Assembly: GCA_021904315.1 (NCBI GenBank)
Contig: CM038925.1
Location: forward strand, 8,620,501-8,684,500
Direction of reading: 5' to 3'
From: Sphagnum magellanicum
Taxonomy: Eukaryota > Streptophyta > Sphagnopsida > Sphagnales > Sphagnaceae
Length of the DNA stretch: 64,000 nt
Part shown: in pieces, positions 1 to 64,000 of the stretch
Layout: each line of letters begins with the position of its first letter
How positions within the stretch are numbered: position 1 is the stretch's first letter
Translations under genes and position numbers: made by a program
The notes under the pieces: model-generated
What the model was told of the DNA's origin: nothing
The model's input: only the letters and a program-made list of their open reading frames with translations
Databases searched by the model: none

Positions 1-1870
1 AAAAAATCATGGTTTGTAATAATGAACTTTCACATGTGGTAGTTCTAGATGACAATTTTTTTTTCAGAAAGAAATTAGTGATTATGGTAGATGGCACAAT
101 TCTGAAACCTCCATCGTTAGAGATGCTAGGTCTTGCTACATGGATCAAGAAAAATATCAAGCAATGCATTTTTTGTGTCAAACTATTGAAAAAAAGATCT
201 TGAAATACATCATGAGTTGTAAGAATTCAGAAGTAATCTAGAATAAGTTGAAGGAAGTGCATGATCAACGATTGCATGAAAACATACACCATGTTCAACA
301 ATGATTTTTTGACATCACCATGGAGGAGGGTGAAAACATTGTTGATTTCTTGGGAAAGATTGAAAAAGGTAGAAGTGAGCTTATTAATCTTCGAGACAAT
401 ACTTTCACCAATGAAACTATCATGGCCAAGGTCTTGAGTTAGTTGTGAACATGTTACAAAACATTTCAATCATCTTGGGAGAATGTTCCTAGTGTTGAGT
501 GAACCATCAGTACCATGGTGGGGCTATTGATCATAGAAGAAACCAAGATGAAGGATGTTAATAATCAAACTACCAACAAGGGTGGAAGAACCACAACATA
601 TGCTGCCACTTTTTGATCCAAAAGTGGTACACCAATCTGAAAAAATGGTGCTTACTAGGGAATAACATGAACAACGAAAGAAGGAGATTGTTGAACAAAA
701 GAAAACCATGCATTATTGGAATTGTGGAAAGACAAATCATTGGTCAAAAGAGTGTAATGAGGAGAAGAAAACGCTTGAGAAGTGATTGAAGGAAAGACCC
801 ATTGAACCTTCATGGCATCAACCCTTGGCCATTGTTCAAACAATTGGTACATGGACAATTGCTACTCACAACACGTGAGCCAACACAAATAGTGGTTTTC
901 AACCTACTTAAACATATTATCTGGAAGGAAGTAATTGATAGAAAGGATCAAAGGAATGATAGTATATGCCCAAGACATAGGCAACAATCTTCAAAACATG
1001 GATTGATGGCAAGGATAAGATAGGCATTCTAAAGGATGTCATTCATGTTCCCAAGCTCAGTAAAAAAAATTTCAACATCTTGAGGAGTTCAGAAGGGAAT
1101 ATATACTTCCCATACCAAAAGAAGGTGTCGGCTATTGGATGGAAGCAAGGTGGTAGTAAAGGGCGTTGAAGAATGTGGCATATATCGACTCCTTGTGACC
1201 ATAGAACCACCATCATACTGTAGCCAACCATAATGCATTATTTGTTAGTGTTGTTGGAGTCTTAAGCAAGAAGGAAAACAGCCAAAGTCTTGATGTTTGG
1301 CATAAGAGACTCGGTCATGTGCATCACAACATGATCAAACAAATGGAAGCCAAGGACATGGTTGATGGGTTGGTAATCAGTGGGAGTGGAGAGGATCCAC
1401 CTTTTGTGTAGATTATGCTTATCAAAAAAATCACTGAACGCCTTTCCCATGGAAGGAACATTAAGAAAAGGCTAGAAAAATTGGTGATTTGGTTCATTAT
1501 GATCTTTGTGGACCCATCAACACACCCACTATTGGTGGAGCAAATTATTTTGTTCTATTCAAGATGAACATTTTGGTTTTAGGGTGATTTATTACATTAA
1601 GGAGAAGCTAGCTACTTTGGAGTGCCTATGAAGGTTCTTGGGGCAGATGCTAAGGGAGATAAGAAAGACCATCAAGATTCTTAGAATTCTGACAAAGGGA
1701 TTGACTTTTCCAAAGGCAATGAGAAGTTCCAAAGTTTCTTGGATGAAAAGAACATTAAGCACGAACTAATTTGTGTTTATACTCCTGAGCAAAACATAAT
1801 AGTTGAAAGGGATAATCGTACGATTTTTGTTATGTATTTGGAGTGAATGGTTACCTTTGGTCCTAAGCCT
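1..1870 (+). mobile_element. Ty1/copia LTR-retrotransposon fossil (internal part)
   Basis: Pieces of a copia polyprotein can be read in order on the plus strand. A gag-like stretch comes first, then a CCHC zinc-knuckle region near 715-765, then a GAG-pre-integrase stretch near 1280-1380 with the typical 'DVWHKRLGHVH' pattern, then integrase-core remains near 1490-1850. The order gag, zinc knuckle, pre-integrase, integrase is that of Ty1/copia. The left end lies outside the window. No reverse transcriptase or LTR was found on the right. The copy is broken many times over and looks old. Confidence 0.8.
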
Positions 1871-2164
1871 AGCAGTACTAAAGCATGAAAATCCTTTGTG
1901 AAGCCCAACAATAGTCAGGACATTGTGAGGCTATGCAATAGAATTCCCAGGGTCATCAAAGGTTTAGTGAACCTTTGATCAGTTTGCATTCATTACTTCA
2001 TGAACCTGAGGTCAGGTGTCATTGCTCCCCACTGCTCATCATTTTCCTGCATGTTCCATCTCTGTCATTCCTGTCACAACTGCCTTTTTCAAATTTTCTT
2101 CATTGACAGAAGATTTTACCATGGTCTTGTGACCAAGAATGAATAGTTGTCATGAAGCTAAGTC

Positions 2165-2359
2165 CTAAGAGTCTGGAGTCCTAGATCTTTGAACAGTTTT
2201 TGCTTCCTCCAAATTCCACATCCTGATCAATCCTGCAAAGCTGTGGAGAGCTCCTGACGCAATGAAGACATCATCAATGCTCATGACATGGAGGTTGACT
2301 GCACTACCAATATTATTATGATTAAAGAATTTTTCTTGTGCCTTCACCTCTGTAGGCAT
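2165..2359 (-). pseudogene. Possible WD40-repeat fragment
   Basis: A 64-codon open stretch on the minus strand reads '...VMSIDDVFIASGAL...GLIRMWNLEEAK'. The ending 'LIRMWNL' resembles the last strand of a WD40 blade, where the usual end is [IV]R[VL]WD, and the preceding 'DDVFIASGAL' fits the strands before it. Only one blade is seen and no exon context was found. It could be a scrap of a host WD-repeat gene moved with the surrounding repeats, or chance. Confidence 0.22.
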
Positions 2360-4600
2360 AGGAAGTTACTGAGGAGACTGAATTTCTGGGTGCCAGGTTG
2401 CAGTTCTTCAACAGCAACAGTAGGCTCTACAGCAGCAACAACACCAGCATCTGTTGAATCATTCACCATCAGCAGCCACATGCTAGTTTTCAACAGCTGC
2501 AAGCAGCGGTGAATGTGGCACAGCAGGTGGTTACTCAGAGACAGTGGCTGGGACAGCAAGAAAAGAATCCTCCACAGCAGGTTGCCACTCAGCAACAGAG
2601 GCATCTTCATTGTCAATAAGAACAAATTATATTTGCATACAGTTCACATCCAGGGGTTTATGACCTTTGAGAGGATTGTGTTATGGAAGGAACCCTTCCT
2701 GATCTTATATACCTTTGTACACATGAAAGTGTACTAATTTTTTGAGTTCCTATGGAAGAGATCTTGTTTTGGAATTGTTGGTGTCTTGGAAAGGTTTGTC
2801 TCTTGTTTCCTCTTGTGGCATTAAAAAACAGGCCCTATCAAGAGGATTTGTAGTTAGGAATTCAGGTGGCTGGAAAGTGATGCTTGCACCCACCATGTAT
2901 TTGCAATTGCAGCTAGCTGTTCAACAATATCACCAGCATGACCAGCTGCAGCAACAGCAGGATCCAATCCATGTCCAAGCCCAAGCACAAGCACAGGCTC
3001 AGGTCCTGGTCATGGCCTGAGTCCAAGCCCAAGTGCAGGTCCAGGCTGCATCTGCTCAAGTTATACCCCCATGCAGCAACACTAGCACCTGCCTCTCCTA
3101 CAACTACAAGGAAGTGGGGAAGTCCAAATTACATCAAGGAATTGCCAACCTCTTGTACAGCAACTAAGAAGACATCTAACAAAAATTGTCTTGCAACAGC
3201 AGCAGCAAAGATCTCTTGCACAAACTACTTTGCAGCAGCAGCTGCTGCAAGGATGGTCACATCAGCCCCATGACCAATAGCATGGCCAACCACAGGCATT
3301 GCTCAGGGGATCTTTTGAGCCTTCAACTCCCAGCTGTGTAGTAGAATGTAGAAACCAGCAAGTGAGGATGGTGGAATTGTGGAAGGCAAGCTCCAATACC
3401 TTTGTCAGGATGAGCGACAGAACCAGCTGAATACAGTTATGCAACAGGCCTCATTAGGGCAGCAACAGCAAGTAATGCAACTTCATGGACTATCACCATG
3501 CTCATCTGCAGATGCTCAGCAGTGGATACAACCTGGTGAGGTGAAGCTGTTTGGTTTGTCTGTCCTCTCTCAGCCATCACTGAATGTTGCCCCACAGAGT
3601 ATATTGTGCACATCAGCAAGCAGTTTTAGTGAACAAGTCCCCTTGTAGCGACCTCTCTGTCCATCATCATCAGCTCCCTCTACAACACTGACCAATGGTT
3701 ATGGAAAGCATTCTGGAACTCTTTCTTGTGCACTTGGAAGCATACATCCTCCCTTCATGATGCCTAATGGCCAGAAGGGTTCTTGGTGGACTCTTGCAAA
3801 ATAGTCAGGCAATACATGATTGTGGAATATATTGAATTGGGTGCTGCTAGCCACCTTGACAAAACCTAGTGAAAGGGAGTCAAGATCACATGCTATGCAG
3901 AGAGCTAAGGCTTTGTATAAGTGACTGTTTTGCTCAAGATATGTAGCAGTCAGAATGGGAGCAAGTAGTGGGGGCTCTTCCTGTTCAGCTACAGAACTTC
4001 GAACAACTGCACAGTGTCCAAGACCTGAGGAGGAATGAGGGACTTTCTAAGATGTATCCTGTACTTTATATAGGTAGAGCTAGTTGCTCACTACTTGGTG
4101 ATGTGAACCAGGATAATAGAATAGAGACTGACAAAAGAATTGATTGTCACCAGGGCCACAGTAGCACTAGTCAAATTGACTCTAAAAGGAGTAATCGCCC
4201 TTCAAAGGGACTGTGTGAAGCTAAACAAATTGATGGTGGTAGGTGAGATGAACATCCACTCAGTGGGCAGTTGATGGGTAGAAATATGGCTATATCTGAG
4301 AGTCTAGGTATGCAGCTCCTGTTACTAGCACCCTGCAAATGCCACAAGCAGTCATTAGTGCACTGATGGCAATTGTCGATTTGCAAAATAGCAAGTGTAC
4401 CTGCACACTCAACAACTTCTTCAGTGCCACAGGGATTTGCTTGAGGAGCTGCAAGTACAGGAGGAGGCATTTGTGACTGTGAAGTCAAATCCAGCCTTGC
4501 AGCTTGCTGCATCATTGGGTGGAGCACCTTACCTGAGTAAGCCTGAGGTGTTGCAACAGTGTCTCAGAGACAGTGTATGTATTTTAATCCTCTACATATG
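2344..4600 (+). pseudogene. Decayed Q-rich, host-like coding sequence
   Basis: CAG-rich plus-strand sequence codes in several short frames for glutamine-rich protein. Examples are 'FQQLQAAVNVAQQVV' near 2490-2540, 'QLQLAVQQYHQHDQLQQQQ' near 2910-2960, 'VLQQQQQRSLAQTTLQQQLL' near 3190-3250 and 'LNTVMQQASLGQQQQVMQLH' near 3427-3490. A last piece near 4480-4560 reads 'LQLAASLGGAPYLSKPEVLQ'. Stops and frame changes are frequent, so this is unlikely to be a working gene. The Q-rich style resembles plant transcriptional co-regulators, but I do not recognise the parent gene. Confidence 0.35.
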
Positions 4601-4609
4601 CAAAATGCC

Positions 4610-5850
4610 CATGCCACTTTCACCTACTCCATTCCACTCCCATCTCTTTTATGTTTCCACTTCTGCACTTCAGGGGCAGAGAGGATTACTACTTTTTTAT
4701 TTTCTTATTTGTTTGTGCATCTTGAATTTGGCATGAGACTGAAAGGTTCCATGAATAGGGCAAATTTTATAATCAAACATGCTAGTAAATTATGCATATG
4801 ACTAGGAGAGGTGATATACTAGCTTTGCTCTGGCATAAAACTGCAGTGCTAGCATTATGCTCTTTTTTGGATCAAAGCAGTACATAATGCTACCACTGCA
4901 GTTTTAGGGTGACATATATGACACACTAAACCCTAAACCCTCAACTGCTAGTCATGTCAGTTCCAAACTTTGAAGGCACACTTGGGCTGCGAAGTGTTGG
5001 TAAGGGGTGTACCTAAATTAGCTGACGGAACATTTCACAAGCTTGCATGTAAAATGCCATACAACTGGGGCAAAAGTTGTAGCAAGGCAATGGCAGCTGC
5101 AGACATTTTGAACAATGCATATAAAGCACAGCTATTTTTATAAGGCACACCTGGAAAAACAGCTATTTATTAGCACAGCAGTGAGGATCTAGCAGCAGCA
5201 TACATGGACACAGGGCTTGGTTCCTTGAAAATGTTGGAGTTTGATGATATTGATGAGTTGCAAATTGAAATTCAGCCATGTGGACACCACCAGCACTTTA
5301 ACAAATTGCAAGCAAACTTACCCAATTTGGGATTAAAAAGATGATGTTATTGAGCCAGTGCTTCAAAAATCTGCAGCAAACTGGAGTTACAAATTGGACA
5401 ATAGCCCAACAGGTTGAGTGTAGCTGAAATGTGCAGAGGAAAACAAAAACAACCCTGCATAAGAATGCCTAAGAATGGCTGATGCTTTTCAAGCTTGATC
5501 AAGACAGAAGATTAGGTCCACAATCTCCTCTCCTTCTCACATAGGTTGAAAACCAAGGTTACCTCAAAAACCTGCTACAGTGGAGGTAGTAGGTCACTTC
5601 AGAGGCAGCTGAGTGCATGAACAATATACTGTTTTCTGCACCATCTTTGGTACAATTCAATTCAGATTACCTCGAGGAACCAGAACACCTGCACAACATC
5701 AAGGTGTTGCACATTAGCAACTGAACTCTACTACCTTTAGTAGACAACTGCACATGGAAGACTCTAAAATACAGCCCAACATGCAGTGTTGGTTCTCTCT
5801 CAACAAGAGAAAGAAGTTAGAAGAAAGAAGCCGACCATTCAATGGGACAG
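4610..5850. other. Intergenic, no gene seen
   Basis: No convincing coding signal on either strand. A short telomere-like motif (aaaccctaaaccct) lies near 4926. The rest is unique-looking sequence between the Q-rich remnant and the lipid transfer protein gene. Confidence 0.5.
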
Positions 5851-5990
5851 GCATGCAAGATAACTTTTCTGCAGAGACTGGAACTGCAGCATTCTTCTGT
5901 TGAGCTTTTTGGGTTGTGCCAATCAGCAGACATGCAAGATAACTTTTGTACAGAGACTTGCAGCATTGTTCTGGTGAGTTTTTACATTCT
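5851..5990. repeat. 80-bp tandem duplication downstream of LTP gene
   Basis: A unit beginning catgcaagataacttt starts at 5851 and again at 5931. Both copies continue through a 'cagagact...gcagcatt.ttctg.tgag' core with a few differences. It lies just beyond the likely 3' end of the minus-strand lipid transfer protein gene. Confidence 0.75.
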
Positions 5991-6198
5991 GAAGATCAGG
6001 CTCTGGACCTGCCAGAGCATCTTGAGAACGTGGACTATTGTGGCGAGCTTTTTCATATGGCCAGCAATGGCTGTGCGGATTCAGCTGGTCAAGGGTTTAT
6101 TTGCTCCTGAGCAAATCGCAGTACTACATTCACATTCTTAAGGTCAGGCGCAGACCCCTTCAAACCCTAAGTCGTCTTCCAAAAGCAAGAGAACTCAC

Positions 6199-6511
6199 CA
6201 GCACATTTCTGACCTCGCGGAACATAGCGGCCACATTTGCGAGGGAGGGTGAGACCCAAGTTGAAATCGACTGGAAACCCCGGAATTGAGGAGGTGAGAG
6301 CAGCGCAGAGACAGGTAGAGCTGACTCTTCTCACAAGCCCACAGCACTGCACACTAGGAGTCATCATTCGGTTATCAGGTCGCACAGCAGGCATACAGGG
6401 AAGAAACTGCGATATGGAGCCGCAATACTCCCGCGCCTCTGTGCTTCTCGCTAACAGCAAAGCCATCAACAGCAACCCCAGCATTGGCGCTTCTTTGTCC
6501 CTCAGCCCCAT
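6199..6511 (-). CDS. Non-specific lipid transfer protein, type-D-like, first exon
   Basis: This exon encodes a small secreted eight-cysteine protein of the plant LTP/2S-albumin superfamily, which carries lipids in a hydrophobic cavity outside the cell. From the Met at 6511 there is a hydrophobic signal peptide ('MLGLLLMALLLARSTEA'), then the cysteine pattern C-X8-C-X16-CC-X9-CXC-X23-C-X9-C. That spacing fits the LTPd group better than LTP1. An in-frame Met lies 15 codons upstream at 6556, but the inner Met puts the signal peptide at the N-terminus. A strong donor (G|GTGAGT) lies four bases after the Cys8 codon, a place where LTP1 and LTPd genes are known to have an intron. A possible second exon is 6106-6081, in phase, adding about eight residues and a stop; this part is weak. 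The upstream side (right) carries a TCTTC microsatellite. Confidence 0.8.
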
Positions 6512-7082
6512 TCCCTCTTCTCTCCAGCGCCCAGGCGAGACCCGTTGCAACAACAACTTGGCCCTACTTGAAAGGAGGGGGCAAGAACCTGCCTATTACA
6601 GGACCGATCTCCTTTTCAATAATGATTCGAGAATGAAGATCACCGGAACGAACTTCCCGGCCAAGAGAGAGATTCTCCAGTTCTCCTTAACTAGAGAAAC
6701 TGCATCTTGTGATTAATTCACAAGAAAGAGACGCAAGTAAATCAACTTGTTGTGCAAAAACCATGTGCTCCTCTAGCTTGTTCTGCAAATGGCTTGAAGT
6801 TTGACAACAATAGTAGGCCATATTCAGAAACAACACATTTCTAATGTACTGCACCAAGACAATTCAAAGCAGCAGAAATTGCAGCACAAAAAAGCGAAGG
6901 ACGCGATGGATTGGAAACAAAAGTACATACCAGTGAGAGAGAGAGAACTAACTTGTTTGCAAAATTTTAAAAGCAAAAAAGAAAGAATCAACTTCTCTCT
7001 TAATGGAATTGCAACAAACAAACAAACAAGAAAAAACACATTCAATGAAGAAGTATCACGAATGGTAAATCAAACAGAAAAC

Positions 7083-7122
7083 TCTCTCTTCTCTTCTCTT
7101 CTCTTCTCTTCTCTTCTCTTCT
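7083..7122. repeat. (TCTTC)n microsatellite
   Basis: About seven copies of a five-base pyrimidine unit lie some 570 bp upstream of the lipid transfer protein start. CT-rich tracts are common in plant promoters and 5' leaders, but no function can be read from the sequence. Confidence 0.9.
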
Positions 7123-8590
7123 TGCGCTATGCTCATCTTTGCACCGCAACAAATCCAGAGTTTTTCTCTGCCACAAAAGGTTAACCTATGTGGAGCTCCA
7201 AACCCTAACCCTAAAAATCTGCTTGGGGGTCAAGAAGAAGGAGCCGTTGGTGGGTAGATTTGAAAATCTCCTTTCAAAAGGTGTGCCTGATACGTCAGTC
7301 ATTTGAAATTCTTTTTCCTACAGTAAATTGTTTTAATCTTACCTACTAAATGTCCTTAGCTGGAGAAGGAAGGGTACCTTAGGCCTATCTTGGGGACCTT
7401 GTTGCGTTTTTTAGGTACACTAGTACAGGGCCAGCGTCAACACATGTCTGTCGAATAAATAAATAAATAATTAATTATGAAGATTCCATGTGGGGAAAAA
7501 AAAGAGAGGGGAATATTCCTAAAAAGATTCTCCATTTTTTCCTTCCCTACATTTTGTTCTTTGAAGAAAGTTTTTCCTTTTTCAAAAATTTCAACATTTT
7601 TATAAATAATTCCAGTGATGAGTAATGGGAACTGGTATATGGGGGATTTTTTTGGAATCCTTTGTATGGTCATCCATGGACCATTCCAAAGACAATTTCA
7701 GAAATAATTACTTCATTTTCAAGCCTAACTTTTTCATTTTTTTTTTCTTCATAACTACTTTGATTTTATAAATACCTGGGTTTTTTCCCCTGTCCACCAA
7801 CATGGATATGAACAAATAAATTAACATGCTTCTTTGCATGTCCATGAAATATATATTAATTAAATTAAATTTGACATTGACATATATAATGCTGAATGAT
7901 CAAAAACCAGGTATCAAAAATCTTAAAATCTCCAAAACCTTGGAATCCAGTAATGTTTTTGCTTATTTTGTATGGAGAGATTGTATTTGGTATGTACATA
8001 TTACATACATACTAGTGTAACTAGAGTTTTTCAAAAATCTCTTGTTCAGTTCCCGTTCCACATATAAATAGAACTGGGGTTCGGGTTCATAACAGGCTTC
8101 AACTATGGTTTAGTGGAACCAGTTCAAAAACTCAGACCTGGTGCTGGTTCAGTTTTCACTACTGAGACCTGGCGGTTCTACCCTGCCAAGCAACTGGGTG
8201 CCGACCCATACTGGTGGGTATACTGTTCAATACTTCATGGTTATGGGTTCAGGTGGGGAGATCTTAACTTGTACACTAATTGGCTCACTGTTTTGAATGT
8301 GATATTAGAGTCCCATGGCATGTTTGACACAACTAATTCTCTTCTTTTCAAAAAGATTAAAATTTCAAAAAATTAATTTTTTCAAAGATAAAAATAAAAA
8401 TTTGTAAAAGAAAGTAAAAATTCTTTTAAAAATTCTGAAATAGTATTTTTTTTAAATTGAATTTTCAAAGTAAGATAATTATTCAAAACTAAAATGTTGA
8501 ACCATATGAAAGTATTTTAATTTCAATTAATTAGAGGCCCACATACCACCATCTATTTTAAGAATACATACTAAGCTATGAAGGGCTCTT
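7123..8590. other. AT-rich intergenic, no gene seen
   Basis: A short telomere-like motif (aaaccctaaccctaaa) lies near 7200. A more GC-rich block at 8040-8260 has short open frames but no recognisable domain. No RNA gene was recognised. Confidence 0.5.
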
Positions 8591-8594
8591 TTGT

Positions 8595-10266
8595 TTTTAA
8601 GTGGGAGAAGGGTCTACCTATCTTGAAACCTTTTCAGCCCACCTTACTTGTGTTTTCCCTTCCTTGATAGATGATACACATATAGTAGGCTTTATGATTG
8701 TAAGAAAAATTATCAACATTAGGGCTTTCAATGTAACCAGCAAAGTGTGTAGCTTGGTCTCCTTAGGGGTTAGACCATTTTATATCACTTCCTCTTGGCT
8801 TTCTTATTCTTTACTCAGGTTTTCATATTTTGGGTGCATTGGTGGGATGCACATCATTTGTTGAACCGTTTGTGACTAAGGTATTCTATGAGGATCTTGG
8901 GATGATATTTAATCTCCCTATGTTTGTAGATCCATTAACGGCTTTTGCGATGCTTTCGTTGTGTTACGCCCAACGCCTAGGCTATTTGTTTCGTATAGTG
9001 TTCCCATTTCCAGGTATTTTGCAACATTATGTTAAGTTCAATATTCGTACCATAACTATGTTGGAAAAGTTTTTTGGTGTAGGATCTTTTGGCAATTCTA
9101 TTGATCACCTAGCTTGTTGTCAAACAATTCTTCTTGCTTCTTCAAGTGGGCTTAGCCTCTTTTCCACGGTTCAAATTGTTGCCCCCGCATTCTTGGGGTG
9201 TTGGGCACTAATCATTCCTACACTTGTCACTTGTTTCCAGTAAGATGATTGCCCCATTGTTTTAGATGTAGTAGCACATGTTGAGATTAACACTTCCCCA
9301 TTCCAGATGGCACTACGAGATGTTCTAGCCATGTTACCCCAAGTTGTCCGTTTTCAAGTCCCACCCTTTAAGAGCTTGATGATTTGATCTTTCCCTAGTT
9401 GTAGGCTTCTTTGGTGGATCACTTACATGAACAAGAGTTTGCTTTGCTTTTAGTAGACATTCCTTTGGATATTGCATGAGCACGTTTTTGTTCATGTGCA
9501 GGTCCAAGGGTAGGCGTTTGGTTATTAGTTCATCCTACCACACCAACATTTCGTTTATCATCAGCCCACTTTCTTACAACACTACAACCATCTTGGCTTG
9601 CCACATCCTACAATTGCCCACCTTTCATGATGTTAGTGTGGTCATACCATTAACAATCTAAGTACCCATTTGCTTCGATGCTCTTGCGGGAATGAACATA
9701 TAGTAACCCATGACACACTTCGGGATAGTGTTGCAACTATTGCTTTAGAAAATGGAGCACATGTTCAGAGGGAAGTCTCCCACCTTTTCCCTTACTACAC
9801 CCAACAATGAGTGGATATCCTTATCACTAGAGACGATTTTTGAACTTTGATGGATGTTATCATTGTTGACCCAATTGGCATAGATATGGTGTAATGAACA
9901 TTGATGATGACAACACATGCAATGACGATGGCTACTCAAAAGAAGACACGATCCTATGCTGAACAAGCATTAGGCGATGATTTCATTCCCCTTGCTATTA
10001 AGATGTATGGGTGTCTTCATTCTTTATTTGATTCATTTTTTATCGCTTATGCATAGACCATTATCGCACGTCATCACAAGTCTTTAGTCCCCTTGATGTT
10101 TGTTTTTCACTATCAATTGTGTGTGTCCATAGCCCTGTAGTGTGCATAAGCCATAATGATTCTTTAACAAACTGCTGCACTTGGTTAAGGTTCTTCATTT
10201 CTTCTACACATCATAGTTAGTGCACCTCCATCACTAGCTAATTTGTGGCAGATGATAGCCTTTCGT
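8595..10266 (+). mobile_element. LINE (non-LTR retrotransposon) fossil, 3' half of ORF2
   Basis: Plus-strand pieces follow the order of a LINE reverse transcriptase. Near 8655-8683 is 'FPSLIDDTHIVG', matching the catalytic A/F-x-D-D box (DD at 8670-8675). The 137-codon open stretch 8830-9243 ('LGALVGCTSF...') fits the thumb and following region. Near 9677-9730 is a Cys/His stretch ('CSCGNEHIVTHDTLRDSV'). Near 9812-9890 follows 'VDILITRDDF...LMDVIIVDP', which resembles a PD-(D/E)XK-type nuclease core. The last readable piece ends near 10266. At least five frame changes or stops separate the pieces. No 5' half or poly-A tail was identified. Confidence 0.65.
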
Positions 10267-10917
10267 TTTAGGTTTTCTTTGTTATCGTTGATCGTCATTT
10301 TTAACCATGGGTCCTATTTACATAAGGTCTTTTCCTTATTTTTTGTTGATTGTTTATTTTTGTTTTATCTTTGGGTTGCATCTATTCGTGCTCTCGTTTG
10401 CCTTGTATTTTTGATGGATAGGTTCCCATCCTTGATTTTTATATACATGGTTTTTCTTCTTTTAGGATTTGAAATGTTTGAATAATAGTTTAACTAAATA
10501 TATTGGCAGGGGGTTTCAATATAGACCTTTCACTTATACTTGTAGGGTTTGCAAGGTAGGCCTTTTTCCTACTTGGAGAACTTGTCATTTGGATAACACC
10601 TTGACTACGACCATACAAAACATATAAGGCCCTAATATAATCTAACAAGGACCTTAGTAAGACCCTAAGGTTTTTGCTATTGAATAACATCCCTTTCCAC
10701 CTAGGATTGTGGCCAGTGACTAGTCCATTCTAGAGCTACTTTTGTAACTGTTGTTTGCAAAATTGGGTCACATTAATGAATATTTTTCACATTAAATGTG
10801 CTGATTAATTAATTATAGGGTCTATTTTAATTTTTTTAAAATAAATTTAAAATTATTTGCTTACATGAAAAATGAAAATTATTGTTATTATTAGTGTTTC
10901 AAATCCAATTGATACTA
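10267..10917. other. Intergenic, no gene seen
   Basis: AT-rich sequence between the LINE remnant and the TIR element. No coding domain was recognised on either strand. Confidence 0.5.
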
Positions 10918-11676
10918 GGTCCATTCATAGTTGGGGTACCAAAAAAAGAAAAAAGGAGTTAAGGACTTTTTAAATTTATTTTTTACAAATAGCATTTACA
11001 TGAAACAAATTTAAGTGAGAAAAATTGAATAGTCGAATATAAGGTAATTCATATGTAATGGTGATTTTTCACAATCATACATAATTGTGTATGATAATTT
11101 TAGTTTAATGCCAGAAATGCAAAAAATCCTAGAAAATCCCGAAATGAGTTTCAATGGACAACCAAACATGCTTTTTGACATGTTTATTTCCTTCACATGT
11201 GACCTACATTTAAAGCTAGACATTTTGAACCCATTGAACATAATTATTTTATCAAATGAATCCTTTGCATTATAGCCTTTTCTTTCAAAATTTCAATACT
11301 TTGAAAATTTTGAATGATTTGGTTTTTCATCAAGTTCATCCAGTGAACATGTACTTTCATAGAAGGGGGCATGTTTTTGTTGTACAAAAAAATTGAAATT
11401 AATTGTATAATTTTATGCCTTCCTTTTGATTATTTTATAAAAAATGTACTTTAGACATTTGATTCTTTTAATTTACAAGACTCAAAAGGACATTAACATA
11501 GTATCCAAATTATTTTTTAATGTTTTTATGAATTGAAGAAGACATCATTTTATCTATTGACATACAACAATCCACTACAATTATAATAATGTAAAATAAA
11601 CAAAAATCCAAAGTTTTCCTTTGTAGTCCTTTTTCACATATACATTCCTTTTTAGTATCCCAATTGTGAATGGACC
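10918..11676. mobile_element. Non-autonomous TIR element, copy 1 (759 bp)
   Basis: The left end reads ggtccattcatagttggggt and the right end is its inverted counterpart, gtatcccaattgtgaatggacc. The inside is AT-rich without coding content. The right half, read in reverse, matches the left part of the copy at 62976-63710, including the string 'atgtccttttgagtctt'. A possible 4-bp target duplication (acta) flanks it at 10914-10917 and 11678-11681. The superfamily is unresolved. Confidence 0.8.
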
Positions 11677-12389
11677 CACTATGTTTTCAAAAGGTTTCAC
11701 TAAACGACGTTTATGTGGATTTTTAGAATAGACCTAAATGGTTAGGTTTTGCCAACCCATGGTTAACAAGTGGCAACCTTTCAAATTTTAACCAAGATTG
11801 TTGAAGTTAAGTGTCAAAGTTTCTAGTAAAAACTTGGTTAGGCCATGTTTTTTTTATAAATGGTTGTTGGTAATAAAGTCATTATGTTTTTCAATTTCTA
11901 CAGGTTATTACAATGAATCAAATGCAAAGTTATTGGCAACCAAATGCAAAATGTAGTAGCATTAGGGCGACCAAAATCTTTGATAATTCAAATAATTGCA
12001 AGTCATGTCAAGTTAAATTAATTACAAATAACATCTCTTAGGGGAGTTGAACCCTGATCCGAATGGACCTTGCCCATTGCAACAAAAGACTCCCTGCAAA
12101 AAAAAAGAAGAAGATTAGTTTTACATAAAAAACACACCAACTACCAACAATGTCAAAACTCTAGTGCATATAGCCACCAAACAAATTAAAAAACGTACCA
12201 AAATTGCAAACATCAGCAAGTGAACCAAAATACAAACACTAAAAAATGCAAAGATGTGGCAAGAACAAATGCATCTACAAAAACATGGTTTATGGTTTAG
12301 GGCTTTGTTGTGCAATTTTCATGTCTACTATGCATTTACAGCCTTCCAAACCTACTTTAATTATGTCATGGGATGCTTGTTCATTAAAA

Positions 12390-13849
12390 ATTTGAATCAT
12401 AATTGTTTTGTATTTCGTCAAAATCTACTTTGCAGGTGAGAGCATTGAAATCTAATGTGTCTTCATGTTGCAAAGAATCTTCAAGGCCTTTTGCTCCAAA
12501 AATTCTCCAAGCTCGCATCTATCTAGATGTCGTTTAGGAGATAGAGAATAATAGGTGTAGATTGATTGTAACATTGTTTCAATCTTAAACACCAAAGGTT
12601 GTTTTAATAATGTTTATATTGCCAGGTTTGTTTAGTGTGCAACACAATGTACCCCTAGCATGTAGGGGGCAAATTTCTCATTCAATTGTGTTGTAACACC
12701 ACTTTTTACACCTTGGAAAACTCAAGTTCCATTTGCACCAAAATTTATGAATTTTGAAATAAGGTCAAATTATAACAAACCCCCATATTGAAGCACATTA
12801 TCCATTATAACCTTTGTGAAATAATCTATATTACCATCATTGATCAAATGTTCCAAGGTTAATAAAACAAGGTTGCGCTTCCAGCATACAACAAAGTACA
12901 CATGAAAACCCAACCAAGATTGGAAGTCCACAATGGTAACCTCATCAACATAGATAAAAATGAGCCTTGTTTTCTGAACAACCATTCATGTGTTTATGAG
13001 CACAATCTTGTGCATGCATTTAACCATGATTTAAACACTTGAATCACTCCAATGGGGTTGCGAGTTATTTGGCACTTTGACAAAAACAAACAATTGCTGC
13101 ATGTTCTCATAATCTATAAGTGGGTGTTTTGCTATAGAAGGTGGAAAATTGTCACAAATTGCAAAAGCTTTTGCTTCTTTTTAATGTGCAAACTAGCATT
13201 AACTTGGTCAATTACAGAACCTTTTGCATGCATTATAGCAAACTATTATTTTCTTTTAGCATGTTAGCTATTCAAATTCATAAAATACTTTCCCACCTTC
13301 ACACTAGGCTTTGCAACAATAACCTTTCGTCATCCAACATGTTTATGTAAGCTATCAAACTTTGAAACAAACAACTTGTCTTTTTTCTCAAACTACAAAC
13401 CTTACACTTCACCATGGAGATCTTGGAGGAGTTGGTCAATGTTGGTACAACAGATAACTTCACAAAGTTTTATTGGTTTAGGTTTAATTGCCATGGTCAA
13501 TAAAACTTGCCATTTGGACCCATCACTACCTTTGTTGAAGGCAATTTTGTAGCCCAAATATTTTGAAACACTCTGTTAAATTCCCATTCGACCTTTCTGG
13601 CTTTCTTTGGTTTTGGAACAATAGGGTCAGAATTAAGTGAAATAGGTTCTTTAGCACCAACAATAGTGCTTATGTTAGAAACACTAGTTGTAAATAAGGA
13701 TTTGCTACTACATCTTGTAATTCTAGGGAGGGGGGCAACAAAATACTTGTTTTTGCCACAATAAACTTGGAGCTAGAAGAAGGATTGACAGAAATTAGAG
13801 AAAAAATGTGCTTGAACTTAAAATTTGTAAGGGGTTTTAGTGGAGCCAT
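12390..13849 (-). mobile_element. hAT-like transposase fossil (minus strand)
   Basis: A possible Met start lies at 13849. Further along is a Cys pair in 'KCKVCSLRKK' (near 13385-13410), as in BED-type fingers. The 71-codon open stretch 12985-12770 has 'VDEVTIVDFQSWLGFHVY', as expected for the first catalytic Asp region. Just beyond it come 'FINFGANGT' and 'VFQGVKSGVTTQLN', then 'GVHCVAH' near 12640, then 'LCNMKTHWISMLSPAK'-type sequence. These are landmarks of the hAT-like zinc-finger transposases common in plants. Several stops interrupt the frame. It belongs to the same family as the copy at 20440-22955. Confidence 0.65.
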
Positions 13850-14195
13850 TAAAGATGGTGTGTAAGAAAACTAGCTGATAATTCCAAAAGATGTGAACAA
13901 AAAACAAACCAAAAAAATAAAAATAAAATAAAAAAAATGAAAACCAAAACAATTCAAGTGCAAAGGTTTAGGGAATCCAAAAACCTAAAACAAACCTAAA
14001 ACTCCAAGAGTTTAAGAAGATGTCGATGAACATTGAAAACCCTTTCAGTTTGCACAAAGGTTAAATGTTTTAGCTCAATACCTGAGTATGCAAATCACCC
14101 ATGGCAAAGGAGGAAAATTTAGATTGTTTTCGTTGACACATTCAAGTAACACAAAATTGCAAACAATGTTCATTGGTCCAAAGTCACTAAACGTG

Positions 14196-14440
14196 AAGCT
14201 TGATTCTCATAAATCTGCAATGTCCAAATTGCAAATTCTAAACACAACCTACTTAAGTAGCAAGCTTAATGCAAGATGCCAATTCCTGGCTTCAACAACA
14301 AGAAACCAAACAATCATTGAACCTAAAGCTTGATTTTCCAAGTCTATAACATCTAAACTGCAAACTCTAAACCCAAACTACTTAAGCAATAAGCTTATAC
14401 AAGATCTTGGCTTTAATAATAGGAAAGCAACAAAAACAAA
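14196..14440. repeat. 130-bp diverged tandem duplication
   Basis: Two copies start at 14196 and 14326, both with aagcttgatt. Each carries 'caaa.tctaaac.caa.ctacttaag.a' followed by 'aagctta'. The copies differ by scattered substitutions, so the event is not recent. Confidence 0.75.
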
Positions 14441-14449
14441 CTCAAATGG

Positions 14450-16590
14450 CAAGGAAGATTTTTTGCTCATCTTAAAACTCTAGAACTTGTGGTCCTTGTG
14501 TAGTAGCTGTTGTGCTCCAATGGCGGCTACAAACTTCAAACCATTGATGCTTAGGAGCTGCCGGTAAAAAAAGTAAGACCTAAACAAGTAGAGGTGACAT
14601 CTTGTTGAAACAGGTCAAAATTGGAGGCAACATTGTGGCGGAGTTGATAAAAAAGGGAGCAGCAACATTACAACTCTGTTTTATAAAACCTCACGAACAC
14701 AAAAGCACTTGTAATAGCGCAATGGCAACTTTTGATGTGCCTCTTTTGAAAGGTCACATCTTGTGGTCCTCTTGCATTGTACAATCTGACAACCATTTTT
14801 GTTGTTGATAGAAAATGTAGCCCTTTTCTTTTCTAAAGGGACATTGGATGGCAGTGATTTGGACAAAATAACGGCCCTGATTTAGGGCAGGGAGGTAGAA
14901 AGGTTTTTTTTCAGGTCAAAAACATGCAAAATTTCACCACTAAAAAAAAACTGCTGGCTTCACTAGGTGTTACTCCTCTAAACTGGCATGACAAAAAATT
15001 AATTGGCAATTCACAAATGATATTCCAAAATGTGTGCTTGTTATTTTTTGGGCTAAAATACTTGTAAGATAAAAAGAAAAAATATGCTTTCACACATGAT
15101 TCAAACTGGGAAACAAAACCAATGGTGAATAACATGTTTGTTCAATTTGTTGTTGGAGCTACAAAATATTAATTAGGAATTTTGATATTAAAAGCAATTC
15201 CATTCCACATAGGTAATTAAAAAAAGGAGAGAAAAAATAATGGACATATGTTGGGCACCAAAATAGAAGATGGGTTTTGGAGAAAGAGATTGCTTCGCGT
15301 TTGTCTTGAAGAAGATTTAAAGCCCTTAAAATGGAATATGTTGTTGTATGCATGCCCTCTAAGAAAAAAAATATCATTTACCAACAAAACCCTCTCATTT
15401 CATTTTACTATGGCTACCCTTGGCAAGAACATGAGACTTCACATGTGTTTACAATTGTCAATTCCAAACTTTGGCTCAGTTGCAAGGTATCCACACCAGC
15501 CAAATATTGGGGGAAAAAAATTTAGTAGATATTGAAACCATTGAAAACATGTTCTTAGATATGAAACTAAAATCACACAATAGAGATATCCATGGTCAGG
15601 AAAAGACAACACCAGTAACCTGAGTTTGGTCATACACAGGGTGAGATTCCAAAAAAACCTGCAAAAAAGGTACATTAGCATTCAACGGGGGGTGAAGCTC
15701 AGGAATTTCCTAAGTTTCACCTTGTCTTTCTTCTTTTTTGAGCACCTCCACTGCTGTTACATAGATTTTTACTGCTCCTACCTGTACAGCTACTATAATT
15801 CCTCTCGAACCTTGTGCATTAAATGCTGAGATTCAGCATTTCATACTGAGTTGTAACATTTCATACTGAGATTTAATAAAATATCCTTACTTTCGGATAC
15901 CACTAAAAAAGGGGTTAGGGGGTGAAAGGAGGCCCAAAGACAGGGTAAAGACAGGGTGACTTTGCGGATTTCTCTAATATGCTGCATTTATTTATGCCAC
16001 AAAATGGTTGTGGACTTACATTTTTATGACATTGCTAGGAATAGTCATGCAAGTTTGTAACACTGATTTGATCAAGAATGAAATTACTTTCATGAGTCAT
16101 ATTCAACTACACTTAATGGCATTAGTCAAGGGTAACAAACTAAAATTTTGCATATAATCTAGAGACTATTGTTTGTCATAGTATTTGTGTCAAATTATCT
16201 TTATTTTTGTCATCTTTCTTTTGAAAAAAATGTAAACTTATCAAAGGTGTGGAGCAACTCAGTTATTCTAATTTGAATATAGACAATGCTTGATCAAATA
16301 CATTAAAGAAGGTAGATTATTTATATTGCATTGTATCACATTGATGAAAGCTTGGCTTTATTATAAAGTATTATACCAAAGCTCTGTCAAATGCATTTCA
16401 CCCATATCAACACAATGTTATGTGTTTAGTCCAATGCCACAAAAGGCCATCGTAGTAAATTCAAATTGAGTATCTATATCTACTTCTTTGGAATTGTTCA
16501 AGACAATTGAGGGGGAAGTGCCATGATCTAAAACAAACATCACCTTTGGCCAACAAATGTCAAACCCAAAACTCAACGTAGTGAAACAAA
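14450..16590. other. AT-rich intergenic, no gene seen
   Basis: Short open frames at 14602-15829 show no recognisable domain. They lie in low-complexity AT-rich sequence on both strands. Nothing else could be identified. Confidence 0.45.
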
Positions 16591-16594
16591 ACCT

Positions 16595-16686
16595 CAAGAC
16601 CCAAAGCTCTACAAAACTATCAATTGCAAAACTCTTAGTACAAGACCCAAAGCTCTACAAAACTATCAATTGCAAAACTCTTAGTA
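16595..16686. repeat. 46-bp exact tandem duplication
   Basis: Two identical 46-bp units (beginning caagacccaaagctctac) run head to tail at 16595-16640 and 16641-16686. The identity points to a recent duplication, or recent conversion, in an otherwise featureless region. Confidence 0.95.
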
Positions 16687-16689
16687 CAA

Positions 16690-18110
16690 AAGACAATGGG
16701 TAGTATGGGGGAAAAAAAAGAAAAATCTTGTTTTTCATTATTTCTTTTCAAAATCACATCTTATTTCTTTATAGGAAAGTGATTTTTTTTTTTTTTGGTG
16801 AAAGGCTTTGCATCTAGTACATTTTCTTGGGTCACACCCTTGGTTTTACTATGCATAAAAAAGAAAGCATGTTGCTCAGAGTGGAATGATACAAAACAAA
16901 GTGCTTGATGGGTCACCATCCCTTCCATGTGCAATAGTAAAGTTATCCCAAGTAGGTACTATGTGTTACCAAGTAAATAATCATTTCAACATTATTCACA
17001 TACATTTTCAATAGAACAATAGCATTGCAAGAGACTCCTAGTGTTTTCAAAATACCAAACAAAACATGTTAAGATTCATGAAGCACTAGTAGACAAGAGA
17101 GTACTCGTCAAAGGATGCACTCCCACTAGGAAATGACCAATCCTATATGATTCATGTGGCACATCCAAATTTTGCTAGTTGATCCAAAGTTGATTCGCAA
17201 TCTCTCTTTTGTTGTTTAATAGGGAGAAAGAAGGCCAATGTTTTCCCATTTGCATTTAACCATGTCCCCCTCCCCCCACCCCCCTCCCCTTACTTGCTTA
17301 CATATTCCCCACGAATGGAAGGCCAAGGTTCAAAACCCTATGGTCGACAAGAATGAAATGCTTCTAACCACATGTTCTTTGTACACTAGTTACATGCATC
17401 CCAATATCTTCAAGTGGTATTTGTGCACTTTGTTGGGTGTTGGAAATGTGTAGCATACCTACATATGATTTACCAATAATTTTTTTAAAAATTTTGTATA
17501 TTTGATCTTGAAGTCCTTTGGATTTTGATTGCCTATCATAACACAAGTGTGTCAAGCCAAGAGTAACAACACTTGGTACACCTAAATTTGATTCTTAAGA
17601 ATTCCCAAAAGCAAAACCTATTAAATTACAAGAAAAAAATTAATTTGATTTTTAGAGATACTGAAAATTGTTGAAAACTTTGTGAAAATTCTACTTTAAA
17701 ACTCTTATTTGTTAAAAAAACATTTTAGGACATTACATCTCAACCCTTCAAAATTATAGGGAGCAATGTTGTTTCTCCTCACCAATTTTGTCAACAAACA
17801 AATTGGGAAACTTTTGGAAATTTTTTGTCAAATTTCTAATGTCACAAAATTGAAAAAAGAAAAAAAAGAAAAACACTTGATTCTACATGTAAAATTACAA
17901 TGTGCTAAACAAGTGGGCATCTATTTAATTTTTTATTGGAGGCTAATTTAGGATTTATTTTGTTGCCAAGTGACAAAATAAATTTTTCATTAACTATGTT
18001 TTAATTTTCAGGCTATTTTTCTCTTCCAAATTCATCAGATTTAAAAATTTGACAACAGCATGCTCCATGTATAAACCTAAGGACCACGATTTAGTTAATT
18101 AAGCTGCATG
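16690..18110. other. AT-rich intergenic, no gene seen
   Basis: No domain-bearing open frame was found. A homopolymeric T run lies near 16785. Confidence 0.5.
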
Positions 18111-18114
18111 AGGG

Positions 18115-18320
18115 TCATCTGACCCTTGGATCCTCTTCAGGCCACTTTAGAGCCAATGGGTGGCGCGCCCTTGTGGGCCAGTTTGAGACCAAGGGGAGGG
18201 AGGGATTAACCCTACCCAGACATGCCCTATTTGGTCCAGCCATAGGAGGAGGGTCCCCAAAGGCACACAGGCAGGCCAGACAGCCTACTCCCCCATTTGA
18301 GCCTGGTGGGACCACTAGGT
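18115..18320. other. GC-rich patch in AT-rich surroundings
   Basis: About 200 bp of distinctly GC-rich sequence with a 66-codon open frame on the minus strand. The translation (Pro/Gly/Cys-rich) matches no family I know. It is followed by telomere-like 'aaaccctaaaccctaacccc' near 18398. It may be a scrap of a transposed promoter or element rather than a gene. Confidence 0.4.
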
Positions 18321-18514
18321 TGGCAGGACTTTAGAAGCAGTCAAGAGCAAGTTGCCCCAAAAAAACCCCCAAGATTAAAAGTCCAAATTCTTAAACCCTA
18401 AACCCTAACCCCTACTTTCATCAACAGGGCCACTTACTTTCCCTTATTTCTTATAACTAGAATGAAAGGGGAAAGAAGTGAAAAGCAACCAAGTATATTA
18501 ACAAGGAATAACAA

Positions 18515-19062
18515 GGGGTGTGTCACACTGTGGCCTTGCCATTTACATTAAAAAGTATCTTCATGCAAACGAAGAATTATGGAAACTCAAATATTTCACC
18601 ATGCAAAAACATACCTAATCTTCAAAAAATCCTCTAAAAGAAAAACAAAATCCTTCAAGATATAATAATCTCAAGTTTCAACACAAGCCAAAAATATCAT
18701 TTTTCAAGGACCCTCAGATAAAAATAAACCTATTATTACCTAGGGGCCAAAATGATGAAACCCTGCCAAACTTCATAAAAAGAAAGCACCCAAGAAAGGG
18801 AGAGAAAAAGAAACAAGAGGCAAGACTGAAAGTCCAGGCAAACAAACAGCCCAAAAAAGACGGGCCACCAGGAGGAAAGGGAAACACTAAGAACCAAACC
18901 CTTCTCCAGTCATATGGAGCACATCAACTAAAGAAAGGGCAGGTGAACCACATAAAACTCCAAGCCTAGAAGAACTCTCCCCTGCAATGGCCATCTCGAG
19001 ACAGGGGCCAAAATCCTTTAAGCTACTATACTCTATAATGAATCTCAACACAATATCCAACT
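18515..19062. repeat. Dispersed repeat family A, copy 1 (interrupted)
   Basis: The segment from 'ggggtgtgtcacactgtggc' (18515) to about 18765 matches the copy at 25246 and the right arm of the foldback at 35993-36557. About 235 bp of unrelated purine-rich sequence follow. The family then resumes at 19003 with 'aggggccaaaatcctttaag' and ends in 'actctataatgaatct.aacacaatatc'. The inner segment is either an insertion or a replaced stretch. Confidence 0.8.
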
Positions 19063-20435
19063 TTCGAAAGTTTTACCTTAAAATAAATTTCACATTAGGT
19101 GAACCATAGTTAGATGTACAACATCTTATCTATTGCCAGGGCCAGTGCGTTTGCGATGCCTTGTTTTGTTATGTGACCCCACCTAATCGGGTCCCAAACT
19201 ATGGTGCCTTTCATTGCGTTTCTAGTACCATAAGAAAGCCCTCACCTCAACAAGGTGTTATACATATTTGGTGTTTCTCAATTTTCAGACGCACTGAGCA
19301 AGAGTTATTGAATTTAGAGTGATTTTTGTCTTTGAAAATTAATTAGTTTCTTTTTAAAATAAAATTTTCCAATGAAGGTTTTTTTTTGAAAGTTGTGTAC
19401 CTTAGCGTCTTGAAGAGGTTTATCTTAGAATCTCTTAACAGCTGTATATTGTAGTAGCTTTTATGTTTAGTTGAATGTTTTAAACATTACATGTTTAAAT
19501 GTTGAAATTTAAGGATTTATTATAAAGGAGGGCAAAATAGAAAAATGGGTGGAAACCCTAGAGCTCCTTGCTTCCCACCATCGCAAAGCAAGTATTCTAT
19601 AATTGGCGACATTTTTCTAGATCTATAATTTAGTGAAACATTATGTCTCCTCCATTTTTGCAAAAAGAAGACTTAGTAGGAAATGCTATAAAAAGGTCTC
19701 ATTATTTTAAATAGGTTCAAAATCCAAAGATCCAAAGAAAGAAATTGCCATATTTTATTTTCAAATTTTCATAAATTAAAATTTTTAATTTTTGAAGTGG
19801 AATTTGAGAAATAGAATAAATTTTCAACATTCAAGTGCCAGACCTAAAAAGATCATGGATGGTATTAAAATAAGTGTTGATGCAAAAATGATTTTTTCAT
19901 AATTATAACTTTGAAATTAAGCTCAAATTGCCCCAAATAATATTGGTTTGAATGACATTCCAAGAGGTTTAATATACTTAGGCCAACATCACAAGGGCCC
20001 ACTAATTTTCATTGTAATAAAACATTGCAACATAGAGGAGATGAGATTGGGGGGCAGGCGGGGGGAGGGATTTGTGATATTAACACAATTGTATCAAAGT
20101 TATGGCTAACATTACCAAATCAATGCCAACTCCTCAATTGAGGTTAGAAGTTAAACCTTAGGAAATTTTTAATTTGGCAAGCTAATAATCCTCAATTAAC
20201 CATGTCAAATCTTATTGTTATTACAAATAAAATTATGAAAGTTCCAACGCATGAAAGGACACAAAATGTCTTATTAAACTTTTGCCTATTTAAATACTAA
20301 AATTTGACCTAGTTTTGTCACCCAAAAACTAAATGAATTGGAGTTCAAATCCCTTGCAATAAAGCCCCCATAAATTTGAATGAACTTTTCAAGTTCAACT
20401 AGGCTAAGGATTCCTAACATGTTGTTAATGTTTTA
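19063..20435. other. Intergenic, no gene seen
   Basis: AT-rich sequence with no recognisable coding domain on either strand, ahead of the second hAT-like remnant. Confidence 0.5.
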
Positions 20436-20439
20436 CTAG

Positions 20440-22955
20440 GTTAAGGATTGTCATCAATGTGCTAAAAAAGAATTGTTATATGTTTGCAAAAGTGAGGAAA
20501 GCAAAGTGGCCTCATGTGCCACAATTTTCGAGGCTTCATGTGTCACAATTTTCTACATATTCCAAGAGGGAAAGCCCATTATTGAATATTGGAGCATGAA
20601 GGGCTTCCTATAATTTTCTCACTAAAGAAAGTTTATCCATAAAAGCACTAGTGTGATAATATTTGTTGGTCCTTTATTGAAATAAATGTGTGCAACATTA
20701 TTAAAGCAACCAATGCAAAGGCTATGAAAGCAACAAATTACATCTCCATATTTTGTGATGATGTTATAGTTACAAGTGTTGATAATGAAAGTTGGACCTT
20801 GTCCTTATATGCATATGTCATCCAAGAATGGTCCTAGATTCCAATTTTAATCTTGACTCGCTCATGAATCAAGGGTGAAAGGTTTGATGTTAGAAATTTA
20901 ATTAAAGTAATCATTTGAGTATGCCTTGTGGATTGTTGATGGTTCAACATGTGAATTGATATCCTTCAAGTTCATATGTTTTAAAGCTAATGGTGTGAAT
21001 GTTTTTCAAGATGCCAAAACTAGAGTTAATACATAGCAAATTCAATTGGATCATGTTCTTCACATGCAAGGTAACAACTTCATGGCCCATCCAATTAATC
21101 TTGTCATGCAAGTTTTATTTAAGTTGAACATGGTTTTAAGTTGAAAAACTTGCTCCAAACCTTACATGTATGTCATAGTAAAAGCTTTAAGAAATACTTG
21201 GAACTTAACAAGCTTTTAACATCATGAAAAATTATGGTAATTAATGAATGTTAAAACAAGATGGAATTCTAATCCTAAAACCCATAAAGATGGTGTTGAA
21301 TGAATACCCCACTCTAGTGGTCAAAATGGTTTTGGATGCTTCTAATAACAATCCTAACAAGTTCACTTTTGAATTGTTAATTATATGTGATATTAAGTTC
21401 TTATATGGGTTGGCAAACTTGCTACCAAATTTGTTGGAAGAAATTAATAGTTTGATGAAATTGGCCTAATTCAAGGTGTTTTTATTTGGGTGAAAGCATG
21501 GTAAAGTATATTAAATAAGTTAATAAACAAAAAGTGAGTTTTTAAATGAATTTTTTAAAACGTAATTACAAGAAAATATATTCAAAATTTATTAAAGTTT
21601 CATTATGAAACCATTGTGCATTCCACTAAATTTATAATAATAAGTTGAATACAAAATTTGAAAAACTTTTAATAAAAACTTTTGAAATTGACTAGTAAAA
21701 ATGGTGTTCAAAAGTTTTTTTCATTATAAAACTTCATGAAATAAATATGTACCAAATAAGAATATAATTATCATTGTATATTCAAGTACATAATTTAAAA
21801 AAATTGTGATTTCTTTTTGTTAAAACATATTTGAAACAAATGTTACATTACAAAAGGTGAACTTCAAAGGATACTTGCATTTTAAAAAACTCACTTGCAA
21901 CATATATTCAACCTATTTTTACAATGCAAACTTGGAAAATAAAGTATAATAGTGAATTTTTTATTCTTTATGTATCATTTAAGTAAAAACATTGAATATA
22001 CAATTATTTTATGATGAATTTTGTTGTTACTGATTGTTGGTTTGATAATTAAACTATAAAGTTAACATTTAAGTTCATTTGTTCACATTCATTTTAATTA
22101 TGTACTAACAAGCAAATTTTGTTTAGCAAATTTTTTTTGCACTTTTTGGATTTTGATGTTGCCTTCAAGTCCAATGGGTTTTATCCTTCAAGTTTTTGGT
22201 GAAATCTTCCCATGGTCTTTGCATCATGTGATGGTTAACAAATTTGAATATTTGTATGGAGGATCTAACCTTTGATTCCAATGGACAACACATATGAGCA
22301 TTTAAACAAATTTGGACCAACCAAAAAATTTATGTTGTGAGTTTTGTGACTAAAGAGGTGCACATTCAAGTAGTGGAAAATATAGAAACTCAAGTGAAAG
22401 AAGTAATTGAATAACCAATTATTAATCTTATTTTATTTCACATGATTTGATGGAAGCTTAAGGGGTGGTTTTCTCGAGTAATCTTAAATGTCAATGGTAG
22501 ATTATGATGAGTCCTTCAAGAAACACATTAGTTTAATTAAAGCCAAATATTGCCACCTAAGAAGATTGGGCATGAACAAACCTAACCACCCAAGGTCTTA
22601 TCTTCTATGTCTTTGAATTTGGAAATGTCATTCTTCTTGAATTAACTATAAAAAACAACGTTATTTTAGCTATGGGCCTCCTTACACCATAAATCCTATA
22701 ACCTAACTTTGGATATTTCTATTATCTTCAAAATTGGCAAAAATTGGCATGGTTGAAGTTCTTGATTTTGTTGAGGATAAAAGATGCTTCTATGATTTGA
22801 ATTTCATCAAATCAAAGTTTCTCAATTTACTAACAATGTATTTGGACCTTGTGATTAGGTTGTTTGTTCAACAATTTTACACAATGGAAAATTTTCCATA
22901 CTCAAATACTTACAACTTGGAAAGATATGCAAGTTCGGCATGCCTTTTATAGCTA
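20440..22955 (+). mobile_element. hAT-like transposase fossil (plus strand)
   Basis: Pieces occur in transposase order. First 'KPIIEYWSMKGF' near 20572-20610, then 'WIVDGSTCELISF' near 20930, then 'FKANGVNVFQDAKTRVNT' near 20980-21035, the counterpart of 'FGANGT..VFQGVKSGVT' in the copy at 12390-13849. The open stretch 21248-21469 follows, with 'LLIICDIKFLYGLANLLPNL'. A possible C-terminal dimerisation region at 22734-22952 has 'VEDKRCFYDLNFIKSKFLN' and 'QFYTMENFPYS'. Many stops and frame changes separate the pieces, and 21500-22130 holds AT-rich sequence with no matching code, perhaps an insertion. Confidence 0.6.
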
Positions 22956-25240
22956 ATTTTGATTTTTTTTGGGGGTAAGTACTAAGTTGAAGTTTGATTA
23001 TTTTGTCAATGGTCTCAACAAGTTCGATGTGTCTAAATGTCACATTAAAATTTTAATGTTGCATTGAAAATTTGACTTGGCAGTACTACTAACAAGTTTT
23101 GTTCTTGTGCATAGTTTGTTTGTTTTATTATTTGTTTTGTGCAATATGTATTTGTCACATACGTGTGTAGGGAAGGCTTGTGTTGTAATAAGTAGTTCAA
23201 TGGTACTATCACCAAAAAAGGAGGGGATAATCTAAATAGGAAACCCTTTATATTTGGTTCATAATACCAACATCAAACTTGTTGTAGTGGCTACAACAAG
23301 GTTTGTATCTCAACAATTACAAACAATGTCATATTCCTCATTTTAATTATGTTCAAATTATAAACTAAAAACTTCAAGGGATCATAACTCTCTTGACTTC
23401 CTCTCAAAGGCCCACGGGTCTTGTGGATGTTTACATATGAACATTAACTATATGCACCCATGCCCTTTCCACTAGATTCACTCAGAGGGTAAAAACACAT
23501 TATAATGGATTTATTTAGATGTCACAAAGGCATGACCCATATGCAAGTTGAAAATTCCAACAAAAGTGGACTCAAATAAGTGAAGCTAACTTCTTTCGCT
23601 TCCTAAGTTACAAATAATTACACCAATAACATTAATATTCAATGAAAGATGGACTTTGTAATATAGGTAATTCGTGGGTCACAATCCATAAAAAAATGTG
23701 TTATGGACACATTGGTTATAAGAAAATTGAAGATTTTTTTCACAAATGTGGGACATGTTATACTTTCAAAGGTTATGACACTTGAAATTAAAGTTTTTGG
23801 AAAAATTGAAGTGTATGATGGACTTTATAATTGTTTATTATGTGTAGTAATAGTTTTTTTTTTTTCAAAGTCCATCAAATATTCAAAAGAATTTTTTTCA
23901 TGACCAAAACTAAATGGAGGTGTTGAAAAAGGTTAAAACTAAAGCATCATTAACTTGGACATGGAAAAATATGCCCACTTTAATATCGTTTCAAAGTTTT
24001 TTTGTTTTTGTCCAAATCTGCATTCAAAAATACACTAAAAACTCTCCCAAAATGGATTTTGTGTTTGCTATTTTTGGTCCATTTTAATGTGCTTTCACCT
24101 TAAAATAGAATTGGATAAAGAGACAATCAAATTCTAGAAACCTAGCTCTTCCTTTCACACCCATAATAAACTTGAAATTCCTTTCTCTTTGGAGCTCCCA
24201 CAAATCAGTAAGTATTCTCTTTCTTAAACTTGACCAAACTAATAGGTTCCATTAGAATTCCCAATCCACAAACAAAGCACATGGACTATTCTGAAACCTT
24301 TAGACACTATTATCATCTCCCTTTATTCAGTCCCTACATTTAACATTGTTTAATCCTTTTTTTCCTTGAAGACTACAGTGCAACGGAAAGGAATAGCTTT
24401 AGGCTAGAAGAAGATACAAACAAAGAGGCATTTTTCCTTTCTGTCTTCACAAAAATACACTCCAACACATAGATTTTTGCTTTCTAATTGCAATTGAAAA
24501 TAAAAATTTAGCTTCCTTCTAAAGACTCAAACTATGTTTATAATCCATTCAACTTTCCTTCGCCTCCATCCAATCTCTTGCACCAACTAGTCCTCCGCTA
24601 CATGATCCACATTCCTCATTCAAGAGCCAACCCAATTGCAACAATAAACATGCTCCATCACCAAAGCCAACTTATAAGCTCATCTCCATTGAATTGCAAA
24701 CTTCAAACACCATAAACCTGCAAACAAATAAACAAAACACACCCAAACATAGAAACAAACAACAAACATAGGACTTTTGGCGCTTGCAAAAATGCATGCA
24801 AACAATTGTCCTATTTGTTAGCATCTTGTGTCATCATGAATTTGCTTCTCTCCTTTCATCCACATCCACATATTCATAGAAAATGTTTGACATTAGCTTT
24901 GCGTCAAAGTCAATAATTCTCTCACCCAAAAAGTGAGATTACCAAAATCTCCACCTCAAGGAACTTATTCATTGCCAATAAAATCTCCAAAGCATTTTTA
25001 AATCATTTTTTATGAACCCAAACAAACTTAGCCAAATTAAACTCCATTGCACATTCATCAAAGGTGGTAGCCAAACATTTCATAAACACAAACAAAAACT
25101 GAAAAACAAAAAAGGGGGGATCTTGAAGGTAGAAAGTCAAGTCATCTACCCCTCCCACAAAGGTTTCACCAAACTAAACCCTAAACTTGGCCACTTGGGC
25201 CATGCGCCATCATCCTAGTCAAGAGAGCTACATATTTCTG
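22956..25240. other. AT-rich intergenic, no gene seen
   Basis: Both strands were read without finding a domain. Short open frames near 23703 and 25012 show nothing recognisable. No RNA gene or clear repeat was spotted. Confidence 0.45.
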
Positions 25241-25245
25241 GAAAC

Positions 25246-25525
25246 AAGCGGTGTGTCACACTCTGGCCTTGCCATTTACATTAAAAATATCTTAAAGAAA
25301 AAGGAGAATCATGGAAACTCAAATATTACACCATGCAAAAATATAATCTTTCAAAAATTCTCTAAAAGAAACCAAAATCCTTCAAGATATTATAACTCTA
25401 GAATTAATCTCAAGTTTCAACACAAGCCAAAATATCATCTTTTAAAAATCTTCATATAAAAATAGACCTAGTATTAGCTAGGGGCCAAAATCCCTTAAGC
25501 TATTATCTAAATCTATAATATCCTT
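25246..25525. repeat. Dispersed repeat family A, copy 2
   Basis: It matches copy 1 from 'ggtgtgtcacactctggcct' through 'caagtttcaacacaagccaaa' to 'aggggccaaaatcccttaag', with about one mismatch or small gap every ten bases. The terminal 'actctataatgaatct' part is reduced to 'tctaaatctataatatcc'. It directly precedes the repeat module that begins the Helitron mosaic. Confidence 0.8.
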
Positions 25526-25540
25526 GGGTGGTCGTCCTTT

Positions 25541-25727
25541 CCATCCATCCATCTCGTCATTCGTCCTTTGTCCATCCGTCCTCTGTCCATCCATCCAGTC
25601 GTCCATACGGATCGACACCTGGAAGCTCCGAGGTTGCTGACTGCACATATGTTTCTATTTTGCAACTTGGGGGTCCAAAGAGGTACTTCTATTGGGGGCA
25701 TGCCCTAAAGTTCCAAAACAATTGCAG
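25541..25727. repeat. Repeat module R, left copy
   Basis: It contains 'tcgtcattcgtcctttgtcc', 'gaagctccgaggttgctgac' and 'gggggtccaaagaggtactt', ending 'aaagttccaaaacaat'. The same blocks recur on the other side of the helicase at 29508-30025. Two matching blocks therefore bracket the H+-ATPase/Helitron segment. Confidence 0.8.
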
Positions 25728-25951
25728 GTGGGCCAATTAATATGGCTCCATTAAAATAAATAAAAAAGTTGTGAGGGCACCCATGATGTAATCACAGGGT
25801 GCACCACCTGTCTCTCCCCGTCCTCCCGTCCTTCCTTCCTCCCCCCTGCTCTTGAAACTTGTTGTCACCACCCCCACCCCAACTGCTTTTGGTGTGTGTG
25901 TGTGTGGGTATGGGATGTTTTTATTAAACTTCAATTGGGGACGGGGAACAG

Positions 25952-26826
25952 GAAAACATCCCGATCGAGGAGGTGTTTGAGCAGCTGAGATGTACAAAGG
26001 AAGGTCTCACCACAGATGAAGGAAATAACCGTCTTGCCATCTTTGGCTCTAACAAGCTTGAGGAGAAAGTGGTACCGTTTACGAATTCTTCCTTCTTTTG
26101 CCACTTCAACTTTTGTTTTTTTTCTAGAGGGATATCTGGGCATATAGAAGAAGCTTCAAGGAGATGATCCAAGATGTCAAAATTTCTCCTTAGTAATTTC
26201 ACCATTGCATTGCATAATTTCTGATTTCAAATTCAGGAAATTTTGGGGGTAACAGATAATCCCCAAACAGTTTGTGCTATGATGCCATCCTTAAACAATG
26301 GGTTTTGTTTGAAAAGATTTTTAGAATCTTCAAAATCTTTGCCTTGGTCAATTTTATTTTAGAATGGTAGAATCATAATATTTCCACTAACCTAATTGCA
26401 GAACCATTGAAGTTGAAGGACATCAATTGTTAGTTGTACACCAACTTCCCATGAGTGTAGTTAGAGTGACATCTTTACTCTTTTATTTTTCTTCTCTCCA
26501 CTAACCCAATTGCAGAACCATTGAAGTTGAGGGACATCAATTGTTGGTTGTACACCAACTTCCCATGAGTATAGTTAGAGTGACATCTTTACACTTTTAT
26601 TTTTCTTCTGCAGATTTGCTATCTTTTTCCCTTCCTGCTTTGATTCTTTGGGAATTTTTTCTGAGACACAGTCTAGATCAGGCTTCTGTGCTGAGATTTT
26701 TGTGACTCTTCTTAATGCTTTTATGCAGGAAAACAAGTTCCTCAAATTTCTGGGTTTCATGTGGAACCCATGTCATTGGTTATGGAAGTTGCCACACTGA
26801 TGGCTATTCTGTTAGCCAATGGACAA
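25952..26826 (+). pseudogene. Plasma-membrane H+-ATPase gene fragment (two exons and intron)
   Basis: Plant plasma-membrane H+-ATPases (P-type, AHA family) start with a short cytosolic actuator-side segment followed by membrane span 1. The exon at 25952-26068 encodes 39 residues including '[19 protein letters not shown]' and '[12 protein letters not shown]', a near-exact family match. The exon at 26729-26826 encodes 'ENKFLKFLGFMWNP' and, after a one-base loss, 'SLVMEVATLMAILLANG', which is the first membrane span. Acceptors (cag) and donors (gt) are kept at both exons, so the fragment came from genomic DNA, not from mRNA. No other part of the roughly 950-residue gene is nearby. The fragment stops 114 bp before a Helitron helicase exon in the same orientation, so capture by, or fusion to, the Helitron is likely. 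Confidence 0.88.
26384..26610. repeat. 114-bp tandem duplication inside the captured H+-ATPase intron
   Basis: A unit beginning 'ccactaacc.aattgcagaacc' occurs at 26384 and 26498. Both run through 'ttgtacaccaacttcccatg' to 'ttttatttttcttct', with only a handful of differences. It lies wholly within the intron between the two H+-ATPase exons. Confidence 0.9.
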
Positions 26827-26940
26827 GTATGGTGATCTATCTTTTTTATTTGGTTCTTGCTTTCATGTTATCATTGGTTTTGTTTTGTTTGTTTTGTTTG
26901 TGTTTTCTCCTGTCTTTTTCATTTTTGGCTTTGATTACAG

Positions 26941-28776
26941 TTTTGTGCGAAATTCAAATCAGCATGCATTGCACTTGGTTTGTATGACTCGGATGACGAG
27001 TGGAATGCCTGCTTGGAAGAAGCAGTTGGCATGCGAACAGGTGCGCAATTGCGGTCTTTGTTTGTGACCATCTTGGCCTTTGGCGTTCCAAGTGAGTCGT
27101 GCATGCTTTGGGACAAATACAAGGAACACATTTGCGATGACTACAAGGTAGCATTGCAACGTCGCGGTATAGTGGAATCGTCCATTGAGCAAATTGAGAG
27201 TTGGGCACTGCATTCCTTACAAGATGTGCTTGCCAAATTTAGCAAAACTCTCGAGGATTTTGGCCTTCCTACCCCATCTGTTGCCTTTGATCGGTTAGAG
27301 ACCAATCGCTTGCTTGAGGTGGAGCGCGACTACAATGTCGAGGTCTTGCAAGCCGAGGTGGTTATGGCCATTGAGAGCCTCAATGATGGGCAACATGCAG
27401 CCTACAATGGCATAATTGATGCATATGCTGCCCATCACGCTAAAGTCATCTTTATCGATGGCCCTGGTGGAACGAATAAGACCTACATCGAAAACTTGAT
27501 TTTGAACGTTGTGCGTTCGCGTGGCGATATTGCACTTGTTATCGCCTCTTCAGGCATTGCAACGCTTCTGCTTTCAGGAGGGCGAATGGCCCACTCATAC
27601 TTGAAAATCCTGATCGCGCTCGACTGTACGTCCTTCTGCTATATTTGTAAGCAGGATGATTTAGCGGTGCTAATTCGTCAAACAAAGCTCATCCTTTGGG
27701 ATGAAGCTCCTATGACTAATAAGCTTGCTTTTGAAGCGGTGGATCGAACTCTGTGTGACCTTACAAACAGGAACGAACCCTTTGGTGGCATTGTTTTCGT
27801 CATGTCAGGGGACTTTCGCCAAGTCCTTCCAGTCATCCCCCGAGGATCCCATGCAGACATTGTTTTTGCATCAATAAAAAACTCCTACCTATGGGAATTT
27901 GTTGAGGTATTCCATCTTTCATAAAATATGCGGGCCAATGATGCTGTTGTTGTTCACCTTGATTTTGGGAATCGCACTTTTGCAGACTGGCTTCTTTGTC
28001 TTAGCAACAACGAACTAGAAACCATCGATGAGGACTACATCAAGTGTCCAGACATGATGGTACTCCCTCCTGCGGATACACAAGCCATGGTTGTGGCCAT
28101 TTACCTTCGACTACACGAGGGCTAGGCCACAAACGAATATTTGCATGAACGTGTGATTTTGGCTCTTTGCAACAAGGAGGTTTTGTTAATAAACGCAATG
28201 GTTTTAAGCTACCTTCCAAACGCACAAGTCAACTTCCTCAGTGCGGATTCCGCAGAGGATATGGAAGTGGCGAACACATACCCTTCCGAGTTTCTCAACA
28301 CTTTGGAAGTTAGTGGCATGCCTTCACACAAGCTGCTGCTCAAGATTGGCGCACCAATGATTCTGCTGCGCAATCTTGACCCATTGGCTGGGTTGTGTAA
28401 TGGGACGCGCTTGATTGTTTGACGCTTCACGATGCGAGTCGTTGAGGTTGAGATCATCACAGGAAAAGGGGCTGGTAATGTGGCCTTTATCCTGTGCATT
28501 AAGTTCATTTCCAATAACAGCGGTTTGCCATTTACATTTGCAAGGAAGCAATTTCCTTTGCGGCTGGCTTATGCCATGACTATTAACAAGTCTCAAAGGC
28601 AGACCCTCTCTCATGTTGGCCTTCATCTCGGAGATGATGTTTTTTCGCATGGCTAACTTTACGTTGCCTTTTCACGTGCCAAGGCACCAGCGAACATCAA
28701 AGTTCTACTGCCAAACACTGTGCATGGCCGGAGTGGCCTTATGTGCAATGTTGTGTACGAAGAAGCCCTCCTTTGA
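26941..28776 (+). pseudogene. Helitron PIF1-type helicase, truncated and broken
   Basis: The longest open part (26980-27924) and following pieces give the helicase half of a plant Helitron Rep-helicase. Recognisable are motif I region 'FIDGPGGTNKTYIEN', motif Ia 'VIASSGIATLLLSGG', motif II 'LILWDEAPM', motif III 'FVMSGDFRQVLPV', then 'YPSEFLNTLEVSGMPSHKL', 'AYAMTINKSQRQTLSHVG' and 'YVAFSRAKAPANIKVL', with a stop at 28774-28776. The Gly before Lys in motif I is Asn. Four in-frame stops (for example where the family has 'QNMR' and 'HGQLY') show it is dead. The Rep/HUH half is missing: sequence starts at 'FKSACIALGLYDSDDEW', right after an ag acceptor at 26939-26940. It matches the complete Helitron at 36.6-41.9 kb but is a different, distant copy. 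Confidence 0.88.
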
Positions 28777-28825
28777 GGAAAGAATGAAGCTTCCCCTAAC
28801 TCCACTTGGTACGGACAGTGGCTAC

Positions 28826-29019
28826 GGAATGGGAAAGAAATAAACCAAGAAGAAGAAAAAAAAAAACCTTTGGACAAAGGATATGATTGACGTAAAGACT
28901 ACGAAATGGGAAAGAAATAAACCAGGAAGAAGAAGAAAAAAAAACCTTAGGACAAAGGATATGACTAACGTAAAGACAAGTATATACCTTTGGACAAAAG
29001 ATGTGACTAACATAAGGTG
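28826..29019. repeat. 79-bp tandem repeat after the helicase, about 2.4 copies
   Basis: Units begin 'aatgggaaagaaataaacca' near 28828 and 28907. Each continues through an A-rich stretch to 'cctt.ggacaaaggatatga' and 'taaaga'. A third, partial unit starts near 28987. A related 'gggaa.gaaataaaccagga' lies at 29788, so the unit is also dispersed. Confidence 0.85.
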
Positions 29020-29292
29020 TCACGTGTGGTGCTATTAGGAACAAGAGTTTGGGGAACTTATGGGAACATATTTAGCGCACCATTGGTTGGTTTCAGAAAC
29101 TGTTGTTGTGAACAAAAAAAATACCACTGTGGGGGTGGGTATTTGATTTTTTTATAATACCCATATGCTCTGACTATTTGGAAGAAAAAAAACAAAATGA
29201 AAAAACCATTGGTTCTGGGTATTTAAAAAAATTTAGAATCAAAAGAATCACTGGGTTAGGGTATTTCATTAAAAAAACAAAATCACAGAATC

Positions 29293-29505
29293 ATTAAAGA
29301 ACCGGAGTGGGAAATGCAAAGGACCGGCCGAGGGGGATCAACAGGTTAAAGAACCAGAGTGGGAAATGCGAAGGACCGGCCGGGGGGGGCTCGACAGGTT
29401 AAAGAACCGGAGTGGGAAATGCGAAAGACCGGCCGGGGGGGGCTCAACAGGTTAAAGAACCGGAGTGGGAAATGCGAAGGACCGGCCGGGGGGGCTCGAT
29501 GTCTC
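29293..29505. repeat. 55-bp GC-rich tandem repeat, four copies
   Basis: Units start with 'ttaaagaaccggagtgggaa' near 29293, 29346, 29401 and 29454. They contain 'aaggaccggccgggggg' and end 'ctcgacagg'. The array stands out as GC-rich in AT-rich surroundings. The last unit runs straight into the next copy of module R. Confidence 0.9.
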
Positions 29506-29507
29506 GT

Positions 29508-30030
29508 CATCCGTCCTCTGTCCATCCATCCGATCGTCCATGTGAATAATAATTTAAGATGATGATGTTGTTATTGCTGCAGAAATGTTGTAAGTTAGCC
29601 AATAGCACCTGGGTGTTTAACCCATAAAGGAAGAATGAAGCCTCCCCTGAATCCGTGCGTCTCGTCATCCGTCCTTTGTCCATCCGTCCGGTCGTCCATG
29701 CGGATGGATACCCTGAAAGCTCCGAGGTTGCCAGCTGCACACCATCCCTCTGCTGAGTCTGACACTGCAGCTTTCTGCCCACCAAGAATGGGAAGGAAAT
29801 AAACCAGGAATGAAATAATAATAATTTAAGATGATGATGTTGTTGTTGCAGAAACGTTGCAAGTTAACCAATAGCACCTGGGTGTTTAACCCATATGCTT
29901 TGCCCAAAGTTCAAACTCCCCTATAAATAAACTATAATCCAAGGGTGCACATTTGTTTCTATTTTGCATTTGGGGGTCCAAAGAGGTACTTCTATTGGGG
30001 GCATGCCCCAAAGTTCCAAAACAATGAAAC
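29508..30030. repeat. Repeat module R, right copies (nested direct duplication)
   Basis: 'ctcgtcatccgtcct.tgtcc' occurs near 29511 and 29669. 'aataataatttaagatgatg' followed by 'tagcacctgggtgtttaacc' occurs near 29544-29625 and 29816-29893. The string 'gggggtccaaagaggtactt' recurs at 29970, as in the left copy at 25541-25727. The stretch is built from two staggered direct copies plus the distal end of the module. Confidence 0.85.
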
Positions 30031-30185
30031 TATAGAGGCTCCCCAAGATAGAAGGCTTCTATATCTTTGACTACACACTCAAAACCAACCAAATATATTT
30101 GATAATTTTATCTTTTTTTTCTCTTTCCCCCCCCCCCTCCCTCCTCACTTTTGGGGGACTTCACAGTGTCCGAAGGTCACGGGTA

Positions 30186-30260
30186 CCCACTAGTACTCTA
30201 TAATGAATCTAAACACAATATCAGACTTGCCTTGGTAGACAAGGCCAATAAAACCCTGAT
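30186..30260. repeat. Dispersed repeat family A, terminus only (copy 3)
   Basis: 'actctataatgaatctaaac', 'acaatatc' and 'ttgccttggtagacaaggcc' match the right end of the foldback at 36500-36557. Only the terminal 75 bp are present, about 600 bp upstream of the charged-repeat gene's start codon. Confidence 0.8.
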
Positions 30261-30708
30261 CCCGGCCCCACGAAACGCAACGCCAGTCAAAGCCCACATC
30301 CCCAGAAAGATGGCCTGTTTTGTCCCTCGGGACTTTGTCCACACGCGGCCGCCCGCCCCCATCACGGCCACCCCGGGCCCCCATCTCTTCTCTGACCGAG
30401 CCAGCGCTCGATCGATCGCTCGCTCGCTCGCTCAATCGCAGAGCGGATCAGCTCTCGCGCAGGGATACATCCAAGTGCATCTCCGAAGAAGTTTTTTGTT
30501 CTTTTTTTTTTGGTCCCTTTGTCTTTTGGTGAATGTCGACCATTTCTGAGTCTTGCTAGATTACCCCAGTGCAGTGCCTGCACTCTGTCCCCACTCTCAA
30601 GTCGCCAAAAGATTTGGCAGCCATTTGGTGCTTTCGGCGGCCGGGCACCAAGAGCTTGCTGGTTCTGAGTCTGACTTGGGATTTGCTTAGCTCCTGTACG
30701 TGTTGTAT

Positions 30709-30720
30709 GTATAAAAAGCT
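30709..30720 (+). promoter_or_regulatory. Likely TATA box of the charged-repeat gene
   Basis: 'tgtataaaaagc' lies about 125 bp upstream of the ATG at 30841. Plant TATA boxes sit about 30 bp before transcription start, which would give a 5' leader near 100 bases. The preceding 30240-30700 stretch is GC-rich relative to the window and carries a 'gatcgatcgctcgctcgctc' simple repeat near 30410-30440. Confidence 0.5.
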
Positions 30721-30840
30721 AGATGTCATGTACTAGACTAGTGCAGAAAGTGTATGAGAAATTTTGCTGAAATTAGTAGAGTCAGTTTTTGATCAGCTAG
30801 TTGGAGTGTTGCCTGCTATTGCTGCCGGAGTGCAAGAATC

Positions 30841-32846
30841 ATGAGTAGTAGTGCGACAATGGAGCCTGCAGCTGCAGATGATAGTGCAGGATCAGCGCAG
30901 CAGCTTGGCTCTCATGGGGACCATGCAGGTGATGCCGATAACGGCCTTAGTGGAATTGTTGGTGATGGTGCTGGAGAAACGAAGGACGAGCTGAAACCAG
31001 ATCAAATCCGTGCGCCTGTCGTGTACCCGGGGGAGGTGGAAAACAAGAATTTCGTGAACCGCTCGGAAGTGACAGGAGAAGGACCCGCCTATATCCCCGA
31101 CCCCGACGGACCCAACGCCCGTTTTCTCGTAAGTCCCGTGACGCTAGTCTTATGATCTCCCAGCAGCTAGACTTGAGTCTTGACAGGTAAACTTGACGCT
31201 GCACTAGTGCTAAGGACCTGCTTCAAGAGATTGTAATTCTTTGTTTGCACAAGCAGTTTTAATCTTGAAGATTCTAATTTCTTCATCGACTGGTGCGGTA
31301 CGAGCAATTCTTTATATACAGATCATATGGTCCGGGTCACCTGCTTGAGTTTTTGCAGCCCAAGGAATATGAGACGCGGGTGGAAGTCATCCAGAAGTTC
31401 CCAGAGATGAAGATAATTGAGGAGACTGTGTTCATCAAGGAAGTCTACTACGAGGAGAGGACAATCACTGTACCTCGAACCAAGGTGATCATGGAGGAAA
31501 ATGTGGTAATTGACAAGGTTCCTGTCATCCGGCAGGTCCCTAAGACCAGGATTGAGATTGTGCACAGGTAAGATCAGCTCGAGTCTAGTACTAGGCAAAT
31601 TTATGCATGCTTGCTCCTCGTCAACTCCATGAGCGGTTGGTGTCGACTGCAGCAAGCCTGCGACAAAATTATCAGTCGAGGACTGCAGCAACACTAGCTA
31701 GCTAGAATAAATTTCCAAATTGGGTAGTAATTACCAGGCGCTTGATGTCCACAAGCAATCCATCATGATGTGGCTTTTTCGATCCTTGTGCAGAATTGTG
31801 GAAGAGCCCCGGGAGATCACCGAAATGGTAGAAGTCGTGGAGTACATGGAGATTCCGAGGGTAGAGAAAACGCCCAGGATCATCACCGAGGACGTGTTGG
31901 AGACTGTGTCAGTTCCGGTTGTGAGGGAGGTGCCTCTTACACGCCAGATCGAGGTCCCCACCGGAAAGTGAGTATCTTTACATCCATCTCCACCGATGCT
32001 CAGTATGCGTGGCCCTGCACAGGAAATCTTGGATGAGGTGTAGCAGTCACGTCCAGTACTGGATCCACTTCTCTAACCCTGGAAAAACCATAGCTTCCAA
32101 GGTCCTGGAGGACCCCTGAAAGAAGAGTCTAATAAACACAGTTACATCGTAATTTATGGACTGCTCCCTGTTTCTGATTGGGCTAGATAGTTTGATCGGT
32201 CCAGGTGGTTTGCTATTAGTACTCTCCCCACCTATTTGCAGTCCCAATTTTAGTTTTATGCCTGGGTTGGAAGAAAAGTAAATAACTAAAACTTGGATGT
32301 GAGAAATATTTTTGCAGGTTCACATACTGAGCACCGCTGGAGATGCTCTTATATATATATGTTTGCGTTCTTCATGGGCATAGCTTAGTCTGAGTCCACA
32401 GATCTTAAATTCGTAAAGAAGAGTTCGAGATTAACTTGATCATCTGATCATGTCTAATTTTGCAATTGATTCTTCTTCTTCTTCTTCACAATTGCAGCTA
32501 CATCGAGAAACTCCACAACAGATATACAGCTCCAGGGGACATGAATCTGCTACGCAATTTGGAGAGAAAGGTGGCCGCCAAGCTCAACGACGGTCTTCAC
32601 AGAAACTTGAGCAACAACAACTCCGAGTCGGTTTCATCATCCGGTCGACAATATCATGCAGCAGATTCAGAAGCTGCTGCTGAAGTTTCTACTACTACTG
32701 AAGCAGCACACACTCCTCCCCATTCTAACGGATCTTCAGAGATTAGTGCGACGACGTCCGCGCGGCAGACGACGACGCCCAAGAAAGGTCTCTTGAAGAG
32801 GCTGGAGCACAGGTTCTCCAGCTCCCACGGACATACGGTCGTATAA
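30841..32846 (+). CDS. Val/Glu/Pro charged-repeat protein (alveolin/articulin-like composition), four exons
   Basis: Function unknown. Exons 30841-31128, 31305-31567, 31794-31967 and 32498-32846 join in phase into 357 codons plus a stop, a model from splice sites only. Residues 1-96 are acidic and low-complexity, ending with 'GPAYIPDPDGPNARFL'. Residue 104 starts 'YGPGHLLEFLQPKEYE'. Residues 117-240 are a run of short charged beta-like repeats rich in V, E, I, R and P, such as 'VPVIRQVPKTRIEIV' and 'VPVVREVPLTRQIEVP'. Residues 244-270 ('YIEKLHNRY..', 'LLRNLERKVAAKL') look helical. The Ser/Thr-rich tail ends in 'GLLKRLEHRFSSSHGHTVV'. Such V/P/E repeats are the hallmark of alveolins, articulins and related membrane-skeleton proteins of protists; a cortical or cytoskeletal role is inference only. 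There is no signal peptide or membrane span. Exon 2 needs the acceptor ACGAG|C at 31304; the stronger ATACAG at 31321 is out of phase. Intron 3 holds a MITE remnant. Confidence 0.72.
32122..32350. mobile_element. Tourist-like MITE remnant in intron 3
   Basis: From 'ctccctgtttctgatt' (32163) to 'gagcaccgctggagatgctc' it matches the better-preserved element at 43578-43972. The right end is the inverted form of that element's left terminus (gagcatctccag). The left half is diverged and its end is uncertain. It lies inside the third intron of the charged-repeat gene. Confidence 0.65.
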
Positions 32847-33175
32847 TACCAAAAATACGTACGTATCTCTACAACCAAATTTGACACACAACAGTATACA
32901 TATCTACAATACAGTATACTGTATAATACAGTATTTTCTGTACAACCATTTGACCATGCCGTATGTGTTCTCACATAGTATATAGGTCTTTTGAGAGGCT
33001 CCAGAACCGGATCTCGAGCTCACCCATGGTCATACTGACGTACAGTACAACAATACGTAGCGTATGTCTACAACCATGTGACATACCTTGTTTCTGGCGA
33101 TACAGTACGGTCTAATGCAGTATGTCTACAGCCATTTGATCATACCGTATGTGTTCTCACATCGTATATACTTCC
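32788..33175. repeat. Tandem duplication of last-exon end and 3' flank
   Basis: Unit 1 (32788-32985) covers the last codons ('..LKRLEHRFSSSHGH..') and the 3' flank with 'acgtacgta.ctctacaacc', 'gtatactgtataatacagta' and 'ccgtatgtgttctcacat'. Unit 2 (from about 32988) repeats this: 'tcttttgagaggctccagaa', 'tctcgagctcacccatgg', 'cgtatgtctacaacca' and again 'ccgtatgtgttctcacat'. The duplicated coding part is no longer in an intact frame. Confidence 0.8.
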
Positions 33176-33179
33176 GTAT

Positions 33180-34455
33180 TAGACATATTATGAATACTTG
33201 GCCATGGTCACCTCCTGCCCCCTTCTCATGTACAATTTTTTTTTAGGGTCAGAAAAATTTGAAAATTATTGATCATTCATAAATTGGGTTTTCATCACGA
33301 GTTTTGTACAAATTAAATTAAATGGAATGAATGTAGTGTTGATGCAATTGGGTTTCGATTGCATTATTTCATCTGTTTGAATAGTTTTTAAGAACACGAT
33401 ACAGCTTCTGTATAATACTAGTACAGCAATTTGGCCATCACCTCCTGCCCGGTTTTGTATATTTTTTTGTTGGTCAGAAAATTTGGACTTTGATCATCAT
33501 GAAACTTTTTTGTTTTTTGTTTTTGTTTTTTTTCCCTGGGCAGATTTTCTCCTTTTTTTAACCCAAAAATATGCTTTTGGCACCTACAAAGGATTTTTCT
33601 GAACAAAACAGCCCTAACTCACTAGATTTCAGTTTTTTTTTAAAATAAAATTTAATCACCAGATTTTTACAACTGGTTCTAATGGGTAGTCAAGATATAA
33701 AAGGAGTTTTAATCTTTTTTTAGTTTCGTATCTAGTCTATAGCCAAAATTGGCTATATCTTCTTGTTGATGATTGCTAGTTTGGCTACATCACACCAAAA
33801 AAAAGGGGGGGGGGGGTTCCCCTTTGAGAGCATGACAAATTCTCTTTCATATTTTCTCATCAATTTTTAAAATGTTGTACCAATATTTTAATCACCCAAA
33901 CCATCACCCAAAGTTCAAACACCACCCCAAGTGTCCCCTTGAACTCCCAGAAAGCAAGTACCCTACTCAAAGTGCAAATTTTAAATAGCAAAAAAATTGA
34001 GTTTGGATCTTCAAATACTATGCATCACATGGCTTAGTAGTGAATTAGCACTTCAAACTACTTGCAAGTTGGGAATGTATCCCATCACATAGCTTATCAA
34101 TGCCATGCTCTCATGCCCTTGAATGCATGTTTAGAATTTTGGATATTTGAAAAAAAAACTAATTTGTGGGTTCCAACTTCCAAGCCAAGTTAAGTCCTTA
34201 CTTGACCAAACTAGGGACAAAGTGGGGTGTTAAGTTAAGGTGACCAAATGTGTCATGTTGAATCCAAGCCCAAAAACCAAGTAGGTGAATGGGTCAGACC
34301 CACAAGTACCTAATCCGAGCTTTGTTGGGAATTCCACCACTTCTTGTGGTGATTAGTTACACACTTTGTATTACATTTTGTTAGGTGGGCACAAAAGTTG
34401 ATTATGCCATGGGTGAAGAGAAAATAAATTAATCATTTAAAATTTATTTTTTAAA
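33180..34455. other. AT-rich intergenic, no gene seen
   Basis: A 13-base G run lies near 33806-33820. A block 'ggccat..tcacctcctgcc' through 'ggtcagaaaa.tttg' occurs at 33200-33262 and again at 33430-33490, a further local duplication. No coding domain was found. Confidence 0.5.
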
Positions 34456-34830
34456 GGCATTGAATGAAAAATCCTGATTGGTTAGATTTTTTATTTTTTT
34501 TCTGCAATTATTTTTTCTGCAATAAAATATTTTTTTAAAAAAAAGAGAAATTGGGAGGAGTGTTGGCATTTCTTTTTCAAATTTTTTGAGATTATTATTT
34601 TGAGGCATTGATTACAGAACCATGATTGGTTAGAATTTATTCAAATGCTTTTCTGTAATTATTTTCTATGTAATAAAAAAAATTAAATAAAAAATTAAAT
34701 TGGAGGGAATGTTGGCATTTCCGTCCAAAATTTTTTATCTTAAATTTGTTTTTTTGAGGCATTGATTGTAGAACCATGATTGGGTGAAATTTTTAATTTT
34801 AATTTTTTTGTGTGATCATCCATGGTGATC
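34456..34830. repeat. About 150-bp tandem repeat, 2.5 copies
   Basis: Units start with 'ggcattga' at 34456, 34604 and 34758. Each continues with 'tgattggttag' (or 'tgattgggtg'), then an AT-rich stretch, then 'gaggag.gttggcatttc'. The third copy is partial. Confidence 0.8.
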
Positions 34831-35990
34831 CTACTTGCTGAAACGAAGAAAGTGAAAAATGTACAAACAAAAAAATAAAGGAAAGTATGAAGATAAAAGA
34901 ATCCTCAACCCTAAACCAGTAGTTTTTAAAAAAAAATTTAACCTAAATTTTCAACTTAAAAGCCAATATTTACATAAAATAAAAAAAGTTAACCTGTTTT
35001 GGTTCCATAACAATCCCAAGGAAAAAAGCATCAAGGATTATTACACAATAGATGAAAAATCTGAGGAAGTTGGCCTAGTTCCTCATGGAAAGCGTCCAAA
35101 TAAGGTGTTCCAAGCTCTCAAAAGAAAGGGGATAATGGACAAAATCTAATTGTTCAATTATTCAGGGGTTCAATTTGAAGAAAATGATAGATGTGAAAAT
35201 GAATACATAATAAATAAATAATCAATTTTCCATCATGTATGAACCTAAATCCTTCTATTCACTGGCTTGGTCTTAAATTAGTGTTGCATCACATATTATC
35301 TTTCATTTTAAAAACATTTATACTTTTTTTAAATTATCACAAAAATATTCACAATTTTTTCTTAAAACCTTATTTCCTGGGCACTTGTCTTGGAGTAGCA
35401 TTGAGTCTAATTTAATTCACTTCACATGTTTGTAGGGGAGGCAACCTATGTCTTCATGATGACAACACTAAACTTTTTTTTCATAACTTTTTTGTGATTA
35501 AGGGCAGATTTGTTTTTGAAAATGTCTTTTTTTTTATTTGCTAACCTATAATTTTGGTTGAAAAAAAGCGAATTTTCACTCCAGAACAAAAAACACTGAT
35601 GTTTAGTGTTTGATTTTTGAGTCTACATTTTTAGTTCAATCATCAATTTAACCTTAATACAATCAAATATATGTAGTATGATGTACTAGAGAACAATCCT
35701 TTTATGGTGCATTTTGTCGGGTGCACCATCACTGAGCTCCCAAGAGGAGTGTGACCCGACAAGCTCAGTGAGGTAGGAAAATGGGCTAAATTGGCAATTG
35801 AGGCCCCTTACATGGAGGGAATGAGCCAATGTGGGGCTAATTAGGATGGGAAAAGCCCTAATAAAAATTTGTTTTCATTTTAATATTATAAATATATCAC
35901 GTCCATAGACTAAGTCTTGGTCTCTACTCCAAATCTAACACTTGGTGTTATCTCCAATGTAGTCTACTGGACTGATTCAAAGCAGCCTGT
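34831..35990. other. Intergenic, no gene seen
   Basis: A 96-codon lysine-rich open frame at 34859-35149 has no recognisable domain and sits in AT-rich sequence. Near 35714-35775, inverted pairs (gtcgggt/acccgac and cactgagct/agctcagtg) could form a stem structure. Confidence 0.4.
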
Positions 35991-35992
35991 TT

Positions 35993-36557
35993 ATTGGCCT
36001 TGCCTACCAAGGCAAGGATATTGTATGTAGATTCATTATAGAGTATAGTAGCTTAATGGATTTTGGCCCCTAGGTAGTAGGTCTATTTTTATATGAGGAT
36101 TTTTGAAAGATGATATTTTGGCTTGTGTTGAAACTTGAGATTAGTTATAGAATTATGATAATTTGAAGGATTTTGTTTTCTTTTAGAGGATTTTTTTGAA
36201 GATTATTTTTTTGCATGGTGAAATATTTTGAATCTCCAAGGGATGTGACACACTGTGGCCTTGCCATCTACATTATAAAGTGTCTTTAGGCAAAAGAAGA
36301 ATTATGGAAATTCAAAATATTTCACCATGCAAAAATATACATAATCTTAAAAAAATCCTCTAAAAGAAACCAAAATCCTTCAAGATATTATAACTCTGTA
36401 ACTAATCTCCAGTTTCAACACAAGCCAAAATATCACCTTCCAAAAATCCTCATATAAATATAGACCTATTACCTAGGAGCCAAAATTCATTAAGCTACTA
36501 TACTCTATGATGAATCTGAACACAACATCCTTGCCTTGGTAGGCAAGGCCAACAAAG
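35993..36557. mobile_element. Foldback element, repeat family A (565 bp)
   Basis: The left arm (35993-36236) and right arm (36316-36557) are inverted copies about 240 bp long, separated by an 80-bp centre containing 'gtgacacactgtggccttgc'. The arms match over nearly their whole length with scattered differences. Each outer tip holds a short perfect hairpin, 'ccttgccttggtaggcaagg', with a 7-bp stem and 6-base loop. Other copies in the window are single-armed. No coding capacity. The class is unresolved: foldback, MITE or a non-autonomous rolling-circle element. Confidence 0.85.
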
Positions 36558-36600
36558 GTTGTAGCTCCATGTCAGAATTATGTATACTAATGGGTAACCT

Positions 36601-36622
36601 GTGGCTATGCCACTCTAGCCAC
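36601..36622 (-). other. Candidate Helitron 3' hairpin
   Basis: 'gtggcta' and 'tagccac' form a 7-bp perfect stem around an 8-base loop, about 40 bp past the helicase stop codon. Helitrons carry such a hairpin 10-12 bases before their 3' end. The terminal CTRR is not clean here, so the assignment is tentative. Confidence 0.5.
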
Positions 36623-36662
36623 CCCAAACGCTTTGTTAAGCTTTATTGTTTGCACGATCATG

Positions 36663-39600
36663 TTATAACACCTCTGTGTAAACAACATTTCGGGTATACA
36701 CACCGGCAGGTGCATCTTCATGAGCATTCTCCCACCCATCTGTAACCAGCATTTTCACACCCTCGGGGCACCCAATGCGCGACATGGCCACATACAACTG
36801 GCCATGTGTAAATACAGGTTTGGGCAGGAAAATGCCGACCATTTTCAATGTCTGCCCTTGCGCCTTATTGATGGTCATGGCAAATGCAGGGCGCACAGGA
36901 AACTGGCGTCGGCGCAGAGTGAAAGGCATTCGTTTTGTGTCTAAAGGTGTGATGCTTAATCGTGGAATGAACACTCGTTGGCCCTTTACAGGACCTGTTG
37001 CCACCTCTGCTTCAATGACATGCTTCATGAGTTGAATGACAATGAGCCTAGTACCATTAGCCAGGCCGTTGGTCATGTTGCGTAATAATATGATGGGACA
37101 ACCCTCCTGCAAGTGCAGTTCATGGGGTGGTACGCCCGGAAAATTGAGTGTGTTCAAGAACTCAGTGGGGTAAATGCCATGTTGATCCCCATGCATCACA
37201 GAATCCGCGCTGTAATACACGCGGTGCTGTGCGGGCGAGCCATCGTGCTTTGTGAATGCATATGTGTCATTGATGAGTTTATTGAATGCATCCACATTTT
37301 CGTTCAAAGGTGTAAGAATTGCACGCTCAATGATGTATGCAGATCTTGCAGCATACTCAACAATAGATGATAGAGCGCCATACACTTCTTCAATCAAATC
37401 TGCCACAGTAGGGCCATTGCAACACATGTCATGAGGAATAAGAATGGAGTCTTCACCAACAGAGGGATACACGCGCTCTACGCCCTCCCCCACACGTTGT
37501 AAGTAATCAGCAAATGCCTGCAGCCGTGTGGCATCTGCTTGTGCATACGCGTCACCCTGAACCAACAACCTCTGCACGCGCATGTTGGTGTACAGCTTGA
37601 ATACACGCACATGTTGCCAAATGCTAGAACGGTTCAAAGCTGCTTTGACAACATCTCCCCTGGTGCCGCGGGGCACAACAGGCAAAATTTGCCGAAAATC
37701 GCCACCAAACACCACAACCAAGCCGCCAAAGGGCAGGAACTTGAATGCTGGGTTAATGATAGCCATGATGTCCTGCAAAGACCTGTTGACAGCCTCAAAA
37801 ACATGCCTATGCATCATGACAGCCTCATCCCACACAATGAGCGCAGCTGCTTGCAAAAGTGCTGCCAGGTCAGAGTCCCTACTGATGTAGCATGTGGACG
37901 TGCTATTGAGGTCTTGCACAAGGATCTTGAAACGTGAATGTGCAGTGCGGCCTCCGTCCAGCAGCAATGCAGCAATGCCAGACGATGCCACAGCAATAGC
38001 GACCTGACCTTGTGCGCGCACGGTGCTTAGCAAACAACTATAGAGAAAGGTTTTGCGAGTGCCACCAAGGCCATCGACAAAAAATGCACGGCAGTCGACA
38101 ACGACCATGACATTGTCATAGACAGCTCGTTGCTCAGGGTTAAATTGCGGCACGCGCTCATCTCGTATGGCTGCTTGCGTTGCCACATCATACCTGGCAA
38201 TTGCGTCTGCCACCACAGCACTGGCAGGTTGGGCCGCAGGCGTCGGCAAGCCAAATGCTGCCAAGTCATGGCTGCTGTTGAGGTGTGCCAAGTGTAGCGC
38301 CAACTCCCGTAGCACCATGTCCCGGATGGCAGCATCGAATTGCCGCGCTCGCTCGTCCTGCACGTTATAGGAGCACACACACGACATAGTGAGCATTGAG
38401 CGCCGCACAACATGCAAACCATGAACATGCAAAACCGCAAGGCAGGCTAACATGCATAGCCATACACGGACAAAGCTGAGCACCAACCTGGCGTGCTTGA
38501 TACAGAAAGTCTTCTGCCATGTCTTCCTTGAAGCGCTCCCACAGAGTTAATGGGTTTGCAACATCATTGAACACCAGCAAGGCAGCAAACAGTGCCCTGA
38601 GACATGAGGCACTGGCCATGCTTGCAGCCTCTTCCATGCACTGGGCCCACTCAGCATCGTCCTGTAGCAAACCACGCTGCTGACATGCTTCTTTGAAAGA
38701 TGCGTGCTGCGTGGGATGTTGCAAGTGCCTGTTGGTGCACGCGAGGTCCTCAAAAGATGTAGCCCCAGGCACATGATGCAGCAAAAGACGCAAGAAGTAC
38801 CTCTCCCCCTCGAAGGGTTGCACAAAGTACATGCGGCCAACTAGCAACAGACTTGGCGTCCATGTGCAGAATGCCCATTGCTTTTCCTTTTTTTTCCATG
38901 TGGCAATTTGTGAAAAGTCATGATAAAGCGTGTTGAGAGCCAAGCGCAATGGTGCAGATGGATTGAGATGCTCCCGTGCTGTTTTGTTAAATGCAAACCA
39001 TGCAGTCAGAGTTATGTGAGGGTTCTTGTTAAGTATGGCCGCAACATCAGTGCCCTCTTGAAACAGGATGGTCTGTCGCCCTTTCAAGTGCATAGCAAGC
39101 CGAACGACATTGGGGTGCTCCTTGTGCAGATCAAAGCCATACAAACGGTGGCTGGCCTCAGAAGTCGACACATACTGGCCGTCTTGGTAGATCTTGATCT
39201 CATCCCGCATGCGTGGCTGAGCGAGTGCAGCGCCATCAGGTGCAGCAGCATCTACCGGGCCAACGTCCACCTGTGCACGATCGTGGCCCTTGTAGACGTA
39301 CTTGTAGAGGTATTTGACAGCCGTGATGGAGGAGCAGACCTCCACGTTGATGTGGCAGTTGAAGAACAGGGACAGGTACGGGTTGTAGGGCACCACCCAA
39401 CGGTTGTCAAAGGCAAACCCACCCCTGCAGCAGTAGCAGCCAAAAAATAATTGTTACGTGAACGGTGACACAGGTCAATAAACGCAAGCATGGCAACATA
39501 GTCGTGCATGTTGTTAGTCCAAATGCATGGTCCTACTGCTAGCACACTTACCGCTCAAATGTGCGGCCATCATCCCGGCGGCAGTATGTTGGGTAGGAGC

Positions 39601-41325
39601 CGGTGGTGTCAGTGGTGTGCTCTGTGAAGGCCTTAGGGTAGCCTTTTGAACAAACACCGTCAGCCATGCAAGTGCAATGTGGGTTGATGGTGCCACAGGG
39701 GCCATGCACCATGCATCTTGTAACGACCTCAAAAAGAGTGGGGTGTGCATTTTTATCTGGCAACTCTGCAGACACCATGCGGTCGTATTCATCGGGCCCT
39801 CGTGGTTTGTCATCGGAGTGCAGAATGAGCAGAATGTGTGCATGGGGCAGGCCTCTCTTCTGCCACTCAATGACATGAATGTTAGCCACCACCTCGCCAA
39901 AAACGCCCTTCTTCAAAAGCTCGTTTAGCAAATGTTGTAATTTCCCAACAAAAACGCGTGTTACCAAATCAGGGCGATCATTGGCAATCTCGCCGGGCTT
40001 CAGCGCGCTAATAATCTCTTCCCACTTGGGGTTGCAGGTCATGGTGATGAACAAATCAGGCTTGCCATATTGGCGGACAATGGCCATGGAATCTTGGTAC
40101 AATTGAGCCATGTGTCGTTGTCCAACAGTGAATGAGGATGGCAATACAATGAGCCTGCCCAGGTTGTCAATGTTGGCGTCGTTATTGGCAACAGCATCAG
40201 CCACGCCACCATAAATTGCAGCACGCAAAGGGCCCTGGTTGTTGCGTATGTAAAACAGTCGTTGTGACTCCACTTTGTTATATTGGTCAACAATCCACTC
40301 TTGATACAAACGTTTGCCATACACAAAGAAGGCGTGCGATGTCGGGTTCCTATCGTGCATGTGATAGCAAGCCCACTCTCGTGTAGTGATTTTTTTGCGT
40401 TGTGCAAGTTGTGTTGGCCCTGCATCTGCTGCAACATGCTCAGCATCACCTTCTTCCTCGCTGTCATCATCCTGTGCAGGTTGTGCTGGCTCTGTATCTG
40501 CTACAACATGCCTAGCATCACCTTCCTCCTCGATGGTAACAGCCCGCCGGCGGACAGGGGCAACAGGAACATGGGTCATGCCTGGCTGCCAGCCGGGCTC
40601 ACCATGAGGATGGAACAGCACAAAGTGCAGCGGATCGTAAGCAGGGTGCAGGTCACTGATCCTCCATAGCCCTCCGCCGCGTGCACGCACTCTGATGTCC
40701 CTGCCTCTAACCGGCTCGTCACCGTTGCCTGTGCAGAAGCAACAACATTTATGTCAATGAATGAGGAACATTACACCAAGTGAGCGATGGCAACAAACAA
40801 ATAGCACAGCAGTACACGTTGCTGAAGAACCTCACCTGGCAGCAGCCCAGCCACTTCGGGGGCGGTAGGAGCATTGTAGCGGCGCTTGTCAACGTTGCCG
40901 TCGACCCTGATGACAACTTCCCATTGTGGCAAGTCGTGTGCAGGCATGTCCATGACTTGTTTGAAACGCTGCACAAATGTGTTGTGATCATGCAACATCT
41001 GTTGTAGCCCCGCCAAGGTTGGCTGATGCAAAGCAGCGCCCGTAGCACCCAAAGCTGCAAGGCGTGCTGTGACTTGTGCATCCATGGAATCAATGATGTA
41101 CAACTGGGCAAATTGTGGCACATCATGCTCGGCGGGCTGCAAAGGCCCCAGCAAGTGATGCACAGCCCCTTTGATGGCAATCATGCTGATCCCTTCTTCC
41201 GGGGAACGAATGTGCAAGCCCGTTGAGGCCATCTGCAATGCAGAATTGTATGCACGAATGTTCTGCCTAAAATCCTTAATGGCAGGTGGCAAAGGTTGTT
41301 GCTCACTGGGCAAAATGGTGAGCAA
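36663..41325 (-). CDS. Helitron Rep-helicase (RepHel), exons 4
   Basis: Exons 41325-40836, 40728-39552, 39424-38488 and 38357-36663 join in phase through GT-AG introns of 107, 127 and 130 bp. Rep nicks and joins DNA through an HUH site: 'LFITMTCNPKWEEI', then 'EWQKRGLPHAHILL' (HUH) in exon 2 and 'YLYKYVYKGHD' (the two Tyr) in exon 3. The helicase in exon 4 unwinds the strand: motif I 'FFVDGLGGTRKTFLYS', Ia 'VASSGIAALLLDGG', II 'LIVWDEAVM', III 'VVFGGDFRQILPV', late motifs 'AFAMTINKAQGQTLKMVG' and 'QLYVAMSRIG'. The Gly before Lys in motif I is Arg, which would be expected to hurt ATP binding. From the Met at 41325 onward no stop is seen in the spliced frame. The true start probably lies upstream in the damaged N-terminal region. 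Confidence 0.85.
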
Positions 41326-41887
41326 ATTTTGAGTGGCTGAGGTGCAGGGGCGGGGAAAGCACTGATCAACCTAGACATCTTGCCACCGCCGCAACACAAA
41401 GTGGTGCGCTTTTTCTCGTGCTCAAAGCGAAGTGCATTGCAATGTGTGCACCTATGTGACATGGCACCCAATGAATGTACCACCAACCCCTCCACCTCAT
41501 CCGCAGTGTGGAGGGCTTGCTTCCCAGCTCGCCGGGCGCAAGCCCCTCGCCTGGCTGCTTGTCGCTGGTCAGCAAGCTGGGCTGCCCTGGCAGCACGCCT
41601 GGCAGAGGCATCCCGTTCCCTGACTGCCTACTAGTGTTCAGCAGGCTCGACTGCCCTGGCAACACGCCAGGCAGAGGCATCCCGTTCCCTGACTGCCTGC
41701 TACTGTTCAGCAGACTGGGCTGCCCTGGCAGCACGCCCGGCAGAGGCATGCCATTCCCTGACTGCCTGCTGGTGTTCAACAGACTGGGCTGCCCTGGCAG
41801 CACTTCTGGCAGAGGCATTCCGTTCCCTGATTGCCTGCTGTTGTTCAGCCCTCTGCATTTATACACAAAGTTCGGGAACCGTGACAC
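41181..41887 (-). pseudogene. Helitron N-terminal region: 69-bp repeats and Cys/His part
   Basis: Four diverged 69-bp units (about 41577-41850) code, in the Helitron frame, for 23-residue R/A/E-rich repeats such as 'QAVRERDASAWRVARAVE'. Arginine/alanine-rich N-termini are usual in plant Helitron proteins. The same frame continues into 'VVHSLGAMSHRCTHCNALRF' and 'TLCCGGGKMSRLI', a CxxC...CC zinc-binding-like part. Two of the four units carry TAG stops in this frame, and one base is lost near 41320-41335 just before the RepHel exon. Another minus frame stays open for 173 codons across the repeats, but that is a by-product of the 69-bp period. Confidence 0.7.
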
Positions 41888-42006
41888 ACCTAAGCCACAC
41901 CCACACCTGACAACCCCCTCCTTATAACAGATTTGATTTTCTAATTCTTGAGCAAGTCTTACATATTGAAGGTTGGGTTCTTTTTCTTTTTTTTCTTTTT
42001 ATTTTC

Positions 42007-42122
42007 TTGGGTTGAAATCAATTCTCTACATTGTTCTTTTCTCTAATTTTGTGGGATTTTTTTTTAACTTGGGTTGAAATCAATTCTCTACATTGCTCTT
42101 TTATTTGATTTAGTGGGATTTT
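42007..42122. repeat. 62-bp tandem duplication upstream of the Helitron
   Basis: 'ttgggttgaaatcaattctc' starts at 42007 and 42069. Both copies continue 'tacattg.tcttt' to 'gtgggatttt'. It lies just outside the recognisable Helitron coding region on its 5' side. Confidence 0.85.
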
Positions 42123-42124
42123 AT

Positions 42125-43575
42125 TTTTTTTATGTAGAAAACAACCCCAGTGGTGGTGAAATCCCCTCAGAAAAAGAAAGAAAAAGAAGAAACTCAATTT
42201 GACCCATGAAGCAGCCTCCATGACCCAAAATAACAAATGGGTCATGGAATCAACAACATTATATTTCAACTTTCCTCTTCACTAAATACGGCCAAGAAGA
42301 CTGATTTTTATTCAGGAAACATAAGGTTCAAACCCAAGGGGCTTACCTTATTTGTTAATTTCAACGGCTCACTTGTATAGTATTTTGGAACTTGTGATCA
42401 ATATATAACTCATCATTCAGCCATTGGCAGATTTGATATATCATTTTCCAGTGTGGAGCAACAAATCAGCACAGACTCTCTGGCCAATTCCTTATCTGGA
42501 AATCTGTTCATGGAATTCACAAAAGCATAGATTCAACAATTCTAGCTTGCAATGAAGACCACACACCAGACTCTTTGGAACAATTGGTATCACGGCAATG
42601 GTATCACAGCACATGCAAAAAATTATGTCAGGCCCATTTCAAAAGAAACAATTAAATAAAGCCTTTACCCTGCAAAATCATACCACTCCAGATGATCCTG
42701 GAAAGCATTGTCGAATCGATCCACAAAAGCTATATCCTTGTAACTTTCCTATAACTTTCTCTTTGCTCAAGTTTCCATGCACTTTGTTGATTCCAAGAGA
42801 CAGCCACTCTTCCACCCACCCATTAATCTCCTCCTATTATTTGTGCATCACATTCATTTCCATCTGCAACAATTCCCATTCACCATTGTTTCATAAATTC
42901 TCTCATAAATTCTTAGCAATTTCCCATGTATTTTTCTTCTCTGCCCAGAGAGAGAACTCCCATTCAATAACTCCTGTCATAACTTCTCAGCATGGAGAAT
43001 GCACTGGCCCCAGTGAAAACTTGTCCTTCAGGATACATGCATTGCAGATTCCGCCTCTTGGTTTTCACGCACGACGCGGCAAGAGGCACAAACGATTTTT
43101 TGTGGGGGATTTTTAGTTTGCAGAATCCGACTGTCCGGGCTGGTTCCGCCAGATAATTAAAACGCGGAACCGTCGTCGGACGCACAAACAGACACCACTG
43201 TTGTAATTATATATAAGATACTTCACCAAGAGGGTACCATCCGGCCTAGATTTTGGGCAAGGTAGAGCCCAGATGTGTACCCACCCATCCCAGCCCGTTC
43301 TCCCTAAACCACAAACCCTAAATAACTTTATCAAGTTCATGTGTAGATCCATGTTGTGTGTTTGCAGATTTTGAACAGAAGTTCTTCTGATTCCAGTTGT
43401 AACTAAAAAATTTAATTTGATTGGGAACATTTGCTTCCAGACTTTGGTAGTATCTTTAATTTCATGACACTCGCGGTTTAGTTGTTATGCCAAATTCTTC
43501 ACATTCATAAACACCTGATTTTCAGTTCTTCAAAGACATTATTTTCACAGGAGGCCTGGTTCAAAAAATTTGTCT
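42125..43575. other. Intergenic, no gene seen
   Basis: A 172-codon plus-strand frame (42598-43116) and a 105-codon minus-strand frame (43113-43430) show no recognisable domain. A short GC-richer block lies at 43120-43310 with 'accacaaaccctaaat' at its end. This could be a lost promoter region, but nothing supports a gene. Confidence 0.4.
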
Positions 43576-43577
43576 AA

Positions 43578-43972
43578 TAAGAGCATCTCCAGTGGTCCTC
43601 CTGATGTGACCCTGCATATTAAAATTGGATGAAGAAAAGTCCAAACTGACAAAAAGTATCCAAACATGCCGGTTTGGCTCAGCAAAATAGTTTTGGACCA
43701 GCAAGTTTACATGGTTTGCCAAGGCTGGTAAAAAGGCACAGAAAAGATCACCCCCTGCCAGAGAAGTGTAATAAATATGATCTGACCACTAGGTACTCCC
43801 TGTTTCTGATAGGGATCGGTCCAAGTGTTTTGCTATTAGTAATCTCCCACCTATTTGCAGTCCTAGTTTTAATAATTTTATAGGTGGGCTTGGAAAAAAT
43901 AAATAACTAAACTTGGACGTGAGAAAAATTATTGCATGATCAGATAATAAGCACCCCTGGAATGCTATAATT
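43578..43972. mobile_element. Tourist-like (PIF/Harbinger-type) MITE
   Basis: The left terminus is 'gagcatctccagtggtcctc'. The right terminus is the inverted form, 'gcacccctggaatgct'. A TAA on both sides fits the 3-bp TWA target duplication of PIF/Harbinger elements. The inside is non-coding. The right half (43796-43966) matches the remnant in intron 3 of the charged-repeat gene. Confidence 0.65.
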
Positions 43973-44162
43973 TTTTGCCTATGTCCTACAGCAGCATCGT
44001 GGGAACACCTTCCGAGCGGGTATGGGGGTCGAAGAATCAAAAGTTGGCTGAATGAATAAGGTTATAGGTTTATGTATAAGTTTTTATTGGCCCAAGCTAA
44101 TGGACGCCCCTATGTAGATTTTGAGTGCACCCATTCAATTGATGGGTTGTTTTGAAGTCTAC

Positions 44163-44290
44163 CCATCTACTTGTTAGATTTCTTCTCAACATATAAATGT
44201 TAGGTAACTTGATTGAATCATGTCTCTCCATCTACTTGTTAGATTTTTTCTCAACATATAAATTTTAGGTAACTTGATTGAATAATGTCT
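44163..44290. repeat. 65-bp tandem duplication
   Basis: 'ccatctacttgttagatt' starts at 44163 and 44228. Both continue through 'ctcaacatataaat.ttagg' and 'aacttgattgaat'. Only a few differences separate them. Confidence 0.9.
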
Positions 44291-45643
44291 TTATATCATT
44301 TTATTTTTTTGGGTTGTCACTTGCCTTTTTGTATTAGGAGGTTTCATATCACTATGAAATGTAAGAAAAATTCATATGACTAATTTTTTAAATGAATTTT
44401 TTTTGATAAACATACAAATAATTAATTTAAATTTTATAAAATATTATTAAAATGAGGTTTGAAAGATTATGCAAGAATTTATTAAAATAAAACACATGAA
44501 TTTTAAAATAAATATAAATTTTAATATAGAATTTTTTGCGGATATAAAAATTTTTAATTAATTTTATATTATTTTAAAATTTTCAATAAGGCTTTGATGA
44601 AATTTTAATAACAAAAATAATAATGAAATTTATTTTTTTTTTTTGTATTCTCTCGTTGCCTTTCATGTTATAAAAATTTATTATTGCCTTAAGATAGTAG
44701 ACATGCATGTATGATTTTAGATTTTACCAAGCAAGCATGGGGCAAACACAACTAGTTTATAAGGTTGGGTGAAATTTTACATTGGGATTTATAGGTGAAA
44801 ATTTAAGGAGAGCAAAAAGGTTATAGCTTTTCTTTTTCTTTTTCCTCTCATGAGTTTGTTTTTTATTATGGGGTTTCAATAGGTATAAGGAATGGATAAT
44901 TCAATTAGATTGAAAGAATTACAAGTTGTAAGTGGAGCTTGAAGAAAAGGGGCAAGGGGTTTTTTTAAAAAATCTTTTTCAAAATGGTTTTTTTTGGGTG
45001 AAGAGGCGAGGATAGGTCAATTCCACCCCTTACCAAACGAGTTTTTTCTTAATGGATTGGGAAAAGTGAATTTTATTTCAGATGGGGACTAACCCAAGGG
45101 TTTGTTTCTTGGGTGGCATGGGAGGGAGAAGTTCAATTGATTCTCAAGGTACGAAGGTGGGATTTCTTTAATTTTTCAAGGAATTATTTTTTTGGTGGTG
45201 TGGGATGGTGTGGTTGGAGAAAGGCGTTGGGTCTTATTTTTTGTTTTTTTTGTTTTTGTCTTTTGTGACATGGACTTAATGAAGATTTTTTCTCAAGAAA
45301 ATATTTTATAAAAAAATAATATCTTTTTTTTGGGAATGGAAAATTTTCATCACAAATGTTTAATTTTAAAATTTTAACAAAAATAATTAAATATATATTT
45401 TGTTTAAAACCGAACACTTAATACATCGGACAAAAAAAACAAAAAAATCAATTCTGATTTTTTTCTGTGTAAATGTTTTTATGTACATGACAAAAAAGTT
45501 GACATTTAACAAATAATAATAATATATTTGAATGAAAATGAAAATAATGGTTAAATAGTGGAGAAAAATTTAAGGTTTATGTATTAATCTCTTTCAAATC
45601 TAAATTGAAATATTTAAGGTTGAAGTGTAAGCATGAGGTGCAT

Positions 45644-45906
45644 AACTAAAATTCATAATATGCCAAGGATATTGATGTTTTGTTTATTATTAGACCATAA
45701 TCTAGCTACCAAACCATGGTTCATGAATATCCATGGTTAATGGTAAATATTTACCATAGTCAAAATTCTTAAAAATCAATAATTAAAATTCATAAGATGC
45801 CAAGGGTATTGATGTCTTGCTCATTATTAAACCATAATTTAGCCACCAAACCATGGATATGATCTTTTATTGTTAAATTAAAATCTACCATAGTCAAAAT
45901 TATTTA
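45644..45906. repeat. About 137-bp tandem duplication
   Basis: Copies start near 45644 and 45781 with 'aa.taaaattcata'. Both carry 'atgccaagg.tattgatgt', 'accaaaccatgg' and 'taccatagtcaaaatt'. Confidence 0.85.
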
Positions 45907-46217
45907 AAGTTTATACATAATAAAAAAAGTTTTAAGGTTAGGTTTAAAGTTAAGTTTAAGGTTTAAGTTAGGTCTTTAGTCCCATATAAATATAACATTG
46001 TATATTTGTTGTCTTTTTTTTCACAACAAGAACAATGTGCTTGCTTTGAACTTTCACCAATTATTGATTTCTTTTTGTTTCATTTGCAAGTGTATGTTTT
46101 GCCAAGTGTGTGTTTTTGTAATTGTTACTTTTATCAAATGCTACTTCATTTGTTTATTGTCAAATTCATTTTGGTAAGTTTTGCTTCTTTTTTTTGTGCA
46201 TAGTGGTTATTGTTTTA

Positions 46218-46759
46218 ATGAAGGAAATTAGAGTAGTTGTTGCGATGGATGATTTGGATTTTGGAATTAGAAATATTGCATTTGAAGCAAAGGTGCTCAA
46301 TAGGTATGGCACCTTTGATCAAATTACAAATAGGAGCATGGAAGATTCAAACTATGCATATTTGCATTGTGATTTGTTGGACAGGGTAGCTTTGACCACA
46401 ATCACCTTGAGGGTGACATCGCCTCATATAAAGATGCATAAACAACATTTACAAAAAGGCATGTTTGTGAAGGTGAAATTTTTTTGCATTGATCAAAATA
46501 CAAAAGGGGTTTTGAAAAAAAGGATATGCATGTTGACATTACGATTGAATCAACAACCATTGTGTCATCAATTCTTGCATTCCAAACCAAATTAGTTCCC
46601 ATGTTTTTCCACATGGATTTGATTAGAAAATTCCAAAATTCTATTCATAGTTGGAGGTTTGCAACCATTGCCATCATTGTCATTGGTGTAAGGGGAATAA
46701 AGGATAACAAAGTAGAAAAACAATTGTTAATTGCAGATGGAAAGGTGAATTTCAACTAG
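46218..46759 (+). pseudogene. Possible OB-fold / RPA-like remnant
   Basis: Two overlapping frames give a continuous protein-like signal. The first reads 'FEAKVLNRYGTF' and 'LHCDLLDRVALTTITLRVTS'. The second, after one frame change near 46510-46530, reads 'MHVDITIESTTIVSSI', 'FQTKLVPMFFHMDLIRKF' and 'IIVIGVRGIKDNKVEKQLLI'. Alternating strands and the 'G.FVKVKFFCID' style fit an OB fold such as replication protein A. RPA-like genes often ride in plant Helitrons, and a Helentron fossil starts 2.1 kb downstream on the same strand. The family call is weak; it could also be an unrelated decayed gene. Confidence 0.35.
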
Positions 46760-46939
46760 ATGTTCTTACTCTTACTAACAATTTCAAGACAAAATATGAT
46801 CAACTACTTGAGGCATACAGTGGAGGCTAATGTGTTATGTTATTGATCAAGAATGTGACAACAAGATTAAGGAGATCGATATCTAAGGGCACAACATTAC
46901 AAAATTTTAACAAAGGTTGTTAACGAAACAACTCAAGCT

Positions 46940-47166
46940 TGCCTTCTTTAATTACATAACAAATAATCAAATGCCCAATCTGCATTGAAAGAAATCAGCA
47001 TTTTTTCTATCCTTTGCATAATTCAATGTTTCTTTCAAATTTACACAAAAAATATCAAACAAAACCAAATGTTCATCTCATGGTAAACTATATTTAAAAA
47101 GATAGTAAAAATTTAAAAATAATGTAAAATATATATTTTTTTTCAAAATTTTGTAATTAACTGCTT
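46940..47166. other. AT-rich, nothing seen
   Basis: Short AT-rich interval between the OB-fold-like remnant and the palindrome array. No feature was recognised. Confidence 0.5.
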
Positions 47167-47850
47167 AGGAAAATCAAGTGCTTACTTTATTTTCGTTTTC
47201 TTTAGGAGAATCAAGTGGTTGCCTTATCCTTTTTTTCTTAAAGGAACATGAGAATCAGGTGGTCGCTCGATTCTTTTTTTCCTAAAGGAACCTAAAAATT
47301 GGGTAGTAACCCAATTCTCATTTACAAAAGAAATTTCAAGTTTTTTCTTGCCTTGGCAATCAAAAGAATCGAGTGGCTACCCAATTTTCCTCTTCCTAAG
47401 TGAACATGAAAATTAAGAGGCCATTTGATTCTCTTCTTCCTAAATGAATAGGAAAACCGAATGGTCACCCAATTCTCCTCTACAAAAAAAAAAAAAAAAT
47501 CAAAGCTTTTTTTCCTAGGTAGTGAAGAGAATCGAGCAGCCACCCAATTTTTCTCTTCTTAAATGACCTTGAGAATCAAATGACCCTTCTACCAAAAATA
47601 ATCAAGTTCTTTTTTTTTTCACTATGAAGTCAAAAGTATCGGGTGGCTGGCTGATTCTCATCTTCCTAAACAAACATGAAAATCAAATGGCTACTTAATT
47701 CTTTTTTACGAAAAAAATTTCAAAGTTTTTTTTTTCAATTTTTCTTTTCACCTAACACTAAGGAGAATCGAATGGCCACCCAATTCTCTTCTTCCTAAGG
47801 AGGAGAGTCGTTTCCTTCAAAAAAGGACAATTGAATAGCCACTTAATTTT
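47167..47850. repeat. Diverged tandem array of near-palindromes, about 12-13 units
   Basis: Units lie 35-70 bp apart. Each holds a core close to gagaatcgagtggccaccc followed by aattctc, itself an almost perfect inverted repeat centred on TGGCCA. Clear units begin near 47205, 47250, 47297, 47366, 47406, 47451, 47530, 47636, 47680, 47764 and 47825. The unit at 47297-47316 keeps perfect 8-bp arms (aattgggt/acccaatt). Spacers share 'ttcttcctaa.tgaacatg'. A run of about 30 A follows at 47858-47886, and one weaker core is seen near 47930. Confidence 0.8.
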
Positions 47851-47954
47851 AATGAATGAAAAAAAAAAAAAAAAAAAAAAAAAAAACCCAACCATTTGAT
47901 TATTTTTTCCTTGAGGAGGGGGAAATTGGGCAATCACATCATTTTTTCTACTAG

Positions 47955-48895
47955 AATGGTCTATAGAAAGTAAAATTACATTGAAATGATTTTTTTTATT
48001 AGAATTGTCTTAAAAACAAAAATCAACCTTCCATTGCATACTAAACATAAAATACAATGTTGTCACTAAAAGTGAAAAAGCTGTCTTTATATAATCCATT
48101 GGAATTTCTCTTTGGGAAAAGAACATGGAATAAAACGTTTGGAATGTGTTTGTTCAAGAAAAAACATAATGTATATTTAATATGGTAAGGTAAACAAGTA
48201 TGTGAAAAAACCTTTGTAAATAATGTTTTATAATTTTTTCCACATTGGTCCATGGCCTTTGAACATTGGAAAGATTTTGTAGCCCCTTTTTTGGCACATC
48301 TCACAAAAATTAGTTTTTAAATGAAGAAGATATGGCTTTTGGAAATAAAAGGTTTAATGTTTAAGCACAAAAAAAATAGTTTATGTTTCAAAGCTTAAGA
48401 TGTATGTATGCTGGTATAATTTTTTTGCACTTTCAAGATTATTTTTAAAGCTTCAAATTTCACACCCATAGCTTTTTAAAACACTCAAAATGAATACGAA
48501 ATGAAAGAGATGTATAGTTTGAAAGAAGGGGGTACAATGTTTTTTTTTCATGCTTGAATCACATTTTCTTCTTGTCATTTTTTTGTTGTTACTAAGTTTT
48601 TATCTTGTTCTTTGCCTTTTCTTTAGGTATTAAATCCTTAAGTTATTACATTTCCACAACATATTTTATTATGCACTTCTTATGCATTTCATTCTCTTTG
48701 TTTACATATTATGTGTATGTGTGTACGTGATTTTCTTTCTTGATTGATTGATGCACCTTTTTTCCCATTTACCCTTTATTCATGTTCATGTTCATTTACC
48801 TTTTTGTTTTAACATGTTTTTCAAATTAATTGTCAAAACAACTTTTTATATACTTTCAAATTCAAGTAGAATTTAGTTCATCATACATATGTACA
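47955..48895. other. AT-rich intergenic, no gene seen
   Basis: No domain was found on either strand. The 87-codon minus-strand frame at 48041-48304 is not recognisable. Confidence 0.5.
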
Positions 48896-48899
48896 AATT

Positions 48900-51800
48900 A
48901 TTTACATAATATTAATGAAAATAAACCACCCTTATATTAAATACAAAATAAAATTTTCTAGAAACAAAATCATTTCATCAATTCAAAAATTAACACAATT
49001 GGAAGAACGTTTATTTCACCACATCTTGCTTTTGCTCAAATTTATAAACTACAATGGTATGGGCAATATAAAATGCATGGTAGTGTTATTAATGTCCTTC
49101 CAAATGTGTATCAAAGTTAATCAATACTATCACATTTGCCACATGACAGTGCAATAATAGGCGTGTTTTTTAAGCGACATTTGAATATAAATCACTTTAT
49201 ATGTCAAGTAAGGTTCGTCCATATATGGTGATGGTCAATTTATGAGATTAATTGAAACATCATTATACAAAGATTTGAATGTTACCATTCATCATCAATG
49301 GGCAAGTTTGTTTTCTTTGCATATGAATTCAAAATATCAAATTCCTATTTATTATAATGCATCATGTAATAACTTTAATTTTGATAATGAAGAAATACAT
49401 TGTACATTAACATATTCAGTGATACCTAAATTTTTAGATGTTCCAAATATAATGAATTATGAAAATATTATGTATTTTATTGCCCCAAGTCAAAACTTTC
49501 ACCCTTTCGATTTATTTAAAAATAAACATTTAGAAAAGCTAAATTTTCCAACATTTTTTTATGGGCAACCTCGACAATTTTCTAAAGGTTTTTCATATCA
49601 ACAAATATCTTAGTGGGAATTACTTCATAAATATGGGGATTTTTCAACAAATATTTCTAACCTTTTTTTTTAAGTTGCTAAAGTTTCATCCAAAAAGTCA
49701 TAGGTTCTAGTTAGGTGCGAATACGAAAATGAAAACTATATGGCAGAACTTTAAAAGCTTATCAAGTACATGATAAACCAAATTTAAATATTATCTTCAA
49801 ATCATACTTAGGTTATCATGATTTGGAAAGTTTGCATAATTCACCTGATTATTTTAAAAGGTTATGAAAAAATTCATTTGCAATGATTCAACAATTTGGT
49901 CCTCCAACATTTTTTATCATTTTTACATTTATTGAAAAACTATAGGATTCTCTCATTAAAGTTTTACACACATTACATGTTTCAAGATTAAATTTCTTAA
50001 ATAAAATAGAAGACCTCCAATCAACTTGATGCTTACCTTGTGCTTTCTTTATCATTACATCATTTATTTCGAACATTTCAATTCATAAATACTTCTCCTT
50101 TTGAAAATCAAGCTTTTGTTTTAAAATCACAAGTTGCATTAAATGAATTAGAACCAAATTCAATTGATATAATGTATTCATCAATCAAAGATAAATATAT
50201 TAATTGTCCAAATCAATATAAATCATTATCATTAATAGAATTTAGTTTTTTTTTAGCATTAAAAAAATTAAGATTTCAAAAAATTGTAAACCCAAAATTA
50301 TTAGGTTTGTAAATTATAATAAATATAAAGATATTGAAAATTAGTCGAGAGAACAAATTTTATTATATTCACCATTTTGAAATTCAGAAAATTTGTAACT
50401 TGAAACTAACGTAACCTAACATGATGCATATTCCCAACAACATGATGAAATTTTTAAGATTAAATTTATTTTCAACTACCAAATGTCATATTCAAATATA
50501 GAAAAAATGGATGATTCAATTAATTCAAAATCAAAACCATTACATTCAACTAACATTTGGATTCATGATATAGATAATGAAATAAATGAACCACGTCCTG
50601 CAATTTTTATAACAAACACAATCAATATTGAACATTATGATTTATGATCTAACTTTGTCATTCAATCATGTAATGGATCAAACCAAAAATCATAATTTTT
50701 AGAAAATGAAAATTTCACAAAATCATCATATTCCATGATGATAAAAAATTTTGAATATTGTAATTTACTTAAATAATTAAATTTTAAAATATTAATATTT
50801 GATGATATTACACATAAAAAAAAATTGTACCCTCATACATCAATATGTTTAACTCTAACAGGGGGTGTTAAAAACTGGTAAAATTTTTACATTATAGTTC
50901 ATAATTCAAAGGTTATTATGATTATACAATAGAGACATGTCTTCTAACTTAACAAAAACTAAGGTTTTACTTATGGCATTAATATGTAAAACTGCTTTCA
51001 ATATTGAAGGTTCAATGATACATTCAACATTGAACATACGTGTCCAACAATCCTTATATAGTTTACCAAATTTATCATCAGATTCATTAAATAGGTTTAC
51101 ATGTCAATGTGAACAATTACAACTTGTTATGATAGATGAAATATCACTTGTTGTTACTAAAATGTATAATGTTATAGATAATAGGTTAAGGTCCATAAAA
51201 CACATTCAAAACATATTTTTTGGTGGTGTTGATGTTATCATGACAAGTGATTTCCTTCAAGCACCCCCTATGAAAGATAGTTTGATCTTTCAAAATATCA
51301 AAGATAATGTTAATACATTAGCACCAAACTTTTGGCAAACATATGTCCAATGTTATAAATTAAATAAAGTTATGCAACAATTCGATATGATTTTTATACA
51401 AACTTTGAACAAATTTCATACTACAACAAAAAATACAAAGGGTATTTAATTTATAAATTCAATTTGTAATCGACAACCACCTAACAATTTTAATATTCTA
51501 TATTTATTTAATACAAATAAACTTGTGCAAAAACATAATGAAAATGTGTTTATTAACACATTAGGTCCCACGTTTATTTTCAAAACAATGGACATCAACC
51601 ATTAATCATGTCCACCATCTTACAAATTTTCAAATGATCCAAGTAAAACTGTGGGTTGGCATTCTACAATTCATATAAAAATATATATGTTGGATGAATT
51701 ATGTGCTAATAATTCTGCAACATCTAATGGTTTTGTGAATGGAACTAATGGCATTTTTAAAACATCAACAACATATTGTGAAAAAACCATTATATGGATA

Positions 51801-52925
51801 ATTTTTAGAATTCTAAAATTGGAACATTAATAAGAAAAAAATATAGTCATTATTATGACAACAACATTGAATCAAAATGGACATCAATTGAACCTATCAT
51901 CAAAGATATAAAAATTGGTAAATCCCAATCATTTATCATAACAAGGATTCAATTTCCAATTCAACTTATAACAGTAAGAATCATCCATCATTCTCAAGGA
52001 TTATCACTAGATGAATTGGTTTTTGATGTTATTAACGTTAAAAAACATGGATTAACATATATAGCATTATTTCACATTCGAACAAAAAAAAAACTATTTT
52101 TGTTAGCTCCTTTCCAACATGAAAAATTTCTATGAAGATCCAAGAATACATATAAAAACGAATAGATTGAAAACAATTACAACTTTGATACCATTAATTC
52201 CTCAATTAAAAAACTTACATAATTCTCATGTAATCAAATAAGCCTTGAATACAACTTTATTCTGCCAACATTACGAAGACATCAATCATGATCATAACCT
52301 TCAAGTGTTTCATATTTTATGTCTTATAGAAACAAGAATACACCATGCATCAACAAATGTGTACAAACTTATAAATTCATCGAAATATTCATATATTTCA
52401 ATCCATGATGGTCATGGGTTAATGATGATGTATGACATACACATGCACTTAAATTCTTTCAATACAATAACTAGTGATGGTTCATAATATATACTAGTAA
52501 CTTTTAATATTAATACATGAAAAGTAATACAAATTGTATGTGTGTATAAAATTCATTCATGTTCAGTTTTTACATTCCTAAATAATCTTCAAACTATAAT
52601 TCAACATTCTCCCAAACATTGTCCAATCATCATTATGGGAAATTTTAATGTTGACATTTTAAAAGACAAACCAAACAAAAAATAAATAAGAACTATTCAA
52701 TTTCATGGATAAATTCCAATCAAAATTACAATTTAGTGAAAGCACCACAAAAGTTGAATCTCAATTAGACCATATATGGGCAAATATCCCTAGAAATCAA
52801 TGCAAATATGGTGTAATAGAAACATAATGGTTAGATTTTCACAAATCGATTTATATTGCACTCAAATTGTCAAACACACTTCCAACGTATAACAAAAAAC
52901 CATTAATGTCTTCATTTATTTAAAG
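48900..52925 (+). mobile_element. Helentron (Helitron2-type) fossil: Rep region, PIF1 helicase, endonuclease
   Basis: Plus-strand pieces follow Helentron order. The N-terminal part has 'LTQLEERLF' (48990-49016), a 'SVINVPSNVYQSQSILSHLP'-like stretch, then the open frame 49242-49613 ('LYKDLNVTIHHQWASLFS', 'YFIAPSQNFHPFDLF'). Next come 'DLESLHNSPDYFKRL' and 'FAMIQQFGPPTFF' (49820-49910). The helicase (about 50850-52215) shows 'LTGG' of motif I, 'LVMIDEISLV' (motif II) and 'GGVDVIMTSDFLQAPP' (motif III) in the frame 50937-51449, then 'HSQGLSLDELVFD'. An endonuclease-like domain follows. The HUH motif was not found, so that part may be deleted. Many stops and frame changes: dead and old. Ends were not resolved. 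Confidence 0.75.
52240..52925 (+). pseudogene. Helentron C-terminal AP-endonuclease-like (EEP) domain
   Basis: 'FHILCLIETRIHHAS' (52300-52345) matches the metal-binding Glu motif of exonuclease-endonuclease-phosphatase proteins (..LCLQET.). 'HCPIIIMGNFNVDILKD' (52620-52670) matches the GDFN motif. 'STTKVESQLDHIWANIP' (52741-52792) matches the late SxLDxI/W motif. A nuclease of this type fused after the helicase separates Helentrons from canonical plant Helitrons. The domain is broken by several frame changes. A stand-alone LINE endonuclease is the alternative, but the position after a helicase argues for Helentron. Confidence 0.7.
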
Positions 52926-52929
52926 TGTA

Positions 52930-55480
52930 AACGTTTGTGGTTATATGCAAGTAAATGTTGCATTTTCCACCTAATTAATTACTCCCAAAATCATGGCACC
53001 TTGTGGGTTGAATTTGTATTTTTACATTTTTTTCTTGGACCATGTGTTTCTTTTTAAATCACAAATATCAATAACAAGACAAACAAAAATTTGGACAATT
53101 TTTTTATCCACACATACACCCATCAAACACCATAACAAAACACCTTTCACGAAAAACCTAAACTCAAAATGTGACAAAAACAAATTAAAAATTGCCAAAT
53201 TTTTATACTTAGAAATTGAATATGAGACTAAGAATTCAAAATCTTTCCATCTAAATTATATCCATTCATGATTGATGTTTGTTTCAAACATTGAAATACC
53301 TCATGCACATTGCTAAAAATTGTTTACATTATTCAAGTTTGGAAAACTTGGATTTTCTTAAACAATATGATTATTTACAACTTTATGTTCATTTGTATGG
53401 TTAAAGGAAAGGCAATGGAACTATAGTTTCAATCTCTACATATCCACAATGAATTCTAAGAGGGTTAAAAAGAATTATTTCTTAGTACAAATGTGGAAAA
53501 AATAATTTGATGGTCTTTCATAAAACCAACAAACTTTCATCCAATATAACTTGAGTTCGTAGTAGAACATTAAATGTCATACCTTATTTTCAGGACAGAG
53601 CTGCTTGTTTAAAAACTAATTCTAGTTCACTGGCTACACAGAGCCCAATATCTGTGTAAGTAACACCAACTTTCTTCCCTAATAGATCAGTTTGTTCCCT
53701 TTAAAACCTAGCAGGTTGGGTTTGGGGGGAAATAAACAATAAACCAATGTAGTAAGCAGGTGTGAATATTAAAATTTGTTCTATTCTTGATCATATTTTA
53801 TTTATCGGGTATGATTTTTATTTTTTTAAATCTGGAACAAGGGTTGCTTGACTTTGAAAATTTTCAACCCGAGGTTATGACAAAATCAAAGAAGCACCCA
53901 ACCCAGGTACATCCACATTGAAACTGGGCACTAAAAACATTGAATTGTTTCAAGTTGGGTAGAGAAAGATGTTTGAACTTGGAGCTATCCAAGAAGGATA
54001 TATAATCACAAAGTAAGGAAATTTTGGGCAAAGAAAATTATTCCTCTTTTTCCCCATACATAGTGAAATTGTCACACTTATATGCATTCCAAGTTCAGAC
54101 AAAAATATAATAAATTTGAAAATGAAGTGAAATTTTTGGATTTCAATAGCAAAAAAGTGAACATTATTGTGTCGGACTTGTAGCAAATTCAAGGTAGACT
54201 TAGATTCTGCTATCCTTTTGTTATTCTCTCCAAATTGGTAGATTAATAAAAAGGGTTGTTGGATCAATTACCCATCTTCTCAAACTAGTAGATTATGGAA
54301 GGAGTTTCTCTCCAAGCAAGTCTTCTTTGTAAGTAGGCTACTACTGAAGCCTTTCCTTCAAACTTGGGAGATTTTATCTCTACCATCATGTGCTTGGGAG
54401 GTTTGTGTCTTCCTTAACTCACCTACAAAAATTCAGTCATGAAGTGCCAAGAATGTTTTTTGTAACCTACCTACCATGATTCTCCTGGCATCACTATGGA
54501 TGGATGACATCTTCGATAGTGGGAGCACATGGATGAAACCCAACTCTAAATATGAACTGGTTTGGCAGAAGAATGTTAATTACATCCATATTGGTTTAGT
54601 GGCATTTGGGTATTGATGATAATTCCCAGCCACTTACTTGCAGGGCTCTGTTCTCAAATTACCTTCCTATTGTTGTTTGGGTGGCAGGCAAACATTAGAC
54701 ATTGGCATCAGATAACCGGAAGTTCTTGGCCCGGTTCTTATATATATATATATACTCACGGTTCTCATCAGGTCAAAGAACCGACTCATAACATGCATGA
54801 AAAAACCCTTAAACCCTAAAAGCAAAACCCCAGTTAATAATTCAGAATTACCTGAATATTGGGCAATAAATTCATGTAGATAGAAAAACCCAACCCATGA
54901 GTCTAGTACTACTTGTTGGTGGGTCCTTGGATTTAGGACCAAAAACTGAACAGAATTCAAAAGACATGTTAGGCTAGAAGAAGCTTCAGAAGATGAAGAA
55001 GAAGAAGAATGAAGGAAAGTGCAAATGATGGTCTGCTAACCCAATGCAGCATAGTGAGAAAGTGTCAGATATGTCCATCCCCTTGTTAGAAATTATGCTA
55101 GTTTCATCAGATACTTATTAAATTGAGAAGCTCTAGAGGAAAATGTGTTCATATGAGATCCTAAGCACATGTTAGAATGCTTACCTCGGATGTTGGAAAA
55201 CAGCCCTTGAAATTGCTTTGTATAATTGTGTGCTGACCCAAAGTGTCGCATTAGAGATCATGGGTTTAGATCAGATCCTGTCTTAGAGATCTTTGTTTGT
55301 CTTTTATTTTTGGGCAGTTTCTGAAGGGAAAGATTGTCAGATCTCTTGGCATTGGTATTCAGTACTTTGAGCCTTTGAGGTTGAGGAAATACATACTCTC
55401 TGGGACTTGTTGCATATTTTGCAAAGTTTAGAATGGCGTACCTGCTTGAATGTTGAGTGAAAATTTGAGGGAATTTTTTT
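52930..55480. other. Intergenic, no gene seen
   Basis: No coding domain was recognised. Short telomere-like 'aaaccctaaaag' lies near 54811, next to a TA-rich microsatellite (about 54739-54754). The right part is the 3' flank of the minus-strand protease gene. Confidence 0.5.
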
Positions 55481-55481
55481 T

Positions 55482-57168
55482 TCAATATGTGTAATGGACA
55501 CTGGTGAGGAATTTGAGGCTCTCCCACTCTTCACCATAAGCTATGCCTTCGTCTATGTAGCATAGCTGATACTCTGCATGTTTTAGGCTTCGGATCCCTC
55601 GCTTGAGTAGCCTTTGCCATCCTTTTCTCCCCTTCAATGCTCTTGCAATGTCTTCGGTTTTCTGAGATGGGTCAAAGACAATCAAGAATAGTTCATCATC
55701 ATGTGTTGCTGCTGTTGCACCCTGCTGTCGCTGCTGCCTCTCAATGCCCACAATTGTCCTGGAATGACCCCTGTGCTGGAAATAGAGTGGGGAACGCCTG
55801 CTGCATATCATGGGCTTTCTCACAGGATCAAATGCAAGAGTGGGTGTCAAGCTCTTTGACTCACCTGGCATGTCCATGAAGTAATTCCAAACCCAGTCAA
55901 CAAGATGTCGGTGGTTGGAGGAGACAATTATGTCAGGCTTCTGGGATAGCTCTTCTTCTTGCCTGCCATCATCCTCTCCACATTTCTGATCATACCATTG
56001 TAATCCATTCTCTGCACATGTGCACACCCACAACAGGAAACAACATAAATTTTCTCCAACATGTGTGATTTCAGAACAAAGGATCAGTGAATTTGAATAG
56101 GAGGAGAAACAGACCACAATCCCATGCACTCTCTCTCTCTCTCTCACCCAGCTCAATGGCATGATTGTCTTGAATTGCTGCTGAAGATGATAACTGCTGC
56201 TGCTGCTGCTGTCTCCTTGTCTGCTCTGAATTGGAGATGCCACATTTACCATGATCATCACCAATTGCTACAATTCCTTTCTTCTTCCTTGCAGCACATT
56301 GGAAATCAACAATGCGAGCACGAACACCAAATGATCGGAGCAAAGCAGCACACTCAGTGGTTCCAATCCATTTACGAGTGCCACGAATGTGCCAGTCGAA
56401 GTAATCTGCTCCTGCAAGATCAAAGCCTTTGGCCCATGCAACTTCAAGCCAGTTTTGTAAGGCCAAGATATCAGGAACAAACCCTGCTCCACCAAACAAT
56501 ACATCCTTCATGTGCGGGTCTTGCATCATCAAATGGAAGCTTAACATTTGGATGTTGCGCCAACCACAACCCCATCCCAAATCCTCCTCCTTCCTACTCT
56601 CAAAGTGTCGGACATTTGCTGCCAAAACTACAGTTGACATCCAGCCAGCCTTTTGATCTGTCTCCAGGCACTTTTGCAGCAGATTCATCAACTCCAGGTC
56701 TTGCAAATGTGAATTGAATGGTTCCCGCATTTGGGTCATCAGAATTGCTTTGATATTGGATTCAATTGAGTTGTCAATTCCTGAGGTTCTATGAATTTGC
56801 CACTTGGGTGGTAGCAAGTTTCGACCACCTTCTGTGTGGTGGTAGTGGTCACTACTAGTTTCTCGATTCGAGGTTTTGGAAACTGGGTCAGGTACTACTA
56901 CTTCTACCTTGTGATCAAAATCCATACTAGTAATTTTGTCTAAGAGCTGCTGCTTATTACCTTCTTCTTTTTCTTCACCTCTTGGAGCCAGAGGTGGAGG
57001 AGGCTCACTGGTGGAGGCCACTTGTTGTTGGGTGTTTGACACCACAAGGTCTTCTTCTTCAGCAAGCAGCTGTTGACCGTCAAGATTGCAACTGAAATTC
57101 ACTTGCACAATGTGGCTACTACTACTACAACACCCACAAGACTTCTTCATCTTTTCCAGATTCTTCAT
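55482..57168 (-). CDS. ZUFSP: ZUFSP/ZUP1-like cysteine protease (peptidase family C78)
   Basis: Family members are papain-fold proteases; the animal ZUFSP/ZUP1 protein cleaves K63-linked ubiquitin chains and relatives (UFSPs) process UFM1. Two exons, 57168-56148 and 56011-55482, join in phase (GT-AG intron of 136 bp) into 516 residues. The catalytic Cys is C201 in 'DLGWGCGWRNIQML'. The His is H423 in 'YFQHRGHSRTIVGIE'. The Asp is D454 in 'LFLIVFDPSQKT'. Also typical are 'GTRKWIGTTECAALLRSFG' and the C-terminal 'SLKHAEYQLCYIDEG'. These resemble ZUFSP more than UFSP1/2. The first 120 residues are low-complexity, with clustered Cys (CGCC) but no clear C2H2 finger of the animal type. A Gln run lies at residues 320-325. 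No stop or frame fault is seen, so the gene looks functional. CT repeats lie in the intron and about 690 bp upstream. Confidence 0.9.
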
Positions 57169-58030
57169 TTGGAAAATTCAAAAAGGCTTTCAATTCTTTT
57201 GGAGCTCAAACAGATTCATTCTCCATTTGGAAAATTCAAAAAGTTTTCAATTCCTTTGGAGCTCAAACTGGAGACTTGAACCTAATAAGATGCTTGAACC
57301 ATCCACATATGTACTTCAAAAAAGCAAGCATCAGATTATTGGGTCATGCTGAAATCAGCTAACCCAACAACAACTCCTGTTCAACTTTTGTCAGAGCTTC
57401 CACATGATGATCCATGGAAGAAAATCTCACTAGCAAAAACATGCCCAAAAAAGGAGTTCTTGCATTTTCTTTTGCCCTTTGCTGCTGCTAGGGACACAAA
57501 GTCAAGTGATCATTTTTACAAAGGGTTTTTGGAAAGCTCAAATTTATTTCCCTTTCATTCATACTCACTCACTATGTACATACTTTTTTCTTTCACACTG
57601 GGTTGCTCTTGAATTCTCCCCTTGGTTCTTAAATTCTTTCTGCCTTTGTTCTTTTGTTTCTCCAAAGAAGAATTTGTCACCCTTTTGTTGCTGCTAGCTA
57701 TTGAAGAGAAGAGAAAGCTAATAATTCAACAACCTAAAACATCAAAAAAATCATGTAGAATTTGAAAGGGCACAAAACTCTTCCACAAAAGTCACAACTT
57801 TTCACACACCAGAAGGAAAAAAAACCACATTTTTGCAAAACTTGCAAACTCAAACTCTCTCTCTCTCTCTTCCTTTCCCCCCACTCTTCTTTGGAAGACT
57901 TGCATAAGTAGTTCCTACACTTTGATCATATGTTTTCAGGCTTCACAAATTTGGCAAATTTGGGTTCCTCATTTTGTGTGCAATTTACCTAAACCCTAAA
58001 CCCTAATATTTTCCAAATTTTTTTCTTTTT
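57169..58030 (-). promoter_or_regulatory. 5' leader/promoter region of the ZUFSP-like gene
   Basis: Pyrimidine-rich on the plus strand (GA-rich on the coding strand), with a (CT)n run at 57856-57870 and two telo-box motifs (aaaccctaaaccctaa) near 57991. A 31-bp-scale direct repeat, 'catttggaaaattcaaaaag' with 'ttcaattc.tttggagctca', occurs at 57167-57210 and 57223-57267 just upstream of the ATG. No TATA box could be assigned with confidence. Confidence 0.4.
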
Positions 58031-61000
58031 ATGGGTCACACTAATGCAAAACTTTGCCAAAAAATAATTTATCACAAAATAAAATTTGGATGGGTTTCTT
58101 CAATTCTGCTCTTTCATTTCTCTAAATTGCAATGCATTGAAGAAAACTTTTGTTTTTGGGTTGCACAATTGTGCTCTTGTTAAATCTTTAGACCTTTTTG
58201 AAGTTCTTTTTTTAAAAAAATTCAGAAACTTTGGTTGGATGGCTTCTTGAATTCTACTCTTCCTTAAAAATATTATTATGCCTTGAAGAATTCATTTTTA
58301 TTTTATTTTTTCTTAGAAAGAAAGAAAGAAAAATCAAGATGTCTCTTTGTGCTCTTCATTATGGCTTAAAGAATCAAAAATAATTGTTCCTAAATTCTGC
58401 TTTAGTCTTAACCTTGGAAAAACCAAAACTTTTGACTTTAGCCAAAGTAGATTGGAGCTAACTTTATTTTACTTTTCAATTCTTTTAGAATTTTCAAAAT
58501 GAGATTATTTTGCTAAAAAAACATCTTTTTTCCTTTTTTTTTCCTCAAACTTTCTTCCACAAAAGACCAAAAATTTGCCACCAAAAAATCTCTTAGGTGG
58601 AGTGAGGCTAATGTGAGCATATGTTTTTAACCCACAAAAAAAATTTACATGGATCTATGTGCAAATGAATAACATTATGACTTTTACACTCTTTCAAATA
58701 GTATTCAAGTATGGGGGTTCCAATCAAACCTTTTTCATTCATATCATCTTTCATCAAAAATTCCTTTCTTGAAACTCAAAAGAAAGGTGTCAAACATGTG
58801 ATTTTATTTTATCAATTTTGTTTATTTTTATTTTTTTCACAATGTATGGTGTCTTATGGATTTTTGAGGTCTTAACTCCTTTTCTTTACTTTTGGTAATA
58901 TTTACTTGACATTTAAGGATGTTTCTTTCTAATTTTCACATTATGCACTATTTTATTTTTATTTTTTCCCTAGAATTTAGGTTTTTTTTTTTAAGGTCCA
59001 ACGAGGTTCAATAATTCATTGGATTTCAACTTTCAACCCTTAACACATCACAAAGTTCACTTTAATGTGGTTTCAAACAATGTTGTTTGATTTTAGGTTT
59101 TTAAAAGAACCTTTAGTTTTGGTTCCTACAATTTTCATAAAAACAAAGAATCATCAATTTTGTTTCTTTAAAATTTTCAAAATATGAAAACCCATCAGTT
59201 TCAAGTTAGGATCAATTGTTTTTACCATTGATTTTCAATTATAATGGTTCTTATCTTGATAGAAACAATTAGTTTGAGTTTTAATCCAAGTATAAGTTTT
59301 AAGGTGTAAAAATGCCTACCTAATTCTAAACCCATAAAACAAAATATGCATCCTAAGTTGTTTTCTTGTTTCCATAAATAACAAGAAGACTAAAGTCATG
59401 ATGAACTTCAACATTCAAAAACATGACATGAAAGGGTTAGGAAACAAACATGAAACAAAGTCAAAATAATTTCTACAATACAAAAAATTGAAAATTCAAT
59501 GAATTATAAAATCATGGGCTTCATGGAACCATAATACAACCAATAGCCATGGCCTAGAGATGGTTTCATTGTTTTTCACCATTTTGTATTCATTTGCACT
59601 TTCCCACATCACACAATAACCAACATCAGTACCCAAACATAAACTTGAAACAAGCAAGTTGTTTTTAAAAACTTGCAAACAACAAACTTTTTTCAACTCA
59701 TAAGTTTAAAAAGTTCCAAAGATGGACAACATTAAAGTTCAAGTTCTCCTTCAAACAACCCACAATTAAACAATTCATTGTCCTCCATCAATGTGTCTTC
59801 AACCTCTATGAATTCATTTAACAAACCATGTTTCCTTCTTTCACAACCCATGTGAATGTCATGTGACCAATTTTTGTTGATCATATTGTACCAATTCAAA
59901 TTGTCCACTTCAAGTTTGGATAGCCATAGGTTTGTTATCATTCATACAATGGTGAAAATCCACTTGATTTTAATTTGAAAACCCATGATTCCAAGGATCT
60001 AACATGTTAAAAAGCAACATGAAGAAATTCATTTTCATGACCAACCTATCACATCATCAGGTTCTCACAATCCTTGGGGTCCTCTTGTGAAAACATTATA
60101 ACATGTGCAATTCATTCTTCAATAAAACATCCATTACACCATTATTTGACACCTATTATCCCAAAAAAAAATCAACGTCAATAGTAACAAAGGGTTCAAG
60201 AGGAAGAACACTTCAAGTGTTCAAATGTTTATAAACTTCTACAAGTCATGGCATGACCATCTTCCAATCATATTATTCAACAATAACAAAAGCTCAACAA
60301 TACCCACATAGTTGCTTATAGCTTTCAAGTTTTTGTGATGGGGGTTCAACATAATGTCCATCATGTTATGTGCCTTTTAAGGAGAGAAGATTTTTGCAAA
60401 AGCAAGGAAAGGCTACATAACTTCAATCACTTGGCTTAGCAAGCAAAGCTTCATAAATTGAAGTTATAAGTCAAATCACCTTAGACTAAGGGCTATAATA
60501 AGGTCTCCATTGCATAAACTTGTCCTTTCATTTCATTCATCAAAGTAAAAAATAAAAATTATTGCATTAGATAGTAACAAAAACCATTGGATTAGTTCAA
60601 ATGCATTGTTTTATAGCATGCATCAAAAATTTGAAAATCATCCTTGCAATTGCCCATGTTTAATCAATAGGCACCCACATGCTAACAAATGAATTGTTTA
60701 ATAATCATATCACATATTTATTGCATTCATATATTCCAAGGTTTATTAGATCAAGACAACCCATGATGCAAACCTAGTTTTCACTAATAATTTAAGTTTA
60801 ACATCCATGCATGCCTCCTTCCACGCTTTGCCTAATATTTTTGTCCATATGATTGAGTTGACTACAAGTTAACCTCCCACAAATCCATACAAACCTTGCT
60901 ATCATTTGTAGCATATTGTGCTACTTTTGACATAACATGACCCCAACATGTCCCAAAAAATGGAACTAAAATATGCAGAAATGTTGGGCCAAAACCATTT

Positions 61001-62970
61001 TGTTTAACCAAACTAGCATGGTTTCACTTTTTTTCATTCAATTTTAATTTGTAAGGTCACATATTGAACACATGTGAAGTTCCTCTTATTAACATGTGAC
61101 ATTATGTTCTTCAAAAAAGGCTTGCAATTTGCACCCTAGTAAATGTTATCATTACTAATTTCACATGAATATATTTTGTAGTTTTTCATGTTCATACAAT
61201 TAGTTAATTTATTATATATTACATTGTCAATTTTGAACTTTTTCTAACATTATGGTAATTGGAATCAAGTTTTATAATGAATTTTACATAAAACATTACT
61301 AACATATATTTATTGGATCATCTAGTGAAGCAAAACATTATTAATATCTATTATTGCTTCAATTGGTGGCCCCCATATAAACGTTTCTCTTCAATTTTTC
61401 AACTTCCAAGTGCTCAATTGTTAATTTTAGGCTTTTCAAAAGTCAAATCTTCAAACACTCCAAAAATCTCTTCCTTTTTTCAAAAATTTTAAATCCTTGA
61501 TAATTTAAACAAATAAATGGATGAATTTTTGCATGAATCTACCAAAACAAATTGGGATTCCAAATGTAGAAAGGGTACCTCTTCTAATCTTGGTCAAAGT
61601 CTTCAAACAACAAGTTATAATAGTTTTAAAGTTGACTACCATTGCTAATTTCCACACATACATGCAAGAAATGGTTTGAAATACATGCATGTATTTCAAT
61701 GCATGTATATCACGTGTATTTTAACATGTATATTGATTTCCCACAATAAATTAGGATTTTCACATTGTACAATCCCATTTCCCATTTACAAAAATAAATT
61801 ATTACTTGTTATTAAGCATAGTTGATTTGCATTAGGTATTTTTTTGCTACTAAACAAGTGGTTCCTAACAATAAAATAAAACTTACATCTTTTAGTCCAT
61901 TTTTTCCAATTACATTTCCTTGTAATAATGTTTTTTTAATGTTAAATTTTGTAAAATATGAAGGAACTTACATTGCCCCATGGCTTCCATTGTAACCATA
62001 TACAATATTTTAATCCATTCACAAAAAAATTCAAGATCTAATCCATCCTTCACTTTTGGACCATATGAAAATCTAACCAAAAAAGCCAAGTCCCCTTGTT
62101 TTAAGTCTCAACATTAAGTGGCCCAACATATTAAGACTAAAACATGACATGGCAAAACAAAATGCAATTCAATTCAATCCCAACCCTTGATTCCTTTTAC
62201 AAAAAATGTCCAATATTTTATTGTTCACTGAAGATTGGAATCAATCCCACTTTGCTTAAAAGAGCATATGACCAAAATGTATTTATTTATTTACTTTATT
62301 ATAACACCTTTAATTTTAACTAAGAATAATCCATCCAATTGTTATTTATCAAAAAAACTTACACATTATGAATGATGCAAAAACTATGTAGGTATGCTTA
62401 GTGATTAGTTTCATAATTTAGCAATAAAATGTAATCATTATGCAAATATTAAATTTTACATGAAATGAATTTGAATCAAAGATCATCACAAGCTACTTCA
62501 CATTTTTTTTTAAACCAAGAATTAAGAAAGGAATCTAATGCAACTTAAAAGTTTGGTTTGTGACAAACATTACTAATGACACATACACCAATAAGCTTGA
62601 TTGAATTAATTTTAAGCTGAAGGAACAATTCATTGGTCCATAGTCTTCAATAAATTTATACTTTAAAATGGGGTGTGTGCTAAAGCTAGTAATAATGTAA
62701 ACACGGTAAGTAGACAAAGTTTTAATTTCTAATGGAAAATTATTGTGTTACAAATCCTTAGACCTTAGAAGCTTTTAATTTTTAATGTAAGGTAAAGCCA
62801 AAGGGCAAGAGCATTACCAAAATAATGGCCCATGCAAGGTGGTAGTTGAACATAGTCCTAATTTTGGTAATGCCCAACGGTTTTACTCAACATAAATACA
62901 ACAACAAATTTTTTTCCTTTTTGGGCCAATGGACATGATTTGATTGATATGTATGGTTCAAATTATTTAG
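58031..62970. other. AT-rich intergenic, no gene seen
   Basis: Both strands were read. Two minus-strand frames at 59496-59941 (66 and 69 codons) and one at 61505-61699 have no recognisable domain. No RNA gene or clear mobile element was identified, though decayed repeats are likely. Confidence 0.45.
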
Positions 62971-62975
62971 AAAGG

Positions 62976-63710
62976 GGTCTATTCACAATTGGGGTACCTA
63001 AAAGGACTATTTCATAATCAAAGGATTACATTAAAAAAATTTAGATTTTTATAATATTTATTGTGTCACAATCATAATGTATCATTGTGTGCCTAAAATT
63101 AAAATAATGTCATATTGACCAAATAAAAGTATCTAAATATATATTGGATATTTTATCAATGTCCTTTTGAGTCTTCTAAAACAATTGTGTTAATTGTCTT
63201 AACTACAATATTATATATGAGGAATCAAATAGGAGTGTATTAAATAGTACAATGGACCTCAAATTTTTTCTATGAATAAAAAATGTTTACATTTATGTTT
63301 AGCAAAGTTCATTAGATGCATTTGAATCACTCATAAACCATATGACAATTTCAAAGGCCACAAAATTCCCTTTTGTGGGGTTACATGGAAAATATCTTTT
63401 TTTTTTTGCGATTTGGTTTATTGTTTACATTCATTAAGCTTGAAATTTGTAACCTTAGATGCAAATTACATTTGCGAAAAAAAATCATGCAAAAAAATTA
63501 AGTTTAATATATTTTTTGGATTTAAAACAAAGTATTTATGCATGATAATTTGCACGTGAAAAATCACCACCACCATACAAATAATCTTATTTTGAATTAT
63601 TGGATTTTTTTCAATTAAATTTTTCTTGTGTAGATTTTATTTTGGTAGATAATGTAAAAATTTCTATATATTCCTATGGTTCTTAGGGACACCCCAATTG
63701 TGAATGGACC
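62976..63710. mobile_element. Non-autonomous TIR element, copy 2 (735 bp)
   Basis: The left end 'ggtctattcacaattggggt' and right end 'caccccaattgtgaatggacc' are inverted and match the termini at 10918-11676. Internal blocks such as 'atgtccttttgagtctt' are shared when one copy is reversed. 'aaag' flanks it on both sides (62971-62974 and 63712-63715) as a possible target duplication. No coding content. Confidence 0.8.
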
Positions 63711-64000
63711 CAAAGGTGAAGTGAAAAAATGAATTTGTTCAAAATGCAAAACAAAATTAGCAAAAATGAAAAAAAAAATGCCATCACAATATGTTTGCAA
63801 AAAAATAATATTATGCATGTTTAATGAATTGAAGCTACGAGGAATTAAATAATTAAATACAGAATTCAAATTTTGTGAAAAAAAATTACAAAAACAAAAA
63901 ACAACTACAAACTTCAATAAACTCAAGAAGAATTAAAGTTGCTTTCAAATTTTTTTAAACATTGTGGACCACAAACTTGCCAATGTGTTGGATTCAACTT

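What the first reader, a model, noticed from the sequence alone, without database searches (positions are those of the whole stretch)
30841..32846. Plant gene for an alveolin/articulin-like charged-repeat protein
The sequence shows an in-phase four-exon gene whose middle 120 residues are dense V/E/I/R/P repeats (for example 'VPVIRQVPKTRIEIV'). Repeats of this composition define membrane-skeleton proteins in alveolates and euglenoids; I know of no characterised land-plant gene of this kind. The flanking 'YGPGHLLEFLQP' block and basic, Ser-rich tail may be conserved anchors of an undescribed family. Homology to true alveolins is not shown; similarity of composition may be convergent.
Basis: partly seen in the sequence, partly recalled or inferred. 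Interest (0 to 1): 0.8.

Follow-up and report, generated by a model that had tools for sequence, protein, structure and literature searches.

The report
Plant gene resembling protist membrane-skeleton proteins
A plant nuclear DNA window carries what looks like an intact gene whose middle third has the unusual valine-, isoleucine- and charge-rich make-up of the cell-cortex proteins of certain single-celled organisms, but common descent, expression and function are all unproven.

Summary
A frame-consistent four-exon model (30841-31128, 31305-31567, 31794-31967, 32498-32846; 357 aa) is in the sequence. Residues 111-240 have 30.8% V+I, 35.4% charged residues and no Ala or Gly. In a six-frame scan of the window only the ORFs of exons 2 and 3 pass a filter for this composition; 0 of 50,435 E. 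coli windows do. Ten of eleven residue frequencies fit published "epiplastin" means; Thr is 3.1 SD high, acid-base dyads are at chance level, and 2 VPV triads are too few for an articulin. A 6-residue periodicity exists, half the 12-residue alveolin/articulin repeat.

Homology to alveolins is not supported: Pfam lists no IMCp match (no positive control could be run), and the other searches found no relative. No plant or protist collection was available, so conservation is untested. The join of exons 1 and 2 is uncertain.

Best reading: an "epiplastin-like" protein, defined by composition and probably convergent, perhaps an extended-strand scaffold held at a membrane by a basic C-terminal segment. 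The gene is very likely real; its function is inference.

The parts
30710..30715 (+). TATA-like box (TATAAA), 131 bases upstream of the ATG; possible promoter element
   Evidence: pattern scan; consensus match only
30841..31128 (+). Exon 1: ATG; acidic Gly/Ala/Ser-rich head, residues 1-96, ending in PVVYPGEVENKNFVNRSEVTGEGPAYIPDPDGPNARFL (31015-31128)
   Evidence: open frame, GTAAGT donor at 31129
31129..31304 (+). Intron 1 (176 nt, phase 0) in the 357-aa model; the join is uncertain (acceptor 31304 weak; acceptor 31321 better but out of frame with this donor)
   Evidence: enumeration of GT/GC...AG joins
31305..31567 (+). Exon 2: 'SYGPGHLLEFLQP' block and first half of the V/I/charged core
   Evidence: open frame, GTAAG donor at 31568
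31568..31793 (+). Intron 2 (226 nt, phase 2)
   Evidence: GTAAGA...GTGCAG
31794..31967 (+). Exon 3: second half of the core; symmetrical 2-2 exon, similar to exon 2
31347..31962 (+). Span of the core coding region (residues 111-240; interrupted by intron 2): V+I 30.8%, charged 35.4%, Ala 0, Gly 0, Thr 9.2%, net -8
31968..32497 (+). Intron 3 (530 nt, phase 2); holds a stretch 32164-32347 78% identical to 43796-43966 (perhaps a transposon fragment)
32498..32846 (+). Exon 4: possible amphipathic helix (about 32499-32609), Ser/Thr/Asn/Ala-rich linker, basic C-terminal stretch PKKGLLKRLEHRF (32778-32816), stop
   Evidence: helices inferred from sequence

Best explanation
The locus is a genuine multi-exon plant nuclear gene for a protein of about 357 residues without cysteine, of the epiplastin-like type (as Goodenough et al. 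use the term: an epiplastin profile in an organism not shown to build an epiplast). Its middle 130 residues probably form extended, V/I-rich strands with charged positions on a 6-residue rhythm. Copies of the protein probably associate strand to strand and by charge pairing into a filamentous or sheet-like scaffold, while the flexible acidic head and the basic C-terminal segment (PKKGLLKRLEHRF, possibly an amphipathic helix) place that scaffold on an acidic membrane surface. The core was probably lengthened by duplication of an exon (exon 2 / exon 3). The likeness to alveolins and articulins is more likely convergent than inherited. Shown: open gene structure, composition, periodicity, exon 2/3 similarity, no reported IMCp match. 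Inferred: strand conformation, self-assembly, membrane binding, expression, any cellular role.
For: In-frame exons with good splice sites in introns 2 and 3. The core lies within about 1 SD of the published mean of 219 epiplastins for 10 of 11 residues compared (against values read). A+G = 0 over 130 residues, V+I 30.8%, charged 35.4%, net -8. The composition is confined to these two exon ORFs in the window and absent from the E. coli control. 6-residue periodicity and exon similarity. Head (13.6% Gly, 10.9% Ala) and tail (10.3% Ala, 13.7% Ser) contrast with the core as in epiplastins. An alignment-free AlphaFold2 model of the 57-aa exon 3 stretch is extended with only a 4-residue helix (mean pLDDT 76.9, pTM 0.16).
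Against: Thr 9.2% is 3.1 SD above the epiplastin mean; acid-base dyads are no commoner than in shuffles (7 against 7.8). The AlphaFold2 model of exon 2 is unusable (mean pLDDT 38.8; short strands and a 7-residue helix), and in the exon 3 model no strand is assigned either. A simple propensity table (values recalled) gives similar helix and strand averages, helix higher at about residues 111-135 and 181-205. In the hydrophobic-moment ranking the last basic segment is not among the top eight helical stretches, so its amphipathic character is a reading by eye. No transcript, homologue or localisation is available. A land-plant cell normally has a wall, so the need for a membrane skeleton is unclear.
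Confidence: 0.45

Rival explanations
1. A true homologue of alveolins/articulins: an ancient eukaryotic membrane-skeleton protein kept in some land plants and missed in surveys.
For: Composition, layout and the 6-residue (weaker 12-residue) rhythm agree; glaucophytes have epiplastins; the authors of PMC4303705 suggest that articulin-like proteins may be far more widespread than assumed (passage).
Against: No Pfam IMCp row with the limit at E<=10 (no positive control could be run); the 2018 survey reports no IMCp-based candidates in red or green algae; VPV count below the articulin cut-off; no cysteine.
Confidence: 0.08
2. A plant-lineage adaptor or disordered linker protein of unrelated function (for example a binding scaffold for signalling or organelle proteins) whose strand-prone core is compositionally similar by chance.
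For: Long low-complexity head and tail; no domain match above cut-off in Pfam or NCBIfam and none in PHROGs or PDB; dyads not enriched.
Against: 130 residues without Ala or Gly at 31% V+I are not typical of disordered linkers (recalled); only these two exon ORFs in the window have it.
Confidence: 0.33
This does not exclude the other readings of what it does.
For: No plant sequence collection was available; Pfam covers only families with models.
Against: No Pfam match above its cut-off (only RepB_C, 12.3 bits for the protein and 15.8 for the core, cut-off 27.3).
Confidence: 0.25
4. Not a working gene: a decayed, captured or chance open frame among transposons.
For: Transposon sequence lies on both sides (PIF1 ORF at 26935-27921, Helitron ORFs at 36666-40753); uncertain exon 1-2 join.
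Against: Exons open in phase with the biased composition continued across intron 2; GC at codon positions 0.58/0.41/0.58 against 0.43 in introns; the upstream repeat match ends at 30252, before the gene.
Confidence: 0.07

Closest known systems
Epiplastins / epiplastin-like proteins (Goodenough et al. 2018, PMC6212826)
   Same: Medial V/I- and charge-rich core nearly free of Ala and Gly, negative net charge, Gly/Ala/Ser/Thr-rich head and tail
   Different: Thr three SD above the mean; dyads at chance level; no epiplast known in land plants (recalled); no IMCp-based candidates in green algae in their survey (their species table was not seen)
Alveolins (IMC proteins; Pfam IMCp; 12-residue repeats, PMC4303705, passages)
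   Same: P/I/V/E/K-rich core; periodicity at 6 and, more weakly, 12 residues
   Different: No IMCp profile match reported; no Cys for palmitoylation; land plants have no alveoli (recalled)
Articulins (Euglena, ciliates)
   Same: V/P-rich core with VPV triads (in KVPVIRQVP and SVPVVREVP)
   Different: 2 VPV triads; the published class cut-off is more than 3

Membership tests
Epiplastin-like (composition class) | Core rich in V/I (mean 33%, SD 7) and charged residues (mean 35%, SD 6), A and G about 0-1% | tested here: met
   V+I 30.8%, charged 35.4%, A=0, G=0
Epiplastin-like (composition class) | Low Thr (3%, SD 2) | tested here: not met
   Thr 9.2%, z = 3.1
Epiplastin-like (composition class) | Acid-base dyads at short intervals | tested here: inconclusive
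   7 dyads in 130 residues, at least 4 residues between neighbours, but shuffles give 7.8 on average
Epiplastin-like (composition class) | Core predicted as beta-strand/coil, no alpha-helix | tested here: inconclusive
   Exon 3 model extended (pLDDT 76.9, no strand, one 4-residue helix); exon 2 model too poor (pLDDT 38.8); propensities mixed
Epiplastin (proper) | Organism builds an epiplast containing the protein | not testable with these tools
   needs microscopy
Alveolin | Match to Pfam IMCp | tested here: not met
   No IMCp row at E<=10 for the whole protein or the core; that the model is in this copy and works was not checked (one search failed)
Alveolin | Tandem repeats of 12 residues | tested here: inconclusive
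   Lag 6 strong (0.27% of shuffles at any lag), lag 12 nominal P 0.012; the program of the paper, HHrepID, was not available
Articulin | More than 3 VPV triads in the core | tested here: not met
   2 (criterion read)

The most novel reading that the evidence does not exclude
Some land plants carry a plasma-membrane skeleton protein built on the epiplastin plan, for instance in a wall-less cell such as a swimming sperm (if the source is a seed-free plant) or at specialised cortex, acquired by convergence or kept from an archaeplastid ancestor.
Probability: 0.12. Interest if true: 0.85.

Novelty: new variant of a known kind. Interest (0 to 1): 0.45.

Why it matters
Plants lack spectrin-type membrane skeletons (recalled). 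A plant protein of this composition would either show that the V/I-plus-charge strand design arises repeatedly or push the epiplastin design into the green lineage, and it offers a single gene that can be tagged and deleted to ask the question.

Tried and rejected
Searched for relatives of the 130-aa core in viral contigs (16 pattern matches, none confirmed) and prokaryote genomes (62, none confirmed), of an 81-aa exon 2 stretch in prokaryote genomes (144, none confirmed), and of the core in plasmids and phages: no relative. The contig searches used a single protein and so reach close relatives only. PDB by sequence: 0 of 177,635 distinct sequences at E<=10. PHROGs: none at E<=1. NCBIfam's only row was a folate/biopterin transporter model at 9.6 bits, cut-off 216.4, and Pfam's only row, RepB_C, was far below its cut-off: both taken as noise. 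No fold search was run: exon 2's model was too poor, and exon 3's is a single extended chain with pTM 0.16. The idea that the gene is cargo inside a transposon was considered: repeat matches at 25245-25506 and 30189-30252 correspond to two neighbouring parts of one copy at 36237-36556, so they look like one repeat copy split by a 4.7-kb insertion that ends before the gene (inference). The micro-exon solution for intron 1 (35-nt intron) was set aside as too short for a usual plant intron (recalled).

Paper searches: (at least 2 of the terms) were too broad (25 listed of 10,219 and of 61,551; no listed row held alveolin or articulin). Searches (13 listed of 14; 15 listed of 20) brought the papers used. 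'alveolin'+'Marchantia' 0 papers, 'alveolin'+'Physcomitrella' 0, 'alveolin'+'land plants' 4, of which only PMC6212826 was opened, epiplastin/articulin/alveolin with algal terms 20 of 59 listed. A search on plant sperm structures gave 3 listings, not opened. The library lacks most subscription papers, so absence from print is not shown. A telomere-repeat search was empty; Rfam and tRNA scans of the window were empty.

Full report
Observation. The finding's gene is in the sequence. Joining 30841-31128, 31305-31567, 31794-31967 and 32498-32846 gives 1074 nt, an ATG-to-TAA frame of 357 residues. Introns 2 (226 nt) and 3 (530 nt) are phase 2 with good GT...GCAG borders. Intron 1 begins GTAAGT, but the acceptor the model needs (31304) looks weak, while a better acceptor at 31321 is out of frame with that donor. 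One search lists 16 in-frame joins of exon 1 to the SYGPGH block; those that reach the better acceptor use GC donors or a weak GT donor at 31023 (a protein 41 residues shorter), and a 23-nt micro-exon behind a 35-nt intron is a further option. The join is uncertain; the core is not affected.

More than chance. Residues 111-240 hold 18.5% V, 12.3% I, 19.2% E, 8.5% R, 6.2% K, 8.5% P, 9.2% T and no Ala or Gly. A filter set for this profile passes 44 of 12,905 six-frame 50-aa windows of the 64-kb window, all in the ORFs of exons 2 and 3, and 0 of 50,435 in three E. coli K-12 stretches (432 + 24,872 + 25,131). The filter was chosen after seeing the protein and E. coli is a distant control, so this shows distinctness, not a probability. 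Codon-position GC (0.58/0.41/0.58) differs from intron GC (0.43).

Internal structure. Hydrophobic and charged positions repeat at lag 6; 0.27% of 3000 shuffles reach the observed value at any lag from 2 to 40, and lag 12 has nominal P 0.012. The exon 2 and exon 3 stretches align with score 65 (shuffles 37.8 +/- 6.9, largest 78; 6 of 3000 reach it). Shuffling also destroys the 6-residue rhythm, so part of that similarity may be rhythm rather than duplication. Exon 3 is a symmetrical 2-2 exon, as expected of a duplicable one. tblastn of the model against the window at E<=10 finds, besides its own exons, the exon 2/3 similarity (E 3.4) and one chance-level match (E 7.7).

What organism. No whole genome is held for the window. 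Of 43 open stretches of at least 110 aa I scanned 10 against Pfam: a non-specific lipid transfer protein ORF at 6170-6592 (-) (LTP_2, E 1.2e-12), a two-part C78 peptidase at 55485-57177 (-), and Helitron/PIF1 sequences; 3 of the 10 had no match. This fits a land-plant nuclear genome with sparse genes; nsLTPs are known only from land plants (recalled). The species or clade is not identified.

Comparison with the known. Goodenough et al. 2018 (PMC6212826; seen: outline and abstract, sections 6 part 1 of 2, 9, 30, 42 part 1 of 2, 48, 51, and one passage; supplements not seen) define epiplastins by composition and predicted secondary structure and call matches in organisms without a known epiplast 'epiplastin-like' (insects, some basidiomycetes, Caulobacter, heteroloboseans). 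The plant core lies within about 1 SD of their means for 10 of 11 residues; Thr is 3.1 SD high. Dyads number 7, shuffles average 7.8. VPV occurs twice; their articulin cut-off is more than three. Alveolin repeats have a 12-residue period, and the authors propose one superfamily for alveolins, articulins and plateins that may be more widespread than assumed (PMC4303705, 12 of 14 passages). PMC4448529 (passages) treats alveolins as restricted to alveolates. Pfam shows no IMCp row with the limit at E<=10 for the protein or its core; HMMER's filters drop most matches above about 0.1. I could not run a positive control for that model (one search failed), so this negative is moderate evidence only.

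No relatives elsewhere. PDB, PHROGs, viral contigs (19), prokaryote genomes (20, 46), plasmids and phages gave none; NCBIfam gave one noise row (17). None of these collections is a plant or protist genome collection, so conservation is untested, and the protein may be a family well known in plant databases.

Structure. AlphaFold2 without an alignment gave an unusable exon 2 model (87 aa, pLDDT 38.8; short strands and a 7-residue helix) and an extended exon 3 chain (57 aa, pLDDT 76.9, pTM 0.16, no strand assigned). Simple propensities are mixed. The data do not contradict an extended core and do not prove one.

Mechanism. Best supported: a strand-prone scaffold core between a flexible acidic head (net -10) and a tail (net +3) whose last part is a basic, possibly amphipathic segment (PKKGLLKRLEHRF). 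The strongest helical hydrophobic moment lies earlier in the tail, at MNLLRNLERKV (residue 257), which may be a second contact site. With no cysteine in the protein, palmitoyl anchoring on cysteine as in alveolins is excluded for this model. Assembly and membrane binding are inference.

Verdict. A probably real gene with a striking, correctly described composition; 'epiplastin-like' is a fair descriptive label, 'alveolin' is not. Interest 0.45: the surprise depends on plant-wide conservation and localisation, neither of which could be tested.

Noticed in passing
window 32786-32984 and 32984-33170: The end of the gene's coding sequence and the adjoining 3' flank are followed by a 74%-identical tandem copy, so the C-terminal end seems to have been duplicated and to have decayed downstream.
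   Followed up: partly
window 25245-25506, 30189-30252 and 36237-36556: One repeat copy appears to be split by a 4.7-kb insertion (about 25507-30188) that holds a PIF1-helicase ORF (26935-27921 +); the repeat match ends about 590 bases before the gene's ATG.
   Followed up: partly
window 36666-40753 (-): Helitron-type element: Helitron_like_N and PIF1 domains in separate minus-strand ORFs; another PIF1 remnant at 50922-51446 (+).
   Followed up: partly
window 35990-36197 and 36349-36556: Inverted repeat of 208 nt, 91% complementary, 151 nt between the arms: two copies of the repeat above, head to head.
   Followed up: no
window 41569-41849: About four copies of a 69-bp tandem unit inside a 210-aa minus-strand open stretch beside the Helitron ORFs.
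   Followed up: no
window 55485-57177 (-): C78 (Ufm1-protease-type) peptidase gene in two overlapping minus-strand open stretches in different frames, probably separated by an intron.
   Followed up: no
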